Shown here in pieces: positions 1-64,000 of a DNA stretch of 64,000 bases (position 1 is the first letter of the stretch; the number at the start of each line of letters is the position of its first letter). Where the stretch lies: assembly GCA_903813345.2 (NCBI GenBank), contig CAIIXF020000006.1:38653936-38717935 (forward strand), written 5' to 3'. The notes beneath the pieces are model-generated. The model was not told where the DNA came from. It was given only the letters and a program-made list of their open reading frames with translations, and ran no database searches. Source of the DNA: Owenia fusiformis (Eukaryota > Annelida > Polychaeta > Sabellida > Oweniidae). The position numbers and the translations under genes are program-made.

Positions 1-2827
1 TATCATTACTCGTGACATTGCTACCCAATGTCGTCAACCTCCCCATCCACCTTTTAGTGACACCTACTTACCATTATTCATGTCTATATAGAGATTGAAT
101 TCATATTATTGATATATCATTACAGGACTGGGTGCCTATCATTACTCGTGACATTGCTACCCAACGTCGTCCACCTCCCCAACCACCTTTTAGTGACACC
201 TACTTACCATTATTCATGTCTATATAGAGATTGAATTCATATTATTGATATATCATTACAGGACTGGGTGCCTATCATTACTCGTGACATTGCTACCCAA
301 CGTCAACTTCCCCAACCACCTTTTAGTGACACCTACTTACCATTAATTATGTCTATATAGAGATTGAATTCATATTATTGATATATCATTACAGGACTGG
401 GTGCCTATCATTACTCGTGACATTGCTACCCAACGTCGTCCACCTCCCCAACCACCTTTTAGTGACACCTACTTACCATTATTCATGTCTATATAGAGAT
501 TGAATTCATATTATTGATATATCATTACAGGACTGGGTGCCTATCATTACTCGTGACATTGCTACCCAACGTCAACTTCCCCAACCACCTTTTAGCGACA
601 CCTACTTACCATTAATTATGTCTATATAGCGATTGAATTCATATTATTGATATATCATTACAGGACTGGGTGCCTATCATTACTCGTGACATTGCTACCC
701 AACGTCAACTTCCCCAACCACCTTTTAGTGACACTTACTTACCATTAATTATGTCTATATAGAGATTGAATTCATATTATTGATATATCATTACAGGACT
801 GAGTGCCTATCATTACTCTTGACATTGCTACCCAATGTCGTCAACCTCCCCAACCACCTTTTAGTGACACCTACTTACCATTAATTATGTCTATATAGAG
901 ATTGAATTCATATTATTGATATATCATTACAGGACTGGGTGCCTATCATTACTCGTGACATTGCTACCCAACGTCAACCTCCCCAACCACCTTTTAGTGA
1001 CACCTACTTACCATTAATTATGTCTATATAGAGATTGAATTCATATTATTGATATATCATTACAGGACTGGGTGCCTATCATTACACGTGACATTGCTAC
1101 CCAACGTCGTCCACCTCCCCAACCACCTTTTAGTGACACCTACTTACCATTATTCATGTCTATATAGAGATTAAATTCATATTATTGATTTATCATTACA
1201 GGACTGGGTGCCTATCATTACTCGTGACATTGCTACACAACATCGTCCACCTCCCCAACCACCTTTAATGACACCTACCTACCTACCATTATTCATGTCT
1301 ATATAGAGATTGAATTCATATTATTGATATATCATTACAGGACTGGGTGCCTATCATTACACGTGACATTGCTACCCAACGTTGTCAACCTCCCCAACCA
1401 CCTTTTAGCGACACCTACCTATCATTATTCATGTCTATATAGAGATTGAATTCATATTATTGATATATCATTACAGGACTGGGTGCCTATCATTACTCAT
1501 GACATTGCTACCCAACGTCGTCAACCTCCCCAACCACCTTTTAGTGACACCTACTTACCATTATTCATGTCTATATAGAGATTGAATTCATATTATTGAT
1601 ATATCATTACAGGACTGGGTGCCTATCATTACTTGTGACATTGCTACCCAACGTCGTCCACCTCCCCAATCACCTTTTAGTGACACCTACTTACCATTAA
1701 TTATGTCTATATAGAGATTGAATTCATATTATTGATATATCATTACAGGACTGGGTGCCTATCATTACTCGTGACATTGCTACCCAACGTTGTCAACCTC
1801 CCAAACCACCTTTTAGTGACACCTACCTACCATTATTCATGTCTATATAGAGATTGAATTCATATTATTGATATATCATTACAAGACTGGGTGCCTATCA
1901 TTACTCGTGACATTGCTACCCAACGTCAACTTCCCCAACCACCTTTTAGTGACACTTACTTACCATTAATTATGTCTTTATAGCGATTGAATTCATATTA
2001 TTGATATATCATTACAGGACTGGGAGCCTATCATTACTCGTGACATTGCTACCCAACGTCAACCTCCCCAACCACCTTTTAGTGACATCTACTTACCATT
2101 ATTCATGTCTTTATAGAGATTGAATTCATATTATTGATATATCATTACAGGACTGGGTGCCTATCATTACTCATGACATTGCTACCCAACGTCAACCTCC
2201 CCAACCACCTTTTAGTGACATCTACTTACCATTATTCATGTCTTTATAGAGATTGAATTCATATTATTGATATATCATTACAGGACTGGGTGCCTATCAT
2301 TACTCGTGACATTGCTACCCAACGTCGTCCACCTCCCCAACCACCTTTTAGTGACACCTACTTACCATTATTCATGTCTATATAGAGATTGAATTCATAT
2401 TATTGATATATCATTACAGGACTGGGTGCCTATCATTACTCGTGACATTGCTACCCAACGTCGTCCACCTCCCCAACCACCTTTTAGTGACACCTACTTA
2501 CCATTATTCATGTCTATATAGAGATTGAATTCATATTATTGATATATCATTACAGGACTGGGTGCCTATCATTACTCGTGACATTGCTACCCATCGTCGT
2601 CCACCTCCCCAACCACCTTTTAGTGACACCTACTTACCATTAATTATGTCTATATAGAGATTGAATTCATATTATTGATATATCATTACAGGACTGGGTG
2701 CCTATCATTACTCGTGACATTGCTACCCAACGTCGTCCACCTCCCCAACCACCTTTTAGTGACACCTACTTACCATTAATTATGTCTATATAGAGATTGA
2801 ATTCATATTATTGATATATCATTACAG
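1..2827 (+). repeat. ~135-bp tandem array of BAG6 pseudo-exons (about 21 units)
   Basis: About 21 head-to-tail units precede the real exon at 2828; the window opens inside the array. Units are 133 or 136 bp. Each has an intron-like 3' end finishing in ATCATTACAG, then about 78 bp nearly identical to the start of the real BAG6 exon (reading [15 protein letters not shown]...FSDTYL), then about 58 bp that leads to the next ATTACAG. After FSDTY the units diverge from the true exon and read LPLFMSI followed by TAG. The true exon instead reads [10 protein letters not shown] and ends in a good donor. I see no convincing 5' splice site inside the units, so they look like acceptors without donors. The ~133-bp class lacks one codon after the QR residues. 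Confidence 0.93.
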
Positions 2828-3695
2828 GACTGGGTGCCTATCATTACTCGTGACATTGCTACCCAACGTCGTCAACCTCCACAACAACCTTTTAGCGACA
2901 CCTACCTCAGCGGCATGCCAGCTAAGAGACGCAAGGTAAGAACACAAAAAATGGAGATTTTACTGGAGTTATACCAAGGATACGGGAGATTTTACGGGAA
3001 TTATACCAGAAAACAGGATATTTTACGGGAGTTATACCAATAAAATCTCCCATAGAAACTTGCATAACACTCTCAACATTGACATTGTACTCGACAACCC
3101 TTTAACTTTATTGACTTTTTTATTATTTCATTTTTACATTATATTTATTAAATAGTTAAATTATTTACTGCAATAATTGTACAGTGTTGCACAGTAACCA
3201 GATGTTAATATGAGGGCGTATCAGTGCATATATCATATCAAAATAATCAATATTTTATATACAATGTACTATCAAAAGGTTTTGTTTTCTTCAGACACAT
3301 TTAATATAAAGGATAATTCTTGAAATTGTTACACTGTAAAGGATATTTGAGCTTCTATTCAATATTTTCATTTTTCAATGTTGGAATTAAATGTGCCACT
3401 TTTTCAATTGTTAACATTCGGCTCTTCATTTCAGTTGATGGAGGAGAAAAAGTGCACAGAAGAGCTTGGAAAAGTCACAAATATTGTACCAGTTGCGATC
3501 GAGAATGCCGCCAGTGCAGTTGGGGCAACAGCTATATCATCCACATCAGATATGGTGAAAGACTGTGAAGAAAATACTGCCCTGAGTGACTCCTATCAGG
3601 AGCAGGTTCAAGCTACTATCAGACATAGACTTAGAACCGATCCTAATTATAGACCTGAGAAATTCCCAAATACAAAGAAATATTTTGATAAGTAA
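2828..3695 (+). CDS. BAG6: BAG6 (large proline-rich protein BAG6/Scythe), last two coding exons, partial
   Basis: BAG6 is a chaperone that holds hydrophobic client proteins and acts in tail-anchored protein targeting, quality control and apoptosis. Exon 2828-2935 (36 codons) follows ATTACAG and ends AAG|GTAAGA, phase 0. It reads [15 protein letters not shown], then [14 protein letters not shown], closely matching the known BAG6 segment with the basic NLS-like KRRK. Exon 3435-3695 follows CTCTTCATTTCAG in phase 0 and gives 86 residues plus TAA. It holds the BAG-like C-terminal region, with conserved-looking [20 protein letters not shown] and a PEKFPN motif near the end. The N-terminal ubiquitin-like domain and the proline-rich body lie upstream of the window. 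Only these two exons are visible; the family call rests on recognised sequence similarity. Confidence 0.88.
2949..3048 (+). repeat. short intronic minisatellite (~33 bp x 3)
   Basis: Inside the last BAG6 intron, directly after the donor, a motif like GGGAGATTTTACGGGAATTA followed by TACCA recurs about three times with variation. It is unrelated to the 135-bp array. Confidence 0.6.
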
Positions 3696-4020
3696 AAAAG
3701 ATGGCAGCACCTTTAGTCACATAAAGACACAATTGCAATAGTGTACTAGTTGCCGCTAGGTTCCAAAAACTGGAATTACCATCGACATGATGTTATCTCA
3801 GTATCATGTGACATCAAATATCTACCGAAACTGACATATTGGCTCAAGATACAAGCATAGAACATTTAGTTCTGTCAACAGTGCTTCTCTATGGCCAAAG
3901 TTTCACTAACACAGATCTGTATTTGTAGTAAGAAATTCTCTCATGAATCCGACAAATCGTTTATCAATCGAAAACAAAATTTCTGGATAAGTCTCCCATT
4001 GGTGCAGTTTTCAACACTAT
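3696..4020. other. BAG6 3' flank, noncoding
   Basis: This AT-rich stretch after the BAG6 stop probably contains the 3' UTR. An AATAAA hexamer lies just beyond, near 4066, at the start of the duplicated segment. I see no gene. Confidence 0.5.
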
Positions 4021-4489
4021 ATGCTTCATACATATGTTCTTTATAAAAAATGGGCACATCATATAATAAATAGTCAAAAATTCAAGTGCACATGTAGTGT
4101 AAATACTAAGTGCACTTGATAGTAGTACACGTGCGCATGCACATTACAAGTGTACCTGTAAATATGGCAAGTGCACCTATTAATATTACAAATACATCTG
4201 TAGATACTACAAGTGTACTTTGCAATAATACAACTGTTCTGAATTTGGAGGAGTGATTAAGAAATGTTGATGTTGTACTGGATACATATCCAGATAGAAA
4301 AACCATTAAGATGGGGATACAATCGTGTAGTGAGAGCTAGTTTCAGGATTCAATGTGGTTTGAAATATGGAAGAAAATCTAACTAAAGGAGTGGTGATGA
4401 TTTTGAAATATTTAACATAACGCTGTAATTTTTGAAAACCTTAACTGTATATATTATTTATTTTAGTTCAAAATCAATCTTGCAGTAAA

Positions 4490-4680
4490 ACTTATATTAT
4501 GTTTATGAGAAAATGCCATTCAATAGGGAAATGCCATTCAAATTGAGTTCTTTTCAATGTGATGTGAGAATGCCATTCAGTTTGAATTCTATTCAATGGT
4601 AGAATGCCATTCAACTTGAGAATGAAATTCAATAGGAAAATGCCATTCAATTTGAATGTCATTCCCTTTTAGATTACACA
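4490..4680 (+). repeat. degenerate AATGCCATTCAA repeat block (copy A)
   Basis: The motif AATGCCATTCAA, alternating with TTGA and GAAATTCAAT variants, recurs about eight times. Equivalent blocks lie at 15317-15480 and 29440-29588 in copies B and C. No function is suggested by the sequence. Confidence 0.6.
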
Positions 4681-5079
4681 GTGTTTGATGTGAATTAATC
4701 TTATCAGGTTTGCAGGCTATTTTTATTAATCACAATTTGGCCCTGAAGTTGAAATCTCTTATTTATATCTCTTATTCGTAAATGCTTAATTCCAAAAATG
4801 AACATCATTTACTAATTCCCAGTAAAATGTCCTCCGTAACAATCACTATTTATCGAAGTTAATTCGATTTTAGTTTTCCAAGCGTAATTGGTTAATTGCA
4901 TATAATGTGAATTCCTTGTTTTCTATTCTAAATGCTTTTCTTTGCTTATTGTAGTTGAATGTATGGTGAAAAGGCAGAAACTTTATATTTTGTAAATACA
5001 AGCATGTATATCATGATAATTGATAATCATTGTGTACAGTAAAACATTGTTTTGTTTTGACACAATTTTTGGCTCACAT

Positions 5080-5270
5080 GGCCCACAAGTTCATCTGTCC
5101 ATCCATTTGTCCATCTGTCTGTCAATTTGGCCCACACGTTCATCTGTCCATCCATTTGTCCATCTGTCTATCAATTTGGCCCACAAGTTCATCTGTCCAT
5201 CCATTTGTCCATCTGTCTGTCAATTTAGCCCACAAGTACATGTACATCTGTCCATCCGTTTGTCCATACA
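5080..5270 (+). repeat. 49-bp minisatellite (copy A)
   Basis: About 3.7 units of roughly 49 bp contain CATCTGTCCATCCATTTGTC and CAATTTGGCCCACAAG. The unit is not a multiple of three, so reading frames rotate between units and the open frames here are fortuitous. The array ends in TACAGGGTGTTCCAAAAC. Confidence 0.8.
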
Positions 5271-6329
5271 GGGTGTTCCAAAACTTACGGAACATTGTGA
5301 TGTCATGTCATCATAGCAAGTATAACTCATAACTTAAAACCGTAACCTTAGTTTCATAATTACATTGGAAACTTATATTTAGCATCATTGAATATATGGC
5401 TGAGGTCTGTCATCAATATAGCCAGAGCTTCCAAGTCCATTTATTTCAATACAAATGCTTCGCCAGGTATTTAAGGCAAAATACATATACACAATATAAA
5501 ATTCTATTACTGAAGGGCTAGTGGAATATCATCTTGTAAAATCTATACATATCATCAAAGAGAGACAGATGTAAAAAACAGACCTGATATTGGACTCATT
5601 AAAATCCTTTAATCTTCTTCAAATCCATCTAAATTAATTTTTACATATTAGTTCCACACTACAAAACAATACATATCATAATATCCCGACAGGTGAATAG
5701 TGACCTTACACCACGGTCAAGAGCAATATCTACCTAAATTCCTCTGTTGAACGAGAGAAAAAATGAAATTGAAAAAATGATTTTTTGGAAAAACAAAATA
5801 AACATTTTTAAAAAGATGCAAATTTAAATAAAAAACCTGGTTGATATCCATATCATACCTGATATCATCCCTTTAATTCCAATATTATCCCTATCCCGAA
5901 TATGTGATTTATCAGTTGCTATTATATATTTTATATTGCTCTGAACATGCTATAAATATATAGCATTTTGTAGTCCTTCATACAAATCCAAGTGATTTCT
6001 CCCAATCAACCGTACCTCCTTATCTTATGATGACCGCACAAATTGATAGAGCGTGGGAACCGACAGTGCCAAATGCTACGGATATTGCAGCTATGTGTGT
6101 TGTGTTTTCAAGTGTTATTTATGTCCGACAAATCGAATTATGATTTTGATACTATCTAGATGTATTTAATAGTATATAGATGTCTCGTTCATTCATTTGA
6201 CAAACAAAAATCATAACTGCCTGTAAAGGAATATGAATAAAGTATGTTAATAAATGAATTAAAACGTCAAATTAAGAAGCAAAAGTCTTTTCTGGTTCAC
6301 TGCGAATGGCATGATTTCCTCGAGTCTCT

Positions 6330-6655
6330 TCAGTTGCAATGCAACCATACTGGGACCGATTCGCGTCGTTCCACTACTGCCCTTGGTGGGGGCCCGCTAC
6401 CATACTATATGACTCCCGGAGGTTTACTAAAGCACGTTAGTGGAGGAACCAACCACAGTCTCACAATCTGTCTCCGGCAAGAGCGGCCAGAGAACCAACC
6501 CATGCCAAGGGCCGGTAAACGGTTGGACCTTCGGACAGGGTGTCCGTAGTGACAATGATCAACAACTCCGTACCTGGGGCTCGAACGCGGGACCTCCGTA
6601 TCCCACGACGTTCAACCGCACAGTAGCCTCAGTCTACGCCACTAGGCTACCCTGC
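6330..6655 (-). mobile_element. tRNA-derived SINE (copy A)
   Basis: On the minus strand TAGCCTAGTGG (6649-6639) fits a Pol III A box and GTTCGAGCC (6586-6578) fits a B box, about 52 bp apart as in tRNA promoters. The tRNA-like head sits at the high-coordinate end and a GC-rich body runs to about 6330. The block is much richer in GC than its surroundings. The 3' boundary is uncertain. It was present before the segmental duplication, because copy B has it in the same place. Confidence 0.72.
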
Positions 6656-6659
6656 TTAG

Positions 6660-8420
6660 GTGTCAAAACTGCTAAAAAATAATGTTACAAAACTTTGCAT
6701 GTATAAACATGATATTACATTTCTTAATTGATTAATCTGATTTAGTTGGAATCGAAGTTCGACCAACGATCAATGCAATACAATCAACAACTCTTGCAAA
6801 TGTGTACGGTAGTCGTAAAGACAGAAAGTACAAGAGTCGTGATCAATGTAAAGTATAATATTTAAGACACATCTTTAAATATCATTCGGGAAAGAATAAT
6901 ATTCCAAAATGAAGAAAAATCATTTAGAACATTTGATTTGTTGCCAATATATCAATTGCGTCTCAAATGAATGAAATAAAAGGTATCGCCGGCCACTAAA
7001 GCCGATGAGTTTAAGGAACTGTACTTCAGTTTCAAAGTGTTCAAGATATTTCCGCATGTTCAAAAACACAAAAATTATATTTTAGGCTATCCATATTTTG
7101 TCAAATATCTCCAATTCATATTACAGGGAAAACATGATCATGTTTCCGAAAAGAATTTACACTCGCTACTCAAAATGAGGCACGGACAGAAGAAGTACAG
7201 AGAATAGCCTAGTGAAGGCATCTATCTAAAATGGCTTTTCCATATAACTTTAAAATCATGATTAGATCTGGTTTTAATGAGATTTTAGGAGATCTGCATT
7301 TTTAACCACTAAAGACTAACATTTTCTTCTATTTGAATTCTGTGTGTAATTTTCTATCAAAACAACTAAGTTTTGCACTGTTATTTACCTTTATTCAAAT
7401 TCTAGAGATTTTCAAGTTTCTAAAATCGTCGGGCTAAATCCTCATTGACACAATGTTGAAAACCTTTTACTCTTACAAGGATCACAATTTTAATGTGAAA
7501 TCACAATCCATATGTCAATAATATCATATAGTTACATTCTAATGGTGTTTTAAGTTGATTCAAAAGGAATTACTTGTTAAATCAAGAACATTACTCTTGT
7601 CATGTTATTTTATTCCTACCTATACCCATGATGCCATCTATTTTTCCATTTATATGGAAAGGGTCAATTCTACAGAATCAGACTTTTTGGGGAATGCGTT
7701 GAGCGGGGGCGTGTATCATTAACATTCTAAGGTTTAATTCTCTATTTTGTTCTCGTAAATATCATTATGATATAATGCAAAAATAACTTTCAAATGGTGT
7801 GCTTAACGTGTGGCTAGTCATGCTTTACCACGATGAATAAATGCACGTAAACCTTTGGTTTGTAAAGTCGTGTTTTAAAGTAGAATACGTGATGCTTGAT
7901 TCTTCGGTTATTGGACCAATTTCATTTTTGTATTTAACGACATTTCAGATGATCATTTTTTTGTTACTATGCCCCTCAAAGTAGAACTTGAATCATCACA
8001 ATAGAACACATGGAACATCAAATTCAAATTTCAAGCAGAAATAAATGTGACACAAGTAGTATTTTGTAGAACTCTTAAAACTGGAAGCATTTTATAAATC
8101 CTGAGGAAGGTAACTGTTAATGTATGTTCCACTAATGAAAACGTTTGTTTCTTCTATAATTATTTTATTTATTTTAATATCAAATAAAAACAATTTACAT
8201 ACAGTTACATTCAATACATGCATACAATGTACACAACAATACAGATCAACAGAAAATGAATACATTAAAATGAATGGGACGGATATTCATATTTGGTTAT
8301 TGCACATCATAATGTGCTTATGTCGAATTGTCACTTTTCATTCATCTCAATTATAGGCTCCAAACAGCACTGTTTCTTTACTCTAATTCAAGTTACCAGT
8401 TGATTACATCTTCCTTTTTG
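6660..8420. other. noncoding stretch, duplicated in copy B
   Basis: AT-rich DNA shared with 17820-19245, 21063-21240 and 23505-23600. I see no gene. Just before the Gal3ST stop, 8388-8427 holds one partial unit of the 97-bp gene-end repeat that is expanded in copy B. Confidence 0.6.
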
Positions 8421-8427
8421 TGGTCCT

Positions 8428-9690
8428 TCATACATATCCAAGTGAATTCATTTTTTGCCTCAAATAGTCAGTGTACGCGATTTCATAAGTTACCAGTTGT
8501 CTACATGTTGCATTATCCTTGCCTTCCTTTGATAGAAGGTAGGCATTCACCTTATGAGGCACCCAAGTTGGATTATTATACTGGTCTAACTTTTTGTTTG
8601 TTCCGTTGACCTCTTCCTCAATACAGTACCTTTGTATCTTGTCTCTCACTTGGTTGAATTGGGATAATTCTGTATTCATTCTCTCCCTCCCAAAATCATT
8701 GATGATATTCCAAAATGTTTTGTTGTAGTACTGATATAGAATTTCATCACCCATGTTGAGTTCTCTGATTTTCCGATATGCTTTTGGGTATGTCACATCT
8801 ATTCCAGTTGTTTTCTTAGCTTGGACATTTTTACTGATGTATACAATGTCATCGAATGACCAGTTCATTAGGTGTTTTAACAATATTAGACCTTCATTGA
8901 AGTATTCTGATATCATCACTAGGTCAAACATTCTGTCCATTTCCTGGATTTTCTTCTGAACCTTAGTAACATTTTTAGCATCCGTTGGTTCCATGCCCAG
9001 GTCATATAACTGTCTATTTGCACATTTTCCAGATTCAGTTAGTTTGTAGGTTGAACTTTCTATAGTTGAAAGAAATTTGTCAATGTTATGTGTCCCAAAG
9101 CAGTTCTTACTCCAATAGTCAAAATATTTGAATGCAGAAATAAAATTATATGTTGGTTTTCGTAACATTGTAATTGCCTTCCCTTCTGGTTTGAGCACAT
9201 CAAATACTTCATCACTGTGCCTGAGGTGGTGGCAGATGATATCGTATCTTGAATAGGGAGCCTTCAACGTCATAGTAAAGTTTTTCTTGAAAAGTTGAGG
9301 ATATTCTAATTGGTTACTACTTGCGTGTAATGCAAATGATAAATTTTTTATGTCTCCATATCTCTGCAAAATGCTCTGTAGTGTACTGCTGCCAGTTTTA
9401 TGGATTTTCAAAAAATATATACTGTTTAGTGGATGATATCCTCTGCTTTCATTGTTCAATGTTACATTATCATTTAATTGTTTATTCTCTGAAGGTGTTC
9501 CATGTATATCTTTCAATTGTGTAGAATTCTTTGAAAATGTTGATCCCCATATTTCCTCCAACTTGATGCTTGCCTTTTTATATTTTCCATTAGTTGAAAG
9601 CTTTGATATCAAGATGTACACTAGTCCTAAAGCTACTGCACAAAGAACCAGGCCAGTCCTTTTCTTTAAAAATGCTTTTTGGACTTTCAT
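8428..9690 (-). CDS. galactose-3-O-sulfotransferase-like protein, copy A (420 aa)
   Basis: A Gal3ST-family sulfotransferase, expected to move sulfate from PAPS to the 3-hydroxyl of galactose on glycolipids or glycoproteins in the Golgi. Residues 11-31 form a hydrophobic signal anchor after basic KVQKAFLKKR, giving type II topology. The PAPS 5'-phosphosulfate loop is LKIHKTGSS (94-102). The 3'-phosphate-binding motif reads MLRKPTYNFISAFKYF (about 175-190); K178 stands where copy B has the usual Asp (LRDP). Several N-X-S/T sites fit a lumenal domain. The coding region is uninterrupted; AATCTCAG upstream of the ATG could be a 3' splice site of a 5' UTR intron. Length is close to the family norm. 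The specific substrate cannot be told. Confidence 0.88.
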   Translation of the reverse strand: MKVQKAFLKKRTGLVLCAVALGLVYILISKLSTNGKYKKASIKLEEIWGSTFSKNSTQLKDIHGTPSENKQLNDNVTLNNESRGYHPLNSIYFLKIHKTGSSTLQSILQRYGDIKNLSFALHASSNQLEYPQLFKKNFTMTLKAPYSRYDIICHHLRHSDEVFDVLKPEGKAITMLRKPTYNFISAFKYFDYWSKNCFGTHNIDKFLSTIESSTYKLTESGKCANRQLYDLGMEPTDAKNVTKVQKKIQEMDRMFDLVMISEYFNEGLILLKHLMNWSFDDIVYISKNVQAKKTTGIDVTYPKAYRKIRELNMGDEILYQYYNKTFWNIINDFGRERMNTELSQFNQVRDKIQRYCIEEEVNGTNKKLDQYNNPTWVPHKVNAYLLSKEGKDNATCRQLVTYEIAYTDYLRQKMNSLGYV

Positions 9691-11740
9691 GATTTCGTTG
9701 CTGAGATTTGAATCAGTAGGCTATATATTCTTGGAAAATAATCTCATCCATTCTAATCTCTTTGAGCTTTATTTTTCATTGTCCTCTAAATCAGATTTGA
9801 AAATATACTTTTATATGCTACCAGTTTGAATATCCCATCTCAATGCATATTATGTACTGGATAAAGCATAAGAATAAGATTTAATAAGAAATAATACACC
9901 GAAGGCCGAAGGCCTGATGTTGTTATTGCTTATCAAATCGAATTCGAATGCTTTATCTTACTTAAATCACACAGACTCTTATCACAGGCAAAGGGTCTAT
10001 TATATTACAGTTAAAAGGTCTTTAATCCGGAAAAATGTGATTTCTTTTGTATTGACTATTCAAACTGTGAATTTTGCCAGGCTCACAATGACCCTGGCTC
10101 TTATTGGTTAAAATGTGTTGTTATATAGCCAAATAATTGTAACAACAAAAAGAGTTGGTTGCATTGACCTCATGAGTGTGAGTTGATGTAAGTGACTGAG
10201 TGGGCTATAATTAGTCTAGCTTCAGTGCACTACAGGTGACTGTCCAGTCCAGAACATTGAATTTGAATACAGCAGAATATTTGTAAGTAAGATAAGATCA
10301 ATGATGTAGATAGCAACAAAAATTGATAAATTTTTGTATATTGTTTTTAGGGAATGAAAACCATCAAAAACTGTCAATGGTCATTTATGTCTCACTTGTT
10401 TTTGATAGCTTGCCAAGTGTACATTCTTTAAAAACAATAGAAAAATAATGCACTTTCCTTTTGATAAAACCATACATTCTTAAAAATAAACCACAGCAAA
10501 TTCTATTGTGTTGCTACCCAAGTGGGATTTAATGATAAATAGCATTCGATATACTTAGACACGTCACTGCTTACTGAATGTAGTTTTGATCAAAATCCTT
10601 TGTTGGCTAACTAAAGGGGTCCTTTTAATACAATGTCGTGTAGTTTCGTTTTCAGTATATTTATCTGAGTAACTTTTATTTATTGAATTATTTTTTATTT
10701 CTTCAAAAGAATTAATGAAAAGTAGTATTTGAATGATTAAAATGTAATATTTTTAAATTTTGCACGGGGCCTTGAAGATTAATACTAGTGATCATCACAT
10801 ACTAATAGTATAATACTTATACATATATGGTTAAAAAATTACTTCGGTTTCATCAAAACGCGAAATGACATACCATGTAGCATAAACTGATTATATAATT
10901 CTCTATAAGAGCCTTCTGTATATAAATTTAATAAGTAAAATGTGTTTTGTTCCAAATTATTTTTTCTTGAATTGTAAACAGGCGACTTATTGTTACAAAA
11001 CAGAAAGTTGAATTGTGAATTTTAAATATAATATCTTGAAAATTACTACAGTGGGGATCATAAAGAATTGCAAAAGCTATGAAAATTACATGCTGTCGCA
11101 CATTTAATAAATTCTTACCTCAGTGTATTCAGTGCTCTATTTTCTCCGTCTTAGTAAGTCCAAATATAGTGGAATTTGTGTCCCTAATGACAAATAAGAA
11201 CTTCAAAAGTTGAATTGGATATTCACATGTTATGCCGACTCTTCAAATGTTGAGGTGATTTTGTCGCCCGATTGCGCCGGAACGGAGGATTGGCTCCCAG
11301 AATGCAACATGACACGTGTCAGCTTTCAAAATGCTGTTCTGCCATTTTGAAACCTGTCATGAGTAAATACGGTTAACTGATGTTGCATTCTGGGAGTCAA
11401 CCGTCCTTTGATAACAAACATGGCGATTCATGAAAAATTCATTCGATTTGGTAGGGATTTATCCATTATTTGCAGGTATGAAGCTTTGGATTCATTTATT
11501 GTGCTACTTTAGTGAACGGGAATTATTTTTCTACCGCTTGGGAGAGTTTGAGACACGGAACTTGGAAATAAGCTCATTGTGACAACTTGTGAACGTTGAG
11601 TTTTATTTTTGTCCCCCACTGTAAGCTTGTATTTGCTAAATGCAATGCAATAAAAATAGCTTGATAAATAGTGCAGTGAATCCCAAAATTTATTAAAAAA
11701 CATAGTAATAGATATTTACAGGAATATCATTATTTAATTG
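9691..11740. other. upstream region of Gal3ST-A, noncoding
   Basis: The first ~160 bp and 10530-11740 are shared with copy B (27730-27890 and 27890-28880). 9850-10530 is unique to A. I see no gene. An imperfect hairpin lies at 11287-11413. Confidence 0.6.
11287..11413. repeat. short inverted repeat, MITE-like
   Basis: CTCCCAGAATGCAACAT and its complement ATGTTGCATTCTGGGAG bracket about 75 bp. The arms extend imperfectly outward over GGA/TCC-rich sequence. It is absent from the equivalent place in copy B, which suggests insertion after duplication or loss in B. Confidence 0.55.
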
Positions 11741-11745
11741 TTAAT

Positions 11746-13559
11746 AGATCTTATCGATTATGCAAAGACTGAAAACATTGATGGTATCTTAATTAGCTTA
11801 GATTTTAAAAAGGCTTTTGACAGTTTAAATTGTTTATTATGTACTCAGTATTAGAAAACATGAATTTTGGAAAAGGATTTATAAAATGGGTTAAAATCTT
11901 TTATACTCATCCATTTTTGAAAATAAAGAACAATGGTTTCTTTTCGAGAGAAGTTAAAATTGGCAGAGGTATAAGACAGGGCTGCCTCTTATCAGCGCTC
12001 CTGTTTATACTTTGTACAGAGATAATGGCAACAAATATAAAATATAATGATGAAATAAATGGAATAAGTATAGTTCAGCATGCAGACGACACTTCTATAA
12101 TTTTAAAAAATAGGGAATCAGTAAAAATTATGCTTGCAGAAATACAGAAATTTTCCAAACTGAGTGGTTTAGAACTAAATTTAGAAAAAACACAGGGAAT
12201 TTGGCTCGGAACATATCAGAATCGTGAAAAAATATATAAAAACATCGAGTTTCCAGATGAACCAATAAAAATAGTTGGTATATATGTGGGAAATGATTAT
12301 GAAAAGTGTCAGAAATATAACTGGAATCCTAAAATTTTGGAATTTGAAAAACTATTTGAATCGTGGAAATCTAGAAAACTATCACTCTTTGGAAAAGTAC
12401 AGATTATAAATTCATTTAAGCTATCTCAAAACTGATATTTTTATCTCCATCCTAGATGTACCTGGAACTATTATAAATCAACTAAACAGTATGATGTATA
12501 AATTCATATTGAAAATGATAAAGAGAAATGTTATAATTGGAAAGCTTGAAAAAGGAGGGTTAGGCTTAACTGATCTGCAAACAAAAATTTCAGCAATTAA
12601 AGGTATGTGGGTAAAGGGTTTAATTGGAGAAAATAGTGCTTGGCGACTTATCCCAGTATTTTACATTAAAAATGTGGTTTTAGCCTTAGCACTTTCCTGA
12701 AAACAAGATTTCTAAATATTGTTAAAATACCAATGCCAATTTTTTACCAAAATATCTTTACTTCTTTTAACAGATGTAAATTGATAGACAGAGATAAAAA
12801 TAGCATATTTTCTGGATTATTCTGGTTAAATGAAAGGTTTCAGAACAAAAAAGTGTCCTCTATTGCAAACACTGGATCAAAAGTGGTTTTGTTTATTTAA
12901 AAGATTTTATTGATATAAATGGTAGCGTTATAGATGAAAAACAATTTTAAATAAATTAATTGATAAAATGAATTGGATGACTGAATATCTCCGAATAAAA
13001 TGTTTTATTGTAAAATTATTAAAAGAACATGATGGGTAGTTAGCAAACACAAGCATTAGATACCATAACAAAATTCTTCTAAAAATGGCTCATGGACAGA
13101 AATAAATGATATCAGCACAAAGTCATTGTATAATATACTTTTAAAAGAAAAGGCTGAAAGCACAGTAATGGAAATTTATTGGAGTTCATTGTTTAAGACA
13201 CCAAATACAACACATTTTTATAGATCTATTAATATATGTCAAAATATATAAACATTGTTGACAAAAAATATGCTGAATTTAACTATAAATTGATTCATAA
13301 CATATTGGCATGTGGTTAACTTGTGAGTAAGTGGAATAATAAAATTTCAAAACTGTGTCTGTATTGCAATGAAACTCATGACAGCAAGCATATGAAATTT
13401 GAGTGTCGATTACTAGGAAATCTTTGGGTTAATGTTGGGAAGATTTTAAAATGTAATATCAAATGGAAAAATCTAATATTAGGGTTTTATATGAATGAAG
13501 GAAATATTCAAGAAGTTAGAAATATGTCACAACTGTGGTCAGCTATAGCATTTATGTAA
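11746..13559 (+). pseudogene. LINE reverse transcriptase, degenerate
   Basis: The RT domain begins within motif A (SLDFKKAFDS, 11798-11827). A frameshift follows near 11835, then a 201-residue open stretch to 12435 holds the GIRQGCLLSALLF motif and a catalytic HADD box (usually Y/F-ADD). A second piece at 12491-12700 contains GKLEKGGLGLTDL, a segment typical after the RT thumb. A last piece at 13323-13559 has CLYCN...HDSKHMKFEC, a C-terminal zinc-knuckle-like motif. Stops and shifts between pieces make it non-functional. Endonuclease and ORF1 are absent. Confidence 0.8.
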
Positions 13560-13575
13560 ATTGGAGTAAACACTA

Positions 13576-14390
13576 ACCCTACTATCACACCAAACTAGTT
13601 CTCATTACGTTCTCGAAAACGGGCTTCAACTGTGTACGCACGGACTGGACCTACTAAGAATCGTTTGGGATCTATTTACAAACTTCATCGAACGTATTCG
13701 AACGGGTAGGTCCTCTAGAACTTAGACAATGCTCAAAATGGTCTCGTGGTCGTCACGTTCTACAATTAGAACGAGTGACAACGTACTAACGACGAGCTCG
13801 ACGTACTGCGAACGTAACCGACGTACTTCAATCCTACTAGGGATGTTTTAACAACGAGTTGAACTGTCTGAGGACGTGTTGAGAACGAGGTAGAACTAAT
13901 TGCAAACTGGTTTAAACTGATTAAGAACGTATTTAACACTTCTTATGAACGAGTTAGCAAAAATATAGCTAGCACACCAAACAAGTTGCCACTGCGTTCT
14001 TCAAAACTGGTTTGAAACTGTGTGCGAACGGAATGAACGTAGCTGCAACTTTCTAAGGTCTATTTACGAACTTTATGAACATTCTCAGACGGGTATGTGA
14101 TTTTAGAATTTTGAATCGATTCAAAATTCGATGGCGACCATACAGTACCGTTTTGTAATCAGCTCATGGTGACCTTCTAGACTAAGGGACGCGTTCTACG
14201 ACGTTGCACACCGACGTGGTGCGACCTGAACGAACTGCGAACGAGATGGACGTATTGAAGACTGTTTAAGAACGAAGAAGCTAATTATTTCAGACATATT
14301 TCCCGACCACAGCCAGATTGAGCCCGTTTTACGACGTTTTCTTAGGACTGGCAAGAACGGGTAAGAACTAGTTTGGTGTGATAGGGGGGT
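13576..14390. mobile_element. dimeric MITE with 27-bp TIRs, TA target duplication
   Basis: The left end ACCCTACTATCACACCAAAC continues into TAGTTCT. The right end is its complement with two mismatches, and both flanks are TA (13574-13575 and 14391-14392), as for Tc1/mariner-type insertions. Inside, the left end recurs in direct orientation at about 13968 (TAGCACACCAAACAAGTT), and sequences such as GGTCTATTTACGAACTT repeat at ~390-bp spacing, so the element is a tandem dimer. It carries no coding capacity. It sits inside the LINE at 11741-14749. A relict relative lies at 56055-56345. Confidence 0.85.
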
Positions 14391-15316
14391 TAGATGATTA
14401 TGAGGGACTTAAGGATGTACATTTTAACATTAACAAAAGCGTTTCTATATTTATCCAAGTATGTTGAAAATATGAGACATATAAAGAAGAAAAATAAGAA
14501 GTGCTGCACCTTTTAGAGGACAGAATTAATAATTTTAAACTTGTTTTAATAACAGAGTAGATGTAGATAATAGTATATGTAGATATACTTCTTTCACATC
14601 TTTACAGACATGTACTTGCTGTGTTTCTTTTTCACGTCTTTATAGTTTTTTTACATCTTATAGATGTGAGATTACTGCAGGTTTATGTACTTACTTAACT
14701 TTTGTATCCTTGATTAAATGTATATGTAAATATTTTTTGATTTTGTAAAAAAACATTTATTCCATGATGATGAAATTCCCTGCAATCTGATTGGTCTATG
14801 TGACTTATTTATCCTGTATTTATAAGCACTCTCATACATATGTTCTTTATAAAAAATGTTCACATGTAATAAATAGTCTAAAATCAAGTGCACATGTAGT
14901 GTAAATACTAAATGCACCTGGAAGTAGTACAAGTGCGCATGTTCATTACAAGTGTACCTGTAAATATGGCAAGTGCACCTATCAATATTACAAATACATC
15001 TGTCGATACTACAAGTGTACTTTGCAATACTAAAAATGTTCTGAATTTGGAGGAGTGATTAAGAAATGTTGATGTTGTACTACATACATATCCAGATAGA
15101 AAAACCATTAAGATGGGGATACAATCGTTTAGTGAGAGGTAGTTTGAGAATTCAATGTGGTTTGAAATATGGAAGAAAATCTAACTTAAGGAGTGGTGAT
15201 GATTTTGAAATATTGAACATAACGCTGTAATTTTTGAAAACCTAAACTGTATATTATTTATTTTAGTTCAAAATCAATCTTGCAGTAAAACTTCTATTAT
15301 CTGATTATGTTTATGA

Positions 15317-15480
15317 GAAAATGCCATTCAATAGGGAAATATCATTAAAATTGAGTTCTTTTCAATGTGATGTGAGAATGCCATTCAGTTTGAATTCTAT
15401 TCAATGGTAGAATGCCATTCAACTTGAAAATGAAATTCAATAGGAAAATGCCATTCAATTTGAATGCCATTCCCTTTTAG
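15317..15480 (+). repeat. degenerate AATGCCATTCAA repeat block (copy B)
   Basis: Counterpart of 4490-4680, with the same order of variants. Confidence 0.6.
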
Positions 15481-15869
15481 ATTACACAGTGTTTGATGTG
15501 AATTAATCTTATCAGGTTTACAGGCTATTTTTATTAATCACAATTTGGCCCTGAAGTTGAAATCTCTTATTTATATCTCTTATTCGTAAATGCTACATCA
15601 TTTACTAATTCCCAGTAAAATGGCCTCCGTAACAATCACTATTTATCGAAGTCAATTCGATTTTAGTTTTCCAAGCGTAATTGGTTAATTGCATATAATG
15701 TGGATTCCTTGTTTTCTATTCTAAATGCTTTCTTTGCTTATTGTAGTTGAATGTATGGTGAAAAGGCAGAAACTTTATATTTTGTAAATACAAGCATGTA
15801 TATCATGATAATTGATAATCATTGTGTACAGTAAAACATTGTTTTGTTATTTGACACAATTTTTGGCTC

Positions 15870-16070
15870 ACATGGCCCACAAGTTCATCTGTCCATCCAT
15901 TTGTCCATCTGTCTGTCAATTTGGCACACAAGTTCATCTGTCCATCCATTTGTCCATCTGTCTGTCAATTTGGCCCACAAGTTCATCTGTCCATCCATTT
16001 GTCCATCTGTCTGTCAATTTAGCCCACAAGTACATGTACATCTGTCCATCCATTTGTTCATACAGGGTGT
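15870..16070 (+). repeat. 49-bp minisatellite (copy B)
   Basis: Counterpart of 5080-5270, about 3.7 units, again ending in TACAGGGTGTTCCAAAAC. Copy C has lost most units (about 29995-30080). Confidence 0.8.
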
Positions 16071-16304
16071 TCCAAAACTTACGGTACCTTGTGATGTCAT
16101 GTCATCATAGCAACTATAACTTATAACTTACAACCGTAACCTTAGTTTCATAATTACATTAGAAACTTATATTTAGCATCATTGAATATATGGCTGAGGT
16201 CTGTCATCAATATAGCCAGAGCTTCCAAGTCCATTTACTTTAATACAAATGCTTCGCCAGGTATGTAAGGCAAAATACATATACACAATATAAAATTCCA
16301 TTAC

Positions 16305-17145
16305 CGAAGATAACATAGTGTGGTGCCATACTGTCGGCCTACGCGCGTCTGTCTGTCCGTCCGTCCGTCCGTACGTCTGGCAGTTTTCTCCAAAACCGCT
16401 ACAGATACAACCTTCAAATTTCCAGGGATAACTTATGAGTGCATACAGATGTGGATGAAATTTTTTTTAACTCGATACCTACTTCCTGTCAGCCATTTTG
16501 AAGTTAAATGCTAAAGTCCTTGTCTGCAAACTTTAAGAAAAACGGCTTCACAGTTGGTTTTAAAACTTTAAAATCTTTCTTTAAATTTTTTTTCGACCTG
16601 TTAGCTCAGTCATGGCAGCCATTTTGGATGTCCTAAGAAAAGTTAGCGTGCGATAATACTTTGTTTCGCATTGTTTAAACATTTCCATGTATACAATTTT
16701 TGGCTACTGATATTATCTCTATCATCAGTTTTCATTCCACAAACGAAATGTCATTTATTTTGCCCAATATTTCAGTTTCATTATTTTGAAACATTGAATA
16801 CATGTTTTAATTGGCAGTTTAAAATGGTGCTCATTAACTAAGTCCAATATTCAGCGTCCCTTTAATATCTATTTAGGGTTAAACCAATACTAGGCTTAGC
16901 AGGTCATCTGATTCTCAATTTGATTTTGATTTGAATTGATTCTCAATTGGGACGCATAGGGACTTTGCCTCGCCGTTTAAGTCATGGCTCTAATTGGTAC
17001 AAAAATTAAGCTACCCGCGAATGCTGTTTTTCCTCCGGGGCCTTGCCATAACTAACGAAAACAATGGTGTGGACATTTCTGGATTATTTCCAGTGTTTCC
17101 TTTTGTTGCTATCTCATTTCTCAAAGTATCCATGCCAATTTCTTG
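16305..17145. other. copy-B-specific noncoding segment
   Basis: Copy A has about 490 bp of different sequence in this position (5505-5995). The segment opens with a TCCGTCCGTCCG run, then GGCAGTTTTCTCCAAAACCG and phrases such as GCCATTTTGAAG, which resemble the start of a dispersed repeat. No coding region was recognised. Confidence 0.55.
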
Positions 17146-17479
17146 ACTCTCCCAATCAACCGTACCTCCTTATCTTATGATGACCGCACAAATTGATAGA
17201 GCGTGGGAACCGACTGTGCCAAATGCTACGGATATTGCAGCTATGTGTGTTGTGTTTTCAAGTGTTATTTATGTCCGACAAATCGAATTATGATTTTGAT
17301 ACTATCTAGATGTATTTAATAGTATATAGATGTCTCGTTCATTCATTTGACCATGAAAATCATAACTGCCTGTAAAGGAATATGAATAAAGTATGTAAAT
17401 AAATGAATTAAAACGTCAAATTAAGAAGCAAAAGTCTTTTCTGGGTCACTGCGAATGGCATGATTTCCTCGAGTCTCTT

Positions 17480-17803
17480 CAGTTGCAAGGCAACCATACT
17501 GGGACCGATTCGCGTCGTTCCACTACTGCCCTTGGTGGGGGCCCGCTACCATACTATATGAATCCCGGAGTTTACTAAAGCACGTTAGTGGAGGAACCAA
17601 CCACAGTCTCACAATCTGTCTCCGGCAAGAGCGGCCAGAGAACCAACCCATGCCAAGGGCCGGTAAACGGTTGGACCTTCGGACCGGGTGTCCGTAGTGA
17701 CAATGATCAACAACTCCGTACCTGGGGCTCGAACGCGGGACCTCCGTATCCCACGACGTTCAACCGCACAGTAGCCTCAGTCTACGCCACTAGGCTACCC
17801 TAG
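17480..17803 (-). mobile_element. tRNA-derived SINE (copy B)
   Basis: Duplicate of the SINE at 6330-6655. The A box TAGCCTAGTGG lies at 17797-17787 and the B box GTTCGAGCC at 17734-17726 on the minus strand. It moved with the segmental duplication rather than by separate insertion, because the flanks also match. Confidence 0.72.
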
Positions 17804-17819
17804 TCAAAACTGCTAAAAA

Positions 17820-19245
17820 ATAATGTAGTTGTTACGATAATTTGCATGGATAAACATGATATTACATTTCTTAATTGATTAATCTGATTTAGTTGGAATC
17901 GAAGTTCGACCAACGATAAATGCAATGCAATCAACAACTCTTTCAAATGTGTACGGTAGTCGTAAAGACAGAAAGTACAAGAGTCGTGATCAATGTAAAG
18001 TATATTTAAGACACATCTTTAAATATCGGGAAAGAATAATATTCCAAAATGAAGAAAAATCATTTAGTATTTGATTTGTTGCCAATATATCAATTGCGTC
18101 TCAAATGAATGAAATAAAAGGTATCGCGGGCCACTATCGATGAGTGAAAACAATTAGAATTGACGCATCTAAATCGCACAATATAACGGTAAGTGAATAG
18201 GTTTGTGTAGATACGTCGAGGAAAATAAGCTATTTCGACGCTTGAAATTATCTGATTACGCTTATTAATAATAACGCATGGCTATTAAACACAAGTGTTG
18301 TGTAGAACAAAAACAAGAAAACTGAACGACCCATTAAAGTTTAAGGAACTGTACTTCAGTTTCAAAGTGTTCAAGATATTTCCGCATGTTCAAAAACACA
18401 AAATTTATATTTTAGGCTATCGATATTTTGTCAAATATCTCCAATTCATATTACAGGGAAAACATAATCATGTTTGAATTTTGTGTGTAATTTTCTATCA
18501 AAACAACTAAATTTATGCAAATTCTAGAGATTTTCAAGTTTCTAAAATCGTCGGGCTAAATCCCCATTGACACAATGTTGAAAAACCGTCAAAAGTGCAT
18601 TTACTCTTACAAGGATCACAATTTTAATAGTTATTTTATAGTTACATTCTAATGGTGTTTTAAGTTTATTCAAATAGAATTACTTGTTAAATCAAGAAAT
18701 TAAGTGACTCTTATCATGTTATTTAGCCCTACCTGTACCCATGAGGCCATCTATTTTTCCTTTTATATGGAAAGGGTCAATTCTACAGAATCAGACTTTT
18801 TGGGGAATGCGTTGGGCGGGGGCGTGTATCATTAACATTCTAAGGTTTAATTCTCTATTTTATTCTGGTAAATATCATTATGATATATAAAATCGCAAAA
18901 ATAACTTTCCAATGGTGTGCTTAACGTGTGGCTAGTCATGCTTTACCACGATGAATAAATGCACGTAAACCTTTGGTTTGTAAAATCGTGTTTTTAAAGT
19001 AGAATACGTGATGCTTGATTTCTCGGTTATTGGACCAATTTCATTTTTGTATTTAACGACATTTCAGATGATCATTTTTTTGTTACTATGCCCCTCGTAG
19101 TAGTACTTGAATCATCACAATAGAACGCATGGAACATCATCAAATTCCAATCAGAAATAAATGTGACACAGGTAGTATTTTGTAGAACTCTTAAAACTGG
19201 AAGCATTTTATAAATCCTGAGGAAGGTAACTGTTAATGTATGTTA
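17820..19245. other. noncoding stretch shared with copy A
   Basis: Matches about 6690-8120 with small indels. I see no gene. Confidence 0.55.
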
Positions 19246-21062
19246 TTTCCTAATTAAACAGTCTTCACCACAAACCACACAGCATAATATCACATATATT
19301 ATAGGATTAAATTCGAGCCAGCAGCCCGCGTTTATTGGAATAGCATTAAGTACATCTGATACAAAGGATGAGTGAAAAAAAAAATGTAGCCAGGTCGCGA
19401 TGCATCCAGGTACCAATGACGGCCACGATGCCAATGTCATAGCGGCCACGATGCCGATGGCATTAATGCCAGAAACCTCTTAGGTTCAAATATACCCAAC
19501 ATCCGTCCTCGGCTCCCAACCTCGCTGCTAATTTACGATGTTTAACTGCCTTCAAGGCATCAATAAGGCACCGTGTGCCTAATTAAAACATCTAAATCCA
19601 ACAACCCATCCATATCTAATGATCAACTGTCATTAAAACCATTGTGGCTACACGTTTGTTAACACGTCAAAGATCTCAAATTAATTCACAAATTTCGGAA
19701 TAAACCAATTCTAAATTGTGACTATCTGTCAACTTGCAATATAAAAGAATTGCATAAGGACCATACATGTATATAGTGACTTCTAGCACTATGCAAAATC
19801 TGTGAGTAACATGCCTCACTATCTAATACAGTAATCACGCACTGTCATTAATACATAACAATAATCTAAATCACTGTCTACAGACTTGCACTGTAACCAT
19901 AACATTGCCTTTTGGAAAAACACGTAACTCAGAAAGTTAATGAAACTTCCTTCCTTCATAGACTGTCGTAATATGCGACATTGTTGGTCACAAAAGACAA
20001 AAATTCCGTGATTATCACAAGAATACACGACCGGACTACAAAAATCATACGATCTTCTAAAACTATTGTGATGAACAATATAATATCTGGAAAGCACCAT
20101 GCTTTGCAAACCTTAATACAAACTTATCTCGTATTGCAACAAAAGCAAAAGAACAATTCTTCGAAACGTTGTAAATCTAAATACTATCTGTTTAATATAA
20201 AATGCAATTAGTTGACAAGCACTTCTCTTAATGTGTTTGTCACACTGATATAACACAACTACTGTAAATGTTGTAAAGGAACACAACTATCATCTTAAAT
20301 TACCAAAATTGATGCCCTTCTGGAAATAGATATTACATATCTAATAAAAATATGAAGGACTTTCGGATATAATCAATATCTTTAAAAGCAAAACTTTGTG
20401 CCTTCCTTGAAACAATATGACAGAAACGCACTTAAATACATATTTATTCACTTAGATTCAATGCGCTGTCAGTAAAAAGCCATGCCTTGAGTTTCAGATT
20501 TATATGCACATTAAATAATTGCTTCTTAGAAACCTAATATCTAAATGTTTTAATTAACTTAATTAATATCCTATGCTATGCAATGCTTTGTAATAATTGC
20601 AGAAAAATATACTTCCAAAATAGTAATTATTGGGAACAGGTTACATCAACGTCAGAACACGTATACTTCATTCACAAACGTTGATTTGGTCAATAGCACT
20701 AAAGAAAGTGTTCATTGACTTCAATATGAAAAACTTTAGTTTATCGACCTGACACCGTTAAAACCCAGATCAAAATCTTTGTGACTTTCGAAAGGGAAAA
20801 AGGTATGCCTCCTCGAAAATAAAACTAAATTTTCGAACCGGTTGTATGACAACTTACAACATTAACTAAAACTGTGTATAAACGCTTCGGTTGCTACTCG
20901 CAGAATAACACGATCCCATCGTGCATCCACTCACATAACCTACTCATGATCACATCATGTTATCCAATCAGTTGAAATCGCGTTCGATTTCACTAACGCT
21001 AAGACGTTATATCAACCGGAAATAAAATAATTCAACTCTAATTTCAAACGTGTTGAATTTTA
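19246..21062. other. 1.8-kb segment absent from copy A
   Basis: Copy A reads straight through from TAATGTATGTT to CCACTAATGAAAAC at this point. The intervening 1.8 kb has no recognised coding region, no clear TIR and no clear target duplication. It could be an insertion in B or a deletion in A. Confidence 0.55.
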
Positions 21063-21239
21063 ATTCCACTAATGAAAACTTTTGTTTCTTCTATAATTAT
21101 TTTATTTATTTTAATATCAAATAAAAACAATTTACATACAGTTACATTCAATACATACATACAATGTACACAACAATACAGATCAACAGAAAATGAATAC
21201 ATAAAAAATGAATGGGACGGATATTCATATTTGGTTATT

Positions 21240-23504
21240 CAGGCCTCCTAGACTTCCAACAACGCGAACATCAGTTCTGATACCACGAACTACGTTCCTT
21301 GCACTCGAACCACGAATCTCATATCGCGAACGTGAAATCTTATGTCGCGCACCACCATTTCCTTGTTTCCGGACATATTTCTTATACCGCGCACAGAGAT
21401 CCGTAACCGCGAACAATTTGTACATAATACATACGGGTGTTTGGGATTCCAGGTTACATGTATATACCAATATGCAACGGAGTGAAACAAGGAAACGAAA
21501 TTCAGTTTCACCTCCGCTTTCGCCGGACTTTCGTTCCTTTGAAAAGCATGCAAGATTAACAACACGCCCCGAGTTGGCAGGGCTTCAAATGATGTGTCAA
21601 AGGACAGCACAGCACAACGACCCATTCTGATACTCAGACCATCCCTGCTATGCACAAGAATGGTGTAGAAGGAAACTGAGAGAAGGCTGTGATATCTCAC
21701 GATGACAATGACCAGTCCATGGTCAGAATGACCCTAGACATGATGAATTTACTTTTTCAGGCCTCTGAAATTTGTGACTGAAAAATAGATAAAATAAGGA
21801 GCTTAGGAAAGGTCACTGAACAGAATCTCTTGCATTTTTCAGAAAATGTGCCTAATATATTGCTCTCAGTGATACAATCTTGGGAAATTTGATATCATTC
21901 GTTGAAAAAGAAAAAGAATGAAAAAACTGAATTGAAAAGCGATCTTTTTTCCTTTTAATGACCGCCATTTTCTCAGACAAGTTTCTAAAATTTTAGATTG
22001 TATCATTTAGAGCAATATATTGGGCACATTTTCTGAAAAATTCAAGAGATTCTGTTCATTATGCTTTCCTATGCTCCTACTTAAAGCTATTTACAGTGAC
22101 CTTTTCAGAGGCCTGAAAAAGTTATTTTATCATGTCTAGGGTCATTCTGAGCATGGTCAGTGTGATCCTGGTCATGTAAATGGGATGTGGAACTAGTTAA
22201 ACTGACTGGAGGTTAAAACAGAACTCTGATATCTTGGTTCAGAAAATGTTTGAAATTTTAGCATCATGCGACCTTAAACTACAAGGTTTACTATTATACA
22301 GTACACCTACATTGTAGTAATCAGTTATGGCTGTATTCTGTTTAGATGCACTGGCCCGCCCCCTCCCTCTGAGATGGGCCCAGAAAAAATGGGTCCGACA
22401 TTTTAGCGCTCCACATGTCTTGGGTCAGATATTGTCCTGGTTGCTGAAGTCAGGAATTTTTCGGGAACATGGGGCAAAACGACACTCATAATAATTTGAT
22501 CCGTGCAGAGGTTTTTCTAATCAGTCAATCATCGCGAACTTTGATGTTCCATCTTATGAAGGGATTATATTTCACATTTCTGTGATTTTTCAGAGTGTTC
22601 GAAAATAATGTTGAGAGTAGGGCAAAATGGCCCATGGGTGGGGCAGAACAGCCCACAATGAAAGCTTCGTTTTTAAAACCAAGATTAATTAACTACAGGA
22701 CTCGTCAACACACATCTATTCTATTCTTCTATTACGATTTAGTAGTAATTTGATATGTTTTGAAACAAAAACCAAGTGTTAAAATCTTTATTAGGATGAT
22801 AGTTTGTTATTTTCCCGCTGAATGTAAACAGTTAATCCCACAAGCCGTAATGGGGGGGGGGGCAACATTTAAGTTACGTTTTCATTTAAAACGTTTTACA
22901 GGCAAAGGGTAGCATCTTCAAATTATCAGTAGCTGGAGCTACAGATATAGCACATCAAGTATTCTATAAAATCAGGAATATTGTACATAGGGTAACTCAT
23001 TTCTTTATTATGATACAATCATCGGCTCAAATGGACAAAATTGGAAAAAGCTGTTCTTTAATTTGGCCATACGTGTTGTTACTCAAAAGTCAGGTTTTTG
23101 TTTTTGTTGTTATTACCCAGCCCTTTCACTGAAAATGTCAATGCGCGTGGTTGCAAGGTAGTCCCAATATTTTGTGTTTCCTAGAGCTTGAAAATACTGT
23201 TATCGTCAATGAGTGGATATTCATTCACATGCATGCAAAACTTGGAAAATATTTCTTCCGAATTCCATATGAAAACATCTCGTTGGAATTTTACTTCTGC
23301 GTAATAATACGAACAAAATTACGGACTTTTTTTCGATCAGATGCGTGGTTCGCGGTAACGGATCTCTGTGCGCGGAAACAAGGAAATGGTGGTGCGCGAC
23401 ATAAGATTTCACGTTCGCGATATGAGATTCGTGGTTCGAGTGCAAGGAACGTAGTTCGCGGTATCAGAACTGATGTTCGCGTTGTTGGAAGTCTAGGAGG
23501 CCTG
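21240..23504. mobile_element. 2.27-kb long-TIR DNA transposon, non-autonomous, TSD TTATT
   Basis: The ends read CAGGCCTCCTAGACTTCC and its complement. The TIRs run about 165-185 bp with few mismatches; the left arm carries a 16-bp insertion relative to the right. The flanks are TTATT (21235-21239 and 23505-23509). Copy A preserves the empty site TTTGGTTATTGCACATC at about 8290-8307, proving insertion. The arms are rich in CGCGAAC/GTTCGCG motifs. The open frames in the arms are mirror images of each other and are not genes; no transposase is visible. The superfamily is unclear: a 5-bp duplication with CAGG ends does not match a type I can name. Confidence 0.9.
21705..22165. repeat. foldback inverted repeat inside the 2.27-kb element
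   Basis: The arms begin AGAATGACCCTAGACATGAT and contain TTTTTCAGGCCTCTGAAA. They match in inverted orientation over about 200 bp, around a short centre near 21930. It is either a nested MITE or an internal palindrome of the host element. The arms are more diverged than the outer TIRs. Confidence 0.75.
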
Positions 23505-23599
23505 TTATTGCACATCATAATGTGCATATGTGGAATTGTCACTTTTCATTCATCTCAATTATAGGCTCCAAACAGCACGGTTTCTTTACTCTAATTCAA

Positions 23600-24515
23600 A
23601 TATGTAAAAATAAAATTTACCGTATTCCTGCTATTTGATAACCGAGCTGGCTTATATTTCCTTAAAGTAATCCAAATGTTTTGTAAGGACATTTCCCAAG
23701 AGATAGATTTTTTATTGCCACTACAGCAAGAAGTGGTGACATATTGTTAAAGCCACCATGTTTTCTAAACCAGCATCAAGGGACAGTATTTGGCATCTGT
23801 AACACTTGTTACACTCTTTAGAAGGTAATATCTTGGGCCTAAATATAATGCCTTGTTATTGAGGAAGCTACAGACTTCTATTTTCCTCATTTAGTGTAAA
23901 ACTGAACTTTAACAGTTTCTTAATTTCAGGGGAACAGTTCCCTTGAGGTTGAAAAGAAATTATGCAAATATTGAAATAAAACATTCTGATTGGTTAGATC
24001 ATGTTACATGAGTTATATGGTGTATTCTGATTGTTCGAATTTTGCACATATTGCCAAATTTTGTTGGAGATTCCCTTAAGTTCTTGTCAGGTAGTCCTGT
24101 ATTGTCTTCTCAGATTGAGTTTTTAAATTGTCTATATGAGAGTTGATGACTCTCTCCAAGTCCCCGGTTCTCTCTTGTTCCTCATTCAAATGTACTCAGC
24201 AGTCAACATAGATGTGGTGGAGAAGTACTGAAATAAAACATTCTGATTGGTTAGACCATGTCTCATGACTTACAGGTATATGGTGTATTATGATTGGTCG
24301 AGTCATTTTAAATAACCTTGCTCATTCAAGTACTCAGCAGTCAACATTCTGATTGGTAAGACCATTTTACATAACCTTCTTTGTCATCCAATCAAGTAAT
24401 CTGTATTCAAAATGGATGTGCGGGAGGTATAATCAAATAAAACACACTCATTGGTTAGATCATGTCATGTGACTTAAAAGGTGTGTAAAAACCAAATTGA
24501 AAAATAAAACTAATT
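23600..24515. other. copy-B-specific noncoding segment with CTGATTGGTTAGA repeats
   Basis: AATAAAACATTCTGATTGG or close variants recur near 23980, 24235, 24345 and 24435, each followed by a CATGT(T/C)-type motif. ATTGG is a CCAAT-box complement, but no promoter function is shown. I see no gene. Confidence 0.5.
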
Positions 24516-25711
24516 CACACTACCCTACCACGTGACCACATTTAAAAATGATACAGGGTACTGTTAAGTTGCAAATGGAGCGGGTATTCTCTATCTTTGT
24601 CCATTGGGCTTTTCTGGTAATAATACGTTGCAAACTGCTCGATGAATCTATACAATGTATATACACGTCGCACGAAACTGGGGACAATTAGCGTAACATT
24701 ATGGCGTCAAAAAACAAAACAAAACAATGAGCAGTATAGGGCGCAAACAGCCTTACAACGTCAAAAACGACAAGTGTCACATTTTTTACAAGTTTAGTCA
24801 ACCTAAAAATAAAATACTTTATCCTTATCTAATCATTACAAAATTTACAGGGTAGCAAGATCTCGAGGACAATATTTCTAAAATGTTTTTGAATTTTGAA
24901 AAACGGTCAAGAAATCCACTTGGGGCGTTAGTAAAAATTGATATGTATGGAATTTGTGGTAAAAAATCGATGCGTCACATTTTTTCAAGTCTCGAAAACC
25001 AGCTCTTATTTTGATATTATTTGCAAAATAAACAAACCGGTTATTGTTTTGTAAATTTCGCCATGACAATATTGTGCAGTTAAAGTTTCTTTCAAATCAG
25101 ACCTAAATTAGAAGGTTAAATGAAGGTAAACTTATTGCTCGTCCCATTCGCCTTCAAAACCTTACACAATTTTGAAAATTTTAAAAGCGTTCGTATAAGA
25201 TAATTTGAAATGTAGCCGTTAAGCAATTGTGACGTCATAAATGCAAATGTTCCATTGAATAAATTGTAAAAATTAAGTGGGATTTTGATCATTATTTCAA
25301 AAGTTATCTCAATTTCAACGAGCCTTGTAAGCGTGAAGTGTTACGTCTTACAGCGTATTTGACGATGTCGGAGTATATTTAACTTTAAAAATGTGTTGGA
25401 TCCCATCAAAATTTTGAAGGAAAATAATTTCATTGAAATGCGAATAAAAAATACTTCAAAATGATATGTAAAACACATAGTTGGATTTTTAAATAAGGCA
25501 GAGATTAACGTTCAAAGCGGAGATAAGCCCGCATTTCCCGAATTGTCCCCAGGTCCGTGCACGTCATAATAGTAGAACATTAGAATATGTGTAAAATCTA
25601 GTATACATTCAGAACTATGGAAATAAACAAACGTCCTCCATTTGCAACTTCCCTGTAGCCTGTACTTCTTTTAAAGGAATACAGGATACAGTATGGGGGT
25701 ATAGTAGTGTG
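24516..25711. mobile_element. TIR element, CACACTACC family member 1, TSD TAATT
   Basis: The left end CACACTACCCTACCACGTGA and right end (complement CACACTACTATACCCCCATA) are followed inward by a shared subterminal AGTTGCAAATGGAG. TAATT flanks both sides (24511-24515 and 25712-25716). No coding region is seen. It belongs to the same family as 56772-58271. A 5-bp duplication with a CAC terminus is a combination known from Transib and RAG-like elements, but the heptamer differs from theirs, so the assignment stays open. Confidence 0.85.
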
Positions 25712-25736
25712 TAATTACCAACTTATTACCGACTAA

Positions 25737-26478
25737 AAATAGTCTGTGTACGCGATTTCATAAGTTACCAGTTGATTACATGTTGCTTTTTGTGGTCCTT
25801 CATACATATCCAAGTGATTTCATTTTTTGCCTCAAATAGTCTATGTACGCGATTTCATAAGTTACCAGTTGATTACATGTTGCTTTTTGTGGTCTTTCAT
25901 ACATATCCAAGTGATTTCATTTTTTGCCTAAATAGTTTGTGTACTTGATTTCATAAGTAACCAGTTGATTACATGTTGCTTTTTGTGGTCCTACATACAT
26001 ATCCAAGTGATTTCATTTTTTTGCCTCAAATAGTTTGTGTACTTGATTTCATAAGTAACCAGTTGATTACATGTTGCTTTTTGTGGTCCTACATACATAT
26101 CCAAGTGATTTCATTTTTTGCCTCAAATAGTTTGTGTACTTGATTTCATAAGTAACCAGTTGATTACATGTTGCTTTTTGTGGTCCTTCATACATATCCA
26201 AGTGATTTCATTTTTTGCCTCAAATAGTTTGTGTACGTGATTTCATAAGCAACCAGTTGATTACATGTTGCTTTTTGTGGTCCTTCATACATATCCAAGT
26301 GATTTCATTTTTTGCCTCAAATAGTTTGTGTAGTTGATTTCTTAAGTAACCAGTTGATTACATGTTGCTTTTTGTGGTCCTTCATAGATATCCAAGTGAT
26401 TTCATTTTTTGCCTCAAATAGTTTGTGTACTTGATTTCATAAGTTACCAGTTGATTACACTTTGCTTTTTGTGGTCCT
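25737..26478 (-). repeat. 97-bp tandem array of the Gal3ST C-terminus and stop codon (8 units)
   Basis: Spacing of CAGTTGATTACATG is 96-98 bp through eight units. Read on the minus strand, each unit encodes QLVTYEIAYTDYLRQKMKSL then GYV and TGA (some units varied), i.e. the last ~25 codons of Gal3ST, followed by about 18 bp of 3' sequence. The units lie downstream of the real stop (26481-26479), so they would fall in the 3' UTR. Copy A has only one partial unit (8388-8427). Confidence 0.9.
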
Positions 26479-27729
26479 TCATACATATCCAAGTGAATTC
26501 ATTTTTTGCCTCAAATAGTCAGTGTACGCGATTTCATAAGTTACCAGTTGTCTACATGTTGCATTATCCTTGCCTTCCTTTGATAGAAGGTAGGCATTCA
26601 CCTTATGAGGCACCCAAGTTGGTTTATTATACTGGTCTAACTTTTTGTTTGTTCCGTTGACCTCTTCCCCAATACAGTACCTTTGTATTTTGTCTCTTAC
26701 TTGGTTGAATTTTGATAATTCTGTATTCATTCTCTCCCTCCCAAAATTATTGATGATATTCCAAAATGTTTTGTTGTAGTACTGATATAGAATTTCATCA
26801 CCCATGTTGAGTTCTCTGATTTTCCGATATGCTTTTGGGTATGTCACATCTATTCCAGTTGTTTTATTAGCTTGGACATTTTTACTGAAATAAACAATGT
26901 CATCGAATGACCAGTTCATTAGGTGTTTTAACAATATTAGACCTTCATTGAAGTATTCTGATATCATCACTAGGTCAAACGTTCTGTCCATTTCCTGAAT
27001 TTTCTTCTGAACCTTAATAACATTTTTAGCATCCGTTGGTTCCATGCCCAGGTCATATAACTGTCTATTTGCACATTTCTTTGATTTAGTTAGTTTGTAG
27101 GTTGAACTTTCTATAGTTGAAAGAAATGTGTCAATGTTTTGTGTTCGGAAGCATTTCTTACTCCAATAGTCAATATATTTGAATGCAGAAATAAAATTAT
27201 ATGTTGGATCTCGTAAAATTGTAATTGCCTTCCCTTCTGGTTTGAGCACATCAAATACTTCATCACTGTGCCTAAGGTGGTGGCAGATGATATCGTATCT
27301 TGAATAGGGAGCCTTCAACTTCATAGGAAAGTTTTTCTTGAAAAGTTGAGGATAGTGTAATTGGTTACTTTTTTCGTCTAATGCAAATGATAAATTTTTT
27401 ATGTCTCCATATCTCATCAAAATGCTCTGTAGTGTACTGCTTCCAGTTTTATGAATTTTCAAAAAATATATACTGTTTAGTGGATGATGTCCTCTGCTTT
27501 CATCATTCAATGTAACATTATCTTTCATCAAATTCTCCGAAGATGTTGTTCCATGTATATCTTTAAATTGTGTAGAATTCTTTGAAAATGTTGATCCCCA
27601 TATTTCCTCCAACTTGATGCTAGCCTTTATATATTTTCCATTAGATACCAAGATATACATTAGTGCTACAACTACCACACAAAGAACCAGGCCAATCATT
27701 TTCTTTAAAAATGCTTTTTGGACTTTCAT
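26479..27729 (-). CDS. galactose-3-O-sulfotransferase-like protein, copy B (416 aa)
   Basis: Paralogue of the gene at 8428-9690, same predicted Golgi type II sulfotransferase. The anchor is at residues 12-30 (IGLVLCVVVVALMYILVS), slightly shorter than in A. KIHKTGSS (91-98) is the PAPS 5' loop. ILRDPTYNFISAFKYI (about 171-186) is the 3'-phosphate site with the usual Asp retained. The C-terminal half is almost identical to A; differences concentrate in the N-terminal stem. The start matches A, with the same sequence around the ATG and a possible upstream 3' splice site (AATCTCAG). The gene is uninterrupted and looks functional. The gene-end array follows the stop. Confidence 0.88.
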   Translation of the reverse strand: MKVQKAFLKKMIGLVLCVVVVALMYILVSNGKYIKASIKLEEIWGSTFSKNSTQFKDIHGTTSSENLMKDNVTLNDESRGHHPLNSIYFLKIHKTGSSTLQSILMRYGDIKNLSFALDEKSNQLHYPQLFKKNFPMKLKAPYSRYDIICHHLRHSDEVFDVLKPEGKAITILRDPTYNFISAFKYIDYWSKKCFRTQNIDTFLSTIESSTYKLTKSKKCANRQLYDLGMEPTDAKNVIKVQKKIQEMDRTFDLVMISEYFNEGLILLKHLMNWSFDDIVYFSKNVQANKTTGIDVTYPKAYRKIRELNMGDEILYQYYNKTFWNIINNFGRERMNTELSKFNQVRDKIQRYCIGEEVNGTNKKLDQYNKPTWVPHKVNAYLLSKEGKDNATCRQLVTYEIAYTDYLRQKMNSLGYV

Positions 27730-28880
27730 GATTTCGTTGCTGAGATTTGAATCAGTAGGCTATATATTCTTGGAAAATAATCTCATCTATTCTAATCTCT
27801 TTGAGCTTTATTTTTCATTGTCCTCTAAATCAGATTTGTAGATATACTTTTATATGCTACCAGTTTGAATATTCCATCTCAATGCATATTATTGATAAAT
27901 AGCATTAGATAAACTTAGACACGTCACCGCTTACTGAATGTAATTTTTATCAATATCCTTTGTTGGCAAACTTAAGGGGTTCTTTTTATACAATGTTGTG
28001 TAGTTTAGTTTTCAGTATATTTATCTGAGTAACTTTAATTTATTTAATCATTTCTTATTTCTTCAAAACAATTAATGAAAAGTAGTATTTGAATGATTAA
28101 AATATAATATTTTTAAACTTTGCATAGGGCCTTGAAGATTAATACTAGTGATTACCACATTAATACTTATATGGTTGAAAAAATTACTTCAATAATTTTT
28201 AAGCAAATGCTTCAAAACGCGAAATGACATACCATGTAGCATAAACTGATTATATTATTTTCTCTAAACTCTTCTGTTTATAAATGTAATACTAGTAAGT
28301 AAAATGTCTTTTGTTCCAAATTATTTTTTCTTGAATTTTAAATCTATTTTTATGTCTCTACCAGAACTGGCGACAAATTTTTAAGTCTCCATCTTTTTGT
28401 GGATGGTGTAAGGCATCTGAAATGTGGCATCTGTAACGTGGCGTCTGTAACAAATTATGGGGTCTTTGACAAATTGCAGGTGTTGCCTTGTTGATGGCTT
28501 GTACTTTGTTTTAATTTGGTCTTGAGTCATATGCAAGATTTGTTTCTACAAATAATGTCAGTAGATTCCTAAAATACAGAAAGTTGAATTGTGAATTTTA
28601 ATATATACTATTTCTTGAATAGCAGCATTGATAGCAAAATCTTTAAAATGACTAAGCTTGTATTTGCTAAATGCAACTTTCGGCTACTAGATTAACCTAC
28701 TATTTTATGGGTAACTTATTTAAAATGAATAGTACCTTCCACTATTCCATTCATGTTTAAATGAGTTGGTCATAAAATAGTAGGATAATACGGTTGCTGA
28801 CAGATGAAAGAGAAAATAAAAATAGCTTGATAAATAGTGCAGTGAATCTCAAAATTTATAAAATATATATTAACAGGAAT
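27730..28880. other. upstream region of Gal3ST-B, noncoding
   Basis: 27890-28320 matches 10530-10980 and 28820-28880 matches 11650-11740. 28340-28560 and 28690-28800 are B-specific. I see no gene. Confidence 0.55.
28690..28792. repeat. small MITE-like inverted repeat
   Basis: CCTACTATTTTATG and its complement CATAAAATAGTAGG bracket about 70 bp, which themselves contain ATGAATAGT and ACTATTCCAT arms. Copy A lacks it at about 11643, consistent with an insertion in B. Confidence 0.6.
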
Positions 28881-28974
28881 ATCATTATTTATTCCATGAT
28901 GGTGAAATTCCCTGCAATCTGATTGGTCCATGTGACATAATTTTTCCTGTATTTACAAGCACTCTCAATCTCAT

Positions 28975-30330
28975 ACATATGTTCTTTATAAAAAATGTGC
29001 ACATGTAATAAATAGTCAAAATTCAAGCGCACGTGTAGTGTAAATACTAAGTGCACCTGAAAGTAGTACAAGTGCGCATGTTCATTACAAGTGAACCTGT
29101 AAATATGGCAAGTGCACCTATTAATATTACAAATACATCTGTCAATACTACAAGTGTACTGTGCAATACTAAAAATGTTCTGAATTTGGAAGAGTGCAGT
29201 GATTAAGAAATGTTGATGTTGTACTGGATATATATCCGGATAGAAAAAACATTAAGATGGGGATACAATCTTGTAGTTAGAGCTAGTTTCAGAATTCAAT
29301 GTCGTTTGAAATATGGAAGAAAATCTAAATAGAGGAGTGGTGATGATTTTGAAATATTGAACATAACGCTGTAATTATTGAAAACCTAAACTGTATATAT
29401 TGTTTATTTTAGTCCAAAATCAATCTTGCCTCTATTATGTCAATGTGAAAATGGCATTCAATTTGAGAATGCCACTCAATAGGAAAATGGCATTCAAATT
29501 GAGTTCTTTTCAATGTGAGAATGCCATTCAACTTGAGAATGCAATTCAATAGGAAAATGTCATTCAATTTGAATGCCATTCCCTTTTAGATTACACAGTG
29601 TTTGATGTGAATTTATCTTATCAGGTTTAGAGGCTATTTTTATTAATCACAATTTGCCCCTCGATTTGAAATATCCTATTTATATCTTCTAGACTAATAT
29701 TGCTTAATTCCAAAAATGAACTTCATTTTCTAATTCCCAGTAAAATGGCCTCCGTTACAATCACCATTTATCGAAGTTAATTTGATTTTAGTTTTCCAAG
29801 CCTAAGTGGTTAACTACATAATTGTGAATTCCTGGTTTTCTATTCTAAATGCTATCTTTGCTTATTGTAGTTGAATGTATGGTGAAAAGGCAGAGACTTT
29901 ATATTTTGTAAATACAAGCATGTATATCATGATAATTGATAATCATTGTGTACAGTAAAACATCGTTTTGTTATTTGACACAATTTTTTGCTCACATGGC
30001 CCACAAGTTCATCTGTCCATTCAGTTCACACGTACATAGTACATCAGTTCATCTAATTGTCCATACAGGGTGTTCCAAAATTTACAGTACATTTTGATGT
30101 CATGTCACCATAGCAACTATAACTCATAACTAACAATCGTAACCTTAGTTTCATAATTATATTAGAAAATTATATTTAGCAGTTATATCCCTGCCATTGA
30201 AAATACGTATGCCCGAGGTATGTCATCAATATAGCCTGAGCTTGTAATTCTTCGCTAGGTATGTAATACATATACATATACAGTGTATATTATACAAATA
30301 TTTAATTCGCTATTACCGATTGGCTAGAGT
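28975..30330 (+). repeat. segmental duplication, truncated copy C
   Basis: It matches about 4022-5510 and 14830-16300, including the CA-rich block, the AATGCCATTCAA block and a reduced 49-bp minisatellite. It ends before the SINE and gene. Visible divergence is greater than between A and B, so it is an older or less homogenised copy. Confidence 0.8.
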
Positions 30331-30795
30331 CACAGGTATTCACCGAAAATAGAATTATATATTTGTTTTATTATTCATTTTTTAATCCTCACTCACATTA
30401 ATGGAATAACAAACTATAGATGTCTAATTAATCATAAAATGTACTTCTGGGGATATACACTGGACTAAGTTGTGACTGGTGAATATTTTTTGATAGGTCC
30501 AATTCAACTGAAGCATATTGCTTGTTATATTTTAGTCACGTTTTGGACATGGACCAATCAGAGAATGAGGAATATGATAGTGATATAATATATATAGGCC
30601 CCGCCTACCCAAAAGTCACCATAGTACCATACCAAGTTACCATAGTAACCCTTATTTTTGACTAATCAAATTAGAGATGCTGATATTTCAAGAATCAATA
30701 AGAAAGTAATTCTATACAATGTGTGAAAATTTCATGAGAAAATATTAAAAATCTTGAAAGCATTTTTCCATGAACTTATTGAACGACCTGGTATT
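30331..30795. other. noncoding spacer
   Basis: Nothing recognised; this is probably the 3' flank of the P450 gene on the minus strand. Confidence 0.4.
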
Positions 30796-33700
30796 TCATA
30801 CTGATCTTCTGCCTATGTTTATCTGGGTTCTAAGTGGTTCTACTTTCATGTAAAATGGCGGCGGTTGATAAGTGATAGCAGTCATGAAGTTTTTCAGGTC
30901 ACACGATGGAATATTTTTCCCATCTGCAGGAATCAACCTCATTCTGTGCAGCATATTCGAGAAAAACAAGAAAATCCTGGGGATAGCTATCTTCTCACCC
31001 AAGCATGTCCTTTTCCCAACACCGAAGGGCAAAAATCTACAATTTTAAATGTGGACATAAAAATATACAGTGACTTTATCAGACCTTATATATCAAATGT
31101 TTATTTAGATTTTGAATGGTGGAACTTCCATGTACGATCAACACGTCCAATCTGACCACAATTGGACTGGCCTAAAGTGTTCAGATAGTCAAGTTCACAT
31201 ATCAATCGGGTGTCTCAAAACCTGAGACACTTTTTGACAAGTACTCTTGAATTTTCAGTAAATTTGGTTCATCAGTTGCCGAGAAAATACTTGTCAAAAA
31301 GTGTCTCATTTGTTTGGGACACCCGATATTTCCTTTAGATTCAAAAGCGCTAATTCTTACGATTTGACATCTGCTCTATTGTAGGTCTTTCCTTCACTGT
31401 CCAAAAATCTATCTGGATTGAAGGTATTTGGGTCGGGAAAATAGCGAGGATCATGGTGCGCTCCCCATAAATTTGTCCAAACCTTTAAGAGGAAATCGTT
31501 AATTCTCAAAGGCCAAGCATATAAAATCAAGAATAAATTGATGTGAGGGTTATTTTGATCCTTATCATATGTAATATGATCCGTCTCATAAACTGCTAGT
31601 TTTAACCTATCGACATTGGTTTAGTGCCAGTACGCGTCATATACAGTAACAATACACATAGAAGATACAGATAAAAGGGGACCTAAAACCCAGTTGACCA
31701 TACTTTATATGTGTTTTCATGTGAAGGCATTCGTGATTGAAGTAATAAATCTATTTGTAAATACATGTTAACACATAATAAACATATGAATGCGGATGAA
31801 TATTAATGTAAAACATAGCAAGTTACCTGCGTATCTTTAGGTATATTATATGGCCCTAGAGTCGTATCACGTGTAGTTTTATGTGGTACCCCTAAAGGAG
31901 AAACAGTCAAGAATCTAACCGCCTCTAAAACCGTTGCTTCCGTGTATGGTAGCTTTTCACGATTGGCAAGAGTTGGAGATCGGTCTTCAGGGATTGCATC
32001 TTGTATCTCTGCAATTACTCTCTCTTGGACTTCTGGGTAGTTTAACATTAACAGAATCAATGATTCAATGTGTGATTTGACAGTCACAGTACCTGAAGCA
32101 GATGATGAACATCTTGTTTTTTATATATTCGACCGCTACCTAAGATGGCTGAAAATGTAGCCTTAACCCTTCAAGGAATTTGGTTGCTTGAGTATCTTCG
32201 GCCATCTTCGTGAAATCAACATCTTCAAACGGAGATGGCCGAACTTGCTTAAGTACTACAACCGAAGATGGCTGAAGATCTAACCCTTACACTTCAAGGA
32301 ATTTGATTGGTTCCTTAAAGCAGTTCGGCCATCTTCGTGATATAAACATCTTCGAGTGAAGTGCATCAATGCTTGCTCTCCTTCTTTTAGTATATACCAA
32401 TAAGATGATCCGATTTAAAATAATTTGAAATTAAATTGCTTTCCTTCTTTTTGTATAAACCAATGAGATGATCCGATTTAAAATAATTTGAAATTAAATT
32501 GCTCTCCTTCTTTTTGTATAAACCAATGAGATGATCCGATTTAATATAATTTGAAATTAAATTGCTCTCCTTCTTTTTGTATAAACCAATGAGATGATCC
32601 GATTTAATATAATTTGAAATTAAATTGCTCTCCTTCTTTTTGTATAAACCAATGAGATGATCCGATTTAATATAATTTGAAATTAAATTGCTCTCCTTCT
32701 TTTTGTATAAACCAATGAGATGATCCGATTTAATATAATTTGAAATTAAATTGCTCTCCTTCTTTTTGTATAAACCAATGAGATGATCCGATTTAATATA
32801 ATTTGAAATTAAATCAACGGCATAGTTTCTGTAAGTGAGAAAAAAATTCACTTACATTGGGCATGCTGGGTAAATTACACTGCAGCCATTTTGCTCTCCC
32901 ACCAACCCACCCCGACCAATTCTGGAGTTTCTCCTCTCCTAATGAGACAGAGACTCATTTAATTTTACCTCCAACAACGATTTCGAATATTGTGCTTTTG
33001 ATGTTATCCATATCTATTTGCCCATCATCATATGCTCTCAGTAATACGGCTAAAAATGTTGCTGGTCTTTCAAGGTCTTCATCAGGAAGATTTAACTCCT
33101 CCATCTAAAACATATCATGAACAACATTCCTAAATGTACTCTGTCATATTCGCTGTTTCCACTAGATAGTAATACATATAGTTAGACTTGTATATGTGCA
33201 AAAGAGCCAAGAACCATATGAAGTAATTCACATTTTTGAATCGCATTTGTTCATTGTTAGACATCAGCCTCAATTACTATTTAAGGAAACATTTGTATGG
33301 GAGATTGTAATGCCATTGACATAAACTGTAATATGCCTTTGTTCTTGTACATGTACAGAGTATCCGAAGGTCGACCTAACTTTTGTATGGGAGTCTCGAA
33401 CTCCCGTGCAGTGATATATCACTGCACGGGAGTTCGTAATAAACAACTGACATGATTGGTTCTAGTTCCATGCTCAGGTCGCATGATTGTAAAATTTAGA
33501 CAATTTCATTGGTTGAATTTCGCGTATTAACTTATAAACAACACGTGCGGTAAACTATTATCAACACAACTTTGACTCAGAATTCCTTCCGCGGTGATTT
33601 CTTCTCATATTTCAATAATTTTGAAATAATTTGACAAAATAATGTTTGGGGAACATTCATGAAGTTGTGTAAAAATTGACCACATATATATGATGAAAAG

Positions 33701-36402
33701 GGGAACTATTTTCCCCAAATTTTTGGGATTTTTCTTCATCTGCCCGCCGCAGTGTCTATACCGAGACACTGCATGGGAGTTCGTGGGAGTCTTACATAGA
33801 TGTGTAATGCCATTGACATAAACTGTAATATGCTTTTGTTCTTGCACATGTGCAGAGTATCCCAAGGTCGACCGAACTTTTGTATGGGAGTCTCACATAG
33901 ATGTGTAATGCAATTGACATAAACTGTAACATGCCTTTGTTCTTGTACATGTACAGAGTATCCGAAGGTTGAACTAACTTTTGTATGGGAGTCTTACATA
34001 GAAGTGTAATGCCATTGACATAAACTGTGATATGGCTTTGTTCTTGTACATGTACAGAGTATCCGAAGGTTGAACTAACTTTTGTATGGGAGTCTTACAT
34101 AGAAGTGTAATGCCATTGACATAAACTGTGATATGGCTTTGTTCTTGTACATGTACAGATTATCCGAAGGTTGAACTAACTTTTGTATGGGAGTCTTACA
34201 TAGAAGTGTAATGCCATTGACATAAACTGTAATATGCCTTTGTTCTTGTACATGTACAGAGTATCCGAAGGTTGAACTAACTTTTGTATGGGAGTCTTAC
34301 ATAGAAGTGTAATGCCATTGACATAAACTGTGATATGGCTTTGTTCTTGTACATATACAGAGTATCCCAGGGTCGACCTAACTTTTGTATGGAAGTCTTA
34401 CATAGATGTGTAGTGCCATTGACATAAACTGTGATATGCCATTGTTCTTGCACATGTACAGAGTATCCTAAGGTTGAACTAAATTTTTTATGAGAGTCTC
34501 ACATGAATGTGAGAAACAATGTCCAATGCAGGCTCCCCATCAATGAAGTTCCATTATCAAAATCAAGGACCATAACATCAAGGGACATTTCAGTCATACA
34601 GAAGTCAGAACAATATATGTTGAAGAATAAATATAAATTGATAAACCAAAACTCATAAACCATGTAAACTAGCATTAACTATCTCGAGGAAAAAAGTTAT
34701 GTAGCTATGAAATGTTAAATATGCCTCCTTTCTTCCAAATATACAGGGCATCCCAAGGATATCCCAATTTTTAATGCAAATTATAGCGGAAATGCTAATA
34801 TCTAATGCATTGACTTAGACTTTAGTTGTAAAACTATGAAGTGTTATATATGGATTCATTCTTGTAAATATACAGGGGATGTCAAGGTCGGCCTAACTTG
34901 GACATATTTCATGTCATAGTTATATGACCTCTGAGTATACCTTGAGTCTATATCGGTCGATCCATGAGTTAATAGCATCATTCCCAATTTTGTTCAACTC
35001 CATTAGATCTCTATAAGACTTCAGACCAAAATGACGTAGCCAGGGAAACAGTTCCAATTCTTCACCACTCCCCTGTGCCATATGCTTTACTCTCTGTAGC
35101 ATTTTTTCCACAGCACTGAAATCGCCAGCTGTCAGTTTGACATGTTCTCCTAGCATCTAAAAGTTACAGGACCAATGTAAATAGTGATGGGTTTTGGATA
35201 TACTCACTCACCTCTTATTCTTTCAATATATATGTAGCATTGAAATCTCACTGATGTTGCATTTTTATAATGAGATTTTCAGGATTTTTCAAGTATTTTG
35301 CTTATATTTGAATTCTATGTGCACTACTGCACTGGTATAGAAGGACTATGATATTCAAAGATATTTTGATTTTTTGAAGAATTGGGCTAAATCCCAAATG
35401 CCACAATGTAAAAATTAAAATTCTACAAATATTCACCTATTTATTGTCGAAACTACTGTATAATAATAATAAACTCTTCCAACTTTAGAAAAAATATAAT
35501 TAAATTCAATGGCTTACAAAACTGATTATAGCAAAATAATTTTTTGGATGTTCTATGGCCTACTGTATTATATCACCGAGACTTTGCAAAAAATATTGAC
35601 CAGTTGTCAGAAAAATGAAGCAAGATTATGAACAGGCTTAGTCAGTGATGGCAGTCCCTACTTACCAATTTCAATATTAACTTAACAACAACGTGGTCTA
35701 CAAAATAAATTATCAGTTAAATGAAACAAGTTCATGAAAATCATGACGGTCCCTAGTCTCCCTACTTACCAATTTTAATATTAACTTAACAACAACGTGG
35801 TCTACAAAATAAATTATCAGTTAAATGAAGCAAGTTCATGAAAAGGCATGACGGTCCCTACTTACCAATTTCAATATAAACTTAACAACAACGTGGTCTA
35901 CATGCAAATTTGGGTTGAAGGCCTCGCCATTGTGTGACAGAAACTCCGTCAGGCACTCCATGATCGGTTTGTTAAATAAATCTCTGGCTTGATTAGATGC
36001 GCCATATGGTCGTAGTCCTCGAGAGGAAAGTTTCAGCATTATTTTAAACGATTTTGTAAAATCTTGAAAGGCAATTCCGTTATTACCACCAGGTAAAGCA
36101 TAAGTGAAACGCCAGGATTTTGGTCGTCCTGCAAAATCATCTGATTTTGTCATCATAATCGATTCATAGTCGTTACAAACAACGACTTCCTCTCTAAAAA
36201 GTTGAAGTTTGAAGATACTTCCGAATTCCTTTGACCATTCTTGAATTTGGACATATGGTACATTTTTACTGAGTTGCAGTGCATTGCCAACTATGGGATG
36301 GCCTTTTGGGCCAGGCATGTCTATCTTTCTCCATCTCAATACAAATCCGAGAAGTAGTACTATTCCTACAACCAAAGATCCCGTGACCAGAATCATAGCC
36401 AT
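30796..36402 (-). CDS. cytochrome P450, CYP2-clan-like, six exons, 505 aa
   Basis: A microsomal monooxygenase by family. Exons on the minus strand are 36402-35866, 35156-34941, 33104-32969, 32092-31827, 31482-31361 and 31036-30796; all joins use AG/GT and phases agree, giving 505 residues. Residues 4-24 are a membrane anchor, followed by a proline-rich hinge (PGPKGHPIVGN, 30-40). ExxR is E353-R356 (EAVR), the PERF-like motif is NPDRF, and the heme loop FGVGKRTCLG holds Cys437. Two oddities: the C-helix WxxxR reads FKIML (119-123), and the I-helix motif is GGTVT (296-300), lacking the usual Asp/Glu before Thr. An upstream in-frame ATG (36435) would add 11 residues; the paralogue supports 36402. 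Substrate is unknown. Confidence 0.85.
31204..31327. mobile_element. 124-bp MITE in the last P450-1 intron region
   Basis: The ends ATCGGGTGTCTCAAA and its near-complement (TTTGGGACACCCGAT) are followed by matched GAGACACTTTTTGACAAGTA arms, forming a hairpin. It lies between exons 5 and 6. A fragment of one arm recurs at about 50383-50425. Confidence 0.75.
32120..32373. repeat. imperfect direct repeat with GAAGATGGC motifs
   Basis: A segment with CTTCAAGGAATTTG and GGCCATCTTCGTGA occurs twice, about 120 bp apart, in intron 3 of P450-1. Related sequence is near 43555-43605 beside the P450 pseudogene. Confidence 0.6.
32374..32818 (-). repeat. 63-bp intronic minisatellite (7 units)
   Basis: GAGATGATCCGATTTAATAT recurs every 63 bp in intron 3 of P450-1. 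Because 63 is a multiple of three, the minus strand stays open across the array, reading ISNYIKSDHLIGLYKKKES repeatedly for 154 residues. It is intronic and lacks any sign of being a gene. Later units are near-identical, implying recent expansion. Confidence 0.85.
33290..34500. repeat. 101-bp intronic minisatellite (about 8 units, interrupted)
   Basis: TGCCATTGACATAAACTGT, TACATGTACAGAGTATCC and ACTAACTTTTGTATGGGAGT recur every ~101 bp in intron 2 of P450-1. The first unit is separated from the rest by a MITE at 33397-33783. Diverged single copies of part of the unit occur near 34720-34900 and, in the paralogue, near 44260-44310, which suggests the ancestral intron carried one unit. Confidence 0.85.
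33397..33783. mobile_element. 387-bp MITE with self-palindromic ends and 9-bp TSD
   Basis: The ends are CGAACTCCCGTGCAGTG and, at the right, the complement of CGAACTCCCATGCAGTG. The first 40 bp are a perfect palindrome centred on GATATATC, and the right end folds on its own (AGTGTCT/AGACACT). TGGGAGTCT flanks both sides (33388-33396 and 33784-33792), and intact units of the 101-bp array show the empty site. A 9-bp duplication is of the Mutator-like size. No coding capacity. Confidence 0.85.
35645..35900 (-). repeat. three tandem copies of the P450-1 exon 1 end and its splice donor
   Basis: The complement of CTTACCAATTT, i.e. exon-1 end plus gtaag, occurs at 35861 (the real donor), 35764 and 35661. 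Each carries the last ~36 nt of exon 1 (AACTTAACAACAACGTGGTC on the plus strand) and ~60 nt of spacer. The two downstream copies are decoy donors: reading past the real donor gives VSRDRHAFS then a stop. Confidence 0.88.
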
Positions 36403-38152
36403 CTTGTTGCATAAGTTTAAAATATTATGAAACAAAACTGTTCACGTGTCGAGGTCATGTCCTTCTCTTATATCATTGAAAGAATTGTGTAATGTTACTG
36501 TAACATTGCTATACCGTACAGAAAGAAGCAACATCATTGCACGTAAACAAAACTATCCAAATGTCAATCCAAGCATTCCTTGTCCCACATACTGTCCATC
36601 CATATGTCGGTGCGTTTGTTCGAGTGATATCTCAAATAAATGTTGATAGATTTGGTCCAAATGTTTGATGGAAGTGTTTGATGGATATGTTTCACTTTTA
36701 AAAAAAGTTGAAATAATTTCAATTTTCTGTTCTAAAAATGTAATGATAACTTGCAGGAATTTTGAAGAAAAATGAAATCTTTTTCTCAATGATTTTTTGA
36801 TTCAGCCAAGTTTTGGTGATTATTTTCTATTCAGTGCAATTCAATTGAGCTTATTTCTTTTATAAAGTGTCTTTTTACCAGTTTTTACATTACGATGTAT
36901 ACAAATACATATACAGTAGAACCTGTATATAGTGAACATTTTTCACTACAGCAAGGATTTGATTTCGGTTATTTTGCTGTATTATATTATAGAGACCATA
37001 TTTTAAACAAGGAGATGAGGGTATAATCAATTTGATTTGTAATTCTTGGTCTTGTAAACTCCCTTCAGCGTCTGTATTCAGTTAACACATGAGATTGTCG
37101 TAATGTTATATAAACTGACTTATTGGAGACTAACTGTTATCTGAATGGTTCATCCTTTATTTTCATATTTTAATTAAAGAACAATATAGAGATAGGGTGA
37201 TCATATTTACCAATTTGTTTTTAAATTGATGGCGACGAGAAAAAGTTGGGGCTTAACAGATAGAGGCATTAACAGTCAACTAGATTATCTCCAAAGCAAT
37301 CAATGCCAGTCATAGAAATATGAAGTGAAGCAATGTGAAAAATTCACAAAATTACGTTTCATTTTTTGAGTTCAAATATCTCTAATCGAACGATAAAAAT
37401 TTAAAACGTTCCGATGTTTCAACATGCTCCTTTAATCATACCCCTTACTACATCAACTTAATTTTATTTAATTTGAACCAGTATATATTTGATAAGACAT
37501 TATTATATCACCCGCAACCCCAAGTGAAGCCTTTGCAAAATAAGACGTTACGCCGTTAGCGTATTATATGTTCTCCTCTTTTATTATTTGCTTTAACTAA
37601 ATAAAACTAATTAGCCAAATTAAAATAAATTAAAAATAATACATTTAACAATCCTTAATATTTCCCCGTCTGTGTATATCAGTTGAATATGGCAGGGGGA
37701 TCTGTGAAAGAGTCTAGAAAGACGGTGCGACAAGAAAGCACAGGTCCGAAAAGCGCAACAAGGAAGAAAACAGGAAATGTTTGAAATGTCTTCTTTCTGG
37801 TGATCCTAATTCTACATATCGTGACACAACCTTTTTGAATATAGAATTATATTGAAGCGTACATTAATCTGAACAAAACTTGAAATTTTTAAGAAGATTC
37901 CACGAATATTATAACTTTTTCAATAACTTTGCGCGTATTTATTGTGTAAATCTTCGCAATTTTGTGTTAAAATGAACAATTACAATGTTACGCCGTGGTG
38001 TACAGTATCTGACGTCGTATCAATGACTTTTATATTAAAATAGAAACTAAATATCTTGTATTTAGATACTTAGTATTAATTATCCCAAGTCTTACGAAAT
38101 GTGAAGAAATCTTTGTCGAATTGATCAGACATATATTTTAGAATTAATTATA

Positions 38153-38271
38153 GGGGCTGAGATCACCGGCAATTCCCGGGGTTTGCCTTATTACATGGTT
38201 TATATTATTATGGTTTTAATATAAACCATGTAATAAGGCAAAACCCGGGAATTACCGGGGATCTCAGCCCC
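38153..38271. mobile_element. 119-bp near-perfect palindromic MITE, TA flanks
   Basis: GGGGCTGAGATC...TTGCCTTATTACATGGTTTA and its complement meet at a loop of only a few bases (TTATGGTTT). TA sits on both sides (38151-38152 and 38272-38273). Only a few mismatches separate the arms, so it is young or maintained. Confidence 0.8.
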
Positions 38272-38319
38272 TATACTTCAACATGGGGAAGATGAAAAAT
38301 GTTTAAAAAATATATTTCT

Positions 38320-38720
38320 GATCAATTCTAGCTATGCCCGTCTGTGTTCAAGTTTGTGTTTAACCAGAAGAGGACTATAAATCTTCTAACAATGTTAAAA
38401 ATGAATCGTATTTTTATAACTCCGTCTTGATATTTATATGCAAGAGTAGGCCACCCTGACTTAAACACCATTCACTTCAGCAATGTTACAATGTTTGCCT
38501 AAAACAATGGTTGGGAGGGGGGTGAAAAATTGTTTTTGACATGATGTACACTTAGATGTTTTCCTTTTCTTTCTGAGTTATGTTACAATTCGTTTTAGTA
38601 TTTCCCCTTTGCACTCCAAATACGTGCATAATTATGCTCTCTACTCATGACGTGATCTCTTGAATTGATTTTTATCTATATATCAGGGAATCAGGGATAA
38701 TCCCATACATCTGATGAAAT
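38320..38720 (-). promoter_or_regulatory. duplicated upstream region of the P450 genes, possible promoter
   Basis: Similar to 46380-46880, which lies ~0.5 kb upstream of the second P450; here ~2 kb of other DNA intervenes. Shared TATATATCAGGGA-type sequence is suggestive only. Conservation may simply reflect duplication, not function. Confidence 0.3.
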
Positions 38721-39109
38721 GTTGGGGTTTTATCAGGCTCCTTGCTCCACAGTTCCAACAGTTAACTCCTTGAAGACTTCTTGATTGAAAATATTAACTA
38801 CCGTGCTGATTGGCTTTCAAAGAGCCCTTGGGGCTACTAGGGACATGTTATAGTCATTGCGTTCTGACCATAATTTTTTCATGTTACGTTACCATAGGGA
38901 TTTCTCGATTTTAATGCATCTAGAAATTTGTCCATTGATGACCATTGACCTTTTTTCGAACATTTTTTCCATGAAGATTAAATAAAATTTCATCATAGAT
39001 GTGCATACTACAAACTAAAAGTTATTTTAGATAATATAAGAATATATTTTAAATATAAAATTGCGGCCATTTTGAATTTTGACGCCATGATACTCACTTG
39101 CATATCTTA

Positions 39110-41625
39110 CCAAATTAATTACTGACTCAAAGAACAACTATCAAGATAAACTTTGTAATACCTTGGATGAAGAAGCAGCAAATGGCCTAAACTACTGGAC
39201 AATTATAAAGAAACTTATAGGAACCAAGTTTTCTACAGGAATTCCTCTTCTTGAGATAAATGATAAAATTATTGATGATGACTTTGGAAAAGCAAATGCT
39301 TTTTTAAATAAGTTCATGACTAAGTTCCACCATAATATAATTGATAAGTCATTGCCGCCCTCTCCTATGAAAACAAATGAATCTTTGACTTACATAAATA
39401 TTTCTCGAAAAAATATAAATGATAACTTACGGAACCTTAATTCATCTAAAAAGGTGGAGAAGACAATATCACTAACAAAATGTTGAAACTTGTGGCTGAC
39501 TCTATCGATGTTGAACTAGTTAAACTATTCACTATTTTCTTGGAAACTAATACATTTCCTGATTGCTGGAAACTGGGTATAATTGTTCCTATATATAAGA
39601 ATAAAAATTCAAAAACAGACCCATCCAACTACAGACCAATCTGCCTCCTCAATAATCTCTCAAAGCTCTTTGAACGAATAATTTATAGAGCTATTTTTGA
39701 CCATGTTTCCTCGAAGAACCTCATTTATGAAAATCAGTCCGGGTTCTTACCAGGACATGATACACAGAATCAACTTTTTTCTATTGTTAATATGTTAGCC
39801 GATAATTTTGACTCTAACCTCGCAACCCGTGGAATCTTTTTAGACGTGGAAGGTGCATTTGACGCAGTCCCACATTTTTGTTACTCGATAAGATGAATTC
39901 TTATGGATTAGGCAACAATATTATAGAGTTATTGACCTCATATCTAACAGATAGGAAATTAAACGTAAGGATCAATGATACTTATTCAGACATTTCATGT
40001 AATGCTGAAGCTGGTGCAAATATTCCTCAAAATCTTCAAAATCGAGACTCCAGATCCTATGAAATAAATAGCATAGCGGGGTTCCCCAAGGATCAATTCT
40101 CGGCCCCCTCTTATTTTTGCTATATATTAATGATTTAGCAGACTCAGTTCATAATTGTAAACTTTTCTTATATGCTGATGATAGTTCCATCTTTTTGACA
40201 GTACCAAAGAATGAATCAGTTGAAGCAACAAATCAAAATATTCAATCAGATATCAATGAAATGGCTAATTGGTCCGCTAAATGGAAACTCAAATTTAAGG
40301 CATCTAAGAGTAAAGAGGTTATCTTTCTATCTAAACACACACGAAAAGTCAAGAAAGAAATTCCAGTAACAATGAATAATGCGCAAATACCTCTTGTAAA
40401 TAGCCATAAACATTTAAGCATCATTTTAGACAAACACCTTAGCTTTGAAGAACACATTAACTCAGTGATTACTAGGTGTAATAAAATGTTAAATCCATTA
40501 AAAGCACTCAAATTTTCAGAAAGATCAAAACACTTACAGACAATTTATATGGCATTCATTCTCCCACATCTCGAATATGGCAATATTATTTTTGACAGCG
40601 CAAATCTAAACCTCTTAGCAAGTTTAGATAGAGTCCAATATAGAGCGGGTCTTATTGTAAGTGGTTGCATCCAAGGGTCAAACTCTGAGAAGGTGATGGC
40701 ATGTCTTGGATGGAGATCCTTATCCAATCGAAGAAAAGAAAAAAACTAGTGTTTATGTTTGACTTTGCAAATAATTATAAGATGCCTTCATATGTTTCAA
40801 ATGTTTTTGAACAGTATAAGAATCAGGTAAATCACCAAAGACTTCGACGAAGCAATGATTTTAAGATCCCATTCAAAGCATCAGCTAAACTTAGGAAGTT
40901 TACAGCTTTATCCAGTATTAAATTATGGGATAATTTACCTGATGAACTGAAACAAGCACACTCACGCAACTCATTTAAGTATAAAATAAGAACATTTTTG
41001 AATGGGAAAAAGAAAGAATTCACAACCCCAAGATTAAACCTATCCAGAGATAAAGAAATTGTCTTAAATAAAACGAGATGTGATCTCATTTTTAGGCAGC
41101 ATCTTTTTACACATAACTTCAAAAATATTCCAAATGCCAAATGTAAATGTGGTCACTCTACTGAATCAACCAAACACCTATTGCTCCATTGCCCTCTTTT
41201 TAACATTCAAGGACTCAATTTTCACAGAGAACTAGGGGGACTGCCATCCTTTAATTTAAACTCTTTTAATAATAGAAAACAGGAAGACAGGATAGACTTT
41301 CTACTTTTTGCAGATCCTTCTCTTGACACAATTACAAATAAAAAGGCTATTGAATTAACAGCCGAATTTTTACAATCTATTGTCAAGGAAATTAAATAGT
41401 CAAATATTCATTAATATGTACATATATCTCTGACATGTCTTCATGCTTTCATGATTATTTTCATGTTCATAAATATGTTTTATATCTATCATTTTTGCAT
41501 TGTGACCTATTTTAACCTATATTGTAACTACTTTAACAGGGCAAATAATGCTTCGGCGTAGGCCTTGTATATGTTTGTATGATGTATTATGAAATAAAGG
41601 AAATATAAAAATTAAAAAAAAATTA
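39110..41625 (+). mobile_element. 5'-truncated CR1/Jockey-group LINE
   Basis: The reading frame runs from about 39122 to the stop at 41397, then a ~220-bp 3' UTR ends in an A-rich tail (AAAATTAAAAAAAAATTAAAA). AAAATTGC occurs just before the element (about 39057) and just after its tail, a possible target duplication. The endonuclease domain is missing. It lies between the two P450 copies. Confidence 0.8.
39122..41399 (+). pseudogene. LINE reverse transcriptase, frameshifted
   Basis: Successive frames contain DEEAANGLNYWTIIKKLIG (39163), the fingers motif NYRPICLLNNLSKLFERII (39630-39690), ENQSGFLPGHDTQNQ, motif A FLDVEGAFDAVPH (39838), QGSILGPLL-like sequence split by a shift near 40090-40120, and the catalytic YADD box (40171). 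The C-terminus has LWDNLPDELK and a Cys/His cluster CKCGHSTESTKHLLLHC. At least four frameshifts (about 39452, 39885, 40110, 40735) disable it. Confidence 0.85.
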
Positions 41626-41629
41626 AAAT

Positions 41630-42090
41630 TGCATAACTAACCCAAACTTCGGTCTTTATTGCAGAGTTGGAAAATAGCTTTAAAATGATAAATTATTTAG
41701 CATAGATCACATTTGTAAATATTACTAACATTTTTGAATAGACCAATGTTTTATGTTAGGTTTTGTCGGGCATGTGCAGGGTTATCCTAAATTTCAAATT
41801 GTGAGGGGTACCTTAATTGAAAGATTGAGGACAACCTGTGCTTTAGAATGCAAGTAAACATAAATCAATATTTGTGAATTCTAATGGTACTAATAAATAG
41901 ATGGCGATACACTATAGCGACAGAACCAGAAACTTGAAAGTACAGTACATTATGTAAAGATTTGAAGACAATTGGTGCATATTGAACAAAATTCCAGCAC
42001 CAGTCCTGTTTCTTTTGGAACAAACTGTATGTTTATTTGACTATCAGATTAGAACCTAGTATTAATACTATACTGAATTGGACAATGGTG
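41630..42090. other. noncoding spacer
   Basis: Nothing recognised. Confidence 0.4.
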
Positions 42091-42095
42091 ATTTA

Positions 42096-42254
42096 GGAAT
42101 AAATAATGATAGGCCATTCAATATGGTGAAATTCAGCACGAGTTGGACAGAATGTTGTACAAAGCACGAACCGAAGGTGAGTGCATTTGTACTAACATTC
42201 TGTCCAACGAGTGCTGAATTTCACCATATTGAATGGCCTATCATTATTTATTCC
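42096..42254. repeat. 159-bp hairpin, MITE-like
   Basis: GGAATAAATAATGATAGGCC and its complement lead ~75-bp arms containing ATATGGTGAAATTCAGCAC, with a short loop near CGAACCGAAGG. The open frame read through it is a by-product of the palindrome. Confidence 0.75.
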
Positions 42255-43081
42255 GATTCAAACATAAAAATTAGTAAAAGCCGTGTCTGTGGAACGGGCA
42301 TGAAGGAAGAATACGCATGCTGTAAAGATTCTGAAGTCGGCCGGAAAAATTTTAGAATTTGTTTGGGCTGTTCTATTTTACTCCCCGTTTTAGATTTTAT
42401 ACGGTGTGTATGCGACTGCAAACTTGAAGTCAGCCATAGTTAAATAGTTACAGTAGTTACGGAGGGAGTAAAAAAAGAACAGCTATCCCCGGACAGAGCC
42501 CCAGATGTGCAGCTGAGATGTGACGTCACTCAAAACAATGCAAATTGCAGATTGAATAGAGCATGGTCGTGCATCTATGGAGAATTAGAGAACGTTCTAT
42601 ATTGGCTATGCTGCATTCTGATTGGTTGAGAAATTCGAATAGAGCACGGTCATGTTTGAATCAAAAGTAAGCAATCTACGTTCAGATGTCTAAAATGTTA
42701 GTCAGGATTGATTTTTGTAGAACGATTGTGTCTTTTTGTTACTCTTGAAAACTAATAAACAAAGCGTACTTAAACATGTTAAATGTTACAAGATGTCAAA
42801 TAGGCTGTCTATCCATCTGTAAGTCGACATGTTTAAACTTTCCATACAAATTAAAACTGCCATTCGTCTGAACTAATGCTAATATCTTATTTACTGTGTA
42901 CATCAGTTACCACTTCCACTGCATATATATCGTACAAAGCATTTGTGGCTTGGTCCTTTTTACACGGTGAGCTTTGTCATCGCTCTTTTGTTTAAAGCAA
43001 TATACTATACGTTTATTTATACAGCACATCTGCCCACGTTTATGGATTCTCTTTATATTTCTTATTCATTCTTATTCGTAT
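42255..43081. other. noncoding spacer 3' of the P450 pseudogene
   Basis: It has a local duplication of GAATAGAGCA(C/T)GGTC (about 42556 and 42637) and otherwise nothing recognised. Confidence 0.4.
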
Positions 43082-45883
43082 TTATAGTGGTTCAACTTTC
43101 ATGTAAAATGGCGGCGGTTGATAACTGATAGCAATCGTGAAGGTCTTCAGGTCACACGATGGAATATTTTTCTCGTCAGCAGGAATCAGTTTTATTCTGT
43201 GCAGCATTTTCGAGAAAAATAAGAAAATCCTGTCGATTCCTATCTTTTCACCCAAGCACGATCTTTTTCCAACACCAAAGGGTAAAAATCTACAATTTAA
43301 AATGTGGAACATTAGGTGCATTTTCAGCAGTTTAGACATGCTGTTCAAAGATGAACTATAAACCAGTTGGAATGTAATTTTCCTTTTCATGCTGAAGAGG
43401 TAACTTGGTAAAGACCGAAAGAAATTGATCAGGACTACTGGATCTGTGCTTATTTCTCAACATTGGATATGTAAGAGTCGGAATTAATATAACATTAGCA
43501 GGATCAACGACTCAATGTGTGATTTGATATTTCAATTAAATTTAATTGATTCCTTTAAGTATCTTCGGCCATCCTCGTGATTTAAACATCTTCGGTTGCG
43601 GTGCAAAATATTCAGTTTTTAAGGGTATTCACAACAAAATTTGAAAAAATTGGCATCAAAATTCCAGGGTTCAACTTGAAATTTTCACATATGGAAAAGC
43701 AGATTAAAGCCCACATCTAATTAGGTTTTGGACATGTTAGAGAAATAACATGGCGGCCATTTTGCGTCTTGTATATTATGGATATGTTATCACCAAACGG
43801 AACTTCATAACATCCCAATGGAGTTCTCCAAAGTGAGAAAGGGTATATTTACCTGCTACGACGGTTTCAAATATTGTGCGTTTGATGTTATTCATATCTT
43901 TTTGTCCTTCATCATATGCTCTCAGTAATATGGCCAAAACTGTTCCTTGGCTTTCCAAGTCTTCATCAGGAAGATTTAACTCCTCCATCTAAAACAAATA
44001 GCATTTAAATAATATTCCTAAATTAAATCTACCCAATTAGTTTGCTGCTTCCACTAGAAATACATATATTTCAATCCCATAGCCCAAAACCGAAGAATAC
44101 CAAATAAATTTCGTACTAATGAACCCCACTTATATGAGACAATAATATTAATTAAATAGCGAGGAATTTGTAAGAATAAAGTCCAACACAGATATGGTGT
44201 TGACATAAACTAGCCCGGAGAATAAAGGTTTGCAATACATTAGTAACTTTGATGTAAATATGTCTTTGTTCTTGCTCAAATACAGGGTATCCCAAGGTTG
44301 GCCTATGTTGCCAGAACTTGAGCATAAATCATTGTAACCTCTACTAGTGTACCTTAAATCTATATCGAGCGATCCATGACTTAATAGTATCATTCCCAAT
44401 TTTGTTCAACTCCATTAGATCTCTGTAAGACTTCAGACCAAAATGACGTAGCCATGGGAACAGTTCCAATTCTTCGCCACTCCCTTGTGCCATGTGCTCC
44501 ATTCTCTGTAGCATTTTTTCACAGCACTGAAATCCTCCGCTGTTAGTTCGACATGTTCTCCTAATATCTGAAAGTGGAAGTGTCAATGTTAACACTACTA
44601 AACAGCGAGGCGTTTTCTGAAGGTTGAATATCTTCACCTTTAATTCTCCCAACCTTGCAATATACATGTGCTTTCTTTTTTAAAATCCCGTACAGTCAAA
44701 ACAGAAATGTTTGTGACTACTTTGAATTTAAAAAATAAGCAATCAAATGACCATATTGAAACAGTTTATGTAAAAATAGAAACATTTATATTTATCCTAA
44801 CTTTTGTATCTTCTTTTTGTTTTGTAGTTTAGCTATCATATCTGTGTCCTCTTATATTTTGATACTTCTCTGCCATGTTATTTTCGGAAATATTAACATG
44901 GCTGAAACTTAGATAAGTTACAAAAGGCCACAGCTTTGCTGCACATTATACATTACTACCTGAAATATACAAAAGTTAGGATAAATATAAATGTTTCTAT
45001 TTTTACATAAACTGTTTCAATATGGTAATTTCATTGCTTATTTATATAAGTAGTCAAAGTAGTCACAAACATTTCTGTTTTGACTATAGATGTCCCGAAT
45101 TTATAACGATATATTTGGAGGTTTTCATATGCATCTAGCAAGAGATTTTTCTATTTTATGACTATTTGAATTCTATATATATACAACTAGAAGAGAACCG
45201 TAATTTTCACAGATAGTTTATGTTTGAAAATAGTTATGACAAAATAAAAATTTAGATATTTTTATGACCTACCTAATATTGTAACAGAGATTTTACACAA
45301 ACATATATACTCTTAAGCCTCTTATCAGTAATCCCTACTTACTTACCAAATTCACAATAAACTTCGTAACACAGTGGTCTACGTGCACATTTGGGTTGAA
45401 GGCCTCACCATTGTGTGACAGAAATTCTGCCAGGCACTCCTCATTTGGTTTGCTAAAAATATCTGTTGTATGATTAGATGCTGCGTAGGGTCGGATTCCT
45501 TGAGAAGCAAGTTTTCGCATTATTTTGAACGATTTTGTGAAATCTTGAAAGGCAATGCCATTATCGCCACCAGGTGTCGCATAAGTGAAACGCCAGGATT
45601 TTGGTCGTCCTGCAAAATCATCTGATTTTGTGATCATAATCGATTCATAGTCGTTACAAACAACGACTTCCTCTCTAAAAAGTTGAAGTTTGAATATACT
45701 TCCAAATTCCTTTGACCATTCTTGGATTTGGACATATGGTACATTTTTGCTGAGTTGCAGTGCATTGCCAACTATGGGATGGCCTTTTGGGCCAGGCGTG
45801 TCTAATTTCCTCCATTTTAATACAAATGCGAGAAGTAGTACTATTCCTACAACCAAGGATCCAGTGACTAGAATCACAGCCAT
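43082..45883 (-). pseudogene. cytochrome P450 copy 2, disrupted
   Basis: Tandem paralogue of the gene at 30796-36402. Exon 1 (45883-45347) is intact, with ATG preceded by an in-frame stop and residues PGPKGHPIVGN. Exon 2 (44567-44353) is 215 instead of 216 bp: one base is missing in the GCTGTG|AAAAAATG region, shifting the frame. Exon 3 (43988-43853) is intact. Exon 4 survives only as ~70 bp (about 43538-43465, CAAATCACACATTGAGTCG), exon 5 is not found, and exon 6 (43289-43082) keeps FGVGKRSCLGEK. It therefore lacks the ExxR helix and cannot make a normal P450. Its exon 1 retains Arg at the WxxxR position (FKIMR), which copy 1 has lost. Confidence 0.85.
44693..45086. mobile_element. 394-bp MITE in intron 1 of the P450 pseudogene, TA flanks
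   Basis: AGTCAAAACAGAAATGTTTG and its complement begin ~120-bp arms that include AACTTTTGTAT and ATAAATATAAATGTTTC. TA flanks at 44691-44692 and 45087-45088 suggest a Tc1/mariner-type insertion. No coding capacity. Confidence 0.8.
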
Positions 45884-48298
45884 CCTGTTGCAAAATAGTG
45901 TTTAAAACATGAATAAAATTGTTCACACGTCAAGGTCATGTATCCCTCGTTTGCAGTATTAAAGGAATTGTGCAATATTGTAACATTTCTATTTTCTTAG
46001 AAAGAAGAGCAATCATTGTACTGTATGTAAAACTGTTCACACGTTGGGCAGATATTTCTCTTTTAATAGATTAAAGAAATGTGGGACAATGTTGTTTAAG
46101 CGTATGTTAATAATTACTACTATGGACTAAAAAGACGTCAAGAAGAATTGTTGTATAATAGAGTCGTTCAATATTGTAACATTGCTTTACTACAAAGTAA
46201 CATCCTCCGATCACAGGGCTTCAAAATTCAGAATATCTTCTTAATTTTTACCCCTTTGGTAACGTTTTGAAAACCATTTGCTGTACCGAACATCCCAGGC
46301 CACCTTTATGGTTTGCTTCATAGAAAAAGGTTGACCCAAGAAAATATACACATTTATTATGAGTAAAATTTGCTTTTCGAGTATGACAAGCTTTACTCAT
46401 CTGTGCCTAGGTTCGTAACATGGAATCTGTTTAACCAGACGAGAACTATAAATTAGCTAGCTACGCCAAGAAACCTTTTAATCATACTTTTAGTATTCCG
46501 TTTTTATATTTCGATGCAAGTGTAGGCTATACTGACTTAAACATTAAACTAAACGGGCAAACAGCAATTTTATGATGTTAAAACATTTTTGCATATATGC
46601 ATCCATGAATATAGCTGTATTCTTTTCTTTTTCCTATCAATCATAAATAATTTATACTCTTATGTCTAGTCAGAAAAAACAATTAATTCAATGTAATTTT
46701 CAATTATTTTCATTTATTTTCATGTAACTCGGGAGAAACTAAAAATGTTTTCATTTGGCTGAATAACAGCTGTATGCTCTCCACACAGAATAGTGATATA
46801 CACTTGAATTGGTATTGGAAAGTGATCTATATATATCAGGGATACTCCGATACATCTCAAAACATTTTGCTAATTGTGGTTTTTAAAAATTCTGATTGTT
46901 TCACAATTTAAACAGTCAAAATAGGTCCATAAGTAAAAAAGAAATAAAAGAATGGAAAGGCCCTGCGTTGAGCGTTAATGTCCTGTTCATTACAATTGGA
47001 AATGTATCGATCTTACCAAGATACCATCATACGCATATCTTCTTGTAGAGACTTCCGATAATGGGGATTTTGTATTAATCCCCATGACGATATGTTGATA
47101 TCCCCATGTTATGTCAATAGGGTATCTCCCCATGTTAACTCAAACCACCCATGTTGAAATCCTAAAAGGACCACGGAAGTTATCGCAACAGAGTTTAGAT
47201 AGTCATATGTTGGACTGTGGCTATTTTTGAGGATTTAAAAAGGTGCATATGTTAGGCCATTGCATTATCTAAAGGAAAAGTACTCACACAGATGATCAAA
47301 ATAATTCGGACATCGAGACGGGGAAGGCGCAAACACCCACAAACATTTTTCCAAAAATACATTCGTGATTTTAATCCCCTTCCATTCGAGTTAACCTCGT
47401 ATATGTTTCAAGCAGGTATTAAAGATATCAATTCTGGTTGACCAAAATTTACTGAAAACAATGGATCGCATGAGTTTTCCCTATTAGAAAATAACGATTG
47501 TTCTCCACTTTATCCCACATGAAACATATTTTCCTTTTAAAGGGTGACGCATATCGTTTAGCAAATCGAACGCTCGTTTCTGGTGTTGCTCACCGTTTAG
47601 TATAAAAGGCCCGATCCCGGAATAATACTCAAGGGTTCACAGGTTCGAGGTCGTTGTGTCAACACCTCTAACTGTTATATAGCATAAGTATATTATAGAT
47701 CGTCACACATTTATAAAAGGGTGATTTTTATTTTGACAAATCAATTCCACATTTATGGGTGAAGTTTCAGGATCTTCTATTTGTGTATAATAAGGAAAAA
47801 TTGGCATCTAAATTCCCCCATAACGTAATAGCACACAGCTTAGCATATGAAATATCCTACAAATGAAACAAAGCAAGACAAACCGGTTTCTAATACAAGG
47901 ATTTATATTGGCTGTTGTACATGTATTCTTTGAACGCAATCACTCTTTGGATAACGTTTTCAAAATCATTATAAACGGATTACTTTATCTCAAAGACAAT
48001 TTCAATAAACTGGGTTTTACAGAACTCCCCTTATTTCTTAAAAATGGACTGATCCAGTTGATTCGCCTGGAGCCGCCATATTGTTTTTACACGGGATGCT
48101 AATCGGAACCCTTTAAGCGGTTAACTCTGTCTGCAAATGCAACATGTTGATGCATAAAACAATGCAATAGAAACAATAAACACATTGTGAATTATGTGTA
48201 TATTTACATACAGAAAATTACCGACTGTTGTATAAACAAAAAAGATTATTTTAGATATGCATGCTAATTCCAATTTAGCTATCCAATGTTAGAAACTA
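45884..48298. other. intergenic stretch
   Basis: 46380-46880 matches the P450-1 upstream region (38320-38720). The rest is AT-rich with no gene recognised. A short block at 48160-48225 resembles 63835-63890. Confidence 0.5.
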
Positions 48299-48812
48299 TT
48301 CCACAGCTGGGTGACTCTAACTGCAGTTAGTTTCATTTAAGATGGTTGCTGAGATTCTTTCGTTTTCGATAAACCTCTGATTTCAGCTAAACTAAGTTTA
48401 ATCTTGATTCCAAGTTTAGCCATGCAAATTAATAAAACTATAATTATATTCAACCACAACTGAATGCCCAAACAGCCGCAATATTAGAGAACTTTAAAGA
48501 AAACAGCTTCACTTAGAATGACTCTCACTGAAGTTGATGATCTACGTCATCATTACGTCATCATCAACTCCAGTTAGAGTCATTCTAAGTGAAGCCATTT
48601 TCTTTAAAATGCTCCAATATCGCAGTTGTTTGAGCATATATTTGTGGTTATTTACCATGTCATAGCTTTATTAATTGACATGGCAAAACATTTGGAATCC
48701 AGATTCAACTTACGTGTAGGTTTAGCTGAAATCGGAGGTTTATCGAAAACGAAAGAATTTCGGCAACCATTTTGAATGAAGCTAACTGCAGTTAGAGTCA
48801 TCCAGCTGTGGA
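48299..48812. mobile_element. 514-bp MITE with ~250-bp arms
   Basis: TTCCACAGCTGG(G/A)TGA and CTCTAACTGCAGTTAG open both arms in inverted orientation. The centre holds GATGATCTACGTCATCATTA. The arms diverge by point changes and small indels. The target duplication is not clear. Confidence 0.78.
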
Positions 48813-49778
48813 ACAGTGTATATGTTCATATGTTCAGGATTTTATTTCATTTTGCTCTGGGGGTCGTTTCCAAAAATGTCGTTGACTTACGATATCGTAA
48901 CTCCACGACAGTCGTAGGAATGGGGAAAGTTACGACAAACTTACGACTGTCGTAGACTTACGACAGATCCGTTTCCATAAAAATCGTAAGTCTGTCGTAC
49001 AAATTCGCAACTCACGACAAGTTCCACGATAAGTGATGCGAACGTCACGTGACATTCTTATTTAAAATTTTAGTTGTATAATATGGTGTTCTAGTCCTGT
49101 AGTGTTGTATTTATTGAAAGTTATTGATTTGTTTAAAAATGAAATCACAGGCCCGGTGTCAAGAAATTATGGTCCCCCAGGGATTATGGTCCCCCTTTTT
49201 AAGGCCCTTACTGGCCCTGATTGTGTATAAGATAATAAGGGAAAGAGCACAAAGAGGTCACCATATAAATCAATGGAGAGTAGGACCATAAATTAATAGG
49301 ACCTCCTACCCTTTTACACCGGGATGGCATCCTGACACTGGCATCAGTTTTTGTCTCAAAAAAGGTTGTCTCTGGGTCAGGTATATTGATTTGTTTCATT
49401 GTTAACTGTATCCAAATTCCGTTCTGTCCAAAGTTTTAGTTTGGAAGGATTAACGTTAACGATGTCTTTTAGTGAAAGCGATACGGCTACTATTGAAAAT
49501 TGTTTCGACAAGGTGAAAGGATGGAGTGGAAGATGAATCCCAGAATCGTAAAGGAATTAAGGGTAAGAGTTGGAGTTATGTCACTGTAAATAGACTACAT
49601 CCAACATGCATTAAAGGACGGCATAAGTATGTCATGGGAAACGATATCATTGGGAGAAACACACAAAAGCATTTTTGATTGGAAAAATTTCTTCTTTCAG
49701 ACTCCGTTGATATTGGATATTTTTGCATCCTGTTTCTAATTTGACAACACTCCTCATATTTATAGCGCTAGCTAATGA

Positions 49779-50328
49779 TACCACCCCATGCAGACAGATC
49801 GCCTAAAACTACATTCGTATGATGCGAGACTCGACTTTCACCGGGAAATTAGAAACATTTTGCCACCCTTAAAGAAACTTATTTTTACTGCTTAATAAAT
49901 GAGCATTTGTAGATTTCGAGGTTATAAAGTAATACTAGTATCATACTGATGTTCGATCAAAAGTTCGAATAACAGTAATGTTGTGTTTCAAATATTAATT
50001 GTCATGTTTTTTCTGTTTCGGAAAATTCGGTATGTGATGTATGTTTTTTAGTTCTTCAAAGAAATCTACAAATGTATCGTTGCGGTTTTATCTTTACATC
50101 GTTTTTTCAATCACCGCCATCACTTTTCAAACGGCGTTACCTTGAAATATCAAGACATCATGCTATTCTCATACTTATAAAACGCAATTTGGCTGTCATT
50201 CATCATTTATTAAGCAGTAAAAATTAATTTGCTCCTTGGGTGACAAATTATTTCAAGTTTCCTGGTGAATGTCGAGTCTCATATCATACGAATGTAACTT
50301 TAGTCGATTTGTCTGCATGGGGTGGATA
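49779..50328. mobile_element. 550-bp nested MITE
   Basis: CCACCCCATGCAGACA and its complement lead ~130-bp arms containing CATTCGTATGAT and TTTTTACTGCTTAATAAATG. It lies inside the 4.55-kb element. Confidence 0.75.
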
Positions 50329-51600
50329 CCCTATACTTCCTCGGTAATTTTTTTTAAAGCATTTAACTTGTCTATTGCTGAGAAAATACTTGTCAAAAGT
50401 GTCTCACTTTTTTGGGACACCGGGAGTGCGTTCACTGACGTCCGCACATAACCGATTAACTTATGTCAACGTTTGAACACCCTGACAACGGTAAAGTTAG
50501 ATACCTGTATTACAAATGGCAGCAGGTTCGTATTCGATTCAATTTTCATCATGGGTCTGTTGAAAGGGAAAGCCCATGATATCCTTAAACTAGATTTAGG
50601 CTTAATTCCTTTGGTGCAACAATCAATCAAAGTCTTTTCCTACTTATCGTTTATTATGCTCTACCATCGAAATGAATCCTTAATTTTACCGATCAAAATA
50701 TGACACAGGACAACGGATACTGTAAATGACAACGGTAAATGTGGGTCAAATGTGCTTTAAAATCGGGATGGGAACGGTAACATTTAATGATTGTAATGTA
50801 ACGCTAGAAGCATTGGCTCTTTATGGTATGACTCCATTAAACATATAAAATACATTTATAAACTATGGCTGTAATAGCTATGATTATGGTCCCCCAGGGG
50901 TTATGGTCTCCCCTTCTAAAGGCCCTTCAGGAAAGAGGTCACCATATAAATCAATGGAGAGGAGGACCATAAATTGATAGGACAATCCTACCCTTTTACA
51001 CCTGTTCCAAACTGCAAATGGAGTACTCTAGTTTCGGTCTTTAGTACGAACGAAAAAATTCAAAAAGGCCTTAGTCAAGCTTTAATTTTTTATCTTTTCC
51101 CATAGTGACATACATGATAGGGTTGTAATAATAATATACAGGGTGGGCCAAAAAAAATTGCAACCTTTTTAGAAGGCAAAAAAAAGTATCACAACATTAT
51201 GGTATTGACATGAAATTTTTTACAGAAACTTAAGGATAGGCATATTTTACCATTTAAATACTTTAGCTAATACTGACTTCAAGTTTTTTGTCAGATGTTT
51301 GAATATTAATTGTAAATTGTTCACTTGTCCGTCCGGGATATACCATTTTTCCTTGAAAATCATTGCGTAAGTCAATTGCGGAAAGTTAAACGTAATTCTC
51401 CAATTTCCGCATATGTTTATTAATACGACAGAGAGATGTTTTATGTCCAGCGTACAATTGAGTTACGTGGACGTAAATGGAAATATTTACGTTGGCTTTA
51501 TGAATAAGGCTTCTGTACTGCCCGGCTGTAAAGAATATCTGGGAGCCCCGCTCCCGTTTCTTCTTCCTGTTTCTCCCGTTTGTGTTTCAGGGCACTACTA

Positions 51601-52036
51601 ACACCCACGTCACATTTCTTACGGCCGCCGTGCGGTCTATCATTTCTGCGTTCAGTAGCTTTTCTATGCTCGCCGTAGAATTACTGCGCTCTCATACTTT
51701 TGCAGTCACATTTCCCACGGCAGCCGCACGGCAATTTATAAAAGTTATTCATAGTGCTAGGATGTAATATCAAATGAAAAGTGTTCGTGAAACATTGACA
51801 AATAATGATTTAATCTTGTTGAGCCAGTTGATTTCTACAGGCACCGCAGAAATGAACAAATATTATAACTCCGAGTTATAATTTCTACGGCGACTCTGCG
51901 GCCTGTAAAAAACTGGATACGCCGTACGGAGACCGCAAGGCGAGCGTAGTTTTCCTACGCTCGCCGTAGAAATACACTGATTTAATTGATCTGCGGTCGA
52001 CGTACGGCCGCCGTAAGACAAATGTGACTGGGGTGT
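51601..52036. mobile_element. 436-bp MITE with GC-rich arms
   Basis: ACACCCACGTCACATTTC and the complement of ACACCCCAGTCACATTTG open the arms, both followed by TTACGGC(C/G)GCCGT. A third partial arm (CACATTTCCCACGGCAGCCG) lies at 51708. It is unusually GC-rich for this region. Confidence 0.75.
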
Positions 52037-52189
52037 AGAGAATCATAATTTTTTCATTGTTGTTATTTGCACTCACCTCATCATACGTCTAGTTCCCATT
52101 GTCATTTCTCAATTTCAATTCAATTCTAATTGACGATATGGAAGGCGGTATAGTGGCTATAGTGGGAGATGAGGTCTTTAACTTTAACG

Positions 52190-52520
52190 GATTTCAATAC
52201 ACATCCCCTTTTCAGGAATCGTTAATACAGTGTAGAAGAATATTTTGATATGTTTAAATCGAGAAAAACAAGATCCTCTTTTTAGAAAATGAGCCTAACA
52301 TTTTTAAAAAGTGCGAAGGTGGGGGTCCTAATTTTTCAGAGAGTTTGAATGATATTTTACTATCATGGGGACTTCACTTGAAAGAAAACATATTGTTTTA
52401 ATAAAAACCACTGTATTGATGGCCAGAAAGTGCCCATGGTGAAAAATATGACCGTCTAAAATCACTTGCCATACGACAAATGGACCTTTGGATTTTCATA
52501 TAATATACCATCACAAGTTC
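52190..52520 (+). repeat. dispersed repeat, copy 1
   Basis: It shares ACTTCACTTGAAAGAAAACA, TTTTAATAAAAACCACTGTA and TAAAATCACTTGCCATAC with 59735-60050 (inverted) and 60665-60935 (direct). The function and family are unknown. It overlaps the right part of the nested 2.16-kb element. Confidence 0.75.
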
Positions 52521-52839
52521 ACAGAATTAGCGACAATAAGGTCCCGTGAAATGAAAAAGTGATTAAAGAGTAGATGTGATGGTTAAGTCCGTCATCTGTG
52601 ACAACGGTAGCTGACTTTACCGTTGTCAGGGTGTTCCGGTGTAGGTAGCAAGACAGTTTACCGGAGACCATGGGCTTTCAACTAGCCCATGCGGAGACAA
52701 ATATACATGATTTCAGAATAAAGTGAATGTAGATAGTTTGTCGATATGCAACTCAAGAAAGGAAATAATGCAATAAATAATTGATGGTGAACTGACTTTT
52801 AGTAAAACAATAATATTTCTCACCTTGCTTCATTCGTTA

Positions 52840-52900
52840 AAAAGACAAGCCAAAGAGGCGAGAAACGTTAATGTTTTAAATTATAATTATTCAATACACC
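52840..52900 (+). other. possible Penelope-like 3' tail remnant
   Basis: GAGGCGAGAAACGTTAATG resembles the GAAACGT-containing 3' regions of Penelope-like elements. A similar minus-strand phrase (CTGATGAATGCGTTTCTGAC ... AAAACGTT) occurs near 53885-53835. Short and uncertain. Confidence 0.3.
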
Positions 52901-53409
52901 ATGAAGAGAAAACATGTTTATTTTTGATTTACACAATTTTAAAATTGTTATGCCTCTTTAAATTAACCCAACTCAATCAACCTTCATGAGAAATAATATG
53001 AAGAGAAAACCACGTGAACGATGATGCGCTAACGAACTTCAGTTTCTCTATTTTTCAATGCATAGAAATGGCCATTTACCTTATGTTTTGGAGGGCATGA
53101 AACCGCAGTTTCTTCAGCTTTCTGTCAAGTGCTCGCGTTGCATAAGCCAACGTAAATTGTGACATAATCTATGAGATAATTAAAACCCCACAAATAACTC
53201 AAATATTGCTCTACGACAACCTTGCGACACCCCCTTGGGGTGTCGTGGGTTTCACACGATAGCTATTGTCTTTCTACGACAGGTGTACGACATGGTAGTT
53301 TGTCGTAGGTTTACGACAAATTTCTGGAAACGGAAATTTTTTACTTGTCGTGAAAACACAATTGAAGTTACGATATCGTAAGTCTACGACATTTTTGGAA
53401 ACGACCCCC

Positions 53410-55135
53410 TGTTTAATAACATCAGGTAAAGTAGATTTATATATACCCTTTTAATGAAAAAATATAGTAATAAGGAGAGTTGCTAACAGAGTATGATTTG
53501 CATTTCAAAATTTCTTGTCAAAATCATAATACTCGAGAGAATATCTCAGACAAGCACTATAATCCATGTATTAGATAAATTGTGCTCATATATAACATCG
53601 CAATGCACTTAAATTACATGAATTACAGAACAAATTATTCATAGTTTACGAAATACATAAAATATTCTTCTTATTCAAAAGGGTATTTGGCTCCAGTTCG
53701 CATTAACAATGTTTGCACATTATTCTTAAGTGCTAAACAGTCACAAACACAGGCCTTTTGATATTCTTTAAAAAAAATATTTAAATTGCTTGTCAGCTCA
53801 CAAAATGTTTCACAATAGAGAGGTTTCTCACAACGTTTTATCTCAACGTATCTTAAGTCAGAAACGCATTCATCAGATGCGCAACAGTTCATAAAACAAG
53901 ATACTATCGCGCGCCAGACTCCCGCTGAAGACCCGTATGCTCCCTCGGAGAAGGTCCGGTTGCGATTGAGGGGATGGGTGGATGTTACTCACGGGCGCCG
54001 ATCTGAAATCAAATAGACTCTGTATTATCCCCTTCTCCCAGGATAAAATCTGCTCGGGAGTAACTACCGCTCTAGAAAAACACCTCTCTGGAGTTAACTC
54101 TTCTCTGCGAAACCATTCAGCTAAGGAGTAACCACTTGAACAACCGGGGGTCACACTCTCCTAGCCATGACGTAATATTAAATGTATGAGATGGTGTTAG
54201 AAATACTATATGGTAGCGTATATATGGCCTAGACTAGGGAGTGTGTTGGTTGTTATGAATTTTAATCTTACTGATTATCAAATTGTCCTACTTCATAAAT
54301 GATAGTACAAAGGATATGATTTGATTATATATATTATGTAACTGTATTATAAAACTACTAAAATGATATGAAATATGTACAATGATGAATATTTACAATA
54401 AGGCCGACAGAATTGTATCAGACATGTACGTTGTTTCAAATAAGATATTGTTAGTACCTCAGTGAAAATACTCGCATCTGATTGGTCAATTAGCGGTCAA
54501 CATTTTTGCCTGTACCTCACCTGTGCATCATGGGATATCATATTATTGACCTCGTATGTTACTGTACTACACTTGTGAATTATGGGGAATATGACGTCAT
54601 AATGTTTACAGAAAAAACATGGTAGACAGACATTTCGTAAACGTTGATGAAAGTGATATTTTGACTTTGCTAGACGACAAGCATAGCAAAAATACAAAAA
54701 GAAACGAAACATTAACATTAATTTACTAGTGAGTACGCAGTTATGTGCCAAAAACAGAGAGTTTAACTACCACTTTCTTCAGATTTCCTTAAAAAATTAT
54801 TGCTTGCGTGGTTCGGAGAAAAGGTTGTGAAATGAAGCCATGATTGATGACTGACGTCTATACACCTTCGGTCTCTGTCAACAGTAGTTTCTCGGTTTAC
54901 AGTCTCGGTATACAATTTTGCCGGTTGACCTCTGGAGAGGTCAACAATTGTATACTGTAATAACTTCAAAAACAGTTGTCAATCTTATACTTGATTAACT
55001 CTTCGGTGGCCATCTTTTTACTTTAGGTACGATATTGATCAACCCGTGTCGTATTCCAATTTTTGGATCCATAATGGAAACGGTGGTAACAATATAAATA
55101 ATTTTTTTGTATAATCATTATAATTTTCTTTTTAG
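53410..55135. other. intergenic and 5' region of the fibrinogen-domain gene
   Basis: Minus-strand open frames at 53671-53892 (Cys-rich, 73 codons) and 53873-54154 were considered but have no recognised family or splice context. CTTTTTAG at 55135 looks like the 3' splice site of an intron in the 5' UTR of the next gene, so its promoter lies further upstream. Confidence 0.45.
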
Positions 55136-55156
55136 CTGCCAAAATACCAGCTCACG

Positions 55157-58100
55157 ATGAAAATAATGAAGTATGGAGCTACATGTGCGATTGTATTGGT
55201 GCTAGACATGGTTATCGGAGCCAATACAGGTGGGTATGCCTGTGATTTATGAATTTAAAGAATGCTGTCCTTCATTTAAGATTCACGTGCTTCACTAATT
55301 TTTGTTGAAAATCTCATTGAACGACTTTTAACCTGTATTGGTAAAATATGTGGTTACCATGTCAAGCAAATAGGAGGTCGTGCAATAATACAAGAATTGC
55401 TGTCCATAGATTTGCATTCAAGATCTAGAGAATCCATTACTATATCATTATATCCCACAGATATCCACATGGGTGGGAGCATGACAATGTGACTTCAGAC
55501 GATAAAACATGCTAACATAACTAATTAAATTATTCCAAGACTTCAACTCCTGCATATTTTTAGTATTTGGTGAGACAATAGGCAGCTGTCCTAAGAGAGA
55601 GCAGATGTTATGTAAGAAGAGAGATATCATCAGTTTATGGAAGGAGCTGTCTCACGAACTCGGTGAACTGAAAGAGGAGATGGTTAACATAAATGAAACT
55701 GTGAATAATTTGAAGAAGGATGAACTAGGTGAATTGAAACAGGAGATTGATGACATAAAGGAAGCTTTGAATGATGTTAAGAAAGAAATACTGGGGATCG
55801 AGAATCCAATTCAGAGTAAGGATAGTACATGCATGAAATATTGTGTTTTTGAATTAAAACCCGGTTAATGGAATTGATCACTCGACCAATACGTTAAGCC
55901 TCTTGCGCATCTCTTCTTGCTCCACACACTTCAGTAACTATACATTCGAGCATCTTGCATTCAGTCAGTCAACAGTTAACATACTCGTTTTCATCATTCT
56001 TACAATACCATCATTCATATGTTTTTTACTGTATTACAATTTTTTTTCCTTGACGTCCTTAACCAGTTTAAACCCGTCTGCAATTACCTTGTTCTCAATA
56101 CGTCCCCAGACAGTTCAACTCGTTCTAAAAACGTCTCTAGTATGATTGAACTACGAAAGTTCGTTGTATGCCCATCTCGTCTAAAGTATGTTGCCACCAG
56201 TTCAAATTGCAGAACGTGACGACCACTAGAAAATTTTGAGCATGTTCTAAGTTCCAGAGGACCTACACCCATTTGAGTACGTCCATGAATTTGTTAATAG
56301 ACCCCAAACGGTTCTAAGTACGTTCGAACCGTTCGTACATAGTTAATGGAGAGGTTAAGCTAACGATGTTTTTCACTACGTAACCGTGAACGCAAAGTAC
56401 AAAAATTAACAAAGGAATGTATCGGGCGCTCATAGTTTTATGCGCGCTTAGTCTACTTCAGATACTCTTTCAGCTTCAGAGTTTCGGGTTTAGAACGGGA
56501 GATTTGAAATTTGACGTTGAGTCAACGGGAACCATTTTACTCGTGTCTATTGGACACTATGCTGTCAATTTTGATTTCGATGCACAGTTGAATTCTTGCT
56601 GAACACGATGATGTATGTCATGCATGATTTAGCGCCAAAAATCTTACGAAACGAGCTCGTTTAAAATATGTATTAGAAAACCAGCTATAAAACCGCATCA
56701 ATGACATACTATAGAATCATTACACGCTATGGTGTAGTCTAAACAAACACTGGATTTGAACGGCTATTTATCACACTACCCTACCTCGATAGCGCATGCG
56801 CGAATTTTTGGGCTTTCAACCACGTCGCTTTTGAGTATTTCGACTGCTTAGTCAAAAGGTTAATACGTTTGGTGCTCGGAGTGAGTCAATATTGCTATTC
56901 GCTGAACTTGAGTGGTGCAATAGTGAAGTCCATGTTCCAAGTTATATGATAGTTGAAGAAAGAATGTAAATAATATCGTTTTAAATTTTAAAATATTTGA
57001 TATGTCATAGTACACGGTACACAGATGCAAAAGTTGATCAATACAGGGTACAAGGAATCTAAATTGCTCAATAGTACAGGGAGCGAGAAAGTAAGCTGAT
57101 TATACAGACATACTATGTCCCGATCTCATTTACATTTACGTTACAAACAGTGAAAATAATGCTAAAAAGGCCGCCTGTTGATGCTTTGAGGTGTCATCAA
57201 TTGTTATTTAATCCAAATAAAGTAAACATTATTGTGTAGATTTAGACACGGGCTTTCAGGTCGTATACTAGTATGCATTTTAGTCATTAAAGAACGCTAG
57301 ATTATACGTGTTACTAGGGTATCAATTTAAAATGAAATAACGAAATTAAATATGAACACGTTAATGATAAATGACTATCCGCTATCAGGATTAATGACTA
57401 TCCGCTATATTCAGAATAATTAAAATTGCCTGAACTACATGTGAAGAATCGTTCTATATAATCCTTGAATGGTCTAATTCACTACCGTCCTAAAAAAAAC
57501 GATCATTTAAAATATTTTATTCAAAATATCACCATGCCACGACTTGAGAGCATTTTGTTCTTCACGATTTGCTGTGGCGCTGATATGACATCGTATTTCT
57601 CTATAATTGTAAAAAAAACTAATACCAGATCGATGTAGTCTTATATGACGTGTTGAATGTCAGATGTTTTTGGATGGTATCTGCTCCAGTGATTTTGCAT
57701 TTAATCATTAAACGCTCATCACAAGACACCTCGAAACAAACATTATCCTCTTTGTGACAAGAGGAAAAATGTTTCACAACATGTTATGCCTTACGGCAAA
57801 GTAAAGATACATTTCTGGGACGACGTTTTTTGCATCTTAAGATTTTAGAAAAACAATTAATTCACAAAAACACAGTTGAATAACATACTGGAAAACGTAT
57901 CCACATATAACACGATGACAGGCAGTTTAAATAACAGTTAACTGTTTTTTTTGTTACATATCAATGTAACATTTTCGAAGGGAAACTTACATGTTCCCTG
58001 TACGTTGATAGATTTACTGAAATGTATCGTGTATTGCATTGAGTTTTGCTTCACTGCGCCCACTATTATCTATCTTTGCCTATAGTGTTTTTTTTGCCAA

Positions 58101-59594
58101 CAATATTCTACAAACTGCTTGATTAATCAATTCTATGTCTGGTAGAATACTAGAAATAAATATAAAATGTATTTTACGTTCAGAAATATGGAATTAAACC
58201 CACGTCCTCCATTTGCAACTTAGCTGTACCCTGTTTCCCTTTTAAACGTGGTCACGTGGTAGGGTAGTGTGTTTATATGAGAAGGCTACATGAATTTGTA
58301 TATGGTCGAGTGATACGTACAGGTTCAGTTTCGATTATATATGCAAAGCTTAACCTCTCCAATAAAGCCCGTTTTCGAGAACTTAATGATAACTCGTTTG
58401 ATGTGATGGTAGGGTTATTTGGGTGATGCTTTATTGGTGTCACCCTGCACCTTTTATACGTATCAAATTTCATATCTTTAAGCATGTAACAATGTTTTTT
58501 ATTTAAATAAAGTGACACCAAAACATCGCACCATGCAGATCTTTGACTTTTGCAGACATTTGCACTGCCAGCGTGTGGGGAACATCGTTTTGACATTTTC
58601 CAAATTCTATATTCTCTTATTAATCAAAAAATATTTAATTTTGAACAAAACCAATTGAAATCACAGATAGAATGCAGTAAAAAAAGTTTAGAAATGTATG
58701 AAAATGTCCTGAGAAGGTTACCTTGTGTAACCCATTGTAGAGGCAAAAGTCCGTGTTGCAATCAAAATGAAATGTACTTTATTTCTAGACGCCACGGTAC
58801 CTTCAAACTTTATATTCATTTTTGTGGTGGAGTACCGGAAAATGATCCAGTCCAACAATCCTCTAATAACCTCATCATTAGGGATCGAAATGCTTTCTCG
58901 AGTTCTCGAATCCAGTTCTTTCAGACCCGAATATCATATTTTTCCAGTTCCACCTCATATGGACTGCAGTGGCAACAGAAGCTTTACAGGTGTTAGAACA
59001 ATCCAACCACATGGACAAAATGCATTCAGAGCGTACTGTAGTGGCGGTTGTGTTTACATAGCCAGGCGCTTTGATGGGAGTGTTGACTTCTACAGGGACT
59101 GGGTAGAGTATCAGTCAGGATTTGGTAACCCAGAAGGAGAATATTTCATTGGCCTGGACAACCTTCATGGTTTAGTAACTCAAGAGAAATATAAACTAAG
59201 AGTTGAACTTACCATGTGGCCCCCACAGAGTGAAACACGTCATGCTGAATACTTTGTATTTGATGTGAGTGATGAAAGTGATAACTATAGATTGACAATT
59301 GGGGGTTATAGTGGAAATGCAGGGGACTCACTTAAAGTGCAAGATGGTATGGCATTTAGTACAAAGGATCGTGATCGTGATCCAGCCGGCATCAATTGTG
59401 CTGTGACCCACAAAGGGGCTTGGTGGTATAATAAATGCCACGATTCACATCTGTTTGGTCTTTATAATACTAATGCTAATTGCCCTGCTTGGGGTGATTG
59501 TGTGACATGGAGGCACTGGCCAAACACAATTGGCTCACCTGACAATCCTTACTATTCATTTAAAAAGGTTGACATGAAAGTTTGTCCAAAGTAA
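55157..59594 (+). CDS. secreted fibrinogen-related protein (coiled coil + FReD), 323 aa, three coding exons
   Basis: Likely a ficolin/FREP-like lectin for extracellular recognition. Exon 55157-55229 encodes the signal peptide (MKIMKYGATCAIVLVLDMVI, then GANT), donor CAG|GTGGGT, phase 1. Exon 55564-55815 follows TATTTTTAG and holds Cys-rich VFGETIGSCPKREQMLCKKR, then a charged heptad coiled coil (about residues 45-105), donor A|GTAAGG, phase 1. Exon 58948-59594 follows TATTTTTCCAG and encodes the whole fibrinogen C-domain: MDCSGNRS, DGSVDFYRDW, GEYFIGLDNLH, DNYRLTIGGYSGNAGDSL, the calcium-site-like DRDRDPAG and WWYNKCHDSHLFGLY, ending MKVCPK. Phases agree. The reading frame upstream of 58948 is intron, not exon. 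The ligand is unknown. The last intron holds two transposons. Confidence 0.86.
56055..56345 (-). mobile_element. relict copy of the dimeric-MITE family
   Basis: On the minus strand GAACGAGTTGAACTGTCTG and GTTTAAACTGGT match the interior of the MITE at 13576-14390 (about 13640-13915). Both TIRs are lost or too diverged to see. It sits in the last intron of the fibrinogen-domain gene. Confidence 0.7.
56772..58271. mobile_element. TIR element, CACACTACC family member 2, TSD TTTAT
   Basis: The ends are CACACTACCCTACC and its complement, and TTTAT flanks both sides (56767-56771 and 58272-58276). The right subterminal region (CTCCATTTGCAACTTAGCTG, CAAACTGCTTGATTAATC) matches the left end of the 24516-25711 element in inverted orientation. 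It is about 300 bp longer than that member. No transposase seen. Inside, GACTATCCGCTAT is duplicated near 57370-57400. Confidence 0.85.
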
Positions 59595-59734
59595 AAGTAT
59601 CCTTCATATTCTAATATGATACACAAAGTCATACAATATACAGATGCCATTTGGGTTAAGGTAAGGGAATGGGAACATATTGGAGTGATGAATCACTTAA
59701 GAACTTCTTTAATTACCTTTCAAAAGTCCATGTG

Positions 59735-60050
59735 CAGTATTGCAAGTGATTTTAGACAGTCATATCTTTCACCAGGAGAGTACTTTCTGGCCATAAATAC
59801 ACTGTGTTTTTTATTAAAACAATAGGTTTTCTTTCAAGTGAAGTCCCCATGATAGAAAAAATATCAACCCAACTCTCTGAAAAATTATGGATTAGGGCCC
59901 CACCTTGGCACTTTTTATAAAATGTTAAGCTCATTTTCTAAAAAGAGGATCTTGCTTTCCTCGATTGAAGCATATCGAAAGTCTCCTCTACACTATATTA
60001 ACAATTTCTGGAAAGGGGATAGGTATTGAAATGCGTTAAAGTTAAAAACC
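59735..60050 (-). repeat. dispersed repeat, copy 2 (inverted)
   Basis: Complement of the 52190-52520 repeat, starting 140 bp after the fibrinogen-domain stop and probably within its 3' UTR or flank. Confidence 0.75.
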
Positions 60051-60664
60051 ACATATCCCATGTTATTTTCAGATATGGAAACCTTGTGCTATCCATTGTT
60101 TTCAGCATAATTGTGGTCATCGAAAATTGTTATCTTCAAAACTAGACTTTTTTGAATATATAAGCACAAATGCCAAAGGGAAGGGTGACTAAAAACTTTA
60201 AAGAAACCCAACCAGAAAAGCAAACTGTAAGTGTAAATCTGTCATAAGAAAAGTAGTCCCTACATATCCCAAGTCCATGATCTAACGTGAAAAGAAACAA
60301 TGTCTAACACCCCCCCTCCAATCGAGAACCAATATCACAATCCAGGACCAGAACACCAAGGGACATTTCATTCATATTGAAGTCATTACAATACATGTTG
60401 AAGAAAAATTGAAAAAAATGATAGCTAATACTCATAACATCAAAAATAGTTGTAGATACTAATACTCATAAAATGATGTGGGATAGATAAAATCCAGTCT
60501 CGAAGTCCATAGGCAATTCAAAGGGTCAACATCCGTTCGCAAAGCCGTCATCATAATCCATAAAACACAACAATTCACTATGGTCATCAGGAGAAAACTA
60601 TGGGTGGTTTCTCAACCATTAATGCCATAGCCGGAAGATGTTTTAGACCCCTTGTTGAATAATC

Positions 60665-60935
60665 TTTTCATGCAATAAAAATCAGAAAAGAAGATCCTCT
60701 TTTGAGTAAATAGGTTCAATAATATGAAAAAAATGTTGACATAGGGTCCCTATTCATAATTTTTCGAATTGTTCGATCTATATTTTTATTGTCATGAGTA
60801 CTTCACTTGAAAGAAAACCTATTGTTTTAATAAAAACCACTGTATTTATGCCCAGAAAGTACTCCTAGTGAAAGGTATGACTGTCTAAAATCACTTGCCA
60901 TACTGCACATGGTCTTTTTGGATTTGATACTGTAT
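60665..60935 (+). repeat. dispersed repeat, copy 3
   Basis: Direct-orientation relative of the 52190 repeat; with copy 2 it forms an inverted pair about 0.6 kb apart. Confidence 0.72.
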
Positions 60936-61086
60936 AGATATTTGGAGCTGAGAAGTTGAACTTAGAATTATGACAGATATTTTGATCAGTTGATTTATTA
61001 GAACAAACAAAAAGTTCTAAAAAACAAGCCGAGTGTCCTGTATAAGAACCCATATTCTAACCATTTAATCACTCAATCAACAGGAG

Positions 61087-61200
61087 TTTTTCAAGGGTGT
61101 AATTGACTTAACATGGGGGTGCAATTTATTTCATCCTGCATAACTACGGTAAATACGCAGGATGAAATCAATTGCATCCCCATTATAGGTCACCCTTGCT
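61087..61200. repeat. short hairpin
   Basis: GGGTG, ATGGGGGTGCAATT and TTTCATCCTGC are followed by their complements around TAACTACGGTAAATAC. Imperfect arms of ~45 bp. Confidence 0.6.
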
Positions 61201-62404
61201 GAAATCCTCATTTTCTCAGAAAAACTCAAATTGATCGAGTGGATTTATGTTGATGAGTATTGCTAGAATCCGTTGTCAATAGTTATGAGACATACAGTGC
61301 TTTATAGGGCCAGGATCACTGGATACGACTCGGTAGTTCATGCTGCTACCTTAAAGCTTAACTAAGGTATTTTGATTTTTTGTTTGATACTATATTGTCA
61401 ATTTACTCCATTTAATTGATTTGGCACATTCTACCTTTATTAGTTATGTACCAAAGACTCCCAAATATTTAAAATTCGTATTTTAACTGTAACCACATCA
61501 TATACAAAATAAAATAAATTCTACATCGGCCTGGCCTTATTCCTTAATTGAAATTAATTCTTTTATTGTAATGATAATTTAGCAGGTTAAAGGTTGTAAA
61601 TAAAATGCATTGATGGTTCATATATTTCTTATGTTTACATTTATTTACCATCATGCCTTTTGGAGGCAATTTGAAAATAGTTATAAACCTTTCACATTTC
61701 CCTTAACCCACAAACATTATGGAGGAATTATAATGAATCATAATGGAATAATGAGCGCAAATGGAAACACATGTGTATGGATTGTAGGCTGCAAGGTCAA
61801 ATTTCATTTTGACAATTTGCATATAAAAATTCAAAATCGAGTACTGAAGAGTAAATGTCCTTTATCCATAAACAGCAGCCTTTAAAATTTGGACCAAATC
61901 TGATAACTGATTTTTATCATAATCATGTATATTTCTCCCTGCCGTATTTCAGCACATAAAATCTAAACCAAATCTTACAACTGGTATATGAGTTATTTGA
62001 TAATATTGGTGGCCATTTTGAACAGCAACAATCTTGAAAATTCCTTCTTGAACAAATATTTCATGTCCTTAGTATCCGACAACTGGTATTTGAGTTAGCA
62101 ACGATTTAATTATTTACATTATTTATGAAAGATGGCAGCCATTTGTAATTTAGCAGACATATTAGATATTTCTTCTCGAGCGAGTGAGTAAACAACAATT
62201 ACACGTTTTCATAAAAATTGAAAATTCCTCCTTGAGCGGAGGTCCTATGACCCTAAGACATCAGCATATAAAATCTGAACCTAACTAGAAAGCATATGAG
62301 ATTGGAACCAAATCAGTTCACTGGTATTTGAGTTGTCAAAGATTGAATTTTCCTACAAAAAATGGCAGTCATTTTGAAATTCAGCTTTCATCTTGAAAAA
62401 GACT

Positions 62405-62596
62405 AGTCTCGGTTTGGAGAATGAAGTTCATAAGTCTAGGTGCAATTACGCTTGCTTTGGACAATTTTGATATTTTTACATTATTTCTGATTTACATGTT
62501 CTCTTTTGAATTTTCATTTGGGTGTTGTTTCTATATTTTTCATAGAAAATTATTAGCGCAGTAGACTGATGAACTTCGTTCTCCAAACTGAATCTG
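62405..62596. repeat. ~190-bp MITE-like inverted repeat
   Basis: GTTTGGAGAATGAAGTTCAT and its near-complement ATGAACTTCGTTCTCCAAAC bracket about 120 bp. Confidence 0.65.
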
Positions 62597-62889
62597 AATC
62601 TGTCTACTGCACGTTACGCCTGCATGTCATTTGCTAAGATTTTTTATGACATTTAAGGGAATACATTTGATGTGTCACATGGGGTAAGACGGTTCCCTCA
62701 AATTTGTTTCGGCAATAGTATCTTATTGTTCACCTTTTGCTCGCTTTCATCCTTTTTTAACCAAATAAACATTTAGGTTACTAAAGGTTAGCCCCTATTA
62801 TTATCTAAAATTAAACAAACATCCTACATTGTACAATCCTATAAACCTTAACAACGACAAAAAATAATTAATTGCTATGGTAATATAAC

Positions 62890-63520
62890 TTCATCCCACA
62901 ATCGAACTAGATTGAAGTTGCCCAGGTCTCTCGTTCATCCTAAAGATAAGGTCAAACAGGATCGCAAAGCGAACGTGGTATATCAAGTTCCATGCAACAA
63001 TTGTAATAGAAGTTACATAGGAGAAACAAATAGACCTCTTGGCACTCGCATCAAGGAACACAAAACAGAAGCAGATAAGAAAAAGAGTCACTACACTAGA
63101 AACAATAAAAAGATTATTTAACAGCTTTAAGAAATCAGCGATTTCAGATCATATTCTCCAAGAAAACCACGAAATTGATTGGAACAATTATAAAATAGTT
63201 AGCACAGAAAGGAACAGAAACAATAGGTTGATAAGAGAAGCCATTCACATCAGAAAACATAAAAACTTCAATAGAGACATGGGCAACTTCAAACTAGTTC
63301 GCTTATGGGATGAATTATATTACCATAGCAATTAATTATTTATGTCTTTGTTCAAGGTTTAATGACGTAATAGTAGATTTACCTGTATTCATTTCAACTG
63401 TTTTCAATTTCAATTTAGTGATCATGGATGCAGTTTGCATTTGAAACGTCTAAAACAAAAAATTGCAATAAAGTCTGTGACAATGAACACTAATAAATGG
63501 ATTTAATATTACCAGACTAT
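62890..63520 (+). mobile_element. Penelope-like element, 3' fragment
   Basis: It encodes the GIY-YIG region characteristic of Penelope-like elements: VVYQVPCNNCNRSYIGET, then RPLGTRIKEHK, followed in another frame by SAISDHILQENHEIDWNNYK and IREAIHIRKHK. A frameshift lies near 63105-63120 and the reverse transcriptase is absent. The 3' tail has GCATTTGAAACGTCT, typical of this class. The stop is at 63333-63335. Non-functional. Confidence 0.82.
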
Positions 63521-64000
63521 GAACTTATTTAATGTAATCGTGTTGTCCTAAGCAAAGTCTGTGGCGTTACCACCGACGTCTTATATGAAACACAACTCAT
63601 TTTATGAATCAACCGCCACGTATAAGATATGCATGCTGGTTACATTTCATTACCACTCATTAAAGTGGGCTTACTGCGAAACGTACTTAAATCAAACGTC
63701 CAGAAAACTGAAAACGTAAATATAAGGTTGTGACATTTATTGTTGGATTTACTTGGCAAAAAAGTATAATGTCAACTGGTTGCTCAAATATCATTAATCT
63801 AATGCCATCACAGGTGTAGTTATAAAACAGAGCAACACAAACAATAAAACACATGGTGAATTGTGTGTATATTTACATGTAGAAAATTACTGGGATTGAT
63901 GAGATAAAAATATCATTACATATATAATTATATGTATATAAATTCCCATCCATCCAATGACATTTAATTAGAAACAATTGCATCTTCACTGGTTTTCTAT
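63521..64000. other. noncoding end of window
   Basis: Nothing recognised apart from a block at 63835-63890 similar to 48160-48225. Confidence 0.4.

Follow-up and report, generated by a model that had tools for sequence, protein, structure and literature searches.

Copied splice sites at the penultimate exon of BAG6 in Owenia fusiformis: a mirage array and its counterparts at other exon edges

What is a long tandem array doing directly in front of a coding exon when its units carry the splice acceptor and the beginning of that very exon? This question is raised by the BAG6 locus of the annelid Owenia fusiformis, studied here in a window of 64,000 nucleotides (the whole stretch of DNA analysed, C6:38653936–38717935 within a genome of 498.26 Mb) and in loci fetched from elsewhere in the genome. 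An earlier note, made from the letters of the window, had counted about 21 units and had suggested that they allow isoform switching, or else splicing noise, in BAG6.

Within the window, a 136-bp tandem array is delimited by TRF at positions 1–2905 (21.5 copies, 95% matches), and its upstream part, in stretch L001, amounts to 17.8 head-to-tail copies of 136 bp (TRF). The left end of the array lies upstream of the window at L001:5578, which is C6:38651513, and the array opens there with a partial copy starting in mid-exon. A genome search with window positions 1–400 returned at least 18 matches, all within C6:38651521–38656840. In total, 39 copies of the acceptor and exon start were counted, namely 38 ‘decoys’ and the real BAG6 exon at window position 2828; 20 of the 38 decoy acceptors are inside the window and the remainder upstream, and the first bases of the window complete a unit with an exon copy that begins 11 bases before the window. 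The tandem copying of a 3′ splice site and exon start was therefore correctly perceived in the earlier note, in an array that is larger than the one it described.

The decoy units are 132–139 bp long, each combining ~78 nt of exon start with ~58 nt of intron end that terminates in AG. Homology to the real exon (exon H of the gene model below) stops near nt 78, which corresponds to 26 codons, so that the unit crosses an exon–intron boundary of BAG6; the ~135-bp unit with intron end, AG and ~26 codons reported before is thus confirmed. The AG acceptor is kept in 37 of the 38 decoys, and in 31 of them the acceptor equals the real one over 23 nt (20 intron and 3 exon bases). Pairwise identity among units averages 94.2%, with a minimum of 84%. 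An anonymous satellite, already rejected in the earlier note, is ruled out by the clear coding identity of the units. The array was also said to run in each unit to a TAG after LPLFMSI: an in-frame stop does occur within the unit in 38/38 decoys, at 3 to 120 nt past the acceptor and mostly at 96–102 nt, but the proposed form holds only in part, the stop following L(P/S)L(F/I)MS(I/L) in 33/38. Units 3 and 24 deviate through early stops, units 6 and 15 through a frameshift, and unit 13 through a changed TAG, its stop coming seven codons later. Such stops are expected when an AT-rich intron is read, and are therefore not evidence of design.

Substitutions among the decoys, gaps excluded, fall on codon positions 1, 2 and 3 in 19, 38 and 24 copies (9, 10 and 11 distinct variants), the corresponding counts including gaps being 29, 50 and 34; the third-position excess typical of a constrained frame was not found among the substitutions of the 38 BAG6 decoys. 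Ten pairs of units are identical, and a lag test for higher-order structure gave an almost level profile that rises slightly at lag 15. The acceptor array is a real and large ‘mirage’ in BAG6, a term for a kind of repeat that has been described in amphioxus but has received little study.

The identity of the host gene comes from its C-terminus, which matches human BAG6 chains in the PDB (7ru9_D, E 2.3e-27; 6au8_C, 3.7e-12; 4x86_B, 2.5e-9), and the Pfam family Bag6_BAGS is borderline: for a cut-off of 22.9, a 315-aa query scored 23.4 bits and a 572-aa query 22.5. The upstream BAG6 exons, whose absence would have refuted the earlier note, were found: a nine-exon model (A–I), with edges set by hand from the sequence and without the N-terminal exons, is open up to a single final stop. 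Intron G–H spans C6:38648325–38656762 (8.4 kb), of which ~5.25 kb is array. Exon H is the last array copy and the only one with a donor directly after it (GTAAGA at 2936). The KRRK motif sits in the portion of exon H that is absent from the decoys, and the BAG-similar domain (Table 1) likewise lies beyond the decoy homology; splicing to a unit would thus remove both, as had been argued. A genome search with 272 residues gave no second BAG6 gene or processed copy among the matches listed, 40/40 being in the BAG6 locus.

Table 1. Positions of the exon-edge arrays and associated exons (numbers refer to the window; L designates stretches fetched from elsewhere in the genome)
Position or stretch	Strand	Feature	Basis
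1–2827	+	Acceptor mirage, window part: 20 decoy acceptors (126, 262, ... 2692), 133–139-bp units	TRF, genome search, sequence reading
2828–2935	+	Penultimate BAG6 exon H, 108 nt, phase 0, DWVPII...SGMPAKRRK	Sequence reading, PDB matches
3435–3695	+	Last BAG6 coding exon I including stop codon; BAG-similar domain	PDB and Pfam matches
35654–35902	-	Donor mirage: three copies of a cytochrome P450 exon end + GTAAGT; period 104, 2.5 copies	TRF, PF00067
45338–45901	-	Paralogous P450 exon, single donor, no array; 87% identity over 606 aligned positions	Alignment, PF00067
L017		Exon-edge array, acceptor and donor (both edges of one PAK-like kinase exon)	
L032		Exon-edge array, donor (kinase)	
L049		Exon-edge array, acceptor (kinase)	
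L090		Exon-edge array, acceptor (kinesin)	
L096		Exon-edge array, acceptor (kinesin)	
L097		Exon-edge array, acceptor (kinesin)	
L093		Exon-edge array, donor (kinesin)	

Two further arrays are present in the same gene. Exon E, which ends at C6:38640819, carries a 60-bp array in which the repeated segment consists of the last 57 nt of the exon plus GTA. It contains 109 donors, the first of which is the real exon end, with GTAAGA in 109/109 and a spacing of 60 bp (84 intervals), 58 bp (19) or 59 bp (5). Splicing from the second donor would keep the frame and lengthen it by 20 codons, while a stop would be included from the third donor onward. The 10-mer AAGATATTGT is common to exon E and to the start of the following intron, and is a plausible seed for a slipped duplication at this place. 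Exon A is preceded by a short acceptor array, in which a partial copy comes first and a single decoy acceptor follows. The nine BAG6 exons have 17 splice edges, three of which carry an array, a proportion above the rate of 8/192 in the sample described below. With acceptor arrays at exons A and H and donor arrays at exon E and in a cytochrome P450 gene of the window, both 3′ and 5′ boundaries are duplicated. The P450 exon concerned is an open reading frame running on the minus strand from ~36441 down to its first donor at ~35866, and its neighbouring paralogue (Table 1) represents an ‘empty site’ for this mirage.

The frequency of such arrays was estimated from 96 exons, comprising 60 kinase exons taken from 150 matches with 1,200-bp flanks and 36 kinesin exons taken from 144 matches with 900-bp flanks. 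The sample is hand-picked, roughly in score order and non-random, with a preference for partial-domain matches; left out were exons covering the whole domain, certain rows that contained several stops, rows overlapping stretches already chosen and an array on C2. Its edges are the ends of HMM matches and not annotated exons, and several kinesin picks share a gene. Self-comparison and inspection revealed arrays at 7 of the 96 exons and 8 of the 192 edges (5 acceptor and 3 donor), that is at 3/60 kinase exons (4/120 edges) and 4/36 kinesin exons (4/72 edges). The arrays in L093 and L097 are ~4 kb apart in one gene, so that the four kinesin hits represent three genes. The C2 array, found through its repeats and therefore outside the 96, belongs to a kinesin (C2:23266359–23269174) with 17 decoys and the real exon at a period of 159 and an in-frame TAA in 17/17 decoys; no second copy of it appeared among the matches listed, 17/17 being at one place. 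It is called KIF4-like here, a nickname that, like PAK-like in Table 1, is presumed from the peptide. Also outside the count is L070, a 93-bp acceptor array at an exon adjoining the sampled one. Intronic arrays alone were seen in L046 and L094, and L042 is a dispersed repeat; these candidates were not counted, and a suspected mirage in a kinase pair at C10:2256896 and 2257074 was ruled out, this being a pair of diverged whole exons. The occurrence of exon-edge arrays at ~4% of sampled edges, reaching ~100 copies, is a more interesting result than the BAG6 case.

How could an exon be spliced correctly behind so many copies of its own acceptor? Splice sites are paired across the exon, a principle known as exon definition, and whereas local acceptor signals hardly separate the decoys from the real site, the donor can. 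On an approximate scoring matrix, the best of the 207 GTs in the acceptor array scores 2.99, the donor of exon H 10.32 and the weakest of five BAG6 donors 3.37. On the same approximate scale, the mark of 3.37 is reached by only 14% of the 14,286 GTs in the fetched loci, and since a unit contains about six GTs, it will often be without a donor-like GT by chance, so that the absence in BAG6 is not unusual. A GT above 3.37 occurs in three of seven other acceptor arrays, namely L070 (6.64, the best GT straddling the array's own AG|GT), L097 (3.99) and L096 (3.92). Concerning polyadenylation signals, no AATAAA is found in the BAG6 acceptor array, which contains one ATTAAA and one TATAAA. The distance to the real donor is 108 nt from the real acceptor and 244, 380 and 516 nt from the next ones. 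Most acceptors being locally alike, only the last would have a good donor at the distance usual for an exon (108 nt); exon definition would pair it with the donor of exon H and the array would remain inside the 8.4-kb intron. Splicing can thus be inferred to use the last acceptor normally. Because the array holds no comparable donor, a decoy exon would most likely continue up to the real donor and measure at least 244 nt. Under the usual rule of nonsense-mediated decay, a stop well upstream of an exon junction leads to decay, and a decoy stop >100 nt before the junction therefore predicts decay rather than a stable truncated protein; occasional use of a decoy would produce a stop-containing mRNA that decays.

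These considerations bear directly on the function that the array might have. According to the reading put forward in the earlier note, the decoys serve as alternative acceptors and yield a truncated, possibly differently localised BAG6, and it is true that most decoy acceptors equal the real one and that every decoy meets its stop before KRRK and the BAG-similar domain. The array, however, is not special to BAG6: the same anatomy is seen at other exons of the genome, at donors as well as acceptors and in unrelated genes, which lowers the case for a BAG6-specific switch. Moreover, a decoy exon, lacking both a comparable donor and an AATAAA, would be closed only at the real donor, with decay as the predicted outcome, and amphioxus mirages are reported as silent in the portions of the papers available. 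The isoform switch is consequently very unlikely. Some more credit, though still little, can be given to the idea that the decoys slow the removal of the intron (intron detention) and that copy number tunes BAG6 output, in analogy with human OGT. According to the accessible part of the OGT study (PMC12017769), decoy exons that the splicing machinery recognises yet seldom splices favour retention in OGT and other genes, especially of longer introns, and the host intron is long, most of it being array. On the other hand, the OGT decoy is described there with predicted 3′ and 5′ sites, while functional decoy exons of this type carry both and the BAG6 units are without a good 5′ site (approximate matrix); the recurrence of the pattern at unrelated genes, together with edges not favoured over their flanks (see below), also speaks against detention, which is judged improbable.

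The origin of the arrays raises the distinct problem of whether duplications are aimed at splice sites, for instance by an RNA- or R-loop-linked mechanism. The three arrays at 17 BAG6 edges, the PAK-like exon with arrays at both edges and the location of two of the four kinesin hits (L093 and L097) in one gene would fit such targeting. Against it, 3.3% (kinase) and 5.6% (kinesin) of edges are touched by tandem repeats, whereas local tandem repeats cover 5.5% and 13.7% of flanking bases (and 1.6% and 3.0% of exon bases), these measures differing in kind, as an edge was scored as touched if a local repeat was present within 80 nt of it in both directions. Enrichment of arrays at exon edges over flanking DNA was not found among the 192 sampled edges. 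Edges that are not favoured and exons that are spared are what random tandem duplication, with subsequent filtering by selection, would produce, and targeting is thus held to be highly improbable. Least credible of all is a false expansion of a short repeat during assembly: assemblers err at long, near-identical arrays, the exact copy number is uncertain and identical unit pairs exist, but the units display many distinct variants (mean identity 94%, minimum 84%, 132–139 bp), the last unit is unlike the others and the same anatomy is found at other loci with different units.

Since the same anatomy recurs at other exons of the genome, in donors as well as acceptors, it looks like the outcome of a mutational process, and the BAG6 array is probably a tolerated by-product of it rather than a BAG6 switch. 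The best explanation, and a likely one, is that a segment across a splice site was passively duplicated in tandem, forming a mirage, and that splicing normally uses the last acceptor. Such a mirage would be born by tandem duplication of a segment spanning the exon–intron boundary, giving a minisatellite; in BAG6, the seed segment would have reached from the end of the intron, with its AG, to codon 26 of the penultimate exon. Slippage or unequal exchange may then enlarge and homogenise the array. Two acceptor arrays start in mid-exon, so that their left ends call for more than one simple slip, either a subsequent deletion or a more complex event.

A bolder extension, to be regarded as speculative and unlikely, is that several percent of the exon edges in the genome carry tolerated arrays of up to ~100 splice sites that look alike locally, that the spliceosome picks among them by a positional, nearest-partner rule and that the arrays serve as a reservoir of new isoforms and introns; the BAG6 donor array would then add exactly 20 codons in frame at its second donor and hit a stop at later ones, and a longer acceptor array would mean proportionately less BAG6 output. 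Work on how splicing chooses between identical sites normally relies on a small number of engineered copies. In the arrays observed, this genome offers a natural series of 2 to 109 copies, for acceptors as well as donors, so that the rule of choice (first, last or nearest partner) could be read from RNA alone. In practical terms, errors of gene prediction at mirage-bearing exons are a risk. In addition, a genome in which mirages are frequent would allow a test of the proposal that mirages lead to intron gain, a route put forward for amphioxus in the part of the study accessible (PMC3087553).

In amphioxus, mirages are reported for Adh3 and the globins BflGb6 and BflGb9 (PMC3087553) and for TnC and PGBD5 (PMC3902484), and in the accessible text of both papers regular splicing is reported or argued to be undisturbed. 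As far as these texts describe them, they are, like the arrays of Owenia, minisatellite-like repeats across an exon–intron boundary, many with AG or GT, at both 3′ and 5′ boundaries, with units of 150–160 bp in BflGb6 and of 60 and 108 bp in PGBD5. The difference lies in scale, with 38 decoy acceptors and 109 donors in the single BAG6 gene as compared with the 3–6 units given for BflGb6, and in the host, an annelid as opposed to a cephalochordate. Matches to Eryth_link_C (3) and to innexin exons (34) in the genome point to an annelid as well; a COX1 search of it gave no match. In a literature search covering few subscription journals, and in the portions of papers it opened, no report of mirages by that name was found outside cephalochordates; the nematode ‘mirage’ of two papers is, in the text seen, the name of a transposon and a different thing, and a Caenorhabditis elegans paper on minisatellites and splicing concerns, in its available part, intronic repeats.

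Counterparts under other names exist in human genes. A VNTR is known at exon 13 of CBS, and the title of one study reportedly links it to reduced CBS activity. This polymorphic 31-bp VNTR, c.1444_1467+7(16_21), extends by its name from the exon end to 7 bases into the intron in 16–21 copies (PMC2630376, accessible part); it is the donor-type counterpart of the exon-E array of BAG6, from which it differs in concerning one human locus, a 31-bp unit and a donor only. Human internal tandem repeats at exon–intron boundaries (PMC2812944) are likewise of minisatellite type and may form novel introns, but in the available text they have a mean unit of 30 bp in 4 copies, belong to genes of young segmental duplications and are not described as arrays of copied splice sites. 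Finally, the decoy exon of OGT, as presented in the accessible part of its study (PMC12017769), resembles the BAG6 units in placing rarely spliced, exon-like splice signals within an intron; decoys of this type occur singly, carry both splice sites and have evidence for a function, while the units in BAG6 form a long series without a good 5′ site.

Two further arrays lie in BAG6 upstream of the window. In the donor-type array, the exon end with GTAAGA occurs in 109 copies, the real one being the first, and splicing from the second donor would lengthen the exon by 20 codons in frame. The short acceptor-type array and the large BAG6 array have in common that the first copy starts mid-exon.

Feature coordinates (L001–L003, stretches of C6 upstream of the window; L065, C2 kinesin locus)
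Feature	Position	Strand	Pfam
BAG6 donor-type array, 60-bp unit	C6:38640820-38647256 (L002:3827-9000 + L001:1-1333), upstream of window		
Short acceptor-type array, 5′ of BAG6 exon A	C6:38636807-38637070 (L003 end/L002 start)		
Two galactose-3-O-sulfotransferase ORFs	window 8431-9720 and 26482-27759 (minus)		PF06990
Reverse-transcriptase fragments	window 11821-12432 and 39450-40746		PF00078
Tandem array, 101 bp × 7, close to P450 exons	window 33784-34504		
P450 gene, donor mirage, 3 copies	window 35654-35902	minus	
P450 paralogous exon, single donor, 87% identical	window 45338-45901	minus	
ORF, fibrinogen C-terminal domain	window 58731-59591		PF00147
Kinesin (presumed KIF4-like) acceptor array	L065, C2:23265900-23270100	minus	

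In the window, the P450 gene bearing the donor mirage has the single-donor paralogous exon as a neighbour, and units of the nearby 101-bp array contain GTAAGA or GTGAGA on the minus strand. For the two galactose-3-O-sulfotransferase ORFs, similar 49-bp arrays (window 5079 and 15873) and 21-bp repeats (window 4147, 14949 and 29088) suggest duplication on a local scale. A 97-bp tandem unit, much alike at window 25737-26562 and L003:6449-6639, two places separated by ~46 kb, appears to be a dispersed repeat of satellite-like type, and the reverse-transcriptase fragments are probably retrotransposon remains.

Outside the window, the kinesin gene, taken from its peptide to be KIF4-like, carries 17 decoys derived from an amplified exon start with a period of 159 bp, each with an in-frame TAA. 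At the C10 kinase locus (L004), two diverged whole exons (C10:2256896 and C10:2257074, 178 bp apart) are possibly mutually exclusive.
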